From positions 39,926,014-39,990,013 of the forward strand of contig CP141144.1 in the NCBI GenBank assembly GCA_035235625.1: a stretch of 64,000 nucleotides of DNA, in the 5' to 3' direction. Position numbers and translations under genes: made by a program. The notes under the pieces were generated by a model. The model made no database searches and had not been told where the DNA came from. It was given only the letters and a program-made list of their open reading frames with translations. How positions within the stretch are numbered: the stretch's first letter is position 1; every line of letters begins with the position of its first letter. This DNA comes from Saururus chinensis. Lineage: Eukaryota; Streptophyta; Magnoliopsida; Piperales; Saururaceae. This document shows positions 1 through 64,000 of the stretch, piece by piece.

Positions 1-330
1 GGATATTTCAATGTGGGGGAAACCTATGCTCCCTATTTGCATATACTGTGATAGCCAATCGACTATAGGAAGGACACAAAGTAACTTGCATAATGGTAAG
101 TCTTGACATATATGTTGGAGGCACAATACCATAAAATAATTGCTCTCTAGTAATATTATTTCTATTAAGTATGTTAAGTCAAAAGAAAATATTGCGGATC
201 CGCTTACCAAGGGATTGACCAAAGAACAAGTGAGTAGTTCATCGAAGGGAATGGGCTTAAAGCCTATACATTAAGAGTCACCATAATGGCAACCTAACCT
301 AGTTGAGTGGAAATCCTAAGATTTACGTTC
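1..330 (+). pseudogene. Ty1/copia polyprotein, RNase H tail (decayed)
   Basis: This is the last part of a copia pol. The forward translation contains CDSQSTIGR, NGKS followed by an in-frame stop, and then YVKSKENIADPLTKGL, which is the usual C-terminal RNase H region of plant copia elements. It ends with the MGLKP motif near position 255. In-frame stops around positions 106 and 139 show that it is dead. The rest of the element lies upstream of the window. Identification from these family motifs is firm; the lineage within copia is not resolved. Confidence 0.85.
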
Positions 331-859
331 AAAGGGACAACTGAATTGTGGGGGATTTAAGGAGAATCACTATTGAGATAAAATTTCGTCCTCATTCCTA
401 TGATGAGATAGTGATGCCTACAAAGTGAATCAGGATAAGCTTTGCTTTTAATGGTTTTTATAGCTTGAATTCGTTTAAATGAGGTATTACAGGATACTCT
501 TAATGAGAATCACCTATATGAGTGTGAAGGGGCCATTTCTATGAGGATTTTAAGTCTAAATCTTCTAGAGCACTCATAAAAACCAAGTTTGTTCAGGGCC
601 GAAATGAACACAATCATGAGAACTACATTGTGTCTGAGAAGTGATTGTGTGAATTCTATTGTCTTGGTTTACACAAACGGATGAATAGTTTAAGACATTA
701 CATTTACTAATTAACCAGTAGACCCGATAGTTTTCACAAGGGAAGGTTCAAAGTCAAAAGCTACCTTTCCCCTGTGCATGATCTTTTCAATATTACTTTC
801 ACTGTTTATCTGTATTGTTTTGCATAATTATCCAGCCAATTCTCATTCATGTGGGGGAT
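331..859 (+). mobile_element. copia 3' untranslated region and polypurine tract
   Basis: This is non-coding sequence between the end of pol and the 3' LTR. It ends in GTGGGGGAT just before the TG that opens the LTR, which is a normal position for a copia polypurine tract. No other gene is visible. Confidence 0.7.
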
Positions 860-1747
860 TGTTAGAAGTGGGCATTATAATTAATGGGTTAAGCCTATAT
901 GGTAGAGAAAGTCGAAGCCTACTTTGTGTTGAATGAAAATCACACATGTAAATTGGTTGAAGGAGTGAATAGTCTCACATCGCCTAGATGAAGGTGATGG
1001 TGTTGGTATATAAGGCTTTAGTTTGGCCTTTCAAGTTAGGCCCTTGGGCCAACCCACTTTTGTGGGGGAGAGAGAGGTTGGACCCATGCACCTATGTGGG
1101 CTAACCCACATGCGCTCCGCCGCTGCCGTCCGACCGGCCGGTTCGGTTCGGTTTGCACGCGTGGCCAACTGGGTCAGGTTGGGTCAACATGATAATATTT
1201 TTAGAACAAATTTATTTGGTTTGGTTTTTTATTTATTTGCTTTGGTTTTCTATTAACCAAAATGGGTCTGGTTTGTTGGGTTGGGTTGCGTTAGGTCAAC
1301 ATGATAATATTTTTTGGACAAATTTATTTTGTTTGGTTTTCTATTTATTTGGTTTGATTTTCTATTAACCAAAATGGGTCCAGTTTTTTTTCACTAAAGA
1401 TTGTGACCCTTAACAAATGGACGCATTTGTTTGATCGGAAAAGGGTGTCTTCAAAGGGATTTCCTATAAAATTATTGAAAATGATTTCTGCACTAATCCG
1501 ATTTGGGATTTCCGTCTGTTTCATTTTCATGAGAGCATACATACTATGGTTCGCTGCATGTACTGTGTTGGATGTGTTACTACAGTACGTGGTTGATCGT
1601 CTTATCCTGGGAGGCAAACGCCCAAGAGTCCTAAACACTGTTAAGGATAGTAAATTCTGTCTTAAGGACAAGCAACTTGCTTGATTCGATTGTAATCATT
1701 CTAGTAAGATTTCTCATCACAAACAAGGCAAATGTACAAAAATAACA
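860..1747 (+). mobile_element. copia 3' LTR
   Basis: The LTR starts TGTTAGAAGT directly after the polypurine tract. A TATA-like TATATAAGG lies near 1007-1016. The 3' half carries the ATCGTCTTATCCTGGGAGGC-type stretch common in copia LTRs. The right boundary is uncertain: either the CA at 1720-1721 or ATAACA at 1741-1747. Without the 5' LTR or the left flank no target-site duplication can be checked. An internal 112-bp tandem duplication lies at about 1183-1406. Confidence 0.7.
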
Positions 1748-2020
1748 ATTCCATCTTGAAAAACTCATCTCCACCCTTTTCACAGTCCCAACACCTTTTT
1801 CCTCACACAGCCAGTAGACATTTTAACACTATTAACGACGTATGCTTACAAACGTCGCTACTAGTTTCAACAATAGCGACATTTAAAAATGGGCGTCGCT
1901 AATAATTCTCAATTTTTTTAAAAAATTAAAAAATAAGAACTAATAGCGACGCATATTCTATACATCGCTACTACCTACTAGTAGTTGCGACGCATGATAA
2001 AATGCATCGCTATTACCCTT

Positions 2021-2058
2021 GGTAGTAGCGACGCATAGTCATATGCGTCGCTACTACC
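2021..2058. repeat. Perfect 17-bp stem hairpin in the CACTA-like subterminal repeat
   Basis: The arm GGTAGTAGCGACGCATA (2021-2037) is followed by a GTCA loop (2038-2041) and an exact inverted copy (2042-2058). It is the cleanest of the TAGCGACG palindromes. Confidence 0.9.
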
Positions 2059-2221
2059 TATTTTTTATTAAAATTTTATTTTTTTATTTTAAAAAAATAA
2101 TTAAAATTAAATACTAATAGCGACGTATATAGTTATACGTCACTATTAGTATTTTTATTTAATTATTTTTTTCATTTTTAAAATTAATTTTACAAAATAA
2201 AAAATATTAAAAATTTTAAAT

Positions 2222-2560
2222 TAGGGGAGAGATAGTGTGTAGATAGATAGGAGAGAGAGGAGAGGGAGAGAGAGAGGAGGGGGAAAGAGAGGGGAGGGGA
2301 GAGAGAAAGGAGAGGGAGAGAGAAAGGAGGGGAAAGAGAGGAGAGGGAGAGAGAAAGAGAGGAGAGGGAGAGAGAGAGGAGAGGGGGAGAGAGAAAGAGA
2401 GGGAGAGAGAGAGGGAGGAAAAGAGCGGAGAGGGAGAGAGAGAAAGAGAGGAGAGGGATAGAGAGAGAGAAAGAGAGGAGAGGGAGAGAGAGGAGAGGGA
2501 GGAGAGAGAGAGAGAGAGAGGAGGGGAAAGAGAGGGGAGGGGAGAGAGAGAGGAAAGGGT
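2222..2560 (+). repeat. GA-rich homopurine tract
   Basis: This stretch is almost pure A/G on the plus strand, made of GGAGAGGGAGAGAGA-type variants inside CACTA-like copy 1. It is low complexity and no protein is inferred. Confidence 0.9.
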
Positions 2561-2714
2561 AAGAGGAATTTTATTTTGATTTTTTAAAATTTTTTATTAA
2601 TTTTTTTAAATAAAAAATAATTAAAATAAAATATTAATAGCGATGTATAGGACTATACGTCGCTATTAGTATTTTACTTTTTTAATTTTTAAAATTATAA
2701 AAAATTATAAAAAA

Positions 2715-3330
2715 ATGAAATTAGAAGAGAGAGGAGAGGGAGAGAGAGGGAGGGAAAGAGTGGAGAGGGAGAGAGAGAGGAGGGGAAAGAGAGGAGAGGG
2801 AGAGAGAGAGGAGGGGAAAGAGAGGAGAGGGAGAGAGAGAGGGAGGGGAAAGAGAGGAGAGGGAGAGAGAGGAGGGGAAAGAGAGGAGAGGGGAGAGAGA
2901 GGAGAGGGAGAGAGAGAAAGAGAGGAGAGGGAGAGAGAGAGGAGGGGAAAGAGAGGAGAGGGAGAGAGAGAAAGAGAGGAGAGGGAGAGAGGAGGGGGAA
3001 AGAGAGGGGAGGGGAGAGAGAGAGAGGAGAGGGAGAGAGAGGAGAGGGGGAGAGAGAGAGGGAGGGAAAGAAAGGAGAGGGGAGAGAGAGGGAAAGAGAA
3101 AAGAGGGAGAGAGAGAGGAGGGGGAAAGAGGGGGAGGGGAGAGAGGAGGAAAGTCGGAGGAGAGAGAGAGGGGAGAGGGAGGAGAGAGAGGGGAGAGAGA
3201 GGGAGGAGAGTCAGAGGAGAGAGAGCGGAGAGGGAGGAGAGAGAGAGATAGAGGAGAGATAGGGAGGAGAGAGAGAAGAGAGGGAGAGAGAGAGAGGGGG
3301 GAAGAGATAGATGAGGGGAAGGAGAGTAGA
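2715..3330 (+). repeat. GA-rich homopurine tract, second block
   Basis: About 600 bp of nearly pure purine on the plus strand, separated from the first block by an AT-rich spacer carrying one TAGCGATG/CGTCGCTA pair. Long open frames on both strands here (Arg/Glu-rich forward, Ser/Leu/Pro-rich reverse) are artefacts of composition. Confidence 0.9.
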
Positions 3331-3589
3331 TACCAATTGCGACATTTTTTATCAAACGTCGCAATATGTAACGTAGTAGCGACGTTTCTAGAAAATGTCG
3401 CAATATGTAAAAGTAGTAGCGACGTGTTGTAGAAACGTCGCAATATGTAATGTGTTAGCGACGTTTTGGACGAAACATCGCAATATGTAAACGTTATAGC
3501 GACGTTTCGTACGATACGTCGCTAAAAAAAATACCGCACGGTGAATTTTCATTCTCCCGCGTGGGTGAAATCGTCCGCGCGGTATTTAT

Positions 3590-4170
3590 TCGCTCCCCCC
3601 AGCCTTTCTTCCATCCCAACCCTTCTCTGCCTTTCCTCCACCTCTCCTCCGGCGTTTCTCCCTTTCGCCGCCGTTCCTCCACCTCACTTCTGCCGCTACT
3701 CTCTTCCTCCGACGTCCCTGCCCAACTGCCTCCCTTCCCTTCCCCTCTTCCCTTCCCTTCCCCGCGCCCCGCCCAGCATCCCTCCCCGCCTCGGCCTGCG
3801 CCGTGCATCGTCGCACCCCGCACAGCCCCTGCCACCCTGCCTAGCGTCCCTCCCCGCCTCGGCCCGAGTTGCGCATCGTCGCACCCCGCACAGCCCTTGC
3901 CGCCCTGCACAGCGCCACGTCGCACCCCGCATAGCCCCTGCCGCACCAACCAGCGTCCCTCCCCACACTGTGCCCGCTGTCCTGTGCCCGCCGTCTTGAC
4001 CCGCACATGTCAGCCCACCCCGCGCCCTCCGTCCCCATGCCGTTCTGCCCGAGCGCGTCATCCCACCCCGTGCCTGTGAACAGGGCGTCCCGCCCCTCCT
4101 TGCTCCCCGCGTGGGGTGCAGGAGACCCGCGACGCGGGTGCAGGTGACCCGCGATGCGGGTCAGCTTCCA
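3590..4170 (+). repeat. CpG-rich core of CACTA-like copy 1 with about 68-bp direct repeats
   Basis: This is C-rich and CpG-rich sequence in an otherwise AT-rich setting. A unit starting near 3774 (CCTCCCCGCCTCGGCC then GCATCGTCGCACCCCGCAC) repeats near 3843 and partly near 3911. No recognisable protein is encoded. It could be a captured host promoter or first exon, but no source is identifiable by eye. Confidence 0.6.
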
Positions 4171-4743
4171 AACCGGGTTACTACCTGATTTGGTTTTTTT
4201 TCTTTTAATTCTTTTTTCTTTTAATAAAAAATAATTATTTTAAAATTTTTTTTAATACTTTTAACGACGCATTCATAAATGTCGTTAATTGTAATAATTT
4301 ATGTTTTATTTATAAATAAATTTTTTTTATTTGTCTAAATAATTATATACATTAGCGACGTTTACATAAACATCGCTAATACTAGTTTTTAATTTTTTTT
4401 AAATTATATTTTTAAAAAAATTTAAAAAATTATATTTTAATGAAAAAAATAAAAATAATATTTTTTATTAGCGACATTTGTGTAACGTCGCTAATACTAT
4501 ATTATTAGCGACGCTTAGTAAAAAGCGTCACTAATAATATACTAATAGCGACGTTTATTATACGTTGCTAATATATACTTTTAGTGACGTTTTGCTATGT
4601 ACGTCGCTAATATGCAATGATAACTGTAGTTTTATCGACGCATTTAACGACGTTTTTTAAGCGTCGCTAATACTTATTAGCGACATTTACAATATTATTA
4701 GTGACACTTAAAAGCGTCGCTAATAGTTATTTTTGTTGTAGTG

Positions 4744-6960
4744 TTCCCTCCTTCCATCTCTTTGAACTAATCACTATTACCACTATCAAAACATCATCAA
4801 AATGTGAAGGCCTTTGACATCACCATAGACCTGTTTGACCCCATATTGGAACCCTTCGACATCATGCCAACATGTCCACAGCTTGTGAGGCCGTCTTTTT
4901 CCTCATTGCCCAATAGATCCAACAGAGTTTTCAATTCTTGTTGAGTAATCTCCAATCTCAATCCTAAGGATTTTGCTCTAAGAAACTGTTGTTAGGCTCC
5001 TTGAAGCTTCCCTAAGGATTTCTGCTTACACCCCATTTACACCCTTTATTCCAGTTCTTAAGTTCCATTGTCGACATGTTTGCTAACCAGTAGAACCCAT
5101 GTTGACTAGTCACCAACACCACTCTTACATGTACACATCCATATTGGTAGTTCGGGAGTTAGTATTTGATGTGATTCTTGTACACCTAGGCACTCTTAAC
5201 CCACATAGAAATACTTATGGAGTCTCATGTGATCTCTGAAACCCTATTTCCCTCAGTTTTTATTAAGCTAACACAATCTTTTATGCAATTGCACCCCAAA
5301 CTCCCAACACACCTCACCAGATTGCATTTAAAACTATCTAATTTCTATTAATGAATAGTGATTCTACTTCAAATCCATGAGTCTTCGTGCTTCGCATCGT
5401 ATGCCTCACAATTGAATGTATGATCACCCACAACTCGCACACAAACCCTTCCTCCACTGCTAAAATCCTCTCATTCTAATCTTCACCACCTCCACCGTAT
5501 AAAAATAGGGTTCCCTCCCCCCCTCCAAGTGCTTATTTATACTCTGGACTCATTGGAAGCAGCTCCAAGGATAAGCTTCATTGCATGCTAAGCGGTTGTT
5601 TGCACGTTGATACTAGAAATTACTATCATCCATACGTCGATTCTCTTGTTGAACCAAGGGTTTTGAATGGTGCAAGTGATGAGTATAGCCCAGAAGCTTC
5701 CCGAGCCGCCAACACTACTCCCCTACAACATTGACATGGCATATATTACATCAAGAGTCCCCTTACCTCAAAATCTCCAATCCTCCTTACCTTAATTCAT
5801 GAAAATCGCTCCAAAATTTTTAGGGTGTCACATTGGTCATGGAGCCCAATCAGTTGAGACATCTTTTTCTTACATATGTATCTCATTTAAGTCATTATTA
5901 CAAAACATGAGCTTAATTAAAAAAAAATTACGTAATAACTATCCACCTCTCTTCATCATATTCTTTGGAGAATTTACCCACGAAACTCATTTTAACCAGG
6001 TTGTTCTTTTCCGAGCACAAGTAGTTAATTGGAAGCCCAATAAACTTTTTCCCCAAAAACCAGATTTTTAAAATACTTCATATTAATTTGTCATCAATAT
6101 TAATAGAATAACAATATTGCTTCTAATGATGACCTTAGAGGGGAAAACTAGCATGCGACAAAAATGAGCTGTTTATATTCTAGCAATCAGCAACCCGGCC
6201 CGCCGTAGCTATTGTGAAATAGAAAAGGGGAGGGGGGGGGAAGTACGAGATAACATTTTTTTTTTCTTTGAAGTGAAAAAATATGCCATTTTATCATTTT
6301 ATTATGTCATGGTTTTTAAAGATATACAAGGTATTTAATTTTTTTCTTCTTTGGGCTTATTGGTCAATCTCCCTATTTTTTGTTTGTATATAAAGATTTC
6401 CATATAGAAGTAACCACGATCCACCTACATACATTAAATAACTACCTAATGTTCTATGACAATGAGCAAGCGTAAGGACTTCATAGAAGCCTTTTATTAA
6501 TGAGATTGACGATATATATTAGCATTATTATTATTAGTGTTAATATGTGTTAGTATGTGCGCTGTTGATATTAAATATTAGAAATTTTTATATATTTTTT
6601 ATGCTGAGTTAATTATAAGAGAAACATAAAAAATTATTTTATAGTTAATACACCACCCAAAAAAATATACCTTTTTTATTTATTTAATAAATATTATTTT
6701 CCTTAGAGAAGCCATGATAACTTCCTTACTATGGCCTACGTGGATAACACTACACGTACAAACTTTCCTGCCCATTTGAACTTCTCGAGGCGTTGAAATT
6801 TATACGTGAAGTTCAATAGTTAAATATTTGACTTTTACTATTTTCATCCTAGCTTCCGTGGTGGCCATCAAATCAAATAAAAAAGTGGCGTCTTTCACTC
6901 TAGAACATTGATTCATTGAACTCCGCTAAAAGGCCCAAATCCGACCTTCTGGTCTCTACA
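4744..6960. other. Intergenic, no gene recognised
   Basis: AT-rich sequence after the CACTA-like terminus. I see no coding family, RNA gene or clear repeat. The short forward frame at 5799-6071 has no recognisable motif and is not called. Confidence 0.6.
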
Positions 6961-7016
6961 TATGAAGAAATTATTCGGTGTGTGTTTGCACACCGCGTTA
7001 GTCGTGTATTTCACAG

Positions 7017-7125
7017 CATAGTTGTGGACATCAGGTCAGCAAGGGGTTATAAATGTTGAGACTCTGCAACATAGTTGTCGGACATCAGGCCAGCAAGCAA
7101 GCGGTTATAAATGCTAGACTCACGA
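7017..7125 (+). promoter_or_regulatory. Duplicated TATA-containing segment upstream of the receptor-kinase relic
   Basis: CATAGTTGT.GACATCAGG.CAGCAA followed by GGTTATAAATG occurs twice, starting at about 7017 and 7070, a tandem duplication of about 53 bp. Each copy carries a TTATAAATG TATA-like element, 130-200 bp before the ATG at 7255. Promoter function is inferred from position and motif only. Confidence 0.4.
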
Positions 7126-7254
7126 GTCGTTTTGTAAATCGTGAAATACAATGTTCAATTATTTGGTATAGTTCAAAGCCCCAAAGCTTAAGAAATTCAT
7201 CCTCACTTATGCAATCAGTTTCCCTCCATTCGTATCTCTTGTCCTAGTTTCTAA

Positions 7255-8345
7255 ATGGTTTCATCGTCTCGCTGCACCATCTTGCTCGTCACAAGCTGGT
7301 GTCATCTTGCGGCTTGCTTCGCCCAAGAGAGGATAAGACCTCTCCATCCTGTCAGAGGCAATCAGACGATCATCTCTCAGTTGGTCAAAGCTTCGCCTTA
7401 GGCTTCTTCAGCCCAGAGAATTACACCAATCGCTATGTTGGGATATGATACAACAACGTTCCTGGTCGTACAGTCTTGTGGGTGGCAAACCGGGAGAAGC
7501 CTGTTAGAGATTCCTCAGGAGCTCTAGCCATTGCGGAAAATGGCAATCTGGTCGTCTTGGATGGAAGTAACAACACCCTCTGGAGCACAAACGTATCTGC
7601 ACCTCTTTCTAGTCGTGCAAATGTAAGTGCAGTGCTGTTGCAGTCTGGAAATCTTGAACTTAGAGAGGGAGATGAAACAGTCTTATGGGAGAGTTTCGAT
7701 TATCCTTCAGACACGTTCCTTCCCGGCATGAAGTTAAGGGTTAACTTCAGAACTGGATCAACAAGGCGCCTAAGATCTTGGAAAGAAGCCAGCGACCCTT
7801 CTCCGGGGGCTTTTTCTCTGGGCATAGTACCTCAAGGCCTTCTTGCAGAGCTGATCATGTGGAATGGTTCTGATCGGTACTGGAGAGATGGCCTATGGAA
7901 CGGGGACATGTTTAATGGCTTTTTGACCCAGAATCCTAATTTTGTGTCATACTTGACTGTGATCGCCAACGACCAAGAGATTTATGTGACAATTGCTCTG
8001 TCGGACGATTCGATCCAGGCCAGGTTTGTGCTAACTTATTTTGGTCAAATTCAGCAGCTTGCATGGCAGGATGGTTCTCAAAGTTGGGAGCTTGTATGGT
8101 GGTCGCCGAGTAACGATTGTGAGCAGTATAATTTTTGTGGAGCATTTGGTACCTGTATAGCAACGGGGTCAGAATCGAATTGTGAGTGCTTGAAAGGGTA
8201 TTTGCCCAAAATCAGCAGGAATGACATGCCAGATTGTTGAAGTGAGTATGAATAAAATCCCGTTTTCCTTGCTGTTTGCAGACTTCTTTTGTGGACGTCA
8301 TGGACTACACAATGTCAAAGATATGAAGCTTTCACTCTTTTGTCC
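7255..8345 (+). pseudogene. G-type (S-locus/bulb-type) lectin receptor-like kinase, truncated pseudogene
   Basis: The intact family is a plasma-membrane receptor kinase with bulb lectin, S-locus glycoprotein, EGF and PAN domains outside and a Ser/Thr kinase inside. Here the ATG at 7255 opens a hydrophobic signal-like start ending in CFAQE, then HPVRGNQTII. A missing base near 7381-7384 shifts the frame, which resumes as LGFFSPENYTNRYVGI. A TGA at 7446-7448 replaces the Trp codon of the GIWYNN motif. The frame then runs on through TVLWVANREKP, NGNLVVLDG, LWESFDYPSDTFLPGMKL, the S-locus glycoprotein region and the EGF-like CEQYNFCGAFGTC, stopping at 8240. A PAN-like VKDMKLSLF remnant follows at 8310-8340. 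Transmembrane and kinase parts are absent. It is clearly dead. Confidence 0.9.
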
Positions 8346-9055
8346 TAAATAAAATGAAAATATGGCACCACGCTTGTGAACGTTTAAGAAATAATAAACC
8401 TGTTTATGCAATCTGTTGTATATGGGTTGTTGCAATATAAAATTATAAATCAAAGGCTTGTACAAAATTCTTTGCATGGTGATGATCATTACAGACCATG
8501 TCTTTGCCTCTCTCTCTCCTGACATCTTCAATGATTTCTTTTCTGATCTTACTGTTTTGGAGATTAAGAAAAATATTTTCCAAACTACCCATCGTGATCA
8601 CAATGTCGAGCAAAGAGGTTTTCCTGCTCCCCACGTATAATGAGCCTAGCTGGGAAGCCTTTTATCTATAACATCAAGGGTACATATGGTGGTGCATGAT
8701 AGCATTAATATCGTTAATACCAACACGTGTATTGTAAATCTTAAATATCAAGGGTTACTATGCATTTACTAAAAAGCATAAAGAACTCTTCCCAAGAGGG
8801 GAACATATCAGTTCATAAGTTTCTCTTTCACTACTTTGTTGATGTGGCAACCTCTTATTATTTGTCAATAAGTCTTGGTCAAGAAAATTTGTTAGGCTAG
8901 ATAAGTCCTGAGAAGTGATCCTCGCTCCATAGAGCCCAAAAAAGCTATGAATTTGATCACTAACAAGTGGTAGAAATTGGGATAACTAATAATTTGATGA
9001 ATTCGTCATTATTAATATCAGTATTTTTATTTTTAATTTGGATCAATAAATATGG
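8346..9055. other. Intergenic, no gene recognised
   Basis: AT-rich sequence. Short frames on both strands at 8298-8640 overlap each other and show no family motif. Confidence 0.5.
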
Positions 9056-9059
9056 GATG

Positions 9060-9630
9060 GGCGCCATGTATTAACATATCAAGGGAAATACAAGGGGAAA
9101 ATTACAAGCTTTATTTGTAGATAATGAAAGGAAACTCATGTAGAATTTTGATGAGGTCAGTACGAGCAGAAATGTACTTTATGATTTCAGCTTCACAACG
9201 TTTAGGGATAGTAGTCGTATGTGAATACCCATTTCTAGATATGCGAGAATTCCTTTTTCCCTCCATATATAATATGTGCTCGTGTTGAAGAAGATCTAAA
9301 GAACAATGGAAAGTGCCTTTTGATTATCTATGGTAGAGAATCATCCAAAATATTATAAAGTTGTGTGCTGGTAAATCAATTTTAAGATTCCTAATAATTA
9401 GATCCATTTAGAGACATTGAAAGAACATGTGATCATTAGACTCACAAGCATGTTTGCATAATGGGCATTGGTTGACAAAAGAATTACCCAATGGTGATCT
9501 AGAGTAAAAAATTTGCCTCTAAACATAAGCCGCTAAATAAAAGAATGACGGGGAATATTATGTTTAACCCATGTAATAAGCCACCACTGAATCATGATTT
9601 GGTTGGATAATTTTATGCCACTTTAGAAAA
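9060..9630 (-). pseudogene. LINE (L1-type) ORF2 C-terminus, minus strand
   Basis: The reverse strand reads WWLITWVKHNIPRHSFI, then after a stop and frameshift SFVNQCPLCKHACESNDHMFFQC, which is the reverse-transcriptase zinc-binding (zf-RVT) domain of plant LINEs. Further on come GKRNSRIS and a helical tail, as in the end of LINE ORF2. The reverse transcriptase and endonuclease are missing. Frame breaks at several points show old decay. Confidence 0.8.
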
Positions 9631-9659
9631 ATCCAGAGTGTGACACCTATGTAGCTCTT

Positions 9660-9996
9660 TTTGTTTTAAATCTTGTTCAACATTTATGTCACTTTTGTTT
9701 GGTCATAAAAGAAATAGTCGTATCTTTGATGATAGAAGGGATAGTACTGGTATATTGGCTAAATCTATAATTGCTTTAGTGCGCCTTATTTCAGTTGCTT
9801 TTGGATTAAGACAATTTATTGTTTGCTCATTTCTTATTGATTTTTGGTTGGATTAATAGTTTAATTCTGTCTTCTTGGGAATTGATTTGCTCATTTTTCT
9901 TTCTTCATTTCTTTGTTCTAGAGGGGTTGGCTAATTTTGTTCTACCCTCTTTTTATTGCTTAATAAAATTTTCAATTGTCATAAAAAAATTTATAA
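9660..9996 (+). pseudogene. LINE ORF2 3' end with A-rich tail, plus strand
   Basis: The forward strand reads LFGHKRNSRIFDDRRDSTG and continues through the usual end of LINE ORF2. It then runs into a T-rich 3' end with AATAAAATTTTC and a short A run at 9984-9990. It lies head-to-head with the minus-strand LINE relic, with the zf-RVT part absent on this side. Confidence 0.7.
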
Positions 9997-10497
9997 GCTA
10001 ATTTAGAAATAAAGCCTGCAATAAAGCGGACCCAAATAATAGAATCACCCTCAATAGAGATGGAGTAAATAAATTAATATGATTAAGAAAATGAGAAGAT
10101 CATAAGCTTCATCCTCTTAGAAAATCCACTCACCATTTTGAAGACAATAAAAAATAGAACAATAAATATCAATATTTTTAGCATGAATTGGGATAAAAAG
10201 GAATCACTACATGTATATTTTTCCTCATATCCTTAAATCCCCAAAATTTTGATACGAAGGAGAAGGACAAAACATTTGGTAGCTACTAGGTAGCAGCGGG
10301 AGTAGTAATATTTTGGAAAGTGTTGTATGCAGTATGGGCACACTCAGTCAAGAGAAACCCCAATATGCTAACCTAACCTTAGAAAGTAATTTGTAACATT
10401 TTCGGAAGTCGGACCCCTTTTAAGCTGGAAGAGTTTTGTCTACCCACCGGTGTTAGGCAAGATGTCTTCCATTAGATAGATGGCCCACATGTTAACT
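9997..10497. other. Intergenic; possible faint RNase H relic on minus strand
   Basis: Mostly featureless AT-rich sequence. On the minus strand near 10020-10075 the residues SIEGDSIIWVRFI resemble the EGDS motif of RNase H-like domains that follow zf-RVT in some plant retroelements. This is weak and may be chance. Confidence 0.25.
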
Positions 10498-10646
10498 TGC
10501 GTTAGTACATATATATTAAGGACACCTCCTCCCTTGCCACTATAGCAATCCTGGACCCTCCTCTCTTTGTAATCATCACTGTCTATTTGTCACTACACCC
10601 TCTCTATGTGAAAATATACTTTTGTATCTTCTATGTATTCCCTAAT

Positions 10647-10725
<79 letters not shown>

Positions 10726-10766
10726 ATTTATATTCTATAAATAAAATACATCTTTGTCTCTTTTTA
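10498..10766 (+). mobile_element. copia 5' LTR with (TA)n expansion
   Basis: It aligns with 17221-17431 through ATTAAGGACACCTC, CCCTTGCCAC, TTGTAATCATCAC, ATTTGTCACTA and TTCTATAAAT. It is longer because of a TA run at 10651-10722 that has no counterpart in the 3' LTR. The start is approximate. Confidence 0.8.
10651..10722. repeat. (TA)36 microsatellite
   Basis: Uninterrupted TA dinucleotides inside the 5' LTR. Confidence 0.97.
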
Positions 10767-10778
10767 TGGTTTCAAAGC
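10767..10778 (+). other. Primer-binding site (tRNA-iMet type), mutated
   Basis: TGGTTTCAAAGC directly follows the 5' LTR and differs by two bases from TGGTATCAGAGC, the usual initiator-Met complement in plant copia elements. Confidence 0.75.
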
Positions 10779-11494
10779 CCTTCTGCCTAACGGCTTGATC
10801 CTTTTTCTGTTTCTCATTCGCAGGCAAGCTCTCCCGTTTGGCAAACTCTCCAGCGCCCTCCCTCAAAGACCGACACCCTTATCCATTCACTGGTCGTCCC
10901 CCTCGCTAGCCAACCTCCTCCCCCTGTCCCGTGCTCTCCCCGTCACCGGCCTCCCACTTACTGCTAGCCCTGCTCGTCGATCTCCCTTCCCACCAGCAGC
11001 TTCCTCTCGCTCAGCCCACCAGCCTCTTGCTTCGTTTTTCTCCTCCCTCTTCAGATCCACACAATTGGACCTGCCTTGTTCCGATCTGGCACCGCCAATC
11101 CAGCTCCACTCCGATCCGCCGCTGCCCCGTCCACATTTGCTCTGATCCCCCCGCCTAGACACGCTTTGATCCTGTCCAGATTTGACCAATCCGGTGCCGC
11201 CCAGTCCAGCTCCGCTCCGATCCGCCACCGCCCCGTCCACATTTGCTTTGATCCCCCCCAGATCCGCTCTGATCCCCCATCCAGATCTAACTGATCTGGC
11301 GTTGCCCCATCCCGGTCTGTTCCGATCCGGTGTCGTCCAGTCCAGATCCACCCCGTCACCAGTGCCCACTGTCCCGGCCCAGGCCCAGATTTGTCCTTTG
11401 AGCCCAGTCTTCTCCTTCTCCAACAAGCCTTTTCCTTTTCCAGCCGCCTGGATCTGCCCTCCCCCCTCTGCACAACCTCTCCCATTCCCTCCTT
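10779..11494 (+). other. copia 5' leader, C-rich with repeats
   Basis: This is a leader between the primer-binding site and gag. It has two direct repeats of about 100 bp near 11090-11180 and 11195-11270 (TCCGCTCCGATCCGCC, CCCGTCCACATTTGCT). No protein motif is seen; open frames here come from composition. Confidence 0.55.
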
Positions 11495-12245
11495 ATGGCC
11501 TCTCCAAACCACTCTATGACCACGTCCGGCCTAACCCTAGGCTCTCCCTCTTCCCCATCCTCCTCTACGACACTCGATGACCTCTTCGCTCCTATGCCGG
11601 TGGTGGTTCGCTTCTTCATCTCTCAACTTGTCACTGTACGTTGTGACTCCAACACCTTTCTCATTTTCCATATTCAAGTTCGCGACCTCCTTGAGGGTTA
11701 CGGTGTCATGGGATTTCTTGATGGCTCCACCCCGTGCTCGGCCACAGGCGACCTCACTGCTTGCCTGCCTTACCACTGCCCAATGGCACTGCATTGATCG
11801 AGTACTTCTCACTGCTGTTCATGCCACCATCTCCCCTTCCTTGCTCAGCTACATAGGCCTTGAGTCCGCCGCTGCCTTTGGACCACAACCGAAGATCGCT
11901 TCCTCTCTACCTCCCCGGCTCACATCCTCAATGTGAAAGAATGTCTTGCCGCACATGTCCAAGGCGATGGCACTATGACCACATATCTCAACAGCCTTAA
12001 AGCCTATGCGGATCAACTCGCCGCTGTTGGGGCTCCCATCTCCGACCTTGACCTCTTTCATAAGACATTAAATTGTTTCTCTGGAGCGTACTTCATCTTC
12101 TCCGCCACCCACCATGCTCGCGGTGTTACCATTCCCCTCCCGGAACTTTGGATGCTTCTCCTTGCCGAAGAAGCCACTCTCTCTTGCGCCCCAACCGTAG
12201 GCTTACCCCAAGCGACGGCCTTCACTGCCCTCCACTCATGGTGTC
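11495..12245 (+). pseudogene. copia gag, frameshifted and interrupted
   Basis: The gag-like motifs LLEGYGVMGFLDGSTP (from about 11685) and TTYLNSLKAYADQLAAVG, then ISDLDLF, match plant copia gag (UBN2/Retrotran_gag_2 type), but they lie in different frames. The polyprotein is split by the solo LTR at 12246. No CCHC zinc knuckle can be made out after the insertion. Confidence 0.75.
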
Positions 12246-13666
12246 TGATCGTTTATAATTAAACTCTTTGCAAGTGTACAAGGTAATTGTACTAGGATAA
12301 GTATTTAAGGGTTGTCGAACCTCAGGGACGGATGGATTATTACTAAATATAAAGAAGAATTTGCTGATTAAAAACTAAAATAAACTTAAACTTAAATTAA
12401 GCAAAAGAAAGAAATCAACTAGTTTAAAAGTAAGAGATTAATATGATGAAATTTACTTAGGAAATTGAATCCACTATAGAACCATAATAATTCCTTAACT
12501 TTTAATCTAAATCTAGTGTGAATATGAACAAGTATTCTCAGCTACAAGCTAGAATTACTTTAGAAAGAATCATTAATTAAATTCCATGGCATGAGTTATC
12601 TTCGACAATAGCACGGATCATCTACACTAAACTAGTTATAGGCATGACCCGTCTAATCTTAGTATAACTCATCCAAATCATTAATTATCTGAACATTAAA
12701 ACTATTGTATGACCATCTCATCTAAATCACAGAAATTAGAATCGATGCAAATATCAAAACCATATCAATCTATCATCTACAAGACAATAAATCAACATAG
12801 ACTTGAATAAACATGAAAAACTCTTCCATTAAAAAGGAAATCCATATTATACAATTGTCATCATTCACAACTGAGATCTAAATTAAAAAGAAAAGAAACT
12901 GAAACTTATCTATAGCTTAATTAACTCCTAAGTAGAAAAAAAGTCTAGCCTTCCATGGTAGAAGAAAGAACTTGAATCTCCATTAGAAACTTTTAATTCT
13001 CTTCCATCTTCTTCTTCCTTTTTCTCCTCTTAAAATCTACTGGAATCCCCCCAATTTTAAGCCAAATATGTCTTTTTATAGGCATAAGTTCCGTAGGAAA
13101 AAGTCCAATATGAAAAGGATTGGAATTTGGGTCAAACAAGGAAACTGCACGTTATACCGATCGATCGCCCTGCATGCCCGATCGATCACTTACACTGTAT
13201 TTTTGTTTGAAAACACGTTATCCCGATCGATCGCCCTACATGCCTGATCGATCGGCTACAGTGTTTCTGCAATCCTAGACAGTTCATATTCTGTTCATTA
13301 AGCTTTCCTTCGTGTCCATATTAATTTCTAACTTGTTTATAACTCCGAAAAGTTGTCCAAATCACTTTAAAGCATGCGAAGATTATTTTCAATCATTTCA
13401 AACATCGTTCAAGTACTTCGATAAGCGCACTTTACCTACAAAACATAAAATACCATATTTTAGACATGTAGAATATAATTAAAATTCCATCTTGATTTAA
13501 ATACATGTCTAAACAACTAATAACTACAAAATCATTAATAATTAAACTAAAATACTAATATCTATCTTAATCTAAATAAACTATAATTAACTCTAAATTA
13601 ACCTAATCTATACTATCAAATAAGGTAAAAAGGCATATAAAATAGATATAGATTTCATACTTATCA
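12246..13666. mobile_element. Solo LTR A, nested in copia gag
   Basis: This 1421-bp sequence runs from TGATCGTTTATAATT to TTTCATACTTATCA and is flanked by a perfect 5-bp duplication GTGTC (12241-12245 and 13667-13671). TG..CA ends plus a 5-bp duplication and no internal domain mean a solo LTR, left by recombination between two LTRs. It is closely similar over its whole length to 48515-49878. Superfamily is not certain; the conserved AAGTGTACAAGGTAATTGTA and GGGTTGTCGAACCTCAGGGA stretches suggest Ty3/gypsy. Confidence 0.92.
13157..13255. repeat. Duplicated GATCGATC hairpin in solo LTR A
   Basis: Two tandem copies, 66 bp apart, of the frame ACGTTAT.CCGATCGATCG. The second has a perfect 10-bp stem, CCGATCGATC (13223-13232) against GATCGATCGG (13246-13255), with a 13-base loop. 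The sister LTR at 49424 has only one copy and a different stem. Confidence 0.85.
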
Positions 13667-14001
13667 GTGTCCCTCTCTTTCGGCTAGCTATGGGGCCCTA
13701 CCTCCAGCCTCTCCCCCCACTGCCCCCAGCCCCACTGGGCTGCCTCCCACCTCTCCTTATGGCCTCCCCCGCCTGCTCCCCTTAGTGGCCTTGCTACTGC
13801 CCCCCCTGCCGGGGGCCCAGCCCTTGCACTTGCTGCCCCATATGGGGGAGGGGCTGCCTGGGGCCTTCTCCTTACCCCTGCTGGCCGTGGGGCACCCGCC
13901 CACGTGGTGGTTCTCCTCATGGACGTTGGTGCTCCGATCCTCACAGTCATGGTCCCCAATCCCCTTATCAGATTTGCGGTGGGACCAACCACTCTGCCAG
14001 A

Positions 14002-14391
14002 ATGTGTTGGGAGTGCAATTCCAGCCCTGGGGGCTCGTCCTTCAATGCTCTGGCCCTCTCCGCTGGCACCTCCTCCTCGGAAACTCATACAGAGTCGCTC
14101 CTTGATAGTGGTGTCTCAGACCACGTGACAACGGATCGCGGTAACCTCTCCTTCCATGTGCCTCACTTGACATCTGACCATGTCAACGTCGGGAACGGGG
14201 CAGCTTTACGTGTCTCATCCATGGGTCACACCACCCTCCATCTTGGCCCCTCTACCCTTTCTCTTCGCAATGTCTTACATACCCCATCTATCTCTCATAA
14301 TCTTCTTTCCGTTCATAAACTTGCTCTTGATAATAATTGTTCCCTAAGCTTTGATGTCTCTTATGTTACAATCCAAGACACTAGCTCTTAG
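14002..14391 (+). pseudogene. copia protease region
   Basis: LLDSGVSDHVTTD is the aspartic protease active site region of copia elements (usual form LDSGASHH). VNVGNGAALRVSSMGHTTL and LRNVLHTPSISHNLLSVHKL follow, the normal conserved stretches up to the integrase precursor. The frame ends at TAG 14389-14391 and decays into another frame before the next domain. Confidence 0.85.
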
Positions 14392-14433
14392 CACATACTC
14401 TTTCGAGGACCGTGCCAACATGGTGTCTATCCG

Positions 14434-15340
14434 GTGTCCTCCACCCTTACCACATCTCCCACTGCCCTACTTGCTTATGACTCCTCCCGCCTTTGGCATC
14501 ATCGGCTCGGACATCCGTCATCTACTATGTTTAATTTAGTTGCATCTACTTTGTTGCCTCCAATCCAAAAAATGTCATCCTTAGATTGTAATAGTTGTCT
14601 CACTAGTAAAGCGCACAAACTCCCCTTCTCACCCTCCCCGAAATGCTCCTCACACCCTCTTGAGCTCGTCCACTCGGATGTTTGAGGTCCTTCTCCGGTC
14701 ACCTCCTTTCTTGGCTTTCGCTATTATGTGATCTTCGTCGATGACTTCTCCCATTATACTTGGCTCTACCCCCTCAAACTCAAATATGATGTGACCGAAT
14801 GCTTCTGCCTATTCCATGCCATGGCTGAATGGACCCTCCACCACACCCTCACCACCCTCCACACAGACAATGGCCGTGAATACCTCAACCACCACCTTTC
14901 TTCTTACCTCTCCTCTCATGGCATCTCCCACCAAACCTCCTGCCCTCATACCCCCGAACAAAATAGCGTTGCCTAAAAGAAACACCGGCACATCATAGAA
15001 ACTACGCTTGCCCTCCTCTCCCACGCCCACATGCCTCTCTCCTATTGGGTGGATGCTACTTGCAACGTCATCTATCTTATCAACAGCCTACCCTCTCCCT
15101 CCCCACAAACCCCCCAACTACTCCCACCTCAAAGCCTTCGGTTGCCGCTGTTTCCCTTGGACCCACCCCTACTCCTTCCATAAACTCTCCCCCCGGGCCA
15201 TCCCATGCATCTTTCTCGGTTATTGCCCTAACACCAAAGGATTACATTACCTCGATCCCATCTTCCATTGCGTCTACACCTCCTGCCACGTCCGTTTTCG
15301 AGAAGATAAGTTCCCTTACCACGACCACCTCCCTACCCCA
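14434..15340 (+). pseudogene. copia integrase, catalytic Glu replaced by stop
   Basis: The precursor motif LLAYDSSRLWHHRLGHPSS is followed by a Cys pair (CNSC) and LELVHSDV. A TGA at 14683-14685 replaces the Trp of the HSDVWG motif. FVDDFSHYTWLYPL and TLHTDNGREY carry two catalytic aspartates. In HTPEQNSVA*KKHRH the normal Glu codon of the D,D(35)E triad is now TAA (14974-14976). A frameshift near 15100 moves the C-terminal part (HLKAFGCRCFPWTHPYSFHK, IFLGY) to another frame. Confidence 0.9.
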
Positions 15341-15624
15341 AACCCCCCCACCACACTCCCTCTTCCTATTTCCATCACTCCCTCCCCTCCCCCATCCCTA
15401 CCCCTACCCCCCACCCGCCTTCACAACAACCACCCCCCTCTCTCCCTCCCCTTCTAACTCTCCTCCTTCTCTTCTTCCACTCCCTGCCACACTCCTTTCC
15501 CCGGACACCCCGCCTCCCCGTCCCCCTTTCCCTTTCCCTCTCCCCCTCCCCCCGCCTCCCCTCCCCTCCCCTCCCCTCCCCTCCCTCCCCTCCCCTCCCC
15601 TCCCCTCCCCTCCCCCCTCACCCA
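15341..15624 (+). repeat. C/T-rich linker with CCCTC repeats
   Basis: The region between integrase and reverse transcriptase has expanded into a pyrimidine tract, with about twelve CTCCC units at 15555-15616. The minus strand is GGGGA repeats and meets the simple G-quadruplex pattern. Confidence 0.85.
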
Positions 15625-16316
15625 ATGATCACTCATAGCAAAGCTGGGATCATATGTCATCGTGTCCCTTTCTCCCTCCTCACTATCTCTCCACCTCAAA
15701 TTGAACCCTCTTCCTTCAAAATTGCTTCCTCCATTCCTGAATGGTATGCCGCTATGGATGAGGAAATTAAAGCCCTCCACAAACAAGATACTTGGAGCTT
15801 AGTGGTTCCCCCGCCCTCCTCCAATGTTGTTAGTTGCCGTTGGACTTACAAAGTCAAGCGTGATGCCAATAGAACTATCTCTCACTACAAGGCCCGTCTT
15901 ATTGCCAAAGGGTTCCATCAAGAGGAAGGCCTTGACTACAATGAGACATTTAGACCCTTGATCAAACCTTACACGGTTCAGATTGTTCTAAGCCTCGCCG
16001 TCACCCGCTCTTGGCCTATCGAGCAACTCGATGCCTCCAATGCCTTCCTTCACGACACTATCTTCGAAGAACTCTACATGGCACAACTTCCCGGTTACCA
16101 TGATGTCACTCGGCCCAACCATGTTTATCGCCTCCACAAAGCCCTCTATAGCCTCAAACAAGCCCCTCGTGTTTGGTACATTCGCCTTTCCACCTACCTT
16201 CTCTCCCTTAACTTTATCTCTTGTCATGTTAATACCTCCCTTTTTCTTCACACCTAAGGTTCTCACATCACCATCCTTGTCATATATGTTGATGACATCC
16301 TCATCACTAGCAACCA
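15625..16316 (+). pseudogene. copia reverse transcriptase, N-terminal part
   Basis: The motifs of RVT_2 are present: EWYAAMDEEIKALHKQDTW, CRWTYKVKRD, KARLIAKGFHQEEGLDY, WPIEQLDASNAFLH, YSLKQAPRVWY. A TAA at 16255-16257 interrupts the frame. LVIYVDDILI, with the catalytic YVDD at 16285-16296, follows in the same frame. A run of 22 C residues at 16318-16339 then breaks the reading frame. Confidence 0.92.
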
Positions 16317-16317
16317 T

Positions 16318-16339
16318 CCCCCCCCCCCCCCCCCCCCCC
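16318..16339 (+). repeat. (C)22 homopolymer in reverse transcriptase
   Basis: A pure C run just after the YVDD motif. It shifts the frame between the two halves of the reverse transcriptase. Confidence 0.95.
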
Positions 16340-17220
16340 ACATCCACCGAGTCATTTCCCTCTTAAGCTCCACCTTTTCCATTAAAGACCTCGGCGACCT
16401 CTATCACTTCCTTGGCATTGAAGATACCCGCACCCCCAATGACCTCTTCCTCTCCCAACCCCAATATGCCCTTGATATCCTTGCCCGTGCCTCTATGTCC
16501 CAATGTAAAGCTTCCCCAATCCCCACCACCTACAAACGCCCTCCCCTCCATCCCCACGACCCACCCTTCCCCAACCCCTCTCATTACAAAAGCATTGTTG
16601 GCGCCTTACAATACCTCACCTCCACCCGTCTCGACCTTGCCTATGCCATCAACTTCGTTTGCCAACACATGCACAACCCCTCCACCTCTCACTATATGGC
16701 TGTTAAAAGAATCATTCGCTACCTCAAAGGTACCTTCACTCCTGCTCTTTGTGCCTTCTCTTACTCCGATTGGGCAGGTAACCCCATTGATCACCGGTCC
16801 ATTTCCAGTTACTGTCTCTACCTCGGTCCCAACCTCATTCTTTGGAAGTCTAAGAAGCAAGACACAGTGGCCCGCTCCTCTACCGAAGCCGAGTATCGGG
16901 CTCTCTCCAGTACAACCACTGAGATCACGTGGGCCCGCATGGTCCTCACCTTCCTTGGAGTGTCCCTCCCCTCCACCCCCATCTTATGGTGTGACAACAA
17001 ATCCACCATCTCTCTCTCGGCCAACCCGGTGTTCCACGCCCAAACCAAGCACATTGAACTTGATCATCACTATGTTCGGGAGTAGGTTTTAGCTGATAAG
17101 CTTGATGTCCAGCATACTCCCTCCGCTCAGCAGGTGGTTGACATCTTCATCAAGCTTCTCTCCATCGAACGGATTCAGCAGTTACGCTCCAAACTCATGG
17201 TTCTACCTCCACCATAAATT
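16340..17220 (+). pseudogene. copia reverse transcriptase C-terminus and RNase H
   Basis: LSSTFSIKDLGDLYHFLGIE, SIVGALQYLTSTRLDLAYAI and VKRIIRYLKGT are the thumb region of copia reverse transcriptase. FSYSDWAGN, STEAEYRALSS and LWCDNKSTISLSANPVFHAQ are the RNase H motifs with their acidic residues, followed by HYVRE, a stop at 17083-17085, and VLADKLDV. This is the best preserved stretch of the element. Confidence 0.92.
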
Positions 17221-17431
17221 TGCTATGGGCTATTAAGGACACCTCATCCCTTGCCACCATGGCAATCTTGAACCCCCCTCTCCTTGTAATCATCACCATC
17301 CATTTGTCACTATACCCTCTCCCTGTAGAAATACATTATTGTATCTTTTGTGTATTTTTTAATAGAAAATACATATTTGTATCTATAAATAGCTATGTTC
17401 TATAAATGAAATACATTTTTGTCTATTTTCA
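17221..17431 (+). mobile_element. copia 3' LTR
   Basis: A 211-bp sequence from TGCTATGGGC to TCTATTTTCA that aligns with the 5' LTR. It has the pre-expansion form (TTTTTAATAGAAAATACAT) where the 5' LTR has the TA run. Confidence 0.85.
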
Positions 17432-18480
17432 ATGTACCCTAGCATATTACTTGGAAGATGTCTAGCTAGTACACCTCCTTGGCCGATCGCATGGCCCTGG
17501 CCATGATCCAATGCCAAGGAAGTTGCAGCTCACTAGCGAGCCCTGTAGTTAGATTTCTTCTATTACTTAAATTACAAAATTAACATGTTCACTATAAATT
17601 TGATTGATTAATGGCCCTGTTAACGATAGATAGAACGAAGACTCTTCTTTCTAGCTTGGCTCCCCCCATTGAGCCAATCCTCTGTCGAACACCACCCTTG
17701 TGCCAAGACCCACTATACTTTTTTTTTTCGAAGTAAGAGCCATTATGCTTCTAGCTGGTATAAAAATCTCGTAGTAATGACAAAAACCAAACAACAACTA
17801 CGACAATAATATTAAAACTTCGTTTATATATCTGCGTTGGTGGATACAGTGTGACGGGATTTCATCCCGCAAGCACTGGTGATGATAGGGGGGCACGGGA
17901 TCCATATCTAGTGGCTAGCTATTCCGTAACATCAACGACAGAATGATAATAATGGTAATTTCGAAGTAAAGAAGTGATGCTTCGCATTTGCAACGGTTTT
18001 TTCTAAGCGGCAGATTGAAATAGGACCTGCACATGCATCAATAAACAAGCCGTCTTTATACAGAAACTGAGCGTTTCTTGTTTCGACTATGTATAACTTC
18101 ACTTGAGATGTGATTAATTTTGACCTATACAGAATAACAGATTTATTGCAAAATAGCACCGTGGAGATCATCAAGGTGGAGCCCTGCCATGTGTGCACTT
18201 ACACATACCCTGTCGCTTATCTTACTAAAACTATAATTTCAACGAGCCAACAAAGGATCCAAGTATCAAACAAATTGCCCAGGGTAAAACGCATTAGCCC
18301 CAAATCGCAAAGTTATCAGAAAATAATGTGTAGAACTTAAACAACACATCCTGTCATCACATAGTATGACCCCAGAAAAGTTGAAATTTATACTCTAACT
18401 ACAAATGCTTTAGATAAGTAACTAGTTTTAGTTCTCCTCATATTTGAAGCAGAAGATCTAGATGGTAACAAACTTGTGCC
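17432..18480. other. Intergenic, no gene recognised
   Basis: I see no coding family or structured repeat. Short frames at 17932-18340 on both strands have no motif. Confidence 0.5.
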
Positions 18481-18490
18481 TGCAATTCTA

Positions 18491-18496
18491 TTTATT
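18491..18496 (-). terminator. Probable polyadenylation signal of the Cys-rich gene
   Basis: AATAAA on the minus strand, 70 bp beyond the stop codon of the gene at 18566-19033. Confidence 0.5.
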
Positions 18497-18565
18497 ACAT
18501 CCAAACCAATTCTCGTCAAGGAGGCTTACAAGCATGGGACCCATCTGAAAATCCAATCCAAGTCG

Positions 18566-19033
18566 TTAGAACACGGGCCCCATCAGCCTCGGCAAACCAT
18601 AGATAGGAAGAGGAAGCCTCCTCCTCAAAACTGCAACTGGGGCTATGGCCATTTCTGAAGGCAAGGTGGTGGTGGCCATCTCATCCTCACTGGTAGGCGC
18701 CTTCATTGCACCGTCCGCAGGCACGCTATCGGACTTGCAGAAGTTCTTGGCCTTGTCCATGTGCGACAAGGCCTCGTCCTTGGTGAAGTCGATGCCCGGC
18801 CTGAAGTTCTGAAACCAGCAATACTTGGTGGTGTCATGGAAGAGGACCTTGCAGCATGAAGGGCTTACTGAAATGGTTTTGCTAGCGATGCTGTCTATGA
18901 GTGAGCTCTTGCAGGTTGCAAAGTCTGCGGAGCAGTTAGGGGCGGTGAAGACTTCATTGTCAGCAACGACCCCGGCGACGGAAAGGAGGCCGACGAGGAG
19001 AAGAACAGATATTAGTCTCATCACTTTCATCAT
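18566..19033 (-). CDS. Small secreted cysteine-rich protein
   Basis: A 155-residue protein with a clear signal peptide (LISVLLLVGLLSVAGVVA, cleavage near residue 24-25). The mature part has six cysteines at about residues 34, 41, 60, 61, 72 and 99, spaced C-x6-C-x18-CC-x10-C-x26-C. The adjacent CC pair recalls the prolamin/lipid-transfer eight-cysteine fold, but the CxC motif and last cysteine are lacking, so membership is only possible. The C-terminal third is low complexity with an RRR run and a hydrophobic end; the true C-terminus could differ if an intron is present. The start has a good context (CACCATGATG), with a TATA box about 95 bp upstream and AATAAA downstream. Neighbours are transposons. 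I infer an extracellular protein of unknown role. Confidence 0.75.
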   Translation of the reverse strand: MMKVMRLISVLLLVGLLSVAGVVADNEVFTAPNCSADFATCKSSLIDSIASKTISVSPSCCKVLFHDTTKYCWFQNFRPGIDFTKDEALSHMDKAKNFCKSDSVPADGAMKAPTSEDEMATTTLPSEMAIAPVAVLRRRLPLPIYGLPRLMGPVF

Positions 19034-19126
19034 GGTGATCGAGTGACGAATCTGTTGCTAGCACCTACGCCGGTCCTCCTCTTAGTTCTATAGAATGGGG
19101 CAAGAGGAAGATAGATGTAGAACTGG

Positions 19127-19134
19127 CTTATATA
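19127..19134 (-). promoter_or_regulatory. TATA box of the Cys-rich gene
   Basis: TATATAAG on the minus strand, 94 bp before the ATG at 19033. A GA repeat at 19144-19153 lies just upstream of it. Confidence 0.7.
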
Positions 19135-19154
19135 ATGCGGGGGAGAGAGAGAGA

Positions 19155-20557
19155 TTGCAACGCCTAACTTCTATTAAATTTGGTTTAGTGAAAGAATTGA
19201 AGGTGTAAACTGCTAATGTTGCATTAAAGTAGAGGCCCGGTCATTTCTGGTTCATTTCACATCTGGCCGGACTACTCAATAAAGGCAAAGGGCATGCCTA
19301 TGAGAGGCCTTCATGGAAATACTACTGATCAACTGCACCTGTGCCGACTGGCCATTGGACAATTTTAAGAAGTGCGAAGTGCATTGCATCCCAGCACATG
19401 GAACTAAGTGATGTTTTTTTTTCCACGACCGAACTAAAAGTTAGAGAAAAATGCTCATCTTAAAGTTCAGAGGAGAATTCCTAGTTAGAACTGAGGAGAA
19501 ATCGTGTGCCATCCATCTTCAAGATCGGTCCCCCAGGTAAAGTCAGAATAACCCCTAAGGTATATATGACTTGCCCTAAAGTATTGAAATGCGGTTTCTC
19601 TCTTCGGGACTGATCACACCTTTCTTTTAAATAAAATTCAAAATTACTCTTCCTTTCCCCTCTCTTCTTCCTTACAAACCACTTCCACTCACTGACGCTA
19701 TTACCTCTGCTACCATTTTCACTGTCAGCAATGCCACTACTATTTCCACAGTTTCTACACTAGCTCCCCCATTACTGTTGCTTTCACTTTGGACACCTAC
19801 ACTACAATCATTTTATTTATCACTACCACCGCCACTACCACCTTTGCTGTGTCTCTGCCTTTATCATTACCACATGAACTGCAATATACATTTACTATAG
19901 ACTATAGTAAAATCATACTATAGTAACATGCATGAATGCGCCAGCCAAGAGTGGCTCCAATATTCTCATTGTCACAAATTAAAATTTCATAACACTTTTT
20001 CAAAATGAAATTGGAGTAGCTATATATGGAAGCCAAATTATTTTTTAAATATTTTATCAAAGTATATCTCAACCATGGTCGTTGTTTTCCAATACTAGGT
20101 ATAGCAAAATAAGCATACCATACATTCATTTCGAAACCATTAAAATGAGTCAGGATTCCCTCCCAAGTACAAGTAAGAGATAATCCATTAATAGACACAT
20201 GGTCACCACATGTGCCTGCAAGCAAACCTTAATGAAGTAATGTCTGCAGAAGCTATATTGGCCTTTCATAATATCATGAGCAACGTCAACTCCTCATGTA
20301 ACAATTTGCACCACTAGGATGTTTGAATACGTCTACACAGACCCAATAGGCATGTAGGTTATAAATGAACAGTCATTATATATGTGTAAGACTCTTTTTA
20401 TGATTTATTATGTCCTCATGGTTTTAGCCCTTATTATAAGCATTATTTGCCTCAAAGAATTCTCAGTACAATACATTAGTTTCATTAGCCCACACTTTCT
20501 CTTTTACTCATCTTCATAGTTCCTTTGAATCCCCTTTCTGCAGTTTCATAGCTCTTT
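19155..20557. other. Intergenic, no gene recognised
   Basis: Upstream flank of the Cys-rich gene. A Thr-codon-rich stretch lies at 19680-19870. A minus-strand frame of 107 codons at 19902-20225 has no family signature I recognise and is not called. Confidence 0.5.
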
Positions 20558-21537
20558 TTGGCTATTAATTTGCAATGTCCGAACTCTAACTTAAAAGTGC
20601 CACAACCCATCCTGCTAAAAAAAAACCTCCTTTCCTGGAGCTCTTTAGTCCTTCGTGATTGGAAAAAATCCCAAAAATACTCTCTTTCCTTGGAGCAATC
20701 TAAAGAATCCGGACTCCCATCTCATGAGTCATGTAACAAAGTTTTAGTTGTTAGCCACCCCCTTACGCCACACGATAAAGGGAATGACTCTACCGTGCAT
20801 GGAGATGGGTAGCGGACTAGACTATCATACTATGTGCCTGCAAGTCCAACCAGAAAAGGTGTGCACTATAGCCCTTCGAATGTCGGTAGCCCTTAGCCTA
20901 AGACTACCCTACCTGTGCCACCCCTATTTTGGAGGTGTACTACAATGGCTAATGATCCTTGGAAAACCTGAAGCTCTCTCTCTTCTAGAGGGTCCTTCGG
21001 TTGAGATTGAGATGAGGAGATTATTGTATGACCTACTTGAAGATAATAATTAATTAATAATAAATTATTTTAAATAAAATAAACCATAAAACAACAAGTA
21101 ACATAAGTTTAGCCAAATAAATTATCACATGGCAGAATTATTACATTTATGCAAAGTAATAAAATAACTAAATAAAGTCCACTTTATCTAGAAAAATTAT
21201 ATTACTTCTACTTTTGTCATTTAAGACAAATTTTTATACAGTGTGCGCTGTATCTCTCATCATCTAGCATATGTAAACTCAAATGAACATGTGTGTGTAA
21301 GTATACATGATAGAAAGTCCATGTAAAACAAAACCACTTATGATCTTACACTCAGTAAGATAACTCACCCATACTAATTTATAACTTATGCTTTGAAAAC
21401 ATACATATAGACCATACAAATTAGTAAAAAAGTAAACCTAAAGCATTATGCCTTGAATCATATTTAAGTAAATCAAATACCCATGATTTACAAAAATAGA
21501 TAATCTTCCACTTTGCTCGACACCCTTGATCCAAGGG

Positions 21538-21593
<56 letters not shown>

Positions 21594-23255
21594 CTTTGTA
21601 ATCAACATATAATTACTTACCAAATTTATTATCTTATTACCCAAATATGTATAACCCATTCTCACCCTGTGGCATAACTATTGGTTGAAAAACATGTTGG
21701 AAACACACAAAAACAATCATACAGTATAGCACAAGTTAATTACCCATCCATGCTAAAGTTAAAAACCCTAATTTTAGTGTTATAACTGATTTGAATTTTG
21801 GGGAGGATACTTGGACATCCGATGCTCACAAAATTTAGAACATAGTCAATTTAAGAAGTCAATGACTTCAAATTAAATTGACATTACATTTTGACACCAA
21901 AACTATTTAGTCTAGAACTCTAAAAATTATGGCAGTGCTGAAAATTTTGAACAATTGGATCCCAAAGATTACAAATCAATGATACACACAAATCAAATGA
22001 TCACAAGAAATTTGGAAGCAACCTGATAAAAAAGTAGGAAAAATTTAGGATCATGGAATCACAAAATTGTAATGGCCTTATAGTGATTCTAGAAAATTTA
22101 ATAATTCAAAATTAAAATATAAAAATCCTAAAAAATATAGTTTGAAATTAGACTCATTTATGAACATTCACTAATTTTCGTAGCCAATTCCATAAAGAAA
22201 AGCCCTTGAAATTAAGTCATAAACTTAGGAGTTCCACCAACTAGATGAAAGTAAATTCTAGAGAAGAATAACTTTTTAATGGGATAAACTCAACCAAGAT
22301 TTGTGAAAAGTTTACCAAACTGATACGAAAAAGTCATGAACATGATCTCGGTGAAAATTCAGCCCAAAATACAATTAGACGGCCAAACGAAAATGACTAT
22401 TTTAGATGTATAGTGTAAACCAAGGTGAATAATCATTAAATAGAAGGACTCTAACACAAGTTCACGAATTCTATCATCAACATACCACATGAACTTAGCA
22501 ACCACATGATTCATCCACATGAATATAGGCCTAAATCAAACTACCACTGAAAATCACCACAAGAATGTAAATTAGCAAGTGTAGGTCATTTACCTATTAA
22601 TTAAATTTAAAAAACATTGATTCGAAGAAGTGAAGAAAAGCAAGATCCTTTCTTAATCAAACCTTAATTCGTAGAAGAAAGACTTAGGCCCTTGCTTCTG
22701 AGAATTCAATTAAATTTAATAACATTGAAACCCCCGATTCTCTTACATTGAGACAACCCTAATAATCTCAAACTAGCCCTCTAATTGGGGTGAGAGTTGA
22801 GGAGAATTCAGCAAGAAGATTATCTGATCATAGGGGTTGTTCAAGGCTCTTTGATAGCTTTTCTATGGTGGTTTTCTTCAATTCATAAGTACAAGAATAA
22901 TAGAGATGGTGGAAGAAGAAAGAGAAGAAAAGAAGGAGAGAAAAAGAAAGAGATAGGGGGAGACAAGCTGAGAAAGAGAGAGCAAGGGGAGAGGGGGATG
23001 AGCCAATAAGAGGGGGGGAGAGAGAGAAAGAGGCGCGGTGGGTGGGATGTAAGCTTATCTAATTGGATGAATTAGGAATTATCTTCAATTTAGTGTCTAA
23101 GTAGACCCTTTTGGATGGGCGAGAAGGCTTGCCCAATGTGCACCTAGGTTTTACCTATCCAGTTACCTATTTACCCAATTTCTATTAAAATGAAGCCGAA
23201 CAAATTTTAAAAAATCTAATTTTTTTCTAGAATTGATAGAAAATCAAGGTGTTAC
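20558..23255 (-). mobile_element. Ty3/gypsy LTR-like sequence, minus strand
   Basis: The high-coordinate end reads, on the minus strand, GTAACACCTTGATTTTC, like the TGTAACACC start of Tekay/Del-type gypsy LTRs. The layout just inside (A-rich blocks, purine tract at 22905-23035) resembles the minus-oriented LTR at 58159-60741. No coding domain is present. The low-coordinate boundary is a guess. Confidence 0.35.
21540..21590. repeat. (TA)n microsatellite, about 25 units
   Basis: Uninterrupted TA dinucleotides. Confidence 0.95.
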
Positions 23256-23607
23256 TCTCTCTGTCTCTCATGATCCCTTCATTTAGTAGCTGTCAAATAC
23301 AATCCACTTTTTGGAATAGTACACTATTATTTTGTAACCAAGGATCACCCAAAGGTCACCCTTAATGTCCTTGCTAGTCACTAACATTCTTATTAAACTC
23401 TAGTTTGGTCATTCAAACCCAACTAATCATACTTTGGACCCCTCTTCGACAAGTCAAGGCCCTGTAAAACTGCCTTCTAAGTACCCTCCAAGACCAGTTG
23501 TGGTTCTAAGGAAAGCCCATAGAGCCCCACCTCAACAACCCATTTATACATATATAAGAAGTACTATGCCTTTATGAGGGTCTCGAAATCAAATAATGTA
23601 ATTTTCC
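23256..23607. other. Unique flank before the 1.3-kb array
   Basis: No gene is seen. Its last bases (ATGTAATTTTCCC) lead into the first copy of the array unit and probably represent the original flank of that unit. Confidence 0.5.
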
Positions 23608-25948
23608 CTTATTTCCCTTTCCGTTTTCTTTGTTATATCATTCCAATTCCCTTCAAGAGGATGCCCGATAGGTTGAGGAGCCTGTTGGAGTTACCCACAA
23701 GTGTTTTCTAACAAGCCTTTCTTCTATATTTTTTTGTGCATTTAATTTCACTCGATTTCATCTGTTATTAACCATTTATTAGGTATCTTATCAAAGAGTG
23801 TTAACCACTAAGACTATCTCTAGTATCAATTACATCTTAAGCTCCTTAGTTCCATGTTTCTACTCAATTCTTCATAAGAATCATATTAAAATCATACTTA
23901 TATGCTTTTAACATGTTCAAAGCAACACAACAACTCAAAACTTTATTGATAGATAATAATCCTACCTTTGAGTTTAGTAATTTTTAATGGAAATTCACCT
24001 TCTCTAACCATGATATTCACTTTCTTCACTTCCTCCACTTTGAAATCTCCTGAATCCAATGTAAACCCTTGTTTTCCATAGCTCTGGATGTCTCCTCTAG
24101 CATAACGGTTCAACCGGCCAGGTCAGACTATCTCAGCTGGGTCAATTAGGCCTGGAAACCAGGAGAAAAAAACCCATTTTTTTATAAAGGCTATAGTCGG
24201 TCGAACCGGCCAGGTGGGGTTCGCTTTTTAAAACATTGGTCATTAATTGATTCAGAGCCTTCCAAAAACCGGTTCGATGGCTGCTCTCCGGGTTCCTAAA
24301 ATGTGGAGACCTCTCCGACTTTTGCTGACGACCGAGGGTTTGAGGGACCTCAGACTGTGAAACTCTGCTATGGCTTCACGTTGAAGGAGGCTCCGAGCGG
24401 CTACCATCGACAACGCCACCGGAGACAAAAAGGGTTTTTAGCAAATCCAATATCATTCAAAAGGGTACACTTGCTTCCCCGTTTTCTCCTCTTTATGACT
24501 TCTTTTCCAATAAATTTACTTTTTGGTAAAGATGTGTGTCGAGTTTTTGATTGCAAGTAGCGTAAATGGTTTGAACTATAATAGCAAGATAGGATCTTCA
24601 TATATTGAACTCCCTTAAGAACAAGGAAGTACTTTTTCCATATTGGTTTTTTACTATTGATGCAGATTTCGGAACAGAACCTGCATAGAAAGAGAGGGCA
24701 CCTCCGATGCCCAAGTCAGATGCAGAATAATTTAGGAAAATGAAAAGAGTCCCCCGTTTAGGAGCATGTGGTGTAATCTTTATATACCTTGATTGCAGGA
24801 GGTGGTTGTAACACCTTTTAATTAGTCAAAGGGTTACCTTTGAGTTAGTCAAAGCCCCACACGTTGAATTTCCATTGGTGGTTACCTATGAGTTAGTCAA
24901 AACTCCCTTATTTCCCTTGCCATTTTCTTTGTTATATCATTCCAATTCCCTTCAAGAGGATGCCCAATAGGTTGAGGAGCCTGTTGGTGTTACCCACAAG
25001 TGTTTTCTTACAAGCCTTTCTTCTATATTTTTTTTTGTGCTTTTAATTTCACTCCATTTCATCTGTTATTAACCATTTATTAGGTATCTTATCAAAGAGT
25101 GTTAACCACCAGGACTATCTCTAGTATCAATTACATCTTAAGCTCCTTAGTTCCATGTTTCTACTCAATTCTTCATAAGAATCATATTAAAATCATACTT
25201 ATATGCTTTTTACATGTTCAAAGCAACACAACAACTCAAAACTTTATTGATAGATAATAATCCTACCTTTGAGTTCAGTAATTTCTAATGGAAATTCACT
25301 TCTCTAATCATGATATTCACTTTCTTCACTTCCTCGACTTGAAATCTCTTGAATCCAATGCAAACCCTTGTTTTCCATAGCTCTGGATGTCTACTCTAGT
25401 ATAACGGTTCAACCGGCTGGGTTAGACTGTCTTGGCTGGGTCAATTAGGCCTGGAAACCCGAAGAAAAAAACCCATTTTTTTATAAAGGCTGTAGTCGGT
25501 CGTATTGGCCAGGCGGGGTCCACTTTTTAAAACATTGGTCGTTAATTGATTCAGAGCCTTCCAAAAACTGGTTCGATGGCCGTTCTCTAGGTTCCTAAAA
25601 CGTGGAGACCTCTCCAACTTTTGCTAACGACCGAGGGTCTGAGGAACCTAAGACTGTGAAACTCTGCTACGGCTTCACGTTGAACGAAGCTCCAGGCGGC
25701 TACCGTCGACAACGCCACCGGAGACGAAAAGGGTTTTTAGTGAATCCAATATCATTCAAATAGGTACTCTTGCTTCCCCGTTTTCTCCTCTTTATGACTT
25801 CTTTTCCAATAAATTTACTTTTTGGTAAAGATGTGCGTCGAGTTTTTGATTGCAAGTAGCGTAAATGGTTTGAACTATAATAGCAAGATAGGATCTTCAT
25901 ATATTGAACTCTCTTAAGAACAAGGAAGTACTTTTTCCATATTGATTT

Positions 25949-25953
25949 ATTAC
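25949..25953 (+). other. Target-site duplication (ATTAC), array side
   Basis: ATTAC stands directly before TGTTGATGC, the LTR terminus, in copy 2. The same ATTAC follows the other end of the retroelement at 32234-32238. Copy 3 has the variant ATTAT. Confidence 0.8.
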
Positions 25954-28499
25954 TGTTGATGCAGATTTCGGAACGGAACCTGCATAGAAAGAGAGGGCAC
26001 CTCCGATGCCCAAGTCAGATGCAGAATAATTTAGGAAAATGAAAAGAGTCCCCCGTGAAGAGACATACCTTGTAGTTTATATTAGGAGCATGTGGTGTAA
26101 TCTTTATATACCTTGATTGCAGGAGGCGGTTGTAACACCTTTGAATTAGTCAAAGCTCCACACGTTGAATTTCCATTGGTGGTTACCTCTGAGTTAGTCA
26201 AAGCTCCCTTATTTCCCTTACCGTTTTCTTTGTTATACCATTTCAATTCCCTTCAAGAGGATGCCCGATAGGTTGAGGAGTCTGTTGGAGCTACCCACAA
26301 GTGTTTTCTAACAAGCCTTTCTTCTATATTTTTTTTTGTGCTTTTAATTTCACTCCATTTCATCTGTTATTAACCATTTATTAGGTATCTTATCAAAGAG
26401 TGTTAACCACCAGGACTATCTCCAGTATCAATTACATCTTATGCTCCTTAGTTCCATGTTTCTACTCAATTCTTCATAAGAATCATATTAAAATCATACT
26501 TATATGCTTTTAACATGTTCAAAGCAACACAACAACTCAAAACTTTATTGATAGATAATAATCCTACCTTTGAGTTCAGTAATTTCTAATGGAAATTCAC
26601 TTCTCTAATCATGATATTCACTTTCTTCACTTCCTCCACTTGAAATCTCTTGAATCCAATGCAAACCCTTGTTTTCCCTAGCTCTGGATGTCTCCTCTAG
26701 CATAACGGTTCAACCGGCCAGGTCAGACTATCTCAACTGGGTCAATTAGGCCTGGAAACCCGGAGAAAAAAACCCATTTTTTTTATAAAGGCTATAGTCG
26801 GTCAAACCAGCCTGGCGGGATCCGCTTTTTAAAACATTGGTCGTTAATTGATTCAAAGCCTTCCAAAAACTGGTTCAATGGCCGCCCTTCGGGTTCCTAA
26901 AACGTGGAGACCTCTCCGACTTTTGCTGACGACAGAGGGTCTGAGGGACCTAAGACTGTGAAACTCTGTTACGGCTTCACGTTGAAGGAAGCTCCGGGCG
27001 GCTACTGTCGGCAACGCCACCGGAGACGAAAAGGGTTTTTAGTGAATCCAATATCATTCAAAAGGGTACTCTTGCTTCCCCGTTTTCTCCTCTTTATGAC
27101 TTCTTTTCCAATAAATTTACTTTTTGGTAAAGATGTGCGTTGAGTTTTTGATTGCAAGTAGCGTAAATGGTTTGAACTATAATAGCAAGATAGGATCTTC
27201 ATATATTGAACTCTCTTAAGAACAAGGAAGTACTTTTTCCATATTGATTTATTATTGTTGATGCAGATTTCGGGATAGAACCTGCATAGAAAGAGAGGGC
27301 ACCTCCGACGCCCAAGTCAGATGTAGAATAATTTAGGAAAATGAAAAGAGTTCCCTGTGAAGAGACGTACCTTGTAGTTTATATTAGGAGTATGTGGTGT
27401 AATCTTTATATACCTTGATTGCAGGAGGCGGTTGTAACACCTTTGAATTAGTCAAAGCTCCACACTTTGAATTTCCATTGGTGGTTACCTCTGAGTTAGT
27501 CAAAGCTCCCTTATTTCCCTTGCCATTTTCTTTGTTATACCATTTCAATTCCCTTCAAGAGGATGCCCGATAGGTTGAGGAGCCTGTTGGAGCTACCCAT
27601 AAGTGTTTTCTAACAAGCCGCCTTTCTTCTATATTTTTTTTTGTGCTTTTAATTTCACTCCATTTCATCTGTTATTAACCATTTATTAGGTATCTTATCA
27701 AAGAGTGTTAACCACCAGGACTATCTCCAGTATCAATTACATCTTATGCTCCTTAGTTCCATGTTTCTACTCAATTCTTCATAAGAATCATATTAAAATC
27801 ATACTTATATGCTTTTAACATGTTCAAAGCAACACAACAACTCAAAACTTTATTGATAGATAATAATCCTACCTTTGAGTTCAGTAATTTTTAATGGAAA
27901 TTCACCTTCTCTAACCATGATATTCACTTTCTTCACTTCCTCCACTTTGAAATCTCCTGAATCCAATGTAAACCCTTGTTTTCCCTAGCTCTGGATGTCT
28001 CCTCTAGCGTAACGGTTAAACTGGCCAGATCAGACTATCTCAACTGGGTCAATTAGGCCTGGAAACCCGGAGAAAAAAACCCATTTTTTTTATAAAGGCT
28101 ATAGTCGGTCAAACCGGCCTGGCGGGGTCCGCTTTTTAAAATATTGGTCGTTAATTGATTCAGAGCCTTCCAAAAACTGGTTCAATGGCCGCCCTCCGGG
28201 TTCCTAAAACGTGGAGACCTCTCCGACTTTTGCTGACGACAGAGGGCCTGAGGGACCTGAGACTGTGAAACTCTGCTACGACTTCACGTTGAAGGAGACT
28301 CCGGGTGGCTACCGTCGGCAATGCCACCGGAGACGAAAAGGGTTTTTAGCGAATCCAATATCATTCAAAAGGGTACTCTTGCTTCCCCATTTTCTCCTCT
28401 TTATGACTTCTTTTCCAATAAATTTACTTTTTGGTAAAGATGTGCGTCATGTTTTTGATTGCAAGTAGCGTAAATGGTTTGAACTATAATAGCAAGAGC

Positions 28500-28748
28500 A
28501 AACCTGCATAGAAAGAGAGGGCACCTCCGACGCCCAAGTCAGACGTAGAATAATTTAGGAAAATGAAAAGAGTCCCCCGTGAAGAGACGTACCTTGTAGT
28601 TTATATTAGGAGCATGTGGTGTAATCTTTATACACCTTGATTGCAAGAGGCGGTTGTAACACCTTTGAATTAGTCAAAGGGTTACCTCTAAGTTAGTCAA
28701 AGCTCCACATGTTGAATTTCTATTGGTGGTTACATATTATCCTCGTCA
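28500..28748 (-). mobile_element. 3' LTR of the Tat-like element (one end lost)
   Basis: It aligns with 32047-32233 and with the LTR parts of array copies at 24655, 25954 and 27256. The CATCAACA end is missing here through the copy 4 deletion. Confidence 0.85.
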
Positions 28749-28770
28749 GTTGCCCCCCCTCCCCTCCTTT
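28749..28770 (-). other. Polypurine tract
   Basis: On the minus strand AAAGGAGGGGAGGGGGGG, then CAAC, directly precedes the TG of the 3' LTR. Confidence 0.85.
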
Positions 28771-28794
28771 GTCTTTATACGTAGGACTTGTTTG

Positions 28795-29071
28795 TCTTTA
28801 GTTTTTAAGTCCTTCCTTTAGCCAATTTGGATTGGACATGGCCAGGATAACTTTAGTTTTTAACGTCCTTTAGCCAATTTGGACTAGACATGGTCAGGAT
28901 GACTTTAGTTTTCAACGTCCTTCCTTTAGCAAAGTTGGACTAGACATAACCAGGATGATTTTAGTTTTTAACATCCTTCCTTTAGCCAATTTGGACTAGA
29001 CATGACCAGGATGACTTTAGTTTTTAACGTCATTCCTTTAGCCAATTTGGACTAGACATGGCTAGGATGAC
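28795..29071 (-). repeat. Tandem repeat of about 57 bp, five copies
   Basis: Units carrying TTTAGCCAATTTGGACTAGAC and CAGGATGACTTTAGTTTT start near 28817, 28869, 28925, 28981 and 29037. They lie between the end of pol and the polypurine tract, where Tat/Ogre elements often carry tandem arrays. Confidence 0.9.
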
Positions 29072-29150
29072 TTTCTTTGAATATTTTAAAATTATTTAAA
29101 TGTAGAAAGAAACATTGTTATTTTATTGCTTTGAAAATAATGTTTTTACA

Positions 29151-29403
29151 TCACTGATAAAATTTCCTTAGATGCTCTGCATTCCAAGGATGGAGCACTG
29201 CTCGTCCTTCAAGATCTTCAAGCCAATATGTCCAATGTCTATTAATCTTAATTACTTTGTAAGGTCCTTCCCAATTCGGACCAAGTTTTTTTTGCTCTGA
29301 CCTCTTGTGTATTTTGGAATATCTTCCTTAATACTAGGTCGCCTTCATTAAAGGATCTCCCTTTGACCTTTTTGTTGTAGTACTTTGACATCCTTTTTCT
29401 TTT
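29151..29403 (-). pseudogene. gypsy integrase C-terminal tail
   Basis: The minus strand reads MSKYYNKKVKGRSFNEGDLV and LRK. After a one-base frameshift in an A run near 29290 it continues NWEGPYKVIKIN and LHPWNAEHLRKFYQ, then a stop at 29151-29153. This is the usual end of Tat-type integrase. It follows gag directly, so the rest of pol is deleted. Confidence 0.88.
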
Positions 29404-30755
29404 ATGTGAATGCATCTTTCTGGGCTGCTCTCACATCTTCTAGGGTAATATACTTTTAAGCCATACAGAGAAGTTTAGTCATATCTATAAGGGGATTTTT
29501 AGTAAGTGAATCCTGAAATCGTCCCAGGAAAAGGTTAGCAGTGAGGGCAGTGGTAGCCAAACTACCATTGCCTTTGTCAGTTTGTGTGAGCTCATTGCTG
29601 AATCGAGACACAAAGTCCCTAAAGGATTCGCCTTTTGTTTGTTTTAGGGTAAGGAGGTAATCAGGGCCTCAACAAAGTTTCCTACTCTTGATGAATCTAC
29701 TAATGAACATTTTACCAAGTTCTTCAAACGAATTTATTGACTTTGGTTGGAGGCGATGAAACCATGTAAGAGCTGGTCCCTTAAGACTTGTTGCAAAAGC
29801 TCGACACGTAAGAGGTTTGCCTCCCCTATATAGGGCCATCAAATATCGGTAGTACCGAAGATGGTCAGTGGGATCAGTAGTACTATCATATTGTTCAAAC
29901 ATTGGAGGAACAAATTTCTTCGGTAGTTTCGCTCCATGATTTCTTGTGAGAAGGGAGGTTCTGTGAGACCAAGGAAGGCCTCTGGATCTTCTGAATGACA
30001 GACCCTTTGCTTTTTCTTGATTTCTTCCAAGTGAGCCCCAATTATGCGAAGATGTTCATCAACATGGTCTTGAACGTTTGTATGACGAGATAACGCCTCA
30101 TGGTTATTTTGAGGAATGCGTGATGGAGCTTTGATACTCTCACCCATTTCTGAATGACGAGAGGCTAAATGGGCGTGAGGTGCAAGGCTAGAGGGACAAT
30201 CGTCTCTTCTAGAAAGAAGCCTATGATGGCTATGGTTTTCATTGCCGTGAGTATCTCTTCTATGATGGGACCGATGTTCTGAATGTCGGTGGGATACTGG
30301 GTGAAGGCTATTCCCATGTTGACGGTGTTGAGGAGGACTTTGGATGTGCTCACGAATATCTTGTTGGTCTTGGCGTAAGGCTTCAACCATGTTGGCCAAA
30401 GTTTGAACATAGTCCACCAAAGACTGTACTTGAGTACCAATGTCCTGTCCCACCAAGGTCGATTGCGGCATCATTCCTTCTTAGTTAAGAGGCAAGTGCG
30501 GTGATACTACATCCCCTGAGGTTTGATGATAGGGGGGCGTTGTCCCTCACGCAACATCATTGCCTCTTGGTTGATAGGAACTTGAAGAGGAAGTATAATA
30601 CTTGAAGTTTGACCAACTGAAAGATGCTGTCCTCCACGTGAAGTTATTGTCTCTTGTTTTAAGAGAACTTCTTCATTATATATCTCTTTTTGAGGAGCAA
30701 ATAATTTTCCCGATTGGGTTGTCACCGTCTCATTTTTTTTATTGCACAAGTACAC
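29404..30755 (-). pseudogene. gypsy gag (Tat type), frameshifted
   Basis: The first part (30755-30507 and 30474 to about 29910) is a long Gln/His/Arg-rich N-terminus with LVDYVQTLANMVEALRQDQ, a likely coiled coil. A frameshift near 29905-29950 leads to MFEQYDSTTDPTDHLRYYRY, ALTWFHRLQPKSI and FEELGKMFISRF, the Retrotrans_gag domain. A TGA follows at 29669-29671, then the same frame reads GESFRDFVSRFSNEL and KYITLEDVRAAQKDAF. There the sequence joins the integrase tail. The zinc knuckle is gone. Confidence 0.88.
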
Positions 30756-32024
30756 TATTAGATTAGAAAAAATTTTATGTCAATAATAAGACCCACAATA
30801 CGGCCTTTCACAACACAACTTGTAACAAGCTTGGTGATCATCCAAAGTGACTTAAACTATTCCCCTCAAGGTTAGCGAATGTCATTAATAACCATTGAAT
30901 GTGATAAACCCCAAAAGCATAGACTTCACTTCGATTGCTCTATGGGCTGATAGGACCATTCCACTACAAATGGATGGTCTTACTGACTGAAAAAAGTTCG
31001 GATATAAGTGAAAGGAGTTGCAGCCGGTCTTGTGCACTTATACGTGAACTCACAGCGGGTTCCTTAGAAACAGAGTACTGTAGGCAGTTTTTCCTGAGCT
31101 TACAAACCGCACCGGACTTTTATGCATCCAGAAATTTTAATCCGCGATCCAACTTCAAGCCGACCGTCAAGCTGGTTTCACAGAGCTAGTTTGACAGGTG
31201 CGATTCCAGTCTCGTTCCAGATCTTCCAAACCGTAGTCCGGCTTCAAACCGCATCAGATTTTTCCGCGGGGAGATCTGGCTTCGATCAGTTCGGATCTGG
31301 CGCTGGGATGGAGGGGCGAACGAAGCCGCACCGGTTTTCGCCTTCGAAATCTGTCGGCAAGGAGGGGCGATCTTTCAGCCCAGATCCAGCGCACCGGATC
31401 CCGCCTTCAATCAACTCGAACCTGGCTTTGAAATCCGCTGGGGAGGAGGGACGAGCAAATTTCTCCGAAGTCCAGAGCTTCTAAACCCAGATTTTTCCGC
31501 GGCGATTTCTCCCACGGTCCAGCTTCAAACCGACCTCCTCTGAGCGAACGAAGCTGCACCGGTCGTAGGCTAGTTTCTGCCCGGAGTCACCTTCAACGGG
31601 AAGTCTTCTTCCCCTTTTTTTTTATATTTGACCGATTTCGCAACGGTGAAAGTCCGTTCCTTTTTTTTTTATGGATCTGTTCTCGACGAACTTGACCGAT
31701 TTCACAACGGAAAAAGGCCTTTTTTTTTAGATCTGTTCCGGCGAACTTCAGATTTCACAACAGAGAAAGGCTTTTTTTTATCTATATGGGGCACACGACC
31801 CGACTTCTACCGAGCCACATCGATGTCAAGTAAAAATTTGACAACGAGAGCTGTATTCGGGATTGAGTCGAACGAGAAGTGAGATCCCATAATTCTTCAG
31901 TTCATCTGCTGCTTCTTCTGGCTTTCCAGATTCATCCAAAATTGTTTTTCTTGTTCGCCGACGGGATGAGTACCAGTGTCTGCTTTTCACCGAGAAAGAG
32001 AAAAGGAGCCGGAAAAGCCTTTCC
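30756..32024 (-). mobile_element. Leader of the Tat-like element
   Basis: About 1.3 kb between the primer-binding site and gag, with several related blocks (CTTCAAACCG, AGATCTGGCTTCGA, ACAACGGA..AAGGCC) on the plus strand. No protein family is seen. Confidence 0.6.
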
Positions 32025-32046
32025 GTTCCCACAGGCGGCGCCAAAC
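32025..32046 (-). other. Primer-binding site of the Tat-like element
   Basis: On the minus strand the LTR end CATCAACA is followed by GTTTGGCGCCGCCTGTGGGA. TGGCGCC.TCTGTGGGA-type sites are usual in Tat/Ogre elements. Confidence 0.8.
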
Positions 32047-32233
32047 TGTTGATGCAGATTTCGGAACGGAACCTGCATAGAAAGAGAGGGCACCTCCGAC
32101 GCCCAAGTCAGATGCAGAATAATTTAGGAAAATGATAAGAGTCCCCCGTGAAGAGACGTACCTTGTAGTTTATATTAGAAGCATAAGCTCCACACGTTGA
32201 ATTTCCATTGGTGGTTACATATTATCCTCGTCA
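32047..32233 (-). mobile_element. 5' LTR of the Tat-like element (internally deleted)
   Basis: It has both termini (TGACGAGG and CATCAACA on the minus strand) but lacks about 70-80 bp present in the 3' LTR between TTAGAAGCAT and AAGCTCCAC. Confidence 0.85.
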
Positions 32234-32238
32234 ATTAC

Positions 32239-33051
32239 TCATTCTCTTCATGAATCAATCTCCTTTCTATGTTGAGATGGAACTACATTACTACTTCTGC
32301 TGAAGTCTTCATAAATATTTGCATTTTTCTTTGTTTGTTTTCAACTTCTTATTGAATTCTCATTTTTTCCTGTTAATACTTCCAATTTCCTGAACGCTTG
32401 TACGGTTAACTTTGGAAAAAAAAGAAGAAAAATGAACAAAAATAACTTTAATGTGTTACTTATTTTAAATTTAATAATGTGGTTTGAGGAAAAAAATACA
32501 ATCCATGGTTCCTGTGAGTGGCAACATACGTCAGGGATCAGTCTTGCTGTGACTCGAGTTGGGTGTTGTTAGTACGGTCTGCTGTATGGCAATCTCTCGT
32601 CATATGTATAAGTCCATGACTGATATGTGGCATTGGGGGGTTCCTTATGCAATTTGTGCTTTTCATCTCAAGATTAGAAAGGATTTTTTAATATCAATTT
32701 GAAATTAGTCTTAACAATCTGCTGGAAAATACATATATTGAAAAAGTAATTATTAATCTTTGTTTAATTAAGGATGTAAGTGTTAACTTCACATTGCCTG
32801 TTGGTGCGTCTTTAATGGATAACAATAAAGTCAATAAGTTTTATTATTGGCTGTTGGCTCTCACTGAATTTTCAATTTCCCCCTATTTCCCCCTATTTCT
32901 TCTCTTGCTTTCTTAAGAAGAATGGTGGATTAGTTGGGAACCATCAATTCTCCTATTAATTTCCATTAGATTTTCTTTTCCAATTGAATTGACTGCTTTA
33001 CAAATTTTAGATTGTTTCTTTTCTACACAAGTTTTTTATCATGCATTTCAG
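32239..33051 (+). promoter_or_regulatory. Upstream region of the ARM-like gene
   Basis: AT-rich sequence between the retroelement and the first coding exon. The acceptor-like ATGCATTTCAG at 33041-33051 suggests that an untranslated first exon and an intron lie here, but I cannot place the exon. Confidence 0.4.
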
Positions 33052-33072
33052 ACTAACTGAATTTTCTTTTCT

Positions 33073-36000
33073 ATGGAAAACTCTGCAAGCAGACCAACCA
33101 TCCATTCATTTTCAGCCAATTACAGCATGAACAGATTAGCGTCTTTGAGCTCTGTGAGTTTCTTTTCAACCATTCAGATTGTATTGACCTTCTTAGACAA
33201 TGCACCTAGTGTTTTCCGCCAATAGTTGATAATTATATACCAGTTCATATTTTTTTCGTATTCTACTGAAAATAAAAATTCATATGGGAACATATATTTC
33301 TGTCCCAAAATTATTAGTTTGTTTATTTTCTTATAAGCCTCTTATTTTCTTATAATTAATCATCATTTCCATTGTTGCATATAAAGAACATCTTGTAATT
33401 GCTTTCCACACATGTTCAGATTTGACATTTAAGATATTTCTTCCTGCAGAAAGAAAAATTAGCTAACATAATTTATTTGAGATTATGCAGTACCTGTTTA
33501 GAAGAAAGTCCGGAAACTCACATATCCATAGATATTCTTCATTTGGTGGAAAAGGTAAAAGTGTATAATTTAGTGTTTTCTATTTAGAGATGTATTTGGT
33601 TCTTTGTCTTTAGTTTGTATTTTGTGCTCAGAAATATTCAAAATTGTGCTTGAATTTCTTTCCTGTAGTTATTTTTCCTTCTCATTGTCCTGGGAAATTC
33701 AAAGACAACTTTTGCACCTCTTATTGTTAATAAAAGGACATGGACAATTGCACACCGTTTTTTGTTGAATTCCAGTTCTCAGTTGCTGGAAAGGCAATTA
33801 ACTATTTTATACCTTTTGTAATAAATTTGAAAGAGAGACAACATGATCTTTATTATTGATAATTGTTTTCACAAATTCGTGTGTTCCAAATATGTATTTG
33901 TACAGACCAAAACACCCATGAGAAGCTGTAGTTCAACTGCTATTAACTAGAGCGATTGTATTTTTAAATCTATTGATGTTTTATAAGACAAATTTACTAA
34001 CAATAGACATGTTTTCATTGTATTCATAGCTCGCATTTATAGCTGTTCTATGCCCTGGACATTGCATAACCTATAATTAGAGATTTAAAATTAGAATGGA
34101 ACTCAAGAAGATGGTGGAATTAATATTACAATAATGTGATAAATCATAATAATTTTTTAATGCACATAAAATGTTCAAAAAGTCTTTAAAGAAGATGAAT
34201 CCTCTTATTGACATGGTCTCGTATGTTTTTTCATGTTAACCTTGATGCATAAATTAATTAAATATTATGACATTATGGAGGAAGATAGGAGAGAGAGGTA
34301 GTGCGACTTAATGTATAGAGAGAGAAAGAGGAAGGGGGGTTCTCCTGGAAAGAGAGAACTTCTTTTTCATATATGCACAATGTCTTTATTGTCGAATGAT
34401 ATGAAAAAAGAAGATTTAAAAATATGATAATTGATATTAAAAAAATATTATCCAGCTGAGTCCCTTTGGAATTATCAGAACGTCCTACAAATTATAATGT
34501 TGTAAAGTTTGATGAAGACTTTAAACATGAATATGAAAAGTAAAATCTCAATGCGATCTCATGTTATAGAATTGAATGAGTACACGACATTCTCGTTTCT
34601 TTAGTATGTTTTCCCTTTCTTTTTTAATTAAATGGTCGTGTGTAACAGCTTTTTACAATGTGGATTGTTTTTAAATTTTTATCAGAGGAGCTCTCAATTG
34701 AGGAAGATGCTGAAAGAAAATTTGGATGGATTTTGAAACTGATGTTTGTTGGAACTGCAACATATGTGGGCTTCCAGTTTTTCCCTTACATGGGTATAAT
34801 GCTCAGTTACAATCATTTGAAACTTTTCTAGGCGTCTATAAATAGAAATTTCCAGGATCTATTAAATATTATATTTGGCCTTATACATGATAATATTATA
34901 GGGGATAATTTGCTTCAACAGTCAATATCACTTCTTCAAGTTAAGGATCCGTTATTCAAGAGAATGGGAGCATCCAGATTGTCACGTTTTGCTGTTGATG
35001 GTAATCTTTTTACCATTTCATAATTTTTTTTACCATTATGTTCTAAATAAGTATGTTCCATCTCATGTGTTATATTTTTCACGAGCTTCATAATTTTGAG
35101 GACAGATGTGAAGATTTGCTTTCTATATTCTGAATAGATAAATGTGTGGTAAGAGACAAAGGTGGTTTTATTGGTGTGCACACATATGCACAAGCATACA
35201 CACTTGCATGCACACATATGCACAGGCGCGCGCGCGCACACACACACACACTCCCAGATGCACATGCAGACACCCACACCCCCAAACAAGAGGACAGAAA
35301 AATTAAAATCTATATTTCAAGGAGCCAAGTGTGGTTGGACCAGAAGGGATGAAATGTGGAGTGGACAAACTTTAAAGCCGTGGACTGCATCTATCTAACT
35401 CCTTGACTTTGCTGCAATTGAAAATTCAAGTGGCTAGATGAGCAGGATCTTGACTTCTAATTGAGGTGGAAGAAGGCCCTTTAGATGGGAGTCAATTGTT
35501 TAGCAGAATCTGATGTGCGGACCTGTGGCTTACCTATCTAAAACTTCAACTTTTTGGTGTTTGACTTTCCTCATTTTGTTTGTCTACCAACTAGCTACCA
35601 GATGACCTTTACCATTAACAATGAAAATTATCTAAGCCATGTCTTTGGAAGGTTAATACCTATTGGTCATCTTGATATTCCTGAGCTGCATTTTATTGGC
35701 ATGTCCAGATGAAAGAAGGATGAAAGTAGTGGAGATGGGTGGTGCACAAGAGCTACTGAAAATGCTGGAGGGTTCCAAAGATGATCGGACCCGAAAACAA
35801 GCTCTTAAGGCTCTTCTTGCTGTTGATCGTTCAGGTATTTCCTTTATTGTCTTGACTTTGATATATTTTTGAAAATTTATTTGTGCCATGATTATAGCTG
35901 CAAAAAAGGACTGAGCCTTAGACGAGCCTGTATTTTATGTGTTTGACAGGCTGATTTTCATTAGCTGAGTGGGAATGATTCCTTGATAGCATGTCACTAG

Positions 36001-37193
36001 GTTTGAAGCTTGAAATATACTTTATGATGCACTATAAAATGGCTTCCTTTGTGAACTTTCAATCTTGGTGAGTGGTGGCAAACTGGAAAGCTGTGTATTT
36101 TGTTGCTCATTTGAACACTTTTTGGAACTTTGGGGGTATCAAATGCTCTTGAGACAAATGAGTGTTGTGAGCAAGGTTCTAGAACCCTGCTGGGCAGGAT
36201 AGTCAAACCTATTTTGCTTGAGCCTGGTTGGGTTTCGGGTAAGGTTGGTCAGCCTGATTTGTGTCCTATTCTGCCTGCTGGCAGAATGACCTTGCCAGAT
36301 TGCACTGACAATCCAAGTCCACAGTCTCTGCTCCTCCTCCCTGCCTCATTTTCTCTTCCTTCTCTTCCCTCTCCATCCCGTGCCCCTCTCCTCCTCCCTC
36401 TCACCCACCCTCTCTTTTTCCTTTCTTCCCTTACTCCCACCTCTTCCCCTTCTTTGTCCTCGGCCCAACCTGGCTTCGCCTACCACTTGCCCATTAAAGC
36501 CTGGCTGACAAACCGTGTCAGTGCATAGGTTAAATAAAAGACATGATTAGAAGTTTATTCCAGCTTCTCTTCTACTTTCTTTTTTGTGCATGCTGTAAAA
36601 ACATTGATGAAGGTTTCAGACTCTAGATTTATAATTACTGCTCTTGCTTTGAGTACATGCCATATAATGTTAAAGGTGGTCTCTTATGGTTGTAGCACTA
36701 GTCCACAACTTTTTGATGGGCCATTTTCATTGTTTGTTGAGCGGGAAAGGCATTGTCCACAGCTCTTTTGTAGCACTAGTCCACAAGTCTTCTTTTGGTT
36801 AGGAATTTATTCCAGCTTTTCCTGCACTCTCCTCATGTGCGCATTTTATAGAAGCATTCATGGTGGTTTCAGCAGAAAGATCTCTAATTACTGCTCTTGC
36901 CTCGAGTAAATGCCATTTAATGTTGAAGGTTGTCTTTTATTTTTGTAGCACCTGTCCACAACGCTTCTTTTGAGTCAGCTCATTCTTTTCGTGAGTAAAA
37001 AGTGATGTAATTCTTCACTACTGCAGATGCAGCAGCTGGAGCTCTAGATGAAGCTGGTGCCATCCCAATTGTAAACTCTGCACCTGTTTCTTTAGAAGAT
37101 GCAGAAATTGGTTACTACAAGTCCAACCTACTTCAGAGACTTCAAAATCGGAAAAATGATTCAAATTTATCAAACGAAGTGTTATCAGGATGA
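33073..37193 (+). CDS. Armadillo-repeat-like protein with N-terminal targeting region and one membrane segment
   Basis: Six exons join in one frame: 33073-33153, 33491-33554, 34686-34793, 34902-35000, 35709-35834, 37027-37193, giving 214 residues. All introns are GT..AG. An in-frame TGA at 33058-33060 supports the ATG at 33073; Met-19 at 33127 is an alternative. The first 50 residues are rich in Ser, Arg and His with almost no acids, like an organelle presequence. GWILKLMFVGTATYVGFQFF (about residues 64-83) is a likely membrane helix. Then come GASRLSRFAVD, MKVVEMGGAQELLKML, RKQALKALLAVD and AAAGALDEAGAIPIV, an armadillo-like helical repeat. The C-terminus is polar. I infer an organelle-membrane protein; partner and role are unknown. 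It converges with the S4-domain gene 4.7 kb downstream. Confidence 0.85.
35174..35290 (+). repeat. CA/CG alternating repeat in intron 4 of the ARM-like gene
   Basis: A CA-rich stretch with a pure GCGCGCGCGCGC block leading into (CA)n at 35226-35251, strictly alternating purine and pyrimidine. Confidence 0.9.
36548..36965 (+). repeat. Imperfect tandem duplication in intron 5 of the ARM-like gene
   Basis: Segments at about 36548-36715 and 36805-36965 share TTTATTCCAGCTT, TAATTACTGCTCTTGC, GAGTA.ATGCCAT.TAATGTT and TTGTAGCAC..GTCCACAA. They look like an old local duplication of about 250 bp. Confidence 0.7.
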
Positions 37194-38904
37194 AGGTTAT
37201 ATCTATGAAACTGCTTCTAGTGTTGGAGCTCTATGTTCTTGGTGGAAGCTGCCAAACCATAAGGTTTTTAAGAATCTCATGCAATACAAACATATTTGGT
37301 TTGCTCCACTTTGTCTCCAAATTAGATGTGCTACAATAATTTGTGTTAGGGTGTTGAAATGGACACTTGATGCTACAAGTACAGTTGGAATCAGCTTTAA
37401 TGCTTTTAAATACTCCCTTCGCCCCATATTAATTGCTCCATATGCAAATATTTCTATTGAATGGTGAGACCCACAGCAAAGAGAATAGAAATTAAACTTA
37501 TGAGATGTTTTTTTAAGTACCCAGCTACTTAAATTGAACTAAATGGAGGGACAATTTTTTTCCCAATAGAGCTATTGGAGTTTATGAAAGCCAGTCTATA
37601 TGATTTCTTGGATAAATGATTGTTTATTACAGCATTTGATTGATCAAATGACATCTAGTTGTGCTTATGTTAGCGTTTTTAACCATTAGAAACAAATTGA
37701 AATTTTGACGTGCATAATAAATAGAATACTCAAATTGCTACCTAACTTAGAAGCAACCACCTATAAGTAATTGAAGCCAAAAGGCAAATCATTTTCTTCC
37801 GTTTTGCTGCCTTTAGGAAACTTTAATATTTTAAACAATTATAATAACATCCTTTTCACCAAATCACTCACAAAATAACATTCATATTTTGCTAAGATTG
37901 CTAAACTCTTATCAATTAAGAAAGTCTAGGCACGTGTAATTATATCAAAGTAAATGTTTCGTACAATAAATAACCATGATGAAATTGGGATGCTCTTAAT
38001 CTTTCTATAAGTTTTGGTTCAATTCAGTAAATTACTTTCAAGGTGAATGAAATATAACAATATGAGCATAGTAGAGGGAGGGAGGGTGGCTCTATTCTAC
38101 GCATCTATTTTGTCTCTATTATTCTATTCTCTCCATGTCCCTCGCCAATGTGTGATCCCTATAAAATTTCCATGTAATAAATAGCAAAAGGAGTTCCTAC
38201 AAAAGTGAAACACCAAGCTGGATGTCAATCGCAGTCTTGACGAGTCCCATGCATGGGGATCGTCTAATTTAATCCCCTGATATAATTAGGCCCTTGGAAC
38301 TACCGTAACTAGCATTTTGTCTTAGTTTGGTTGATATAGGCGATGCCTATGGTTTTTTTTCGTAGAACAAAAGAAAGAGTTGTCCTCTCATTGCTTAGGG
38401 GAAAAACGTTGTGTTTCCATTGATGAAGGAGCACATTCAGGAACAAAAGTTATCTACTTTGGCAGAACATATAATGCCAGTCTTAGCCACCTCTATCATT
38501 CTACAAATTATAATTATTCTCTTTCACTCTCTAATTCCTATACTCTTTAGTAACATAAAATTCATTACATTACATCATGCATAGCCACAAGTTCCATATA
38601 CACACTTAACCCCAGCTGGGCACTTCTTATTGCACTTACCACAGTGGTCCACATTGTAAGAAATCACGGGTGACCCAAAGCTCACCCCGAGGTCACGTGC
38701 CTTAAATATAATTTTTTAAAATCGATCCGCAATCTTGGTAAATATGCGCTATCTCGATCCTGTGACCCAAGGTAGTAGGTTGGTAGAAAAAAGTATCTCT
38801 CCCCCAAGCTGCTTGATCATAATTCCGTGGCTTAAAAGTGGCTAGATGTTCCTTAACTATTCACTTATAGATTTGATTCATACTCAATTTGAGTTTCATG
38901 ACAC

Positions 38905-39319
38905 TCCATCCGTTCTATATTAATAGTTATAACTTTAACATAAAAGTTTATTTTACATATTTGAACTCTCCCTATTTATTGTGAGCCGAGCGTAAAGAAT
39001 GCACGTGAAGTATTTATTTTCAAAATTGATAGCACACATATTAGCGCACATTAGTATAAATGATACTTACACTAACATGCACTAGTGTGTGCGCCATTGA
39101 TCTAAAAAATGAACGTTTCATATACATTCCTTACATTGGGCTCATTGTTAGGTCGCTTCCCTATGACACAAGGCATAACTTTGGCTAATTCCGGGATGAA
39201 CAGTTATATTCATTTTGAAAAAGCTAACACATGCATGATTCTTCAAAATGTCAAATTGGACATTTATTGTGACATTTGTTTTAAAAATATGACACTAATT
39301 GTAGAATGGATGGAGTATT
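38905..39319. mobile_element. Stowaway-like MITE
   Basis: The left end CTCCATCCGTTCTATATTAA and the right end, which reads CTCCATCCATTCTACAATTA on the minus strand, form matching inverted termini. TA follows the right end, while the left flank is CA. The length of about 415 bp is long for the family but possible. Confidence 0.65.
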
Positions 39320-39329
39320 ATTTATATGA

Positions 39330-39440
39330 AATATAGGATGTCCTAAATCAATAGCTACATTTGGTTTCTAAAAATGAATTAATTTTAGTTTATTTTAAAA
39401 AATTAAATATAGCTATTAATGTACGACAAAAGGAGTATAT
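39330..39440. mobile_element. Short Stowaway-like MITE
   Basis: The left end TCCTAAATCAATAGCTACATT pairs roughly with the right end, which reads TCCTTTTGTCGTACATTAAT then AGCTAT on the minus strand. About 110 bp. Confidence 0.5.
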
Positions 39441-39820
39441 CTTAGGCCTTGCAATAGAAATGCACCCAATTAGAATGCCTATGTGGTTTTATATCCAATC
39501 CTCGTTTAAGGGCCTGTTTGACAACCACTTTAAAAATCATAGTGATTTTCCTTGTGAGTTAAACAAAGTAAGAAATGTCATATCATAAAGAAAACCACTT
39601 TGAAAAAAAAAACCCTTCCTTTGTAGGAGGGTTGGAGACCAAAGGTGTCACATGAGTTTAGAAGAGGATTGTAGTAGTCGTTTACCGATCCAATTCCTGT
39701 CGTGGAAAGATTTACACGACAAGATATGCTTGATCTATGCTAGAGTTAATTTTAATCAACATGCATGAATTTGAGGTAATTTGACTTGGATGGAGTCGAT
39801 CTTTTTATTTATTACGGTAA

Positions 39821-40346
39821 TTATACATACACCCATGTAACTTTTATCAAAAGTAAGTATAAATTCTTTTCAGCTTTCAAATTTTCTACTTATACTATGT
39901 GACTTTTGTCAAAACTAGATATAGAACCTTTTTACTTTCCAAATTCTACACTTGCACCCTTTGATCTTTGTCGAAACTAGAAGGGGGAGCTCGAGGGCTC
40001 ATCGCAGCCCTCGATGGCAGGAGCTGACCATCAGCAGAGCAAAACCGGTCAGGAGATGGGGAAGAGTGCAAGAAAAGAAGGGGTTATACATACACCCATG
40101 TAACTTTTATCAAAAGTAAGTATAAATTCTTTTCAGCTTTCAAATTTTCTACTTATACTATGTGACTTTTGTCAAAACTAGATATAGAACCTTTTTACTT
40201 TCCAAATTCTACACTTGCACCCTTTGATCTTTGTCGAAACTAGAAGGGGGAGCTCGAGGGCTCATCGCAGCCCTCGATGGCAGGAGCTGACCATCAGCAG
40301 AGCAAAACCGGTCAGGAGATGGGGAAGAGTGCAAGAAAAGAAGGGG
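39821..40346. repeat. Perfect 263-bp tandem duplication
   Basis: 39821-40083 and 40084-40346 are identical as read base by base. Each begins TTATACATACACCCATGT and ends GTGCAAGAAAAGAAGGGG. The unit mixes an AT-rich half and a GC-rich half containing the palindrome GAGCTCGAGGGCTC. Confidence 0.95.
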
Positions 40347-41850
40347 TGTGCGTGAGGGGGGTGGGGGGCTCGGTGTGGAGAGAGACTTGTTATATGCTTG
40401 AAAATTTGATCAGCTTGTTGTCCCTAAGTATGGTGGAATCATGGTTACCAGTGCTACGGAGACACTATAAACATGAATATTGTACTGTATTCTTCCTGCT
40501 TATATTGGCATGTAGGTTGTTGACTTTCATGCATCTCATTGCTCTCATATACTTGATTGATCTCCATAGGTTGCCCCGGGTTAGAGGGTTAGTTCTTAGA
40601 ACAAGGGGGTAAAACAATAAATGATACTCATGACAATGGATGGTCAGATGTGAGAATCATTCTTACGTATACACCTTACTTATGAATTAGATAAAAGAAA
40701 GATCATAGTTGTAGAACTACATTTTAACCCTAGACTTAATTGACTCAACTCCATATTTTTCTAGGGTCAAGGCCTTGATAAGTAAACTCCAGGAGAACTC
40801 CAACTGGCAAGATTCATCATGAATTGGCTGAGTCAACTCCAGAAGAATTCCCTGAAACTCCAATGAATATAGCCTTTATAAAGTCAGGTAAAATATTTTT
40901 TAATATTGTAAATGATTTTATCAACAAAGTTTATTTATGTATGTATGATGCTTTTATAGACTCTAATAGGAAAAAATGCTCTTATAAATTGATAAATCTG
41001 TACACAAATAAAAATAGCATACATAAGTCTTATTCAACTTAGTGAATACAAAAATATTACTCCCTCTGTCCTAAAATAAGACTATTTCATACTCGGTTTA
41101 CTTATATATCGCTCATTATATATGTAAATAGTACGTACAAGATTTCAATCTCACTCTGTATAGACTCCAAGTTGATTCAACCCCAGGACATTTCAAGTCA
41201 GAGTCTCAAGTTTTAAAATATAGAAAACCTCAATACCCATGCATCAGAGATGGTCTAAATGTTATAAGCACAGCTTTTTAGGAGATTTTTCCTGGGGAAT
41301 AACAGCCAATCGCTAAAAGTTTCTGCCATGGAATACGTATGCATGTCTATTTGTGAGCAGGCTAGCCTGAAGCAGACGCTAGTGAGTTTATATAAAATCT
41401 AGATGAAATGAACCACAGTAGTGAACACCTTGCATCCACGAATTACTTTGAAATTAAAGTTGAAACTGGATGTTAAATTATACATGAATAGAATTAAATG
41501 CTTTTCAAAGGGAAAAAACAGAGAGAATACTTTCAATCACCTCGAGCACTACCTCGTTGAATAACCTGTGACTTGTGGTTCCCAACAAAGTGTAAGATAA
41601 GATCTTTAGGAGGCTGCCGGGACCAGGGGAAAACCCAATCATGTTTACTTTTACCCTCAATGATAAACAAACAATATCCCAGTTGAAGCTTCTATAAGTA
41701 TTGGATGAGTTCAACCGCATATTTCCCTTTCTTTGTGGTGTTTATTTCTCCTATCTGCATCAAAGAAATCACTCTGAGGATCCAAAAAAATATTATATTT
41801 ACTTAGATCTGCACAACTTGAAGTTCTCCACTTCATACTTCATTCTTTCT
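40347..41850. other. Intergenic; one Stowaway-like end
   Basis: No gene is recognised. TACTCCCTCTGTCCTAAAAT at 41058 looks like one Stowaway terminus; I cannot find its partner. The stretch may also contain the missing last exon of the S4-domain gene. Confidence 0.45.
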
Positions 41851-44545
41851 TCACGCATGAAAATTAAACATATTACATTTGAACCCTACCTTCAGCCTTC
41901 CTTTCCCACTGACTGAAACAATATCACCAGTCTTAAGTATGGCTCCATTTTTAGTTACAGGGGTCCAGTTTATCCGAACATCTCCTTTACTGAAAAAGAA
42001 ACACAAAAGAAAGGACAAGGTAAGGTTCTTAATATCAATCAGTGTGTCCAGAGTAGAATCTATGACCAAGCAGGAGATTTTCACAGGTATGGTTAACGCA
42101 TGTTTTATGGGTCTCACCATATGGCCAAGCATTATATGGCAAGGACTTCCACAAAAATGAAATAGATCCGAATTCAGGACAGAAGCAAGTCTTTTATTTG
42201 TCCTTGAAAATACAGGAAACAGTTTGCAATTCAAAAATATTAGACTAACAAATTTTGGGCTTCAACCTCGTTATGCTGCATTTCATGATTTGGATTGTTT
42301 CCTAGGATTCAAATGGATTTGGCTCAAATTAACTGCTGCAGATTCATACAATGTAATAAACTCAGATAATAAAAATTACCTGATCAGATCAACAAGTTTG
42401 GAACGGGATATTTTAAATCCTGCACTAGCTAAGGCATCTACTCGTAAAGACGCTTCTATACTTTTAAATGATTTGATCCTACAAAACATGGACATAATGT
42501 GAAAACAATTTAAACATTTAACTTCCATTAACATAAACACACAGTAGTCTGCCAAAAAATTAGTTAGCTCTAACCTTGGTGGTTCATATTCTAAAGCAAG
42601 CAATGGTATTTCTGTGCAAGAAACTGAGACATTCCCAACCTACGGACAGAAAAAGTACAAGAAGACATCCATTTTCATCTGATCTTCACAAAGTAAGAAG
42701 AAGGAATTTTGCACATGCTCTAACTTCAGAGTCATGAACCACACAACTACCTTGATAATCATTCATCCCTCATAAACATTTTGAAAAAACGAGATGTTGG
42801 GTATATCCACTCATTATATCACGTATACCTTATCCAAGGATGAAACAAGAAACTCCACAAGTTCGGGAACAACAATTACTTGGGCACCTTTTTCACCCTG
42901 ATGAAGGACAACAAAGATGACGCTAAATGTTAATGAAGATTAAGTGTTAGAGAACACTTTACTCTTAAGAAAACAGAACTGAGTAACTACAAATGGCATA
43001 CTATATATGGATAGTGATATTCACACACCAAAACTCACACTTAGGTTTTAATTGACAAAACATGTGGACCTCACATAAAGCTCACTTGGCCTCACTTGTT
43101 TTGTCCAATTAAAATCCAAGTGTGAGTGTTTTGGGTGTAAATATTGTTTTCCAATACATATAATAATCATCGTGTATGAAAAACTCTGTAATAGTATATA
43201 ACATGCATAAAATTAGGACATTCAATTGAGAATATAACCTGCAGAAGAATATCTCCAAGCTTCTCCCTAGCTATGCCAGTACCAAGAATGGCACCAAGAA
43301 AATCTCCATGTCCACATGGTTCAAATCCAAAGTTTCCGTCAATTCTAAAAGAAAATTCACTAGTTCAAACAATGTACACAAATACACAATGGGATACATC
43401 AGTTAACGGTAAAAACAAACAACCTTAATGCTGCAACAGCATCTGGAATAATATCCATGACTTCAGGATGTCCAATAGAAAGGCGAGAACGTTCTGCCTG
43501 TGGGTATCCTCCTTGAGCCACTGTCTTTACATCAGCTAACTTTCCAAGTACTGAAGTTGCCTCCTCCAAAACAGGGGGTGTAAGAAAATCAGTATGGAGG
43601 ATCTCCCGACGCAGTGATGCCCGTGTTGCCTAACAAACGACCAATAAAAATCAACCAAATAAACTAAATCCCAGTGCACACATAAATCCTATTACCCAAG
43701 ATTATCCATCAGCAGATTTAAACAACATAATTAGCCTCCTATACATTCAGGACATATATGTATATGTGTTTCTCTTATACCAATTTAAATAAGGTGCTCT
43801 GTACTCCCTCTCTCCTGGTGAAATTTTCTTTAGTTGATTGGTTAAAAAGAATAACAAATCACGCTTCAAATATTTCGATTTGCGCAGAAAATTAGAAATG
43901 AGCAACAAGATAAGTTCACTTTGGAGCAGATTCCTCATCTCAGGTATATGGGCTAATTATTATAGCACGCGTGCATTAAAAAGAATCTTACTGATTGTAC
44001 ATGTCGATTACATCTAATTATTCTAGTATGAACTATACTATGAGCATGCATAAAGTTAGGATCTCCCATAATTAACAGATGTCAAAATGATATATGGGTT
44101 GAGGAAAAATGCGTGTCACACATTTATTACAAAAATAAATAAAAAAGGAAAAAGAAAAATTGAATAAAAACAATTGGATGGAATATTTACCAATGAGGAA
44201 GCTAAAATACCATTTCAAGTATCTTCTTCACATCCCCTGTTTTGTCTCTCACCCCTTTCAGCAATCCATCCCCTTCCCCCTTCCAAGAAGCATTAGCAAC
44301 ATCACAAATTCCTGCTTTAATGCAGGAAAAATCTCATCTTACCGATTTTCACATTCAACCACATACAAATACAATTGCAGCTTCAAGGTACCTGAAGATG
44401 TTCTTGGAGAAGTGAGAGAAAAGGTGAGCGGGATTCTTCTGTGATACGGGTAGCAAGTGAAATGAAGTCCAGAGGAGACGAGTCTTTGGAGGGACTTTGC
44501 CAGAAATCCGGCCGCCGCCGGAGCTCCGGTTGTTGCAGCAAGCAT
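41851..44545 (-). CDS. Plastid S4-domain RNA-binding protein (YlmH / photosystem II S4 family)
   Basis: Eight minus-strand exons join in one frame: 44545-44392, 44311-44211, 43629-43424, 43344-43239, 42897-42829, 42639-42575, 42478-42380 and 41989-41890, 300 codons, all with GT..AG borders. The first 50 residues (MLAATTGAPAAAGFLAKSLQ onward) are a Ser/Arg-rich plastid presequence. Then come LLKGVRDKTGDVKKILEMA, LTPPVLEEATSVL, VAQGGYPQAERSRLSIGHPE, FGFEPCGHGDFLGAILGTGI, REKLGDILLQ, ALEYEPP and the S4 domain SLRVDALASAGFKISRSKLV with KTGDIVSVSGKGRLK. Plant and cyanobacterial relatives of YlmH share this layout; RNA or ribosome binding in the chloroplast is the expected role. The family usually ends in a short GEI..GKFAVELI tail that I did not find; without splicing the frame runs 12 codons past the last donor to TGA at 41851-41853. 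Confidence 0.88.
43017..43144. mobile_element. MITE with about 45-bp inverted repeats in intron 4 of the S4-domain gene
   Basis: The left arm (43017-43061, with CCAAAACTCACACTTAGG and TTTTAATTGACAAAACA) is inverted at 43097-43144 (TGTTTTGTCCAATTAAAATC, CAAGTGTGAGTG). The 128-bp unit would fold into one hairpin. Confidence 0.85.
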
Positions 44546-45180
44546 TGTTCTTCCTCAGCTTCGCGCGGGACTAGCTTCTGGATTCCGGAATCGACTCTCT
44601 CTCTCGTGGGTGCTGGACCGCGCGCTCTGGGCCTTATGGAGGCTAAATGGGCTTTTTCTGGATTCGCATTTGGTTGGCAATGGATGTGGCCCAGAAAATG
44701 TGAATTTCTTGTCAAATGTCCCCTTTGTCGAAGGTTTTACCGAAGAACAAAGTTCTGGTTATTGTTGGACAAATTTTTAACTTTTTTAAAAGATTTTATT
44801 TTTCTTGTATGTTCGCCCAATTCCTATTTTTAAATTTTTTTTCAAGAGGAATCTCTTTTCTTGTATGTTTGCCCTTTTCTGACATTTGTTTCCTCAACCT
44901 CACATCACCCTCATGTCTCCCTCAGTCTAACTTCACACAATGTCTTATCCAAAGCTTTCAAACAACTTTTTAGCGTGTTGTCCTGGGCTTGCATTTTATC
45001 CTTACCTCCTGCCCCTTGGGCATATTTTTTTCATAAGAAGATATCTCCATCTCCTAGGAATGTCGATGGTAGTAGCGCTTCTGCACTGCACTCCACCCCT
45101 CTGCCTCCTTTGCTATGGTGTAAGCAGTAAGAAGCCTATCATCTAGGAGTGCAAAGATGCTAAGGACTTGCAACACTCCT
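44546..45180 (-). promoter_or_regulatory. Upstream region of the S4-domain gene
   Basis: The first 170 bp are GC-rich and include a GA repeat on the minus strand (44600-44611), as in many plant 5' untranslated regions. A longer open frame (44715-44383) overlaps exon 1 in another phase and is not the protein. No clear TATA box is seen. Confidence 0.45.
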
Positions 45181-46300
45181 ATTTTTAAGCCCAGCATAGG
45201 TGACATGATAGATGTGGTGGCCCACACTGCCATCATCATTGAGGCCTCCGCCAACGCCAGTAGCAAGGAGGCCCTCACTTCTCAAGTCCTACCTAAGGAT
45301 GCTCTCATCTGAGGTGCCCAATGCCTATACCTACATCGTACTAACTAAGGTCAGTCAAGGGATGTAGTTAAAAAGTTCGACCAATATCGTTAAAATATTG
45401 ACATTTAAACACATATCATAGCTTCCTACCCTCTGCTAACTAAAGGCCTATTGCGTAATGCATCTAAAACGTTTAATAATTTTGTTAAAATATTTGACAT
45501 ATGTGTTAAAATGTTTTGACATTTAAACACATATCATAACCTCCTACCTAGTGCTAACTAAGGGCCCGTTGTGAGATAAGGTTAAAATATTTGACTAATG
45601 TGGTTAAAATGCTTTGACATGTGTATTAAAATGTTTTAACATTTAAACACATATTATATCCTCCTACCCCATGCTAACTAAGGGCCTCCCAAGCCCAGCA
45701 TAGGTCACATGTTGGACATGGTGGCCCATACTTCCGTCATCATTGAGGCCTACGCTAACGCTAGTAACATGAAGGTGGCCCTCACTTCTCAAGTCCTACT
45801 TGAGGATGCTCTCATCAGAGGTGCCCAATGCCTATACCTACATTGTGCTAACTAAGGGCATGTCTAGGGACGTGGTTAAAAAGCTTGACCAATATGGTTA
45901 AAATATTTTTACATTTAAACACATATCATAGCTTCCTACCTCGTGCTAACTAAGGGCATGTTGTAGGATGTGTTTAAAACGTTTAACTAATTTGGTTAAA
46001 ACATTTTGATATATATTTTAAAACATTTTGACATTTAAACACATATTAGAGTCTTCTACCTAGTGCTAGCTAAGGGCCTGTTGTGGAATAAGGTTAAAAT
46101 GTTTGATCAATGTCGTTAAAATGCTTTGATGTATGTATTAAAATGTTTTGACATTTAAACACATATCATAGCCACTTACCTTGTTTTAACTAAGGGCTTG
46201 TTGTAGGATGTGGTTAAAATGTTTTACCACTATCATTAAAATATTTTAACAATTAAATAAATATCATAGCCTCCTACCTCATGCTAGAGAAGGGCCTCTC
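45181..46300. repeat. Degenerate tandem repeats with a higher-order duplication
   Basis: A GGTTAAAAT.TTTGAC, ACATTTAAACACATAT, CTCCTACC, GCTAACTAAGGGCC unit recurs about nine times, 93-123 bp apart. A 500-bp block (AAGCCCAGCATAGGT through CACTTCTCAAGTCCTAC to GCTTCCTACC) occurs at about 45188 and again at about 45691. The GC-richer part of this block has a decayed coding look (VVAHTAIIIEASANA, QCLYLH). Confidence 0.75.
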
Positions 46301-48514
46301 ACAGATAACTAAATGCCTATAGCGGGATAAGCAAAAATGTTTGACCAATGTGGTTAAAACGAATGAATCATATGGTTAAAAGATTTTTGACATTTGAACA
46401 CATATATCAAAAGCATGTTTGACATATTGTTAAACACATAAATGCATGGCATTGTAAATCTTTAAACAAAGGCATATAACTGCAAGAATAAATATAAAAA
46501 CTTATATTAATACATAAGATAATCTAGCATCTATAATCATTACTGTTTATAAGAGTGATTCTATGATTATGGAAACTTATATTAATACATACGACTATCG
46601 AGCATCTATAATCCTTATACTCAATTGGCTTCTTGGATGACTGAAGCTTCTTCAGATAGCAGTGTAGCACTAGACTTGCGCTTCCTCAAATGAAATACAT
46701 ACATTTACAATCATCACTATATATTAGCATGATTTAATGCATCAGTTCAAGCGACTATAACACTCAACAAGCTTCTTCGATGACGGGCGCTTCCTCATAT
46801 AGTGGTGTAATACTAGACATGCGCTGTCTAAGATGTAATACAAAATGTTTTAACATCAGTATTAAAACAATTTGATAAAATCTTCAAAACATTTAAACAC
46901 TTCATTAAATTGTTTTAACAAAAATGTCAAAACATTTAAATACTATGTTAAATTATTTTCACAACATTATTAAAACAAATTGAAACATTTTAAAAACGAT
47001 TTAACAACATTGTCAAAACATTTTAACACAATGTTAGATTGTTGTAACTATGTGCTTAAACAAATTTCAAAAGTGCTAAAACGTTTTGATAGAAATATCA
47101 AACCATTTTGACACTATTGTTCTTCTTAAAGCAAAATAAAAATATTATATCCAAACAATTTAGAAGTGTAAAAACAAAAGTGAATTTCTTTAAAACAAAC
47201 ATTTTAGATGACAACATCAAAATCAAGAAATTTTATCCCAACATTTACAAAATAAAAATAAAGTCTTTCAAAAATAAACCTTTTTGATAACAACATTAAA
47301 ATCAATAAATTTTAACCAAATGTTTTAGAAGACCAAAATTATTTTTTTTCAAAAACAAACCTTTCAATAACAACATCAAAATCAAATAGTTGAAAATTTT
47401 GAAATGCATCTCCCAAAATGTTTGAACATCAAGGTTTAAATGATTTGAAAACAAATCAATACTTTTTAGTGTATACGTATAAAAATTTATATACTGGGAT
47501 GCGAGTATATGTTCTCTACAATAGGTACCAATTGATGGCCATTTTTCCAAATGCATTTGTTGCCTCTTCCACCAATTGGTGCATGAAATCATTCTTATAG
47601 ACAGTGATAGCCGGAGGACTAAAAGGGGCGAGGGGCAAAGGGAGATGGTCCATAAAGGGGGGGGGGGTAGGGGCAAATGGAGAGGGTCCGGAATAATTAT
47701 AGGGGTGAGGGGCGGTGGGCATAGAAGCCAATGAAGATGAGTTGGTTGTATGATGTCCCAGATTTTTCTGGGTTTTGAAAATTAAACACGTGGAAAATAG
47801 TGTGTTCACCCCTCTGATATTATCAATTGAATAAATTATTAAATAGATTGAATTTATGGCTAAAACCTATCTAATTAGAAAGTAGATAGAAAGAGCTTCG
47901 AAATGCCACAAAAAATGCATGAATCAAAGTTCGAATGAGGGATTTATGACCATTCAAAGTTCAACATATCGTGTAGAGCTTGTTTACCCAATTTAGATGT
48001 GTAGTCAATTTAAGTCGTTTTGCGGGCCCGATTATTTAGTGATGGAAATTATTAAAATATAGCCCAAGTGGTCCACCTTTGCCCAGGAGATTAGGGTTCC
48101 TAATCCCATAATTATAAAAGAGCTTCCTAGGGCTCAATGATGTGGGGGGGGGGGGGGGGCTTTTGGCTAGAGGGGGGAAGAATAGAAGCCACCGGGGAAG
48201 TTTTTCAGTGAAGGCAGACGATGACGGAGGCGAGGAGGAGCGAACTGAAAGATTGGTGGTTTAGCAAGGTAGGAAGCTTTGCCCAAATTTGATCTACTCC
48301 CTTTATTTGTCTTTTGAGTTATTGTTATAATTTTCTTGTTGAATATTCATGGTGGAGGTGCATATTATATATGTCAATGATAATATATGCACACACTGAG
48401 CTGTGGGCATGTTCTCACATAAGGGGAACAACCTTGTTGCTTTCATTTGAAAGTTAATTAGCTTTGTGGAAGGAAGATGTGCACTGACGGAGGACATAAC
48501 ACTCGTGCAAGTAC
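46301..48514. other. AT-rich intergenic, no gene recognised
   Basis: Rich in AACATTTTAAAC-like words up to 47400, perhaps the decayed end of the repeat region. A TATA-like ATTATAAAAG at 48111-48120 and a run of about 17 G at 48144-48160 precede the solo LTR. The minus-strand Pro-rich frame at 47516-47809 is not convincing. Confidence 0.45.
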
Positions 48515-49878
48515 TGATCGTTTATAATTAAACCCTTTGCAAGTGTACAAGGTAATTGTACTAGGATAAGTATTTAAGGGTTGTCGAACCTTAGGGACGG
48601 ATGAATTATTACTAAATCTAAAGAGGAATTTGCTAATTAAAAACTAAAAATAACTTAAACTTAAATTAAGCAAAGAAAAAGAAATCAACTAGTTTTAAAA
48701 ATAAAAGATTAATATGATAGAAATTACTTAGGAAATTGAATCCACTATAGAACCATAACAATTCCTTAACTTTTAACCTAAATCTAGTGTGAATATGAAC
48801 AAGTATTCTCAGCTACAAGCTAAAATTACTCTAGAAAGAATCATTAATTAAATTTCATGGCATGAAATCTTCGACAATAGCACGGATCATCTACACTAAA
48901 CTAGCTATAGGCATGACCCGTCTAATCTTAGTATAACTCATTTAAGTCATTAATTATCTAAACATTAAAACTATTGTATGACCATCTCATCTAAATCACA
49001 GAAATTAGAATTGATGCAAATATCAAAACTACATCAATTTATCATCTACAAGACAATAAATCAACATAGACTTGAATAAACATTAAAAGCTCTTCCATTA
49101 AAAAGGAAATCCATATCATACAATGTCATTATTCACAACTGAGATAAAAATTAAAAAGAAAAGAAACTGAAACTTATCTATAGCTTCATCAACTCCTAAG
49201 TAAAAGAAAAGTCTAGCCTTCCATGGTAGAAGAAAGTACTTGAATCTCTATTAAAAGCTTTGAGTTCTCTTCCATCTTCTTCTTCCTTTTTCTCTTCATA
49301 AAATCTCTTGAAATCTTTCAATTTTAAGCCAAATATGTTTTTTTATAGGCATAAGTTTCGTAGGAAGAAGTCCAATATGAAAAGGATTAAAATTTGGGTC
49401 AAACAAGGAAACTACACGTTATGCCGTTTGAACGCCCTGCATGCCCGTTCGAACGGCTACAGTGTTTCTGCAATCTGGATAGTTTTTCTGAACAGTCCAT
49501 ATTCTGTTCATTAAGCTTTTTTTTCATGTCCATATTAATTTTTAACTTGTTTATAACTCCAAAAAGTTGTCCAAATCACTTTAAACCATGTCAAAACTAT
49601 TTTAATCATTCCAAACATCGTCCAAGTACCTCGATAAGTGCACTTTACCTACAAAACATAAAATATCATACTTTAGACATGTAGAAAGTAACTAAAATTC
49701 AAACTTGATTTAAATACATATCTAAACTACTAATAACTACAAAATTATTAATAATAAACTAAAATACTAATATCTATCTTAATCTAAATAAATTATAACT
49801 AACTCTAAATTAACCTAATATATACTAGCAAATAAGGTAAAAAGGCATATAAAATAGATATATATTTCATACTTATCA
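48515..49878. mobile_element. Solo LTR B, same family as solo LTR A
   Basis: A 1364-bp sequence from TGATCGTTTATAATT to TTTCATACTTATCA, flanked by a perfect AGTAC duplication (48510-48514 and 49879-49883). It matches 12246-13666 along its length with scattered differences. It is in the same orientation as copy A. Confidence 0.93.
49424..49456. repeat. Hairpin in solo LTR B with altered stem
   Basis: CCGTTTGAAC (49424-49433) pairs with GTTCGAACGG (49447-49456) with one mismatch, around the 13-base loop GCCCTGCATGCCC. The matching place in copy A has a GATCGATC stem. Confidence 0.85.
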
Positions 49879-49883
49879 AGTAC

Positions 49884-51064
49884 TCACTGGGTTATTCGGG
49901 TTCAAGCCATGCTAGCCTAGTCTCGTAGGCCTTGGGCGTGCTGGCTAGCCTCTCCAGCCTCAGCCGCACATGGTTGGCCTCACCACGATAAACGAGAGCC
50001 ATTTTGGCTCTATGCAGTGCAGAGGCGGCCATGGATTGGCTGCCGAGCCCGAGCCTCTGGAATCGTCAAATGACGGTGATCTGGTTGGTCCCAGAGCCTC
50101 TCCCGGCTGTGGTGGCTTACTGCCACACTAATAAGTTGAAGGTCAGAGAAATAAAGAAAAACAATCAGGACCTTTTGGCCCCCCATCTGGCCACCAAACG
50201 GTGGAAGGCCAGGTCCATCCGAATCGCCACATGGCGGCGATTTGGCCAGACTTGGCCCTTGCTCCACCATGGTGGCACAGTGCCAGAGGCCACATGCCTC
50301 TGGATAGTGGTGGGGAAGACAACCCACTTTGTGAGCCATCAGGTCCCCATTCAGGCCGGCTTGGGTCACCCGACCCATTTGGCCAGGACCCGACTAGTCT
50401 ACTGAAATAGGTCAAGGCTGGCATGTTTTTTAAAAAAAGAGACAAAAATATTGAATTGTGTCCGATTCAGGTACTTCTACTTTTCAAAAAAATTAAAAAA
50501 ATTATTTTTATATCCAAAGACTTTTACGTGTGTTCTGACTAAGTTTCAAATGGAGAAAAATCCCAGAGGCTTTGAAATGACCAATTTACCCTTATGAGTT
50601 GAATCATAGAATAATTTTCAATGACCCAATTTAGGGGCTCGGGTTGAAGGGTTTATGAGTGGGTTTAAAAATTAAGAAAATTTGTCATGATAGGTGTATG
50701 TGTACCTAATTATAGAAAAATGCACATGCTAAGGAAAAATTCTAGTAAATAGATAATTAACTATTTACCCTTAGGGTTTAGGCAACATTGTTAAATGAAC
50801 TAGGGTCAGTTCAAGGGGTTTACGACCCGATTAAACAACAAGAAAATTACCTCGGGTCCATAACATCAAGGAATATGCCTGAGATTAGTTTTGGACACAT
50901 TAAAGTTCAGGGAATCTCTGAGCAAAATGATAGAAATACCCATATGAGTGGACCGGCCTGCATTCTCATGAATGGAATTAATGGGCCAATTTGATATTAA
51001 AACATCTTGAGAGGTCAAAGACTTACCCGAGAATGGAAAGGACCATGTCCAATGTGGGAAAATT
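49884..51064. other. Intergenic; GC-rich patch without a recognised gene
   Basis: A GC-rich stretch at 49900-50410 is open in several frames on both strands (for example 50004-50405), with many TGGCCACCATGG-like palindromic words but no protein family signature. The remainder is AT-rich. Confidence 0.45.
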
Positions 51065-51601
51065 TGTAATGCCCCATTTTTCAATTACATCTAAACTCAG
51101 GGGTTAGGTCTAATTGGATAATTTATAGATAAATTTGATAGGATTTTAGAGTTTGAAACCTTCGTATATAGATAGAGCTCGAAGTAATGAGCATAGTGAA
51201 TCAAAGAACATATGAAATGGAGGTCGAGAGCGAAAGTTACGACCTCAGGAAGCGTGTAAGATGAGCAGAACCCACTTAAAAAGAGTGGGATAAACTACTT
51301 TAAGTGGTCTAGTTTCATAGGGCTCGTCGATATGAGCTCAATGGTACCAAGAATGCTGGAATCCGAGTCCGGGGTATAAAGTTATGAATGTTCAAAGATA
51401 GAAAGATAAATAAGGAGAAAGGTGCCTGCGACGCACGGAGGACAGCGAGTCGTGGGGTGGACTCACGGAGGACCGCACGTCATGGGGCGGATCCACGTGC
51501 TGCAGCATATGCAGCCATGGCGGTGCAATGTGCACCCATGAAATCGCAGGTGCAACACAAAAAAGGCGGTGTGGCGCCGTTGTTTTGGCGCGCCAGTGCC
51601 A

Positions 51602-51611
51602 TATAAATACC
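51602..51611 (+). promoter_or_regulatory. TATA box of the gypsy LTR
   Basis: TATAAATACC after a GC-rich stretch ending GGCGCGCCAG, at a usual distance from the LTR start. Confidence 0.6.
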
Positions 51612-51779
51612 TGTTTCAGGAGTTTTTCATATTCAAAACTTCATTTTCTTTGTTTCTGGCCATTTTGAACCTGATTTAGTCCGTTCAAGAAGCATTCTTA
51701 ACTAAATCAAGTGTGCTCTACGCAATGGAGTGGCCCATTCTTTTATTTGGTAACCATATAAGGGGGAAACATCCAGAGG

Positions 51780-52060
51780 CAAGAAGAGGCTCTGCCCGTC
51801 ACCCTCAAGTACCAAAAGAAGAGAAGTTGCCCAGAGCAAGAGGGGGCTCCGTCCTCCGTTGTTGGGCAACCCAGTGAGAGAAGCAACCCTTGGGTATGGA
51901 GAGGTTCTGTCTGCAACTTACAAATGCGAAAAGAAGAAAGTGTCTCCGGGTAAGGGGATATTTTGTCCTTTGCCTCTGGGCATGAAAAATGGGAAGCATC
52001 TCTGGGTAAGAGGAGGCTCTGACTACTGTCTTTGAACCTATAGGAGAGGATGCCCTGATG
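51780..52060 (+). repeat. Short imperfect repeats in the LTR
   Basis: Blocks of 60-70 bp with GGG.AA, AGAGG.TCTG.C and AAG.A.AGAAG recur about four times. Confidence 0.5.
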
Positions 52061-52737
52061 GGACGAACAACTATGATTGCCATCACTTTTGGTATTTCAA
52101 AGGAGTAAGTATTTATGACCTTCTGTTAAATGACTTACATGCATGCACATCTTAATTAGTGATATTAACATACTAATTAAAATATATGAAGTTGTTATGA
52201 TCTAATATGATTTGATAATCTCTAATATACTCTGTTACGATCTTATGTGCTCTGATTTGATATGATCCAATCCACTCTATTGCGTTCTGCTTCGCTCTGT
52301 GATAGAGAGATATGTGTAATTCCATTGATTTGTTAGCTTCCGTTTAACTCCAATGATTTATGTGATTTCAATTTGACTCCGAATGATATTTTTGGATATA
52401 ATAAAGTATGTATTTTAATATATATGATTTTGTGATGCCTGATGCATGTAATAACCGTTAGGCAGAACTACATTCGGATACGATCGTATTGGAATAATAT
52501 TGTTATTGTTATCCAATACATACGTAGGCAACAAACGGCAAGACAACATTGGCCTGATCCAAATTTATTATGATTATAAGCTTTATTTTGAAGTACACGT
52601 AATGAGCTTTGGAGTTCCATTGCATGTATATGAATGTTACAACTCTAGTCTACGAACGGGGAAGCTTTGAAGCTCCGTGAAGGGGAGGGAGAGAGGGGGG
52701 AGGGAGGAGAGAGAGAAGAGAGAAAGATATTTCAATT

Positions 52738-54310
52738 ATAAATAATTTTTAAAAAAATAATTTTTTTTTAAAAAATAGGTAATAGCGATGCATAGCTTTA
52801 AGCGTCACTACTACCTAAGAGTGGTAGCAATGCTTGGCCATATGTGTCGCTACTACCTATTTTTTAAAACAAAAATTAAATGAAAGAGATAGAGAGGGGG
52901 AGGAAGGAGGGAGAGGGGAGGGAGGAGAGAGAGAAGAGTGAGAGAGAGAGAAGAGAGAGGGAGGGAGGAAGAGAGAGGGGGGAGAGAGAGGGGAGGGAGG
53001 AGAGAGAGAAGAGTGAGAGAGAGAGGGAGGGAGGCAAAGAGAGAAAAGAGAAAGATATTTTAATTATAAATAATTTTAAAAAAATTCAAAAAATAATAAA
53101 AAATAGTTATTAGCGATGCATAGCTTTAAGCATCGCTACTACCTAAGGGTAGTAGCGACACTGGGTGCTATGCGTCGCTACTACCTATTTTTTTAAAAAA
53201 ATTAATTGAAAGAGAGAGGGAGAGGGGGGAGAGAGGGGAGATAGATGGGGAGGGAGGGGAGTGGAGGGAGGAGAGAGAGAGGGGAGGGAGGAGAGAGCAA
53301 AGAGAGAGAGAAGAGAGAGAGGGAGGAAGAGAAAGGGGAGAGAGAGAAAAGAGAGAAAAATATTTTAATTATAAATTATTTTAAAAAAATAGGTAGTAGC
53401 GACACATAGCTTTAAGCGTCACTACTACCTAAGTGACGCTTGGCCATATGTGTCGCTACTACCTACGGGTAGTAGCAATGCTTGGTGCTATGCGTCGCTA
53501 TTACTTGTTTTGTTTAAAAAAAATTAAATGAAAAAGAGAGAGAGGGGGGAGGGAAGGAGAGAGAGATGGGGTGGGAGGAGAGAGGGGGATGGAGGAGTGT
53601 GAGGGGAGGGAGGAGAGAGAGAGGGGAGGGAGGAGAGAGAGAGTGGGGAAGGAGGGGAGAGGTGGATGGAGGAGATAGAGGGGAGGGAGGAGAGAGAGGG
53701 GAGGGAGGAGAGAGAGAGGGGAAGGAGGAGAGAGGGTGATGGAGGAGATAGAGGGGAGGGAGGAGAGAGAGAGACGGGAGGGAGGAGAGAGAAGGGAGAG
53801 AGAGGGAGGAAGACAAAGGGGAGAGAGAGAAAAGAGAGAAAGATATTTTAATTGTAAATTATTTTAAAAAAAATTTAAAAATTTAAAAAAAGGTAGTAGC
53901 AACGCATAGCTTTAAGCGTCACTACTACCTAAGGGTAGTAGCGATGCATAGCACCAAGTGTCGATGCATAGCACCAAGTACGCATAGCCATATGCATTGC
54001 TACTACCTATTTTAAAAAAAAAATTTAATGAAAGAGAGAGGGAGAGAGGGGAGGGAGGAGAGAGATGGGGAGGAGGGAAGAGAGAGGGGAGGGAGGGAGG
54101 AGAGAGAGGGAGAGAGAGAAGGGAGAAAGACAAAAGAGAGAAAAATATTTTAATTATAAATTATTTTAAAAAAATTAATAAAAAATAGGTAGTAGTGACA
54201 CATAGCTTTAAGCGTCACTACTACCTACCTAGTAGCGACACTTGGTGCTATGCGTCACTACTACCTAAGGGTACTAGTGATGCATAGTTGCTACTACCTA
54301 TTTTAAAAAA
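52738..54310 (+). repeat. Tandem modules of TAGCGATG palindrome plus GA tract
   Basis: A module of TTAATTATAAATAATTTT, GGTAGTAGCGA.GCATAGC, TTTAAGCGTCACTACTACCT and AAATTAAATGAAAGAGAG followed by a purine tract recurs at about 52738, 53058, 53360, 53846 and 54150, 300-490 bp apart. The purine tracts differ in length. Confidence 0.85.
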
Positions 54311-54314
54311 ATTA

Positions 54315-55285
54315 AATGAAAGAGAGAGAGGGGGAGGGAGGAGAGAGAGAGAGAGGGGAGGGGAGGAGGATAGAGAGAGAGGGGATGGAGGAGAGAGAGA
54401 GGAGAGAGTAGAGAGGAGAGAGGGAGAGGAGGGAGAGAGGAGGAGAAAGGGAGAGGGAGAGAGAGAGAGAGAGAGGAGAGAGGAGGAGAGAGGGAGAGGA
54501 GAGAGGAGGAGAGAGGGAGAGGAGAAAGAGAGAGAGAGGAGAGAGGAGAGAGGAGGAGAGAGGAGAGAGGGAGAGGAGAGAGGAGAGAGGGAGAGGGAGA
54601 GAGGAGAGAGGGAGAGGAGAGAGAGAGGAGGGAGGAGGAGAGGAGAGAGAGAGGAGAGAGGAGGAGAGAGAGGAGAGAGAGGAGAAAGGAGGAGAGAGGG
54701 AAAGGAGAGAGGAGGAGAGAGAGGAGAGAGGAGGAGAGAGGAGAGAGAGAGGAGAGAGAGGAGAGAGAGAGGAGAGAGGAGAGAGGGAAGGAGAGAGAGA
54801 GAGGAGAGAGGAGGAGAGAGGGAAGGAGAGAGAGAGGAGAGAGGAGGAGAGAGGGAAGGAGAGAGAGAGGAGAGAGGAGGAGAGAGGAGGAGAGAGAGGA
54901 GAGAGGAGGAAAGAGGGAGAGGAGAGAGGAGGAGAGAGAGAGAGAGGAGAGAGAGAGGAGAGAGAGAGGGAGAGAGAGAGAGGAGAGAGGAGAGAGAGAG
55001 GAGAGAGAGAGAGAGAGGAGGGAGAGAGGGAGAGAGAGGAGAGAGAGAGAGAGAGAGAGGAGGAGAGAGGGAGAGAGAGAGATAGAGAGAGAGAAGAGAG
55101 AGATATAGAAAGAGGAGAGAGAGTGAGGAGAGAGGAGAGAGGGAAGGAGAGAGAGAGGAGATAGGAGGAGAGAGGGAGAGGAGAGAAGAGAGAGGAGGAG
55201 AGGGAAAGAGGGAAGAGAAAGAGAAAGAGATAAGAGAGGGTAGAGAGAGTGAGTGAGTGTAGAGAGAGAGAGCGAAGAGAAAAAG
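54315..55285 (+). repeat. Homopurine tract of about 970 bp
   Basis: Nearly pure GA-rich sequence built from AGGAGAGAGGGAGAG-type units with scarcely any pyrimidine. The long frames it gives on each strand (Arg/Glu-rich and Ser/Leu/Pro-rich) are low-complexity artefacts. Confidence 0.93.
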
Positions 55286-55499
55286 AAATTGTAAAAAATA
55301 AAAAACCTATTAGCAATGTATAGCTATACGTCACTATTACTTGGTATGTTAGCGACGTATAATGATATATGTCGCTAAAAAATGTACTATTAGTGACGTA
55401 AATACTATATGCTACCGATATAAATATAATAGTGACTCTCATTAACAACATCGCTAATAAATAATTTTTTTGAAAAAAATAATGATTTACAGAGGCAAA

Positions 55500-56245
55500 A
55501 TTCCGCCCACGTGGTAAAATTTTTCCCGCTTCTAAAGGGCCCGATCCCCCAGTGCCCCGCCTTCCCCCCACCCACGCCCCGCCGTCATCCAGCCCCCCAC
55601 CCCCTTTGCTGCCCCTCCCCCCTACTCCATCCCGGTCCCTCTTCTCCCCTATGTTCCGCTCCCCCCCTCCATGGGGACTTGAGGTCAGCGGGGCGGCGCC
55701 GTCCTTCGCCGCCCACCCCTCCGGTCCCCCTCCCCCTTCTCACCCACCCTCTCCCCCTGCACCGGTCCCCCCTCTCCCCCTGCTCCGCCCCCTCCTCTTA
55801 TTTTCAAAGGAGGGAGGGAGGAAGGAGGGCCCGGAGCCGGGGAGAGGGGGCCGAAGGACGGCAGCAGTGGCGCCGCTGTCCTCCTGCTTCCCCCCTCCTA
55901 TGATTTTTAGAGGAGGGGGCATAGCTTGGGAGAAGGGGGACCGAGAGTGGGGTGGGGGGCCGGAGGACAGCAGCGACGCCACCATCCTCCCGCTCTCGCC
56001 CCTTTGTCCAGACCCTCCTCTCCCCCTACTCCCCCCTTGCTCCAAACCCCCCTCTCCCCCTGTTCCCCCTTGCTCCAGTTCCCCCTCTCCCCCTTCCCCT
56101 TGCTCTGGACCCCCCTGCTTCCCCCTCCCCCTCCTCTGATTTTTAGAGGAGGGGGGATGGAGGGAAGTGGAGCCGGGGGTCCGAATTCTGGCGCCCCGTC
56201 GTCCCCTGCTCACTTCCCCAGTGGGCCTGGTGGCCCACCAGTGAG
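55500..56245 (+). repeat. CpG/C-rich core of CACTA-like copy 2
   Basis: C-rich sequence parallel in position to 3590-4170 of copy 1, with repeats of TTTTTAGAGGAGGGGG and CCCCCTCTCCCCCTGCTCC. No protein family is recognised in any frame. Confidence 0.6.
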
Positions 56246-58158
56246 TTTTTTTATATAAAAAATTCATCTTTAGTGACACACATATTTTTAAAAGAGTTGC
56301 TAAATAATTTTTTTAATATTTTTTAATGTATTAGCGATGCTTTAAAAGCGTTCCTATTTAATTTAACTTTTTTAATATTATAATATTAGCGGCACTTAAA
56401 ACTTTTTTTTTAAATTTTTTTTATTAGCGACGTATACGAAAGCGTCACTAATAAGTCCTTATTAGTGATGCTTTCATATATGTCGCTAATAAGTTATTTT
56501 TAATTTGTTTTAAAATTATTTTTTTATTAGCGACGTATACAAAAGTGTCACTAATAAGTCTTTATTAGCGATGCTTACATTTATATGTCACTAATAAGTT
56601 ATTTTTAATTTTTTTCAAAAATGATTTTTCCATTAGTGATTATACAACGTTGCTAATAACTTATCATTAGCGACGCTACAAAATAAGAGTCACTAATAAT
56701 TTATTATTAGTGACATAGTGTTATTAATAGCGACGTATATGTATGTGTTGCTAATAGGCCCTATTAGCATCGCTTTCTGCTATGCGTCTTGAATAGGCAA
56801 TAACGATGACACTTTTTTTTACGCTTGTGGCAATGTTTATTATGCGCCGCTAATAGATGGAACTATTAGCAACGCATAAATGCTTCACTAATAGTCCTTT
56901 TCGTTGTAGTGGTGTATGATTGTAACTCTCTCCATGATGGAGACATTCACCATTATTAATGATGCATGTACATAAAATATTATAATACCTAGTTGCACAG
57001 GTGTACATGGATAAATGAGATTATGTGACACATGTGAATATGGTTTGTTATGCATGATTATGTATAGTATGCTTGACACACTTGTCGTGCAAGGTGAATG
57101 CTTATGAAGGAGAATGAATATGCATGCATATAAAATGCGTGTTTGAGACACTTGTTATGCAGGATGAATGTTTATGAATGACAATGAATATGCATGATTA
57201 TGTATAGCGTATTTGAGATACTTGTCATGTAGGATGAATGCTTATGAATAAGAATGAATATGCATGATTTTAGCTAATGTGATGAGACACTTGTCATGTA
57301 GAATAAATGCTTATAAATGGAAATAAATATACATGATTATGGTTAATGTGATGAGACACTTTTAATGCAGGATGAATACATATTTTCATGTAGGATAAAT
57401 GCTTATAATTATGCTTGATATAATTAGTGTGTTAGAGACACTTTTTATGCAAGATGAATATTTATGGTTTAGTATAATTATTCATATTATGGATACTATG
57501 TTCGAGATACTCTCATGCAGGATGGTTGCATATGATTGAGTATGGTTAAACATTGAGAAGATGATCAGAAATGAGATGATATTATGATATATTTTATGTG
57601 ATGGACTGTGTGGGATGTTATGATGTTTTTAGATTTATCATCTCAAAGTACAAAACCTTTCTGAGTATTTTACTCACCCCACTTTCTCTTGTGTTTTCTG
57701 TTTTGGGGCTGCATTGTGCAACATGCAGACGACCAGGTCCCTCTCTATGAGGAGCATTTGGCTTATGGTCGAGAGTAGGCGTGGGAGCCTAGAGACCTTG
57801 CTATTGTTACTTGTTTATTCTGCTTGTGTGTTAGAATATTATATCTGGTTAACTCTGTCTTATACTTTATTGGCCATTTTGGCTTTAGACACATTCTATT
57901 ATTATTACTTGAGCCACATTTGATGGCTTAGTGTTGTAAGAATGTGGGTATAAGAGTTGAGGACTAAGTCTGATTCGATGTCCTTTATATTTTTCTTATT
58001 TCCTCTTGTATAAAAATAAAGTGGTGCACCACTGTGTCTATGTTACACCCGTTTAAGGGGTTAAGTTTTCCACAAATCGATACTTCATCACTCCCATGCG
58101 CTTTGACCTTCCCTTGGACCGGGTTTGGCTTAGGTTGGGTGGGTGTCAGGGCGTGACA

Positions 58159-60741
58159 TTTCCATTCACATCCTGGGACAATCCCTTGCGGGGAAGTTCA
58201 AATTCCTAAAAAGGAAAACTATAGTAGTTTGGGTAAATCCCTAATGGAGAAGTACCCATTGGTATGCCAATGCACACGGATAAACCATCCTGAAATCTCA
58301 TGTCAGATTTAACTTATTATAGCATATATGTATTTCTCACCCGAGGAGGAAACCCATCCTCAGAGGAACATAAAACTCAATCCAATTGGTGTAAAATATC
58401 ATCCTTTCGGACATAAATTCGATTTGATAAACCTCTGATATGGGTAATCCATAAAACAACTACATCCACTCAATTAATCACGGTTAAACACAAGAAATCT
58501 TCGTTTATAAACTATTTCCATGATGCATGCAACATGATATGTACGTGAGTAATGTTTAATGAATACAAGCATAGGTAAACATCCTCTAATCAGCCTATAT
58601 ATACATGAAACATGGTCCATTTGTGACAAATAAAATCATATAAGTAAAAATATACATATTTAGTCGCATTTATATTTGAGCTAAAAACATGTAGAACATG
58701 GTTCACTAATAATTAATGTGACATGTGCAAATATTTATAATTTATCATTGTCATAACCTACTTGAATCATGAAGTAAATATGGAGAAATTATTGAAATAT
58801 GAAGTTAAAACATGTAGAATATCATCCCAACCTAATCAAGTTTAGTCATCTTTATGCTTAAGCAAGATCATATCTAAGAAAGGTTTATATGCAATTATGG
58901 TGACAATTACAAGTATTCATAATTTATCATAGCCATAGTGAATCAAAATGATGAGAAAAGAACAAGAAATAGCCAAAAATATACAAAAATAGCCATTTTC
59001 CACCAATTGTTGTTTGGTCATTTGAACGGCTCTATAGCCCATTTGAATGCCTAGCCGTTGGAATGACTAGATACCACGTTTGAATGCTTGGCCATTCGAA
59101 TGGCCTAATAGCCTGTTCGAATGATCAGAATAATTCCCTTTTCCGGTTCGTCTTCAACCTCTCAAAATTCAAACTGAAAATCTTATCAAATTCCATATAA
59201 ATTTAAAAATTATTATATAATTAAAATCAAAGCCTAGAACATGATGGATCTAATTATTTTTATTTTTAATTATACCAAAATAACCATAATCGCATACTTT
59301 TAATAAATTATCATTACATATCAAGATGAAGCAAAACTAAAATAAACCTAAAATCATGGTATTTCAAGAATGAAACTCACTCAAGGTAAAAAATTCTTAC
59401 CTTTAAGAAGTTTTTGAATTCCTTCAATGAACCTCAACCTCAAAAAATCCTATCCAAAAATTAGGGCTTTTAGTTAAACCTAATGAAAACTAACTAATAG
59501 ACTCAAATTAAGATAGGAGATGATAGATTCAAAGCGTCCTTAAGTTAACAACAAAAATAACCTAATTAGGGTTCTAAATTAGAATTTAAAATATAATTTT
59601 GATGGAAGAAAACTAACATTCAAAATAAGAGAAATGAATATAGAGTTAATTAAAACAAAAATCGAAAGATTAAGGGTGCATGATTAAGGAAAATACTTTA
59701 TCTTAACAAGGGTTTCTCATTTGGGAAATGGGGGTAGAGTTAGCCTCCCTCCTATACTCAGCCCTTCCCTATTTGGCAAATGACTAGGGTTTTTTTTATA
59801 TAGTAAGGCTTATGGGTTGAGAATTGAATAGTTAGGCTCGATAGATAGGTAAAACGCCCTAAGTGACTATTTTAGTGTATTTTTGACCCAAAAATGAATT
59901 TAATCACACCTAAACCTTCTTAAACGAATCACTAAAAAGTTAAAGGTTAAAGTAGGTTGCATGTCATCCCACATATGCATGGGTCCCATGTTGGGGTCCT
60001 CTCCCTTAACCAAGGAAAATAAAAAGAAAATATCTCTAAGTATGTAAAAAAATTGGGTAAATTAAGTTTGACACTAATACTCTTAAAATAAAATAAAATT
60101 CTAAAATATTTATAATTAAACTAACCCATTACCCTAAAAATCAATTCAAACCGACAAACAAACACAATTCACACAATTAAAAAGAAATAAAATTAGAGAT
60201 CATACAAGTCGTCTAATAGGAAAACAGAATGGGGGGGGGGGGGAGTAGGGCTTGTTTCCAGCTATGCAAGCAGAAAATGATCTCATTCCATGCGATCCAT
60301 TGTGCTCGTAAACTTTTTTTCTTCAGGATGCCCTTCTTCATGCATTGTACCTCCAAATCACATGCCGAAACCGTCCTCCCTCATGCCAAAGCCCCCCACA
60401 AGCATGCTGAAGCCCTAAATTCATCCAAGAACCTCCTCTTTCACCCGAAAGTTCTCCCACAAGTGTCAAAGCTTTTTTTTTATGTGCCGAAGCCAAAACT
60501 TACGCTTCGAATCCACCACTAAACACACTGAACTTTCTTTCTTCTTCTTGTTTCTCCTTCTTTATAGCTCGTTGAGGCCTTCGGTCTATGAGTAAGTCCA
60601 ACACCCGACTCTATGGGTATAAATATTAGGATAAATACTAAAAAATAAATACACCAAAGTATTTAATTTTTCCATCAAAAAATGAGCGGACAAATAGTAG
60701 AAAGGTTGTAGAAAATTACAAAAAAATTAAGGATGTTACAA
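58159..60741 (-). mobile_element. gypsy LTR, minus orientation
   Basis: The high end reads on the minus strand TGTAACATCCTTAATTTTTT, a typical LTR start. A minus-strand TATA box (CTATATAAAA) lies near 59796-59805. The low end meets the plus-oriented LTR at 58158 and may be truncated. No coding region is inside; frames such as 60229-60522 are not convincing. It appears to be inserted in the LTR whose end lies at 61179. Confidence 0.55.
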
Positions 60742-61179
60742 TGCAGCTCATTTGGTTCATATAATTCTACCCCGCTGACTATATTCGATAACTTAGCATC
60801 CTTGTAATGCATATGTTGTGGTGCAGGTGGAAGACATTTGCTAATGGGGTAGAGAAGGGCATAAAAGCTTATTAAATAATTTCAAGGTTTCATTTAGAAC
60901 TTTGATGGTTGAATAAAGTAAGCAAGAAAGTATGTCAATTATTGACTTGTGATTAGAATGATGCGATGATAGAAAGTATGTTAATAATATAATTATTATG
61001 GTAACTCAATTGCATTTGATTGAACAAATGGTTATTCATGTGCTCCCAAGAGTTTTCCAAGTCATAATTTGATAACCAAAATTTTAGCAATTGCATTCCA
61101 TGTATTCATTTTGTTGCATCATGCTTTATTTTCTTAAATGAAAAAAAATATTTTGCATTTAAAATTTGGGAGTGTGACA
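60742..61179 (+). mobile_element. gypsy 5' LTR, 3' part only
   Basis: A plus-oriented LTR end finishing GGGAGTGTGACA, with the GTTGTGGTGCAGGTGGAAGA motif upstream. It is followed at once by a primer-binding site and gag, so it is a 5' LTR. Its first part is displaced or lost at the 60741 junction. Confidence 0.65.
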
Positions 61180-61195
61180 ATTTCGTACCAGAGAA
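61180..61195 (+). other. Primer-binding site (tRNA-iMet type), mutated
   Basis: ATTTCGTACCAGAGAA after the LTR end compares with the usual ATTTGGTATCAGAGCC of Tekay-type elements. Confidence 0.6.
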
Positions 61196-61316
61196 TTACC
61201 GGCTAGTTGTCCACTTGTATGTCTTACATGCTTTAATAGCTAGTTAAAATAAATTGGAATGGGATTAGGGTAGAAAATAAGTTTTTTTATTATTTTTTGG
61301 TGTTGTGTGTTTATAA

Positions 61317-61620
61317 ATGGTGAGGACATGGAGTCAGACTCATAGGGTAGATGAGATCTTCACTGTGGATGTCACAAGGATTATGAGGCAGTAAGTTGAA
61401 AATGCTCGTAGACAGCCTCAACCACCTCCTGAAGTGGTTGATATCAAAGAATTTGATGATCAAGAGGAAGAGGAAGTGGATTTTCAAGTGGAAGAAGAAA
61501 TCTTGCCCTTGGATTGGGAAGTTTAGATGAATGAGGACGAGTACAATAGTCATTGGAGTGGAGAAGTGGAGAATTTTTGCCCTTTATTAATATATCAAGT
61601 GGTGAAGAAATGAGTCTGCG
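61317..61620 (+). pseudogene. gypsy gag N-terminus (Tekay-like)
   Basis: From the ATG at 61317 the frame reads MVRTWSQTH, then VDEIFTVDVTRIMRQ, a stop at 61390-61392, VENARRQPQPPPEVV and an acidic stretch, ending at TAG 61525-61527. This resembles the start of gag in Tekay/Del elements. The rest of gag and all of pol are not seen. Confidence 0.65.
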
Positions 61621-62406
61621 TCAGACAATGAACCTACTGCACTTCAGAATGCAAAAGCTATAGCAATAGAGAAGTAATGTTTAGTTAACAGGAAGAAGTA
61701 AGTAAAATATTTTCTTTTACGTAGTATGATTTTCATGTTAATAGAAGTGTGCGAAAGGTGGAATACATAAGAGAAGTCTAAAAATAACAATAATAATAAA
61801 CTATAAACTTTCAAGTACATGATATACCAATATATGAAAGTTTCAAAATATATGTACTCAACTTAAGAAAATAAAACTACAAGATAAACACTATTAACAC
61901 GGAGGCAAAGGGGGAATGGTCTGCCGCAAGAGGGTGCAATAGCATAACACATCTTCAAGTGCTCCTAATATTGCTATTGGTACTCCTGAGTAGCTCAGAT
62001 GCTTCAAAACTCTTGCGACGTTGAGCCCATAAACATGGATAACGCTAATCTCAAATAATAATACAATTGGCTGGAGGTTGATTTCCTTTTGGCTCTTCCT
62101 ACCAACAAGGGAAAGTAGGCAATTGTAATAAAATAAAGAAGAGATAGTAGGCATTATTTGTGAAAAAATAAAGAAAAACCTAAGGAAAGAAAGAGAAAGC
62201 GGGTATAGGCATTAGTCATTATTGGTGCATTTTAATCTTTTCTGTGTGGAGTTTTTATGTCAAATTTAGGTGTGATACCTTTAATATTAAATTTTATAAG
62301 ATTTTTATTTAATTGAAATCTATTATTTTATTTGTTTAGGGTTTTTCCAATGCAGTATAAGATCAATTAGTAGAAGCTTAATTACTAATTAGATATTGGT
62401 GTTATT
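61621..62406. other. AT-rich, no gene recognised
   Basis: Probably the decayed interior of the gypsy element. The minus-strand frame at 61894-62154 has no recognisable motif. Confidence 0.4.
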
Positions 62407-64000
62407 GTCACAACCTGGATTTTTAAAAGTATTTTTTAATGGCACGAACGGTAGGTAACAAATTTTTTTTTCTTTAAATACAAAACAAACCTTCGATTAA
62501 ATATCTAGGTCATGATAACTAGGGTCTACAAATATATATATCAAATCATATGATATTATTTAACGTCTAAAAATTCATAAAGACCAGCTCATCCATCTAA
62601 GTACAAGTCTGTCACCTGTTTGAAAATAAATAACAAGTTGACTCTCACGCTTAAGGTATACTTACGTATCGGAGTTGCAGAAACGCATAATCTTCTTGTT
62701 GTGCTCACCTTTCTTAATCTCACCTGTTGTCGCTTGGAGAATCTGCAACAAACCAAACGAAACAACCACAATAACAACAATGGAATATCTCCGCTTTTAG
62801 GAGAAGAGCTTCCAAAGGACAAAAGGTTTTGTTAATATTTTTCAAATCGGGCCAACATCACCCAATGTTAGTTGCCTACGTACTCATCAGACAACATCTC
62901 CAATGTTTCCAACAAGATCGTATCCAGACGTAGTTCTGCCTAATGCTACACTATATTAAGAAGCATAACATCACACATGTAATGCTTAAGTATTTTCAAG
63001 CAACCTACATTTTATGCAAGTGCTTTAATCGTTTCACTTGTTCTAATTAAACAAGCAATATCAATTAATGTTATTAATTATTTTTTGAACCATTGTTCGA
63101 TAATTAATATCCCTGTCTAATCCCAATGACAGACAGACTCATCAGATGTCAACCTAAGTGACAAATGACAACGAAACATCCTGGAATCCACCAGGCCCCT
63201 GAAATCCACTAGGAAGTGCCATCTCCCAACCTAGCCCATAAGGGTCTGACCGGAGTGGAAGGGCATGACCCACAACTGCACCTGAACAGAAGTGGTTAGA
63301 GACGCCAACCAAGCAGGATGTCAGCGACCCTAATTGCGTGTACACTAAAAGATCCTCAATAGATCTGCAGTGAGCCCGGCTCACAAGGAACTCCCTCCAA
63401 TGAGGAGGTATAACTTCACGGTCAAATCAATGACTCCTCAATAAAGCTAAAACTCAGGAAACTATTATGAACCCTATCTTGCTCATCTATAAGCTAGGAT
63501 TCAGAATGACTATCCCAAACGCTATTAATCCCTTCTAGACTAAGATTTATAACTCGAAACATGCCATCGGTTCATCAACCAAGGCAAATCGCCAGGTCAA
63601 AGGCTTTGTTCACTGTATGAACTAGTCCCAGACCCCTCTGAGGTATTTTAATCTTTATCTTGATTAGGTGTTCTTGCCCAATCCAAAGCTATCAAACCCC
63701 ATTAATTAATCTTTCAATAATCTGAAGATAGTGATAAATTACTATCACAACACCAATATCAAAAATCAAAACAAAGAACAACATAAACCATCAGAACTAC
63801 ATAGGTCCAAGCATATCATAATATCAATAATAAAATTCATTAATGATATAAGAATTATTCGAGCTCTCATGCCCTAACCCTCCTTGGGTTATCTTAATAA
63901 ATCTTTATGAAACTGGTCGTAATGCACATAAGGGCATTAGAGTAATTATCCAACATTGGATACAGTCCTCTCTACACTTGGTAAGTCTTTAACCTCTCAA
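62407..64000 (-). mobile_element. gypsy LTR, minus orientation, runs off the window
   Basis: The low end reads on the minus strand ATCCAGGTTGTGACA, an LTR 3' end. The stretch 62840-62960, reversed, matches 52430-52560 of the plus-oriented LTR (TTAGGCAGAACTAC, GGATACGATC, TACGTAGGCAAC), so it is the same or a close family in the other direction. The 5' end lies beyond 64000. Confidence 0.65.

Follow-up and report, generated by a model that had tools for sequence, protein, structure and literature searches.

A probable retrotransposon-seeded tandem duplication of flank and LTR sequence beside its parent element in Saururus chinensis

Tandem repeats that contain LTR sequence are already well known, and as a general view rather than a count they mostly come to notice once neither the parent element nor its insertion site is left. 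The closest match in composition that we found is Sobo of wild potato, whose monomer resembles the LTRs of gypsy elements, a satellite repeat and genomic DNA, as outlined in PMC3648361, which describes Tek et al. 2005. Like the array reported here, Sobo brings together in one tandem unit a part that resembles gypsy LTRs and other sequence that includes genomic DNA; however, the same paper gives a 4.7-kb monomer spread over ~360 kb, whereas the present array consists of four 1.3-kb copies and is still attached to its parent element and the target-site duplication (TSD) of that element. The maize repeats CRM1TR and CRM4TR are also tandem units with gypsy LTR sequence, and the authors of PMC3648361 propose that they began through illegitimate recombination and grew by gene conversion. 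According to the same paper they consist of LTR plus UTR and are wholly element-derived, whereas the LTR at the present locus is joined to outside DNA.

The parent element has relatives of its own in the literature. Some plant elements carry tandem repeats next to their 3' LTR, as PMC3305785 describes for Gmr9/GmOgre of soybean, and the 56-bp repeats beside the 3' LTR of this element resemble that arrangement. These 56-bp repeats lie inside the element and are separate from the 1.3-kb array. Macas et al. 2009 reportedly described tandem repeats at the same position in plant elements. TR-GAG elements are non-autonomous and carry only gag (or gag and protease) between their LTRs, as defined in PMC6022998; the present element is similar in having LTRs, a gag domain and no reverse transcriptase match, and differs in its weak, below-cut-off remnant of an integrase end and its broken gag. 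Passages of four further sources (PMC9659126, PMC10702118, PMC12628747 and PMC4857426) offered general models only. Among the matches listed, judged by title and the start of the abstract, we recognised none that deals with an array of flank plus LTR still carrying its TSD, which is not to claim that none is in print. The locus shares with satellites a tandem unit that contains element sequence, but it is not a long, high-copy array, having four units here and none elsewhere in the window. The seeding of a satellite, as the first-pass annotation had it, therefore overstates what four copies amount to: the array is a retrotransposon-seeded tandem duplication, and not yet a satellite.

Within the window (the whole 64-kb stretch of DNA that was analysed), positions 23608-28748 are occupied by four head-to-tail units. 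Their starts, marked by CTTATTTCCC, lie 1299-1302 bp apart at 23608, 24907, 26208 and 27510, and CTTATTTCCC has no further occurrence in the window. A repeat search recovered families D1 to D4 with four copies each at a spacing of 1299-1308; the last spacing is shortened by a deletion in unit 4, to 1222 in D5 and 1245 in D9. Each unit joins ~1047 bp of flank DNA to ~250 bp from the LTR of the adjoining minus-strand element. In unit 2 (24907-26207), where the insertion border is best preserved, the flank measures 1047 bp (24907-25953) and the LTR 254 bp (25954-26207), which bears out an earlier reading of about 1050 bp of non-element DNA fused to about 250 bp of LTR. That reading also spoke of part of an LTR; the sequence is indeed LTR-derived, but nearly the whole LTR is kept, only the last 15 bp on the purine-tract side being absent. 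Unit 1 (23608-24906; flank 23608-24654) has a 25-bp deletion in its LTR part, which ends on the right in a re-used LTR block. Unit 3 (26208-27509) is a mosaic, resembling unit 4 over most of the first 780 alignment columns and unit 2 in one tract and at its right end. In unit 4 (27510-28748) the flank is truncated near 28497 by a deletion that took the flank end, the TSD and the LTR start; this unit continues into the complete outer end of the 3' LTR and the purine tract. The DNA preceding unit 1 is unlike LTR.

Pairwise identity between units is 93.6-96.2% in gap-free columns. This is too divergent for an assembly duplicate, an origin that was therefore ruled out. A blastn search (E 1e-3) with the array and element (23001-33000) gave no match elsewhere in the 64-kb window, and no Rfam family matched at gathering scores across it. 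Comparison of unit 2 with a plasmid collection also returned no match, a result uninformative on plant genomes. Among frames of at least 70 aa, one of 79-85 aa is open in the flank of three of the four units and has no Pfam match at E 0.1; a coding function for the flank was rejected, and we infer that the array is without function.

The element itself lies on the minus strand. Its 3' LTR (28501-28748) has lost the flank-side end, and its outer end, ...CCTCGTCA, adjoins a stretch at 28749-28767, read by eye, which we take from the usual anatomy of LTR elements to be the polypurine tract. Some five 56-bp tandem repeats (28796-29074) separate this tract from the gag and integrase remnants. At 29154-29327 there is a weak match to the C-terminal part of integrase (PF18697, E 0.0099; PF24626, E 0.011; both below cut-off), which suggests that the element may be a deletion derivative of a longer one. 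The gag region (29459-30480) is in broken pieces: PF03732 matches above cut-off in 29672-30055 (E 3.8e-7) and Gag_p24_C below cut-off in 29459-29668 (E 3.3e-4), and the piece at 29842-30480 has no domain match. All 16 minus-strand internal frames of at least 50 aa were without a match to reverse transcriptase, RNase H or protease at E 0.01. Next to the 5' LTR, GGCGCCAAAC on the plus strand (32030-32046), of GGCGCC type, is presumably the primer-binding-site region; it was picked out by eye, from general LTR-element anatomy. Compared with unit 4, the 5' LTR (32047-32233, 187 bp) has an internal deletion of 84 bp. The element thus has a pair of LTRs with TG...CA ends and a short TSD, the left copy of the TSD being taken from unit 2 because it is gone from unit 4. 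The PF03732 gag family is linked to gypsy elements, and the element is probably of gypsy (Ty3) type; the assignment stays at probable because pol was not found and the pol gene order cannot be read, and the label of gypsy LTR given at first is to that extent plausible but unproven. Short LTR-internal repeats around TTAGTCAAAG vary in number (24811-24906, 26134-26207, 27436-27509 and 28658-28702), and are likely a slippage spot.

The surroundings contain other repeats and some open frames. A 263-bp segment stands twice in tandem at 39821-40347 with 100% identity, and is either a very recent duplication or an assembly duplicate. By blastn, 12245-13666 and 48514-49878, 36 kb apart, are 88% alike over ~1.4 kb; pieces of a copia-type pol (Pol_BBD in 13786-14388, RVT_2 in 15310-17082) follow closely downstream of the former. 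Long AG-rich arrays are found at 2251-3326 and 52685-55286, with short repeats of TAGCGACG type near them (1944-2058, 3354-3508, 4466-4592, 54190-54267 and 56416-56647), and together these are perhaps parts of related transposons. An open frame at 7449-8237 has B_lectin and S_locus_glycop domains and resembles the outer part of a plant receptor kinase, and one on the minus strand (18569-19057) has a Prolamin_like domain barely above cut-off.

The insertion border survives in the array. In unit 2, ATTAC (25949-25953) stands directly before the LTR end TGTTGATG, and the same ATTAC (32234-32238) follows the far end of the element, where CGTCA-ATTAC ends at 32238; both were where the first-pass annotation had placed them. 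The chance of a match at five of five bases is 0.0013 by base composition, although the border is partly set by the TG...CA rule, so that the figure is not fully independent. Only unit 2 keeps an exact copy. Unit 1 has TTTAC (24650-24654) and unit 3 ATTAT at the TSD position, one mismatch each, and unit 4 has lost it. The footprint, which had been proposed to be intact, is consequently not so at the element itself and survives in copies only, the unit that adjoins the element having lost the flank end, TSD and LTR start.

Units 1-3 share a joint that lies within LTR sequence. Each ends in GGTTAC-CTNTGAGTTAGTCAAA(G/A)CTCC, followed directly by CTTATTTCCC, and the transition from AGTCAAA(G/A)CTCC into CTTATTTCCC is common to all three. 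In unit 4 and the 5' LTR, by contrast, GGTTAC leads into ATATTATCCTCGTCA, which is the LTR end. What comes after GGTTAC in units 1-3 is similar to a block of the unit 4 LTR situated 48 bp earlier. In unit 1 this re-used LTR sequence (24881-24906) runs into the CTTATTT of unit 2; its counterparts are 26182-26207 in unit 2 and 27484-27509 in unit 3, from which unit 1 has two base differences. Six bases (GGTTAC) are shared at the step within the LTR and three (TCC) at the joint to the flank, in agreement with the few bases of homology noted at first. Homology of at least 3 bp occurs in 5.6% of random pairs, and the 3-bp joint is therefore weak evidence for a homology-based step. The null for this estimate paired LTR positions with flank positions, and is the wrong one for the 48-bp step within the LTR, where short repeats are to be expected. 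Because a 3-bp homology is combined with an LTR block re-used via 6 bp, serial template switching or end joining suits the founding joint better than simple slippage. Of the two processes originally suggested for the start, slippage is unlikely, having to move 1.3 kb on 3 bp, and template switching, in serial form, fits better; the re-used LTR block did not figure in that suggestion.

That the element inserted first, and that flank and 3' LTR were duplicated in tandem afterwards, is well supported, because the junctions between units fall inside LTR sequence. With ATTAC on both sides of the element, the order of events given in the first-pass annotation holds. LTR distances alone do not show that insertion came first, because the 5' LTR is no more distant from the units than pairs of units are from each other: in the 128 LTR columns that all five copies retain, the mean divergence is 5.1% between the 5' LTR and the units and 6.4% between units 1 and 2 on one side and units 3 and 4 on the other, a difference of -0.014 (95% -0.039 to 0.016). 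Dating the insertion against the first duplication by these 128 columns gave no resolution in time. Columns 1107 and 1122 fit a 5' LTR outgroup with units paired 1+2 and 3+4, whereas column 1075 contradicts this pairing by placing unit 1 with unit 3. At columns 1143 and 1186 all four units differ from the 5' LTR, in what may be changes private to the latter. Mismatches of unit 4 at columns 1074-1076 raise its LTR distances, and look like filler bases at its deletion and not substitutions.

Unit 3 carries the imprint of exchange between units. Over the flank, units 3 and 4 lie at a distance of 0.033, and the remaining five pairs at 0.053-0.068. The relationship changes along the alignment. In columns 1-370 units 3 and 4 differ at 5/367 positions and units 2 and 3 at 12/367; in columns 371-470 the differences are 1/98 for units 2 and 3, 1/100 for units 1 and 4 and 6/98 for units 3 and 4; in columns 471-780 units 3 and 4 are again the closer (13/310, against 33/309 for units 2 and 3). 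The signal is mixed in columns 781-960, with 7/180 differences between units 2 and 3 and 10/180 between units 3 and 4. At the right end unit 3 has a 23-bp LTR deletion and the joint in common with unit 2, despite having its closest flank match in unit 4. Among 22 flank sites, with one 1212 site and the LTR sites excluded, six consecutive sites of one pattern gave a shuffle p of 0.006; a run test over 90 sites gave p 0.0004, but includes unit-4-private sites and the joint itself and is not relied on. The mosaic of unit-4-like and unit-2-like stretches is the pattern expected from unequal exchange or gene conversion among the copies, and upholds the later unequal exchange that had been proposed.

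These data can be accommodated in one course of events. A gag-bearing and apparently pol-less LTR element, probably of gypsy type, would have inserted on the minus strand at ATTAC, into DNA that is single-copy in this window. One illegitimate event would then have copied almost the entire 3' LTR along with ~1.05 kb of the DNA beside it, producing [flank+LTR]-[flank+LTR-element]. In the path that we favour for the joint, which is about as probable as the one considered next, copying would have run until 15 bp short of the outer LTR end, moved 48 bp backwards at GGTTAC, re-read 21 bp of LTR and joined the flank at the 3-bp TCC. Unequal exchange and gene conversion among the 1.3-kb copies would have produced four units with a mosaic unit 3, and later deletions would have erased the border of the original insertion in unit 4 and a portion of the 5' LTR. 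The structure, the joint that units 1-3 have in common, the TSD match and the mosaic are shown by the sequence; we infer both that the first event was replicative and how many rounds followed. Whichever path made the joint, we are largely confident in the sequence of insertion, illegitimate duplication and then exchange.

The joint could also have formed, with the same order of events, by a single end joining, for example between staggered sister-chromatid breaks, from an LTR with an extra repeat block that unit 4 lost later. We regard this as a serious contender, if a little short of an even chance: the short LTR-internal repeats do vary in number between copies and a 3-bp homology is near chance, but the block is absent from both LTRs that keep the outer end (unit 4 and the 5' LTR), of which one absence could be explained by the 84-bp deletion in the 5' LTR. 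Far less probable is that the 1.3-kb unit is an ordinary repeat, either a long LTR or a composite element, that came to be tandem here by accident. LTR sequence does occur in every unit, and the comparison was confined to the 64-kb window; against this, the unit ends are CTTATTT and AGCTCC and not TG...CA, the LTR border with ATTAC falls inside the unit, the 64 kb hold no further copy, and the far LTR of the same element is without flank sequence. Within the window, the unit was accordingly rejected as a true long LTR. That the flank was tandem first, one copy then receiving the element and conversion spreading its LTR, is the least credible reading despite the observed exchange between units, since each joint between units falls within LTR sequence and such sequence accompanies all four flank copies; an array older than the element was rejected because of where the joints lie.

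Under the favoured order of insertion followed by duplication, the duplication might even have arisen during repair of the integration itself. We consider this improbable; it is suggested because the first duplication is inseparable in time from the insertion, because the copied piece ends 15 bp from the purine-tract end of the LTR, and because a double template switch is one way to read the joint. If true, LTR integration could directly seed a flank-plus-LTR tandem array. Because 9 kb hold the parent element, the TSD, the founding joint and a mosaic unit together, the succession of insertion, duplication and exchange can be followed here. The locus reveals no new mechanism but provides a useful worked case, a clean local example of a known origin of tandem repeats.
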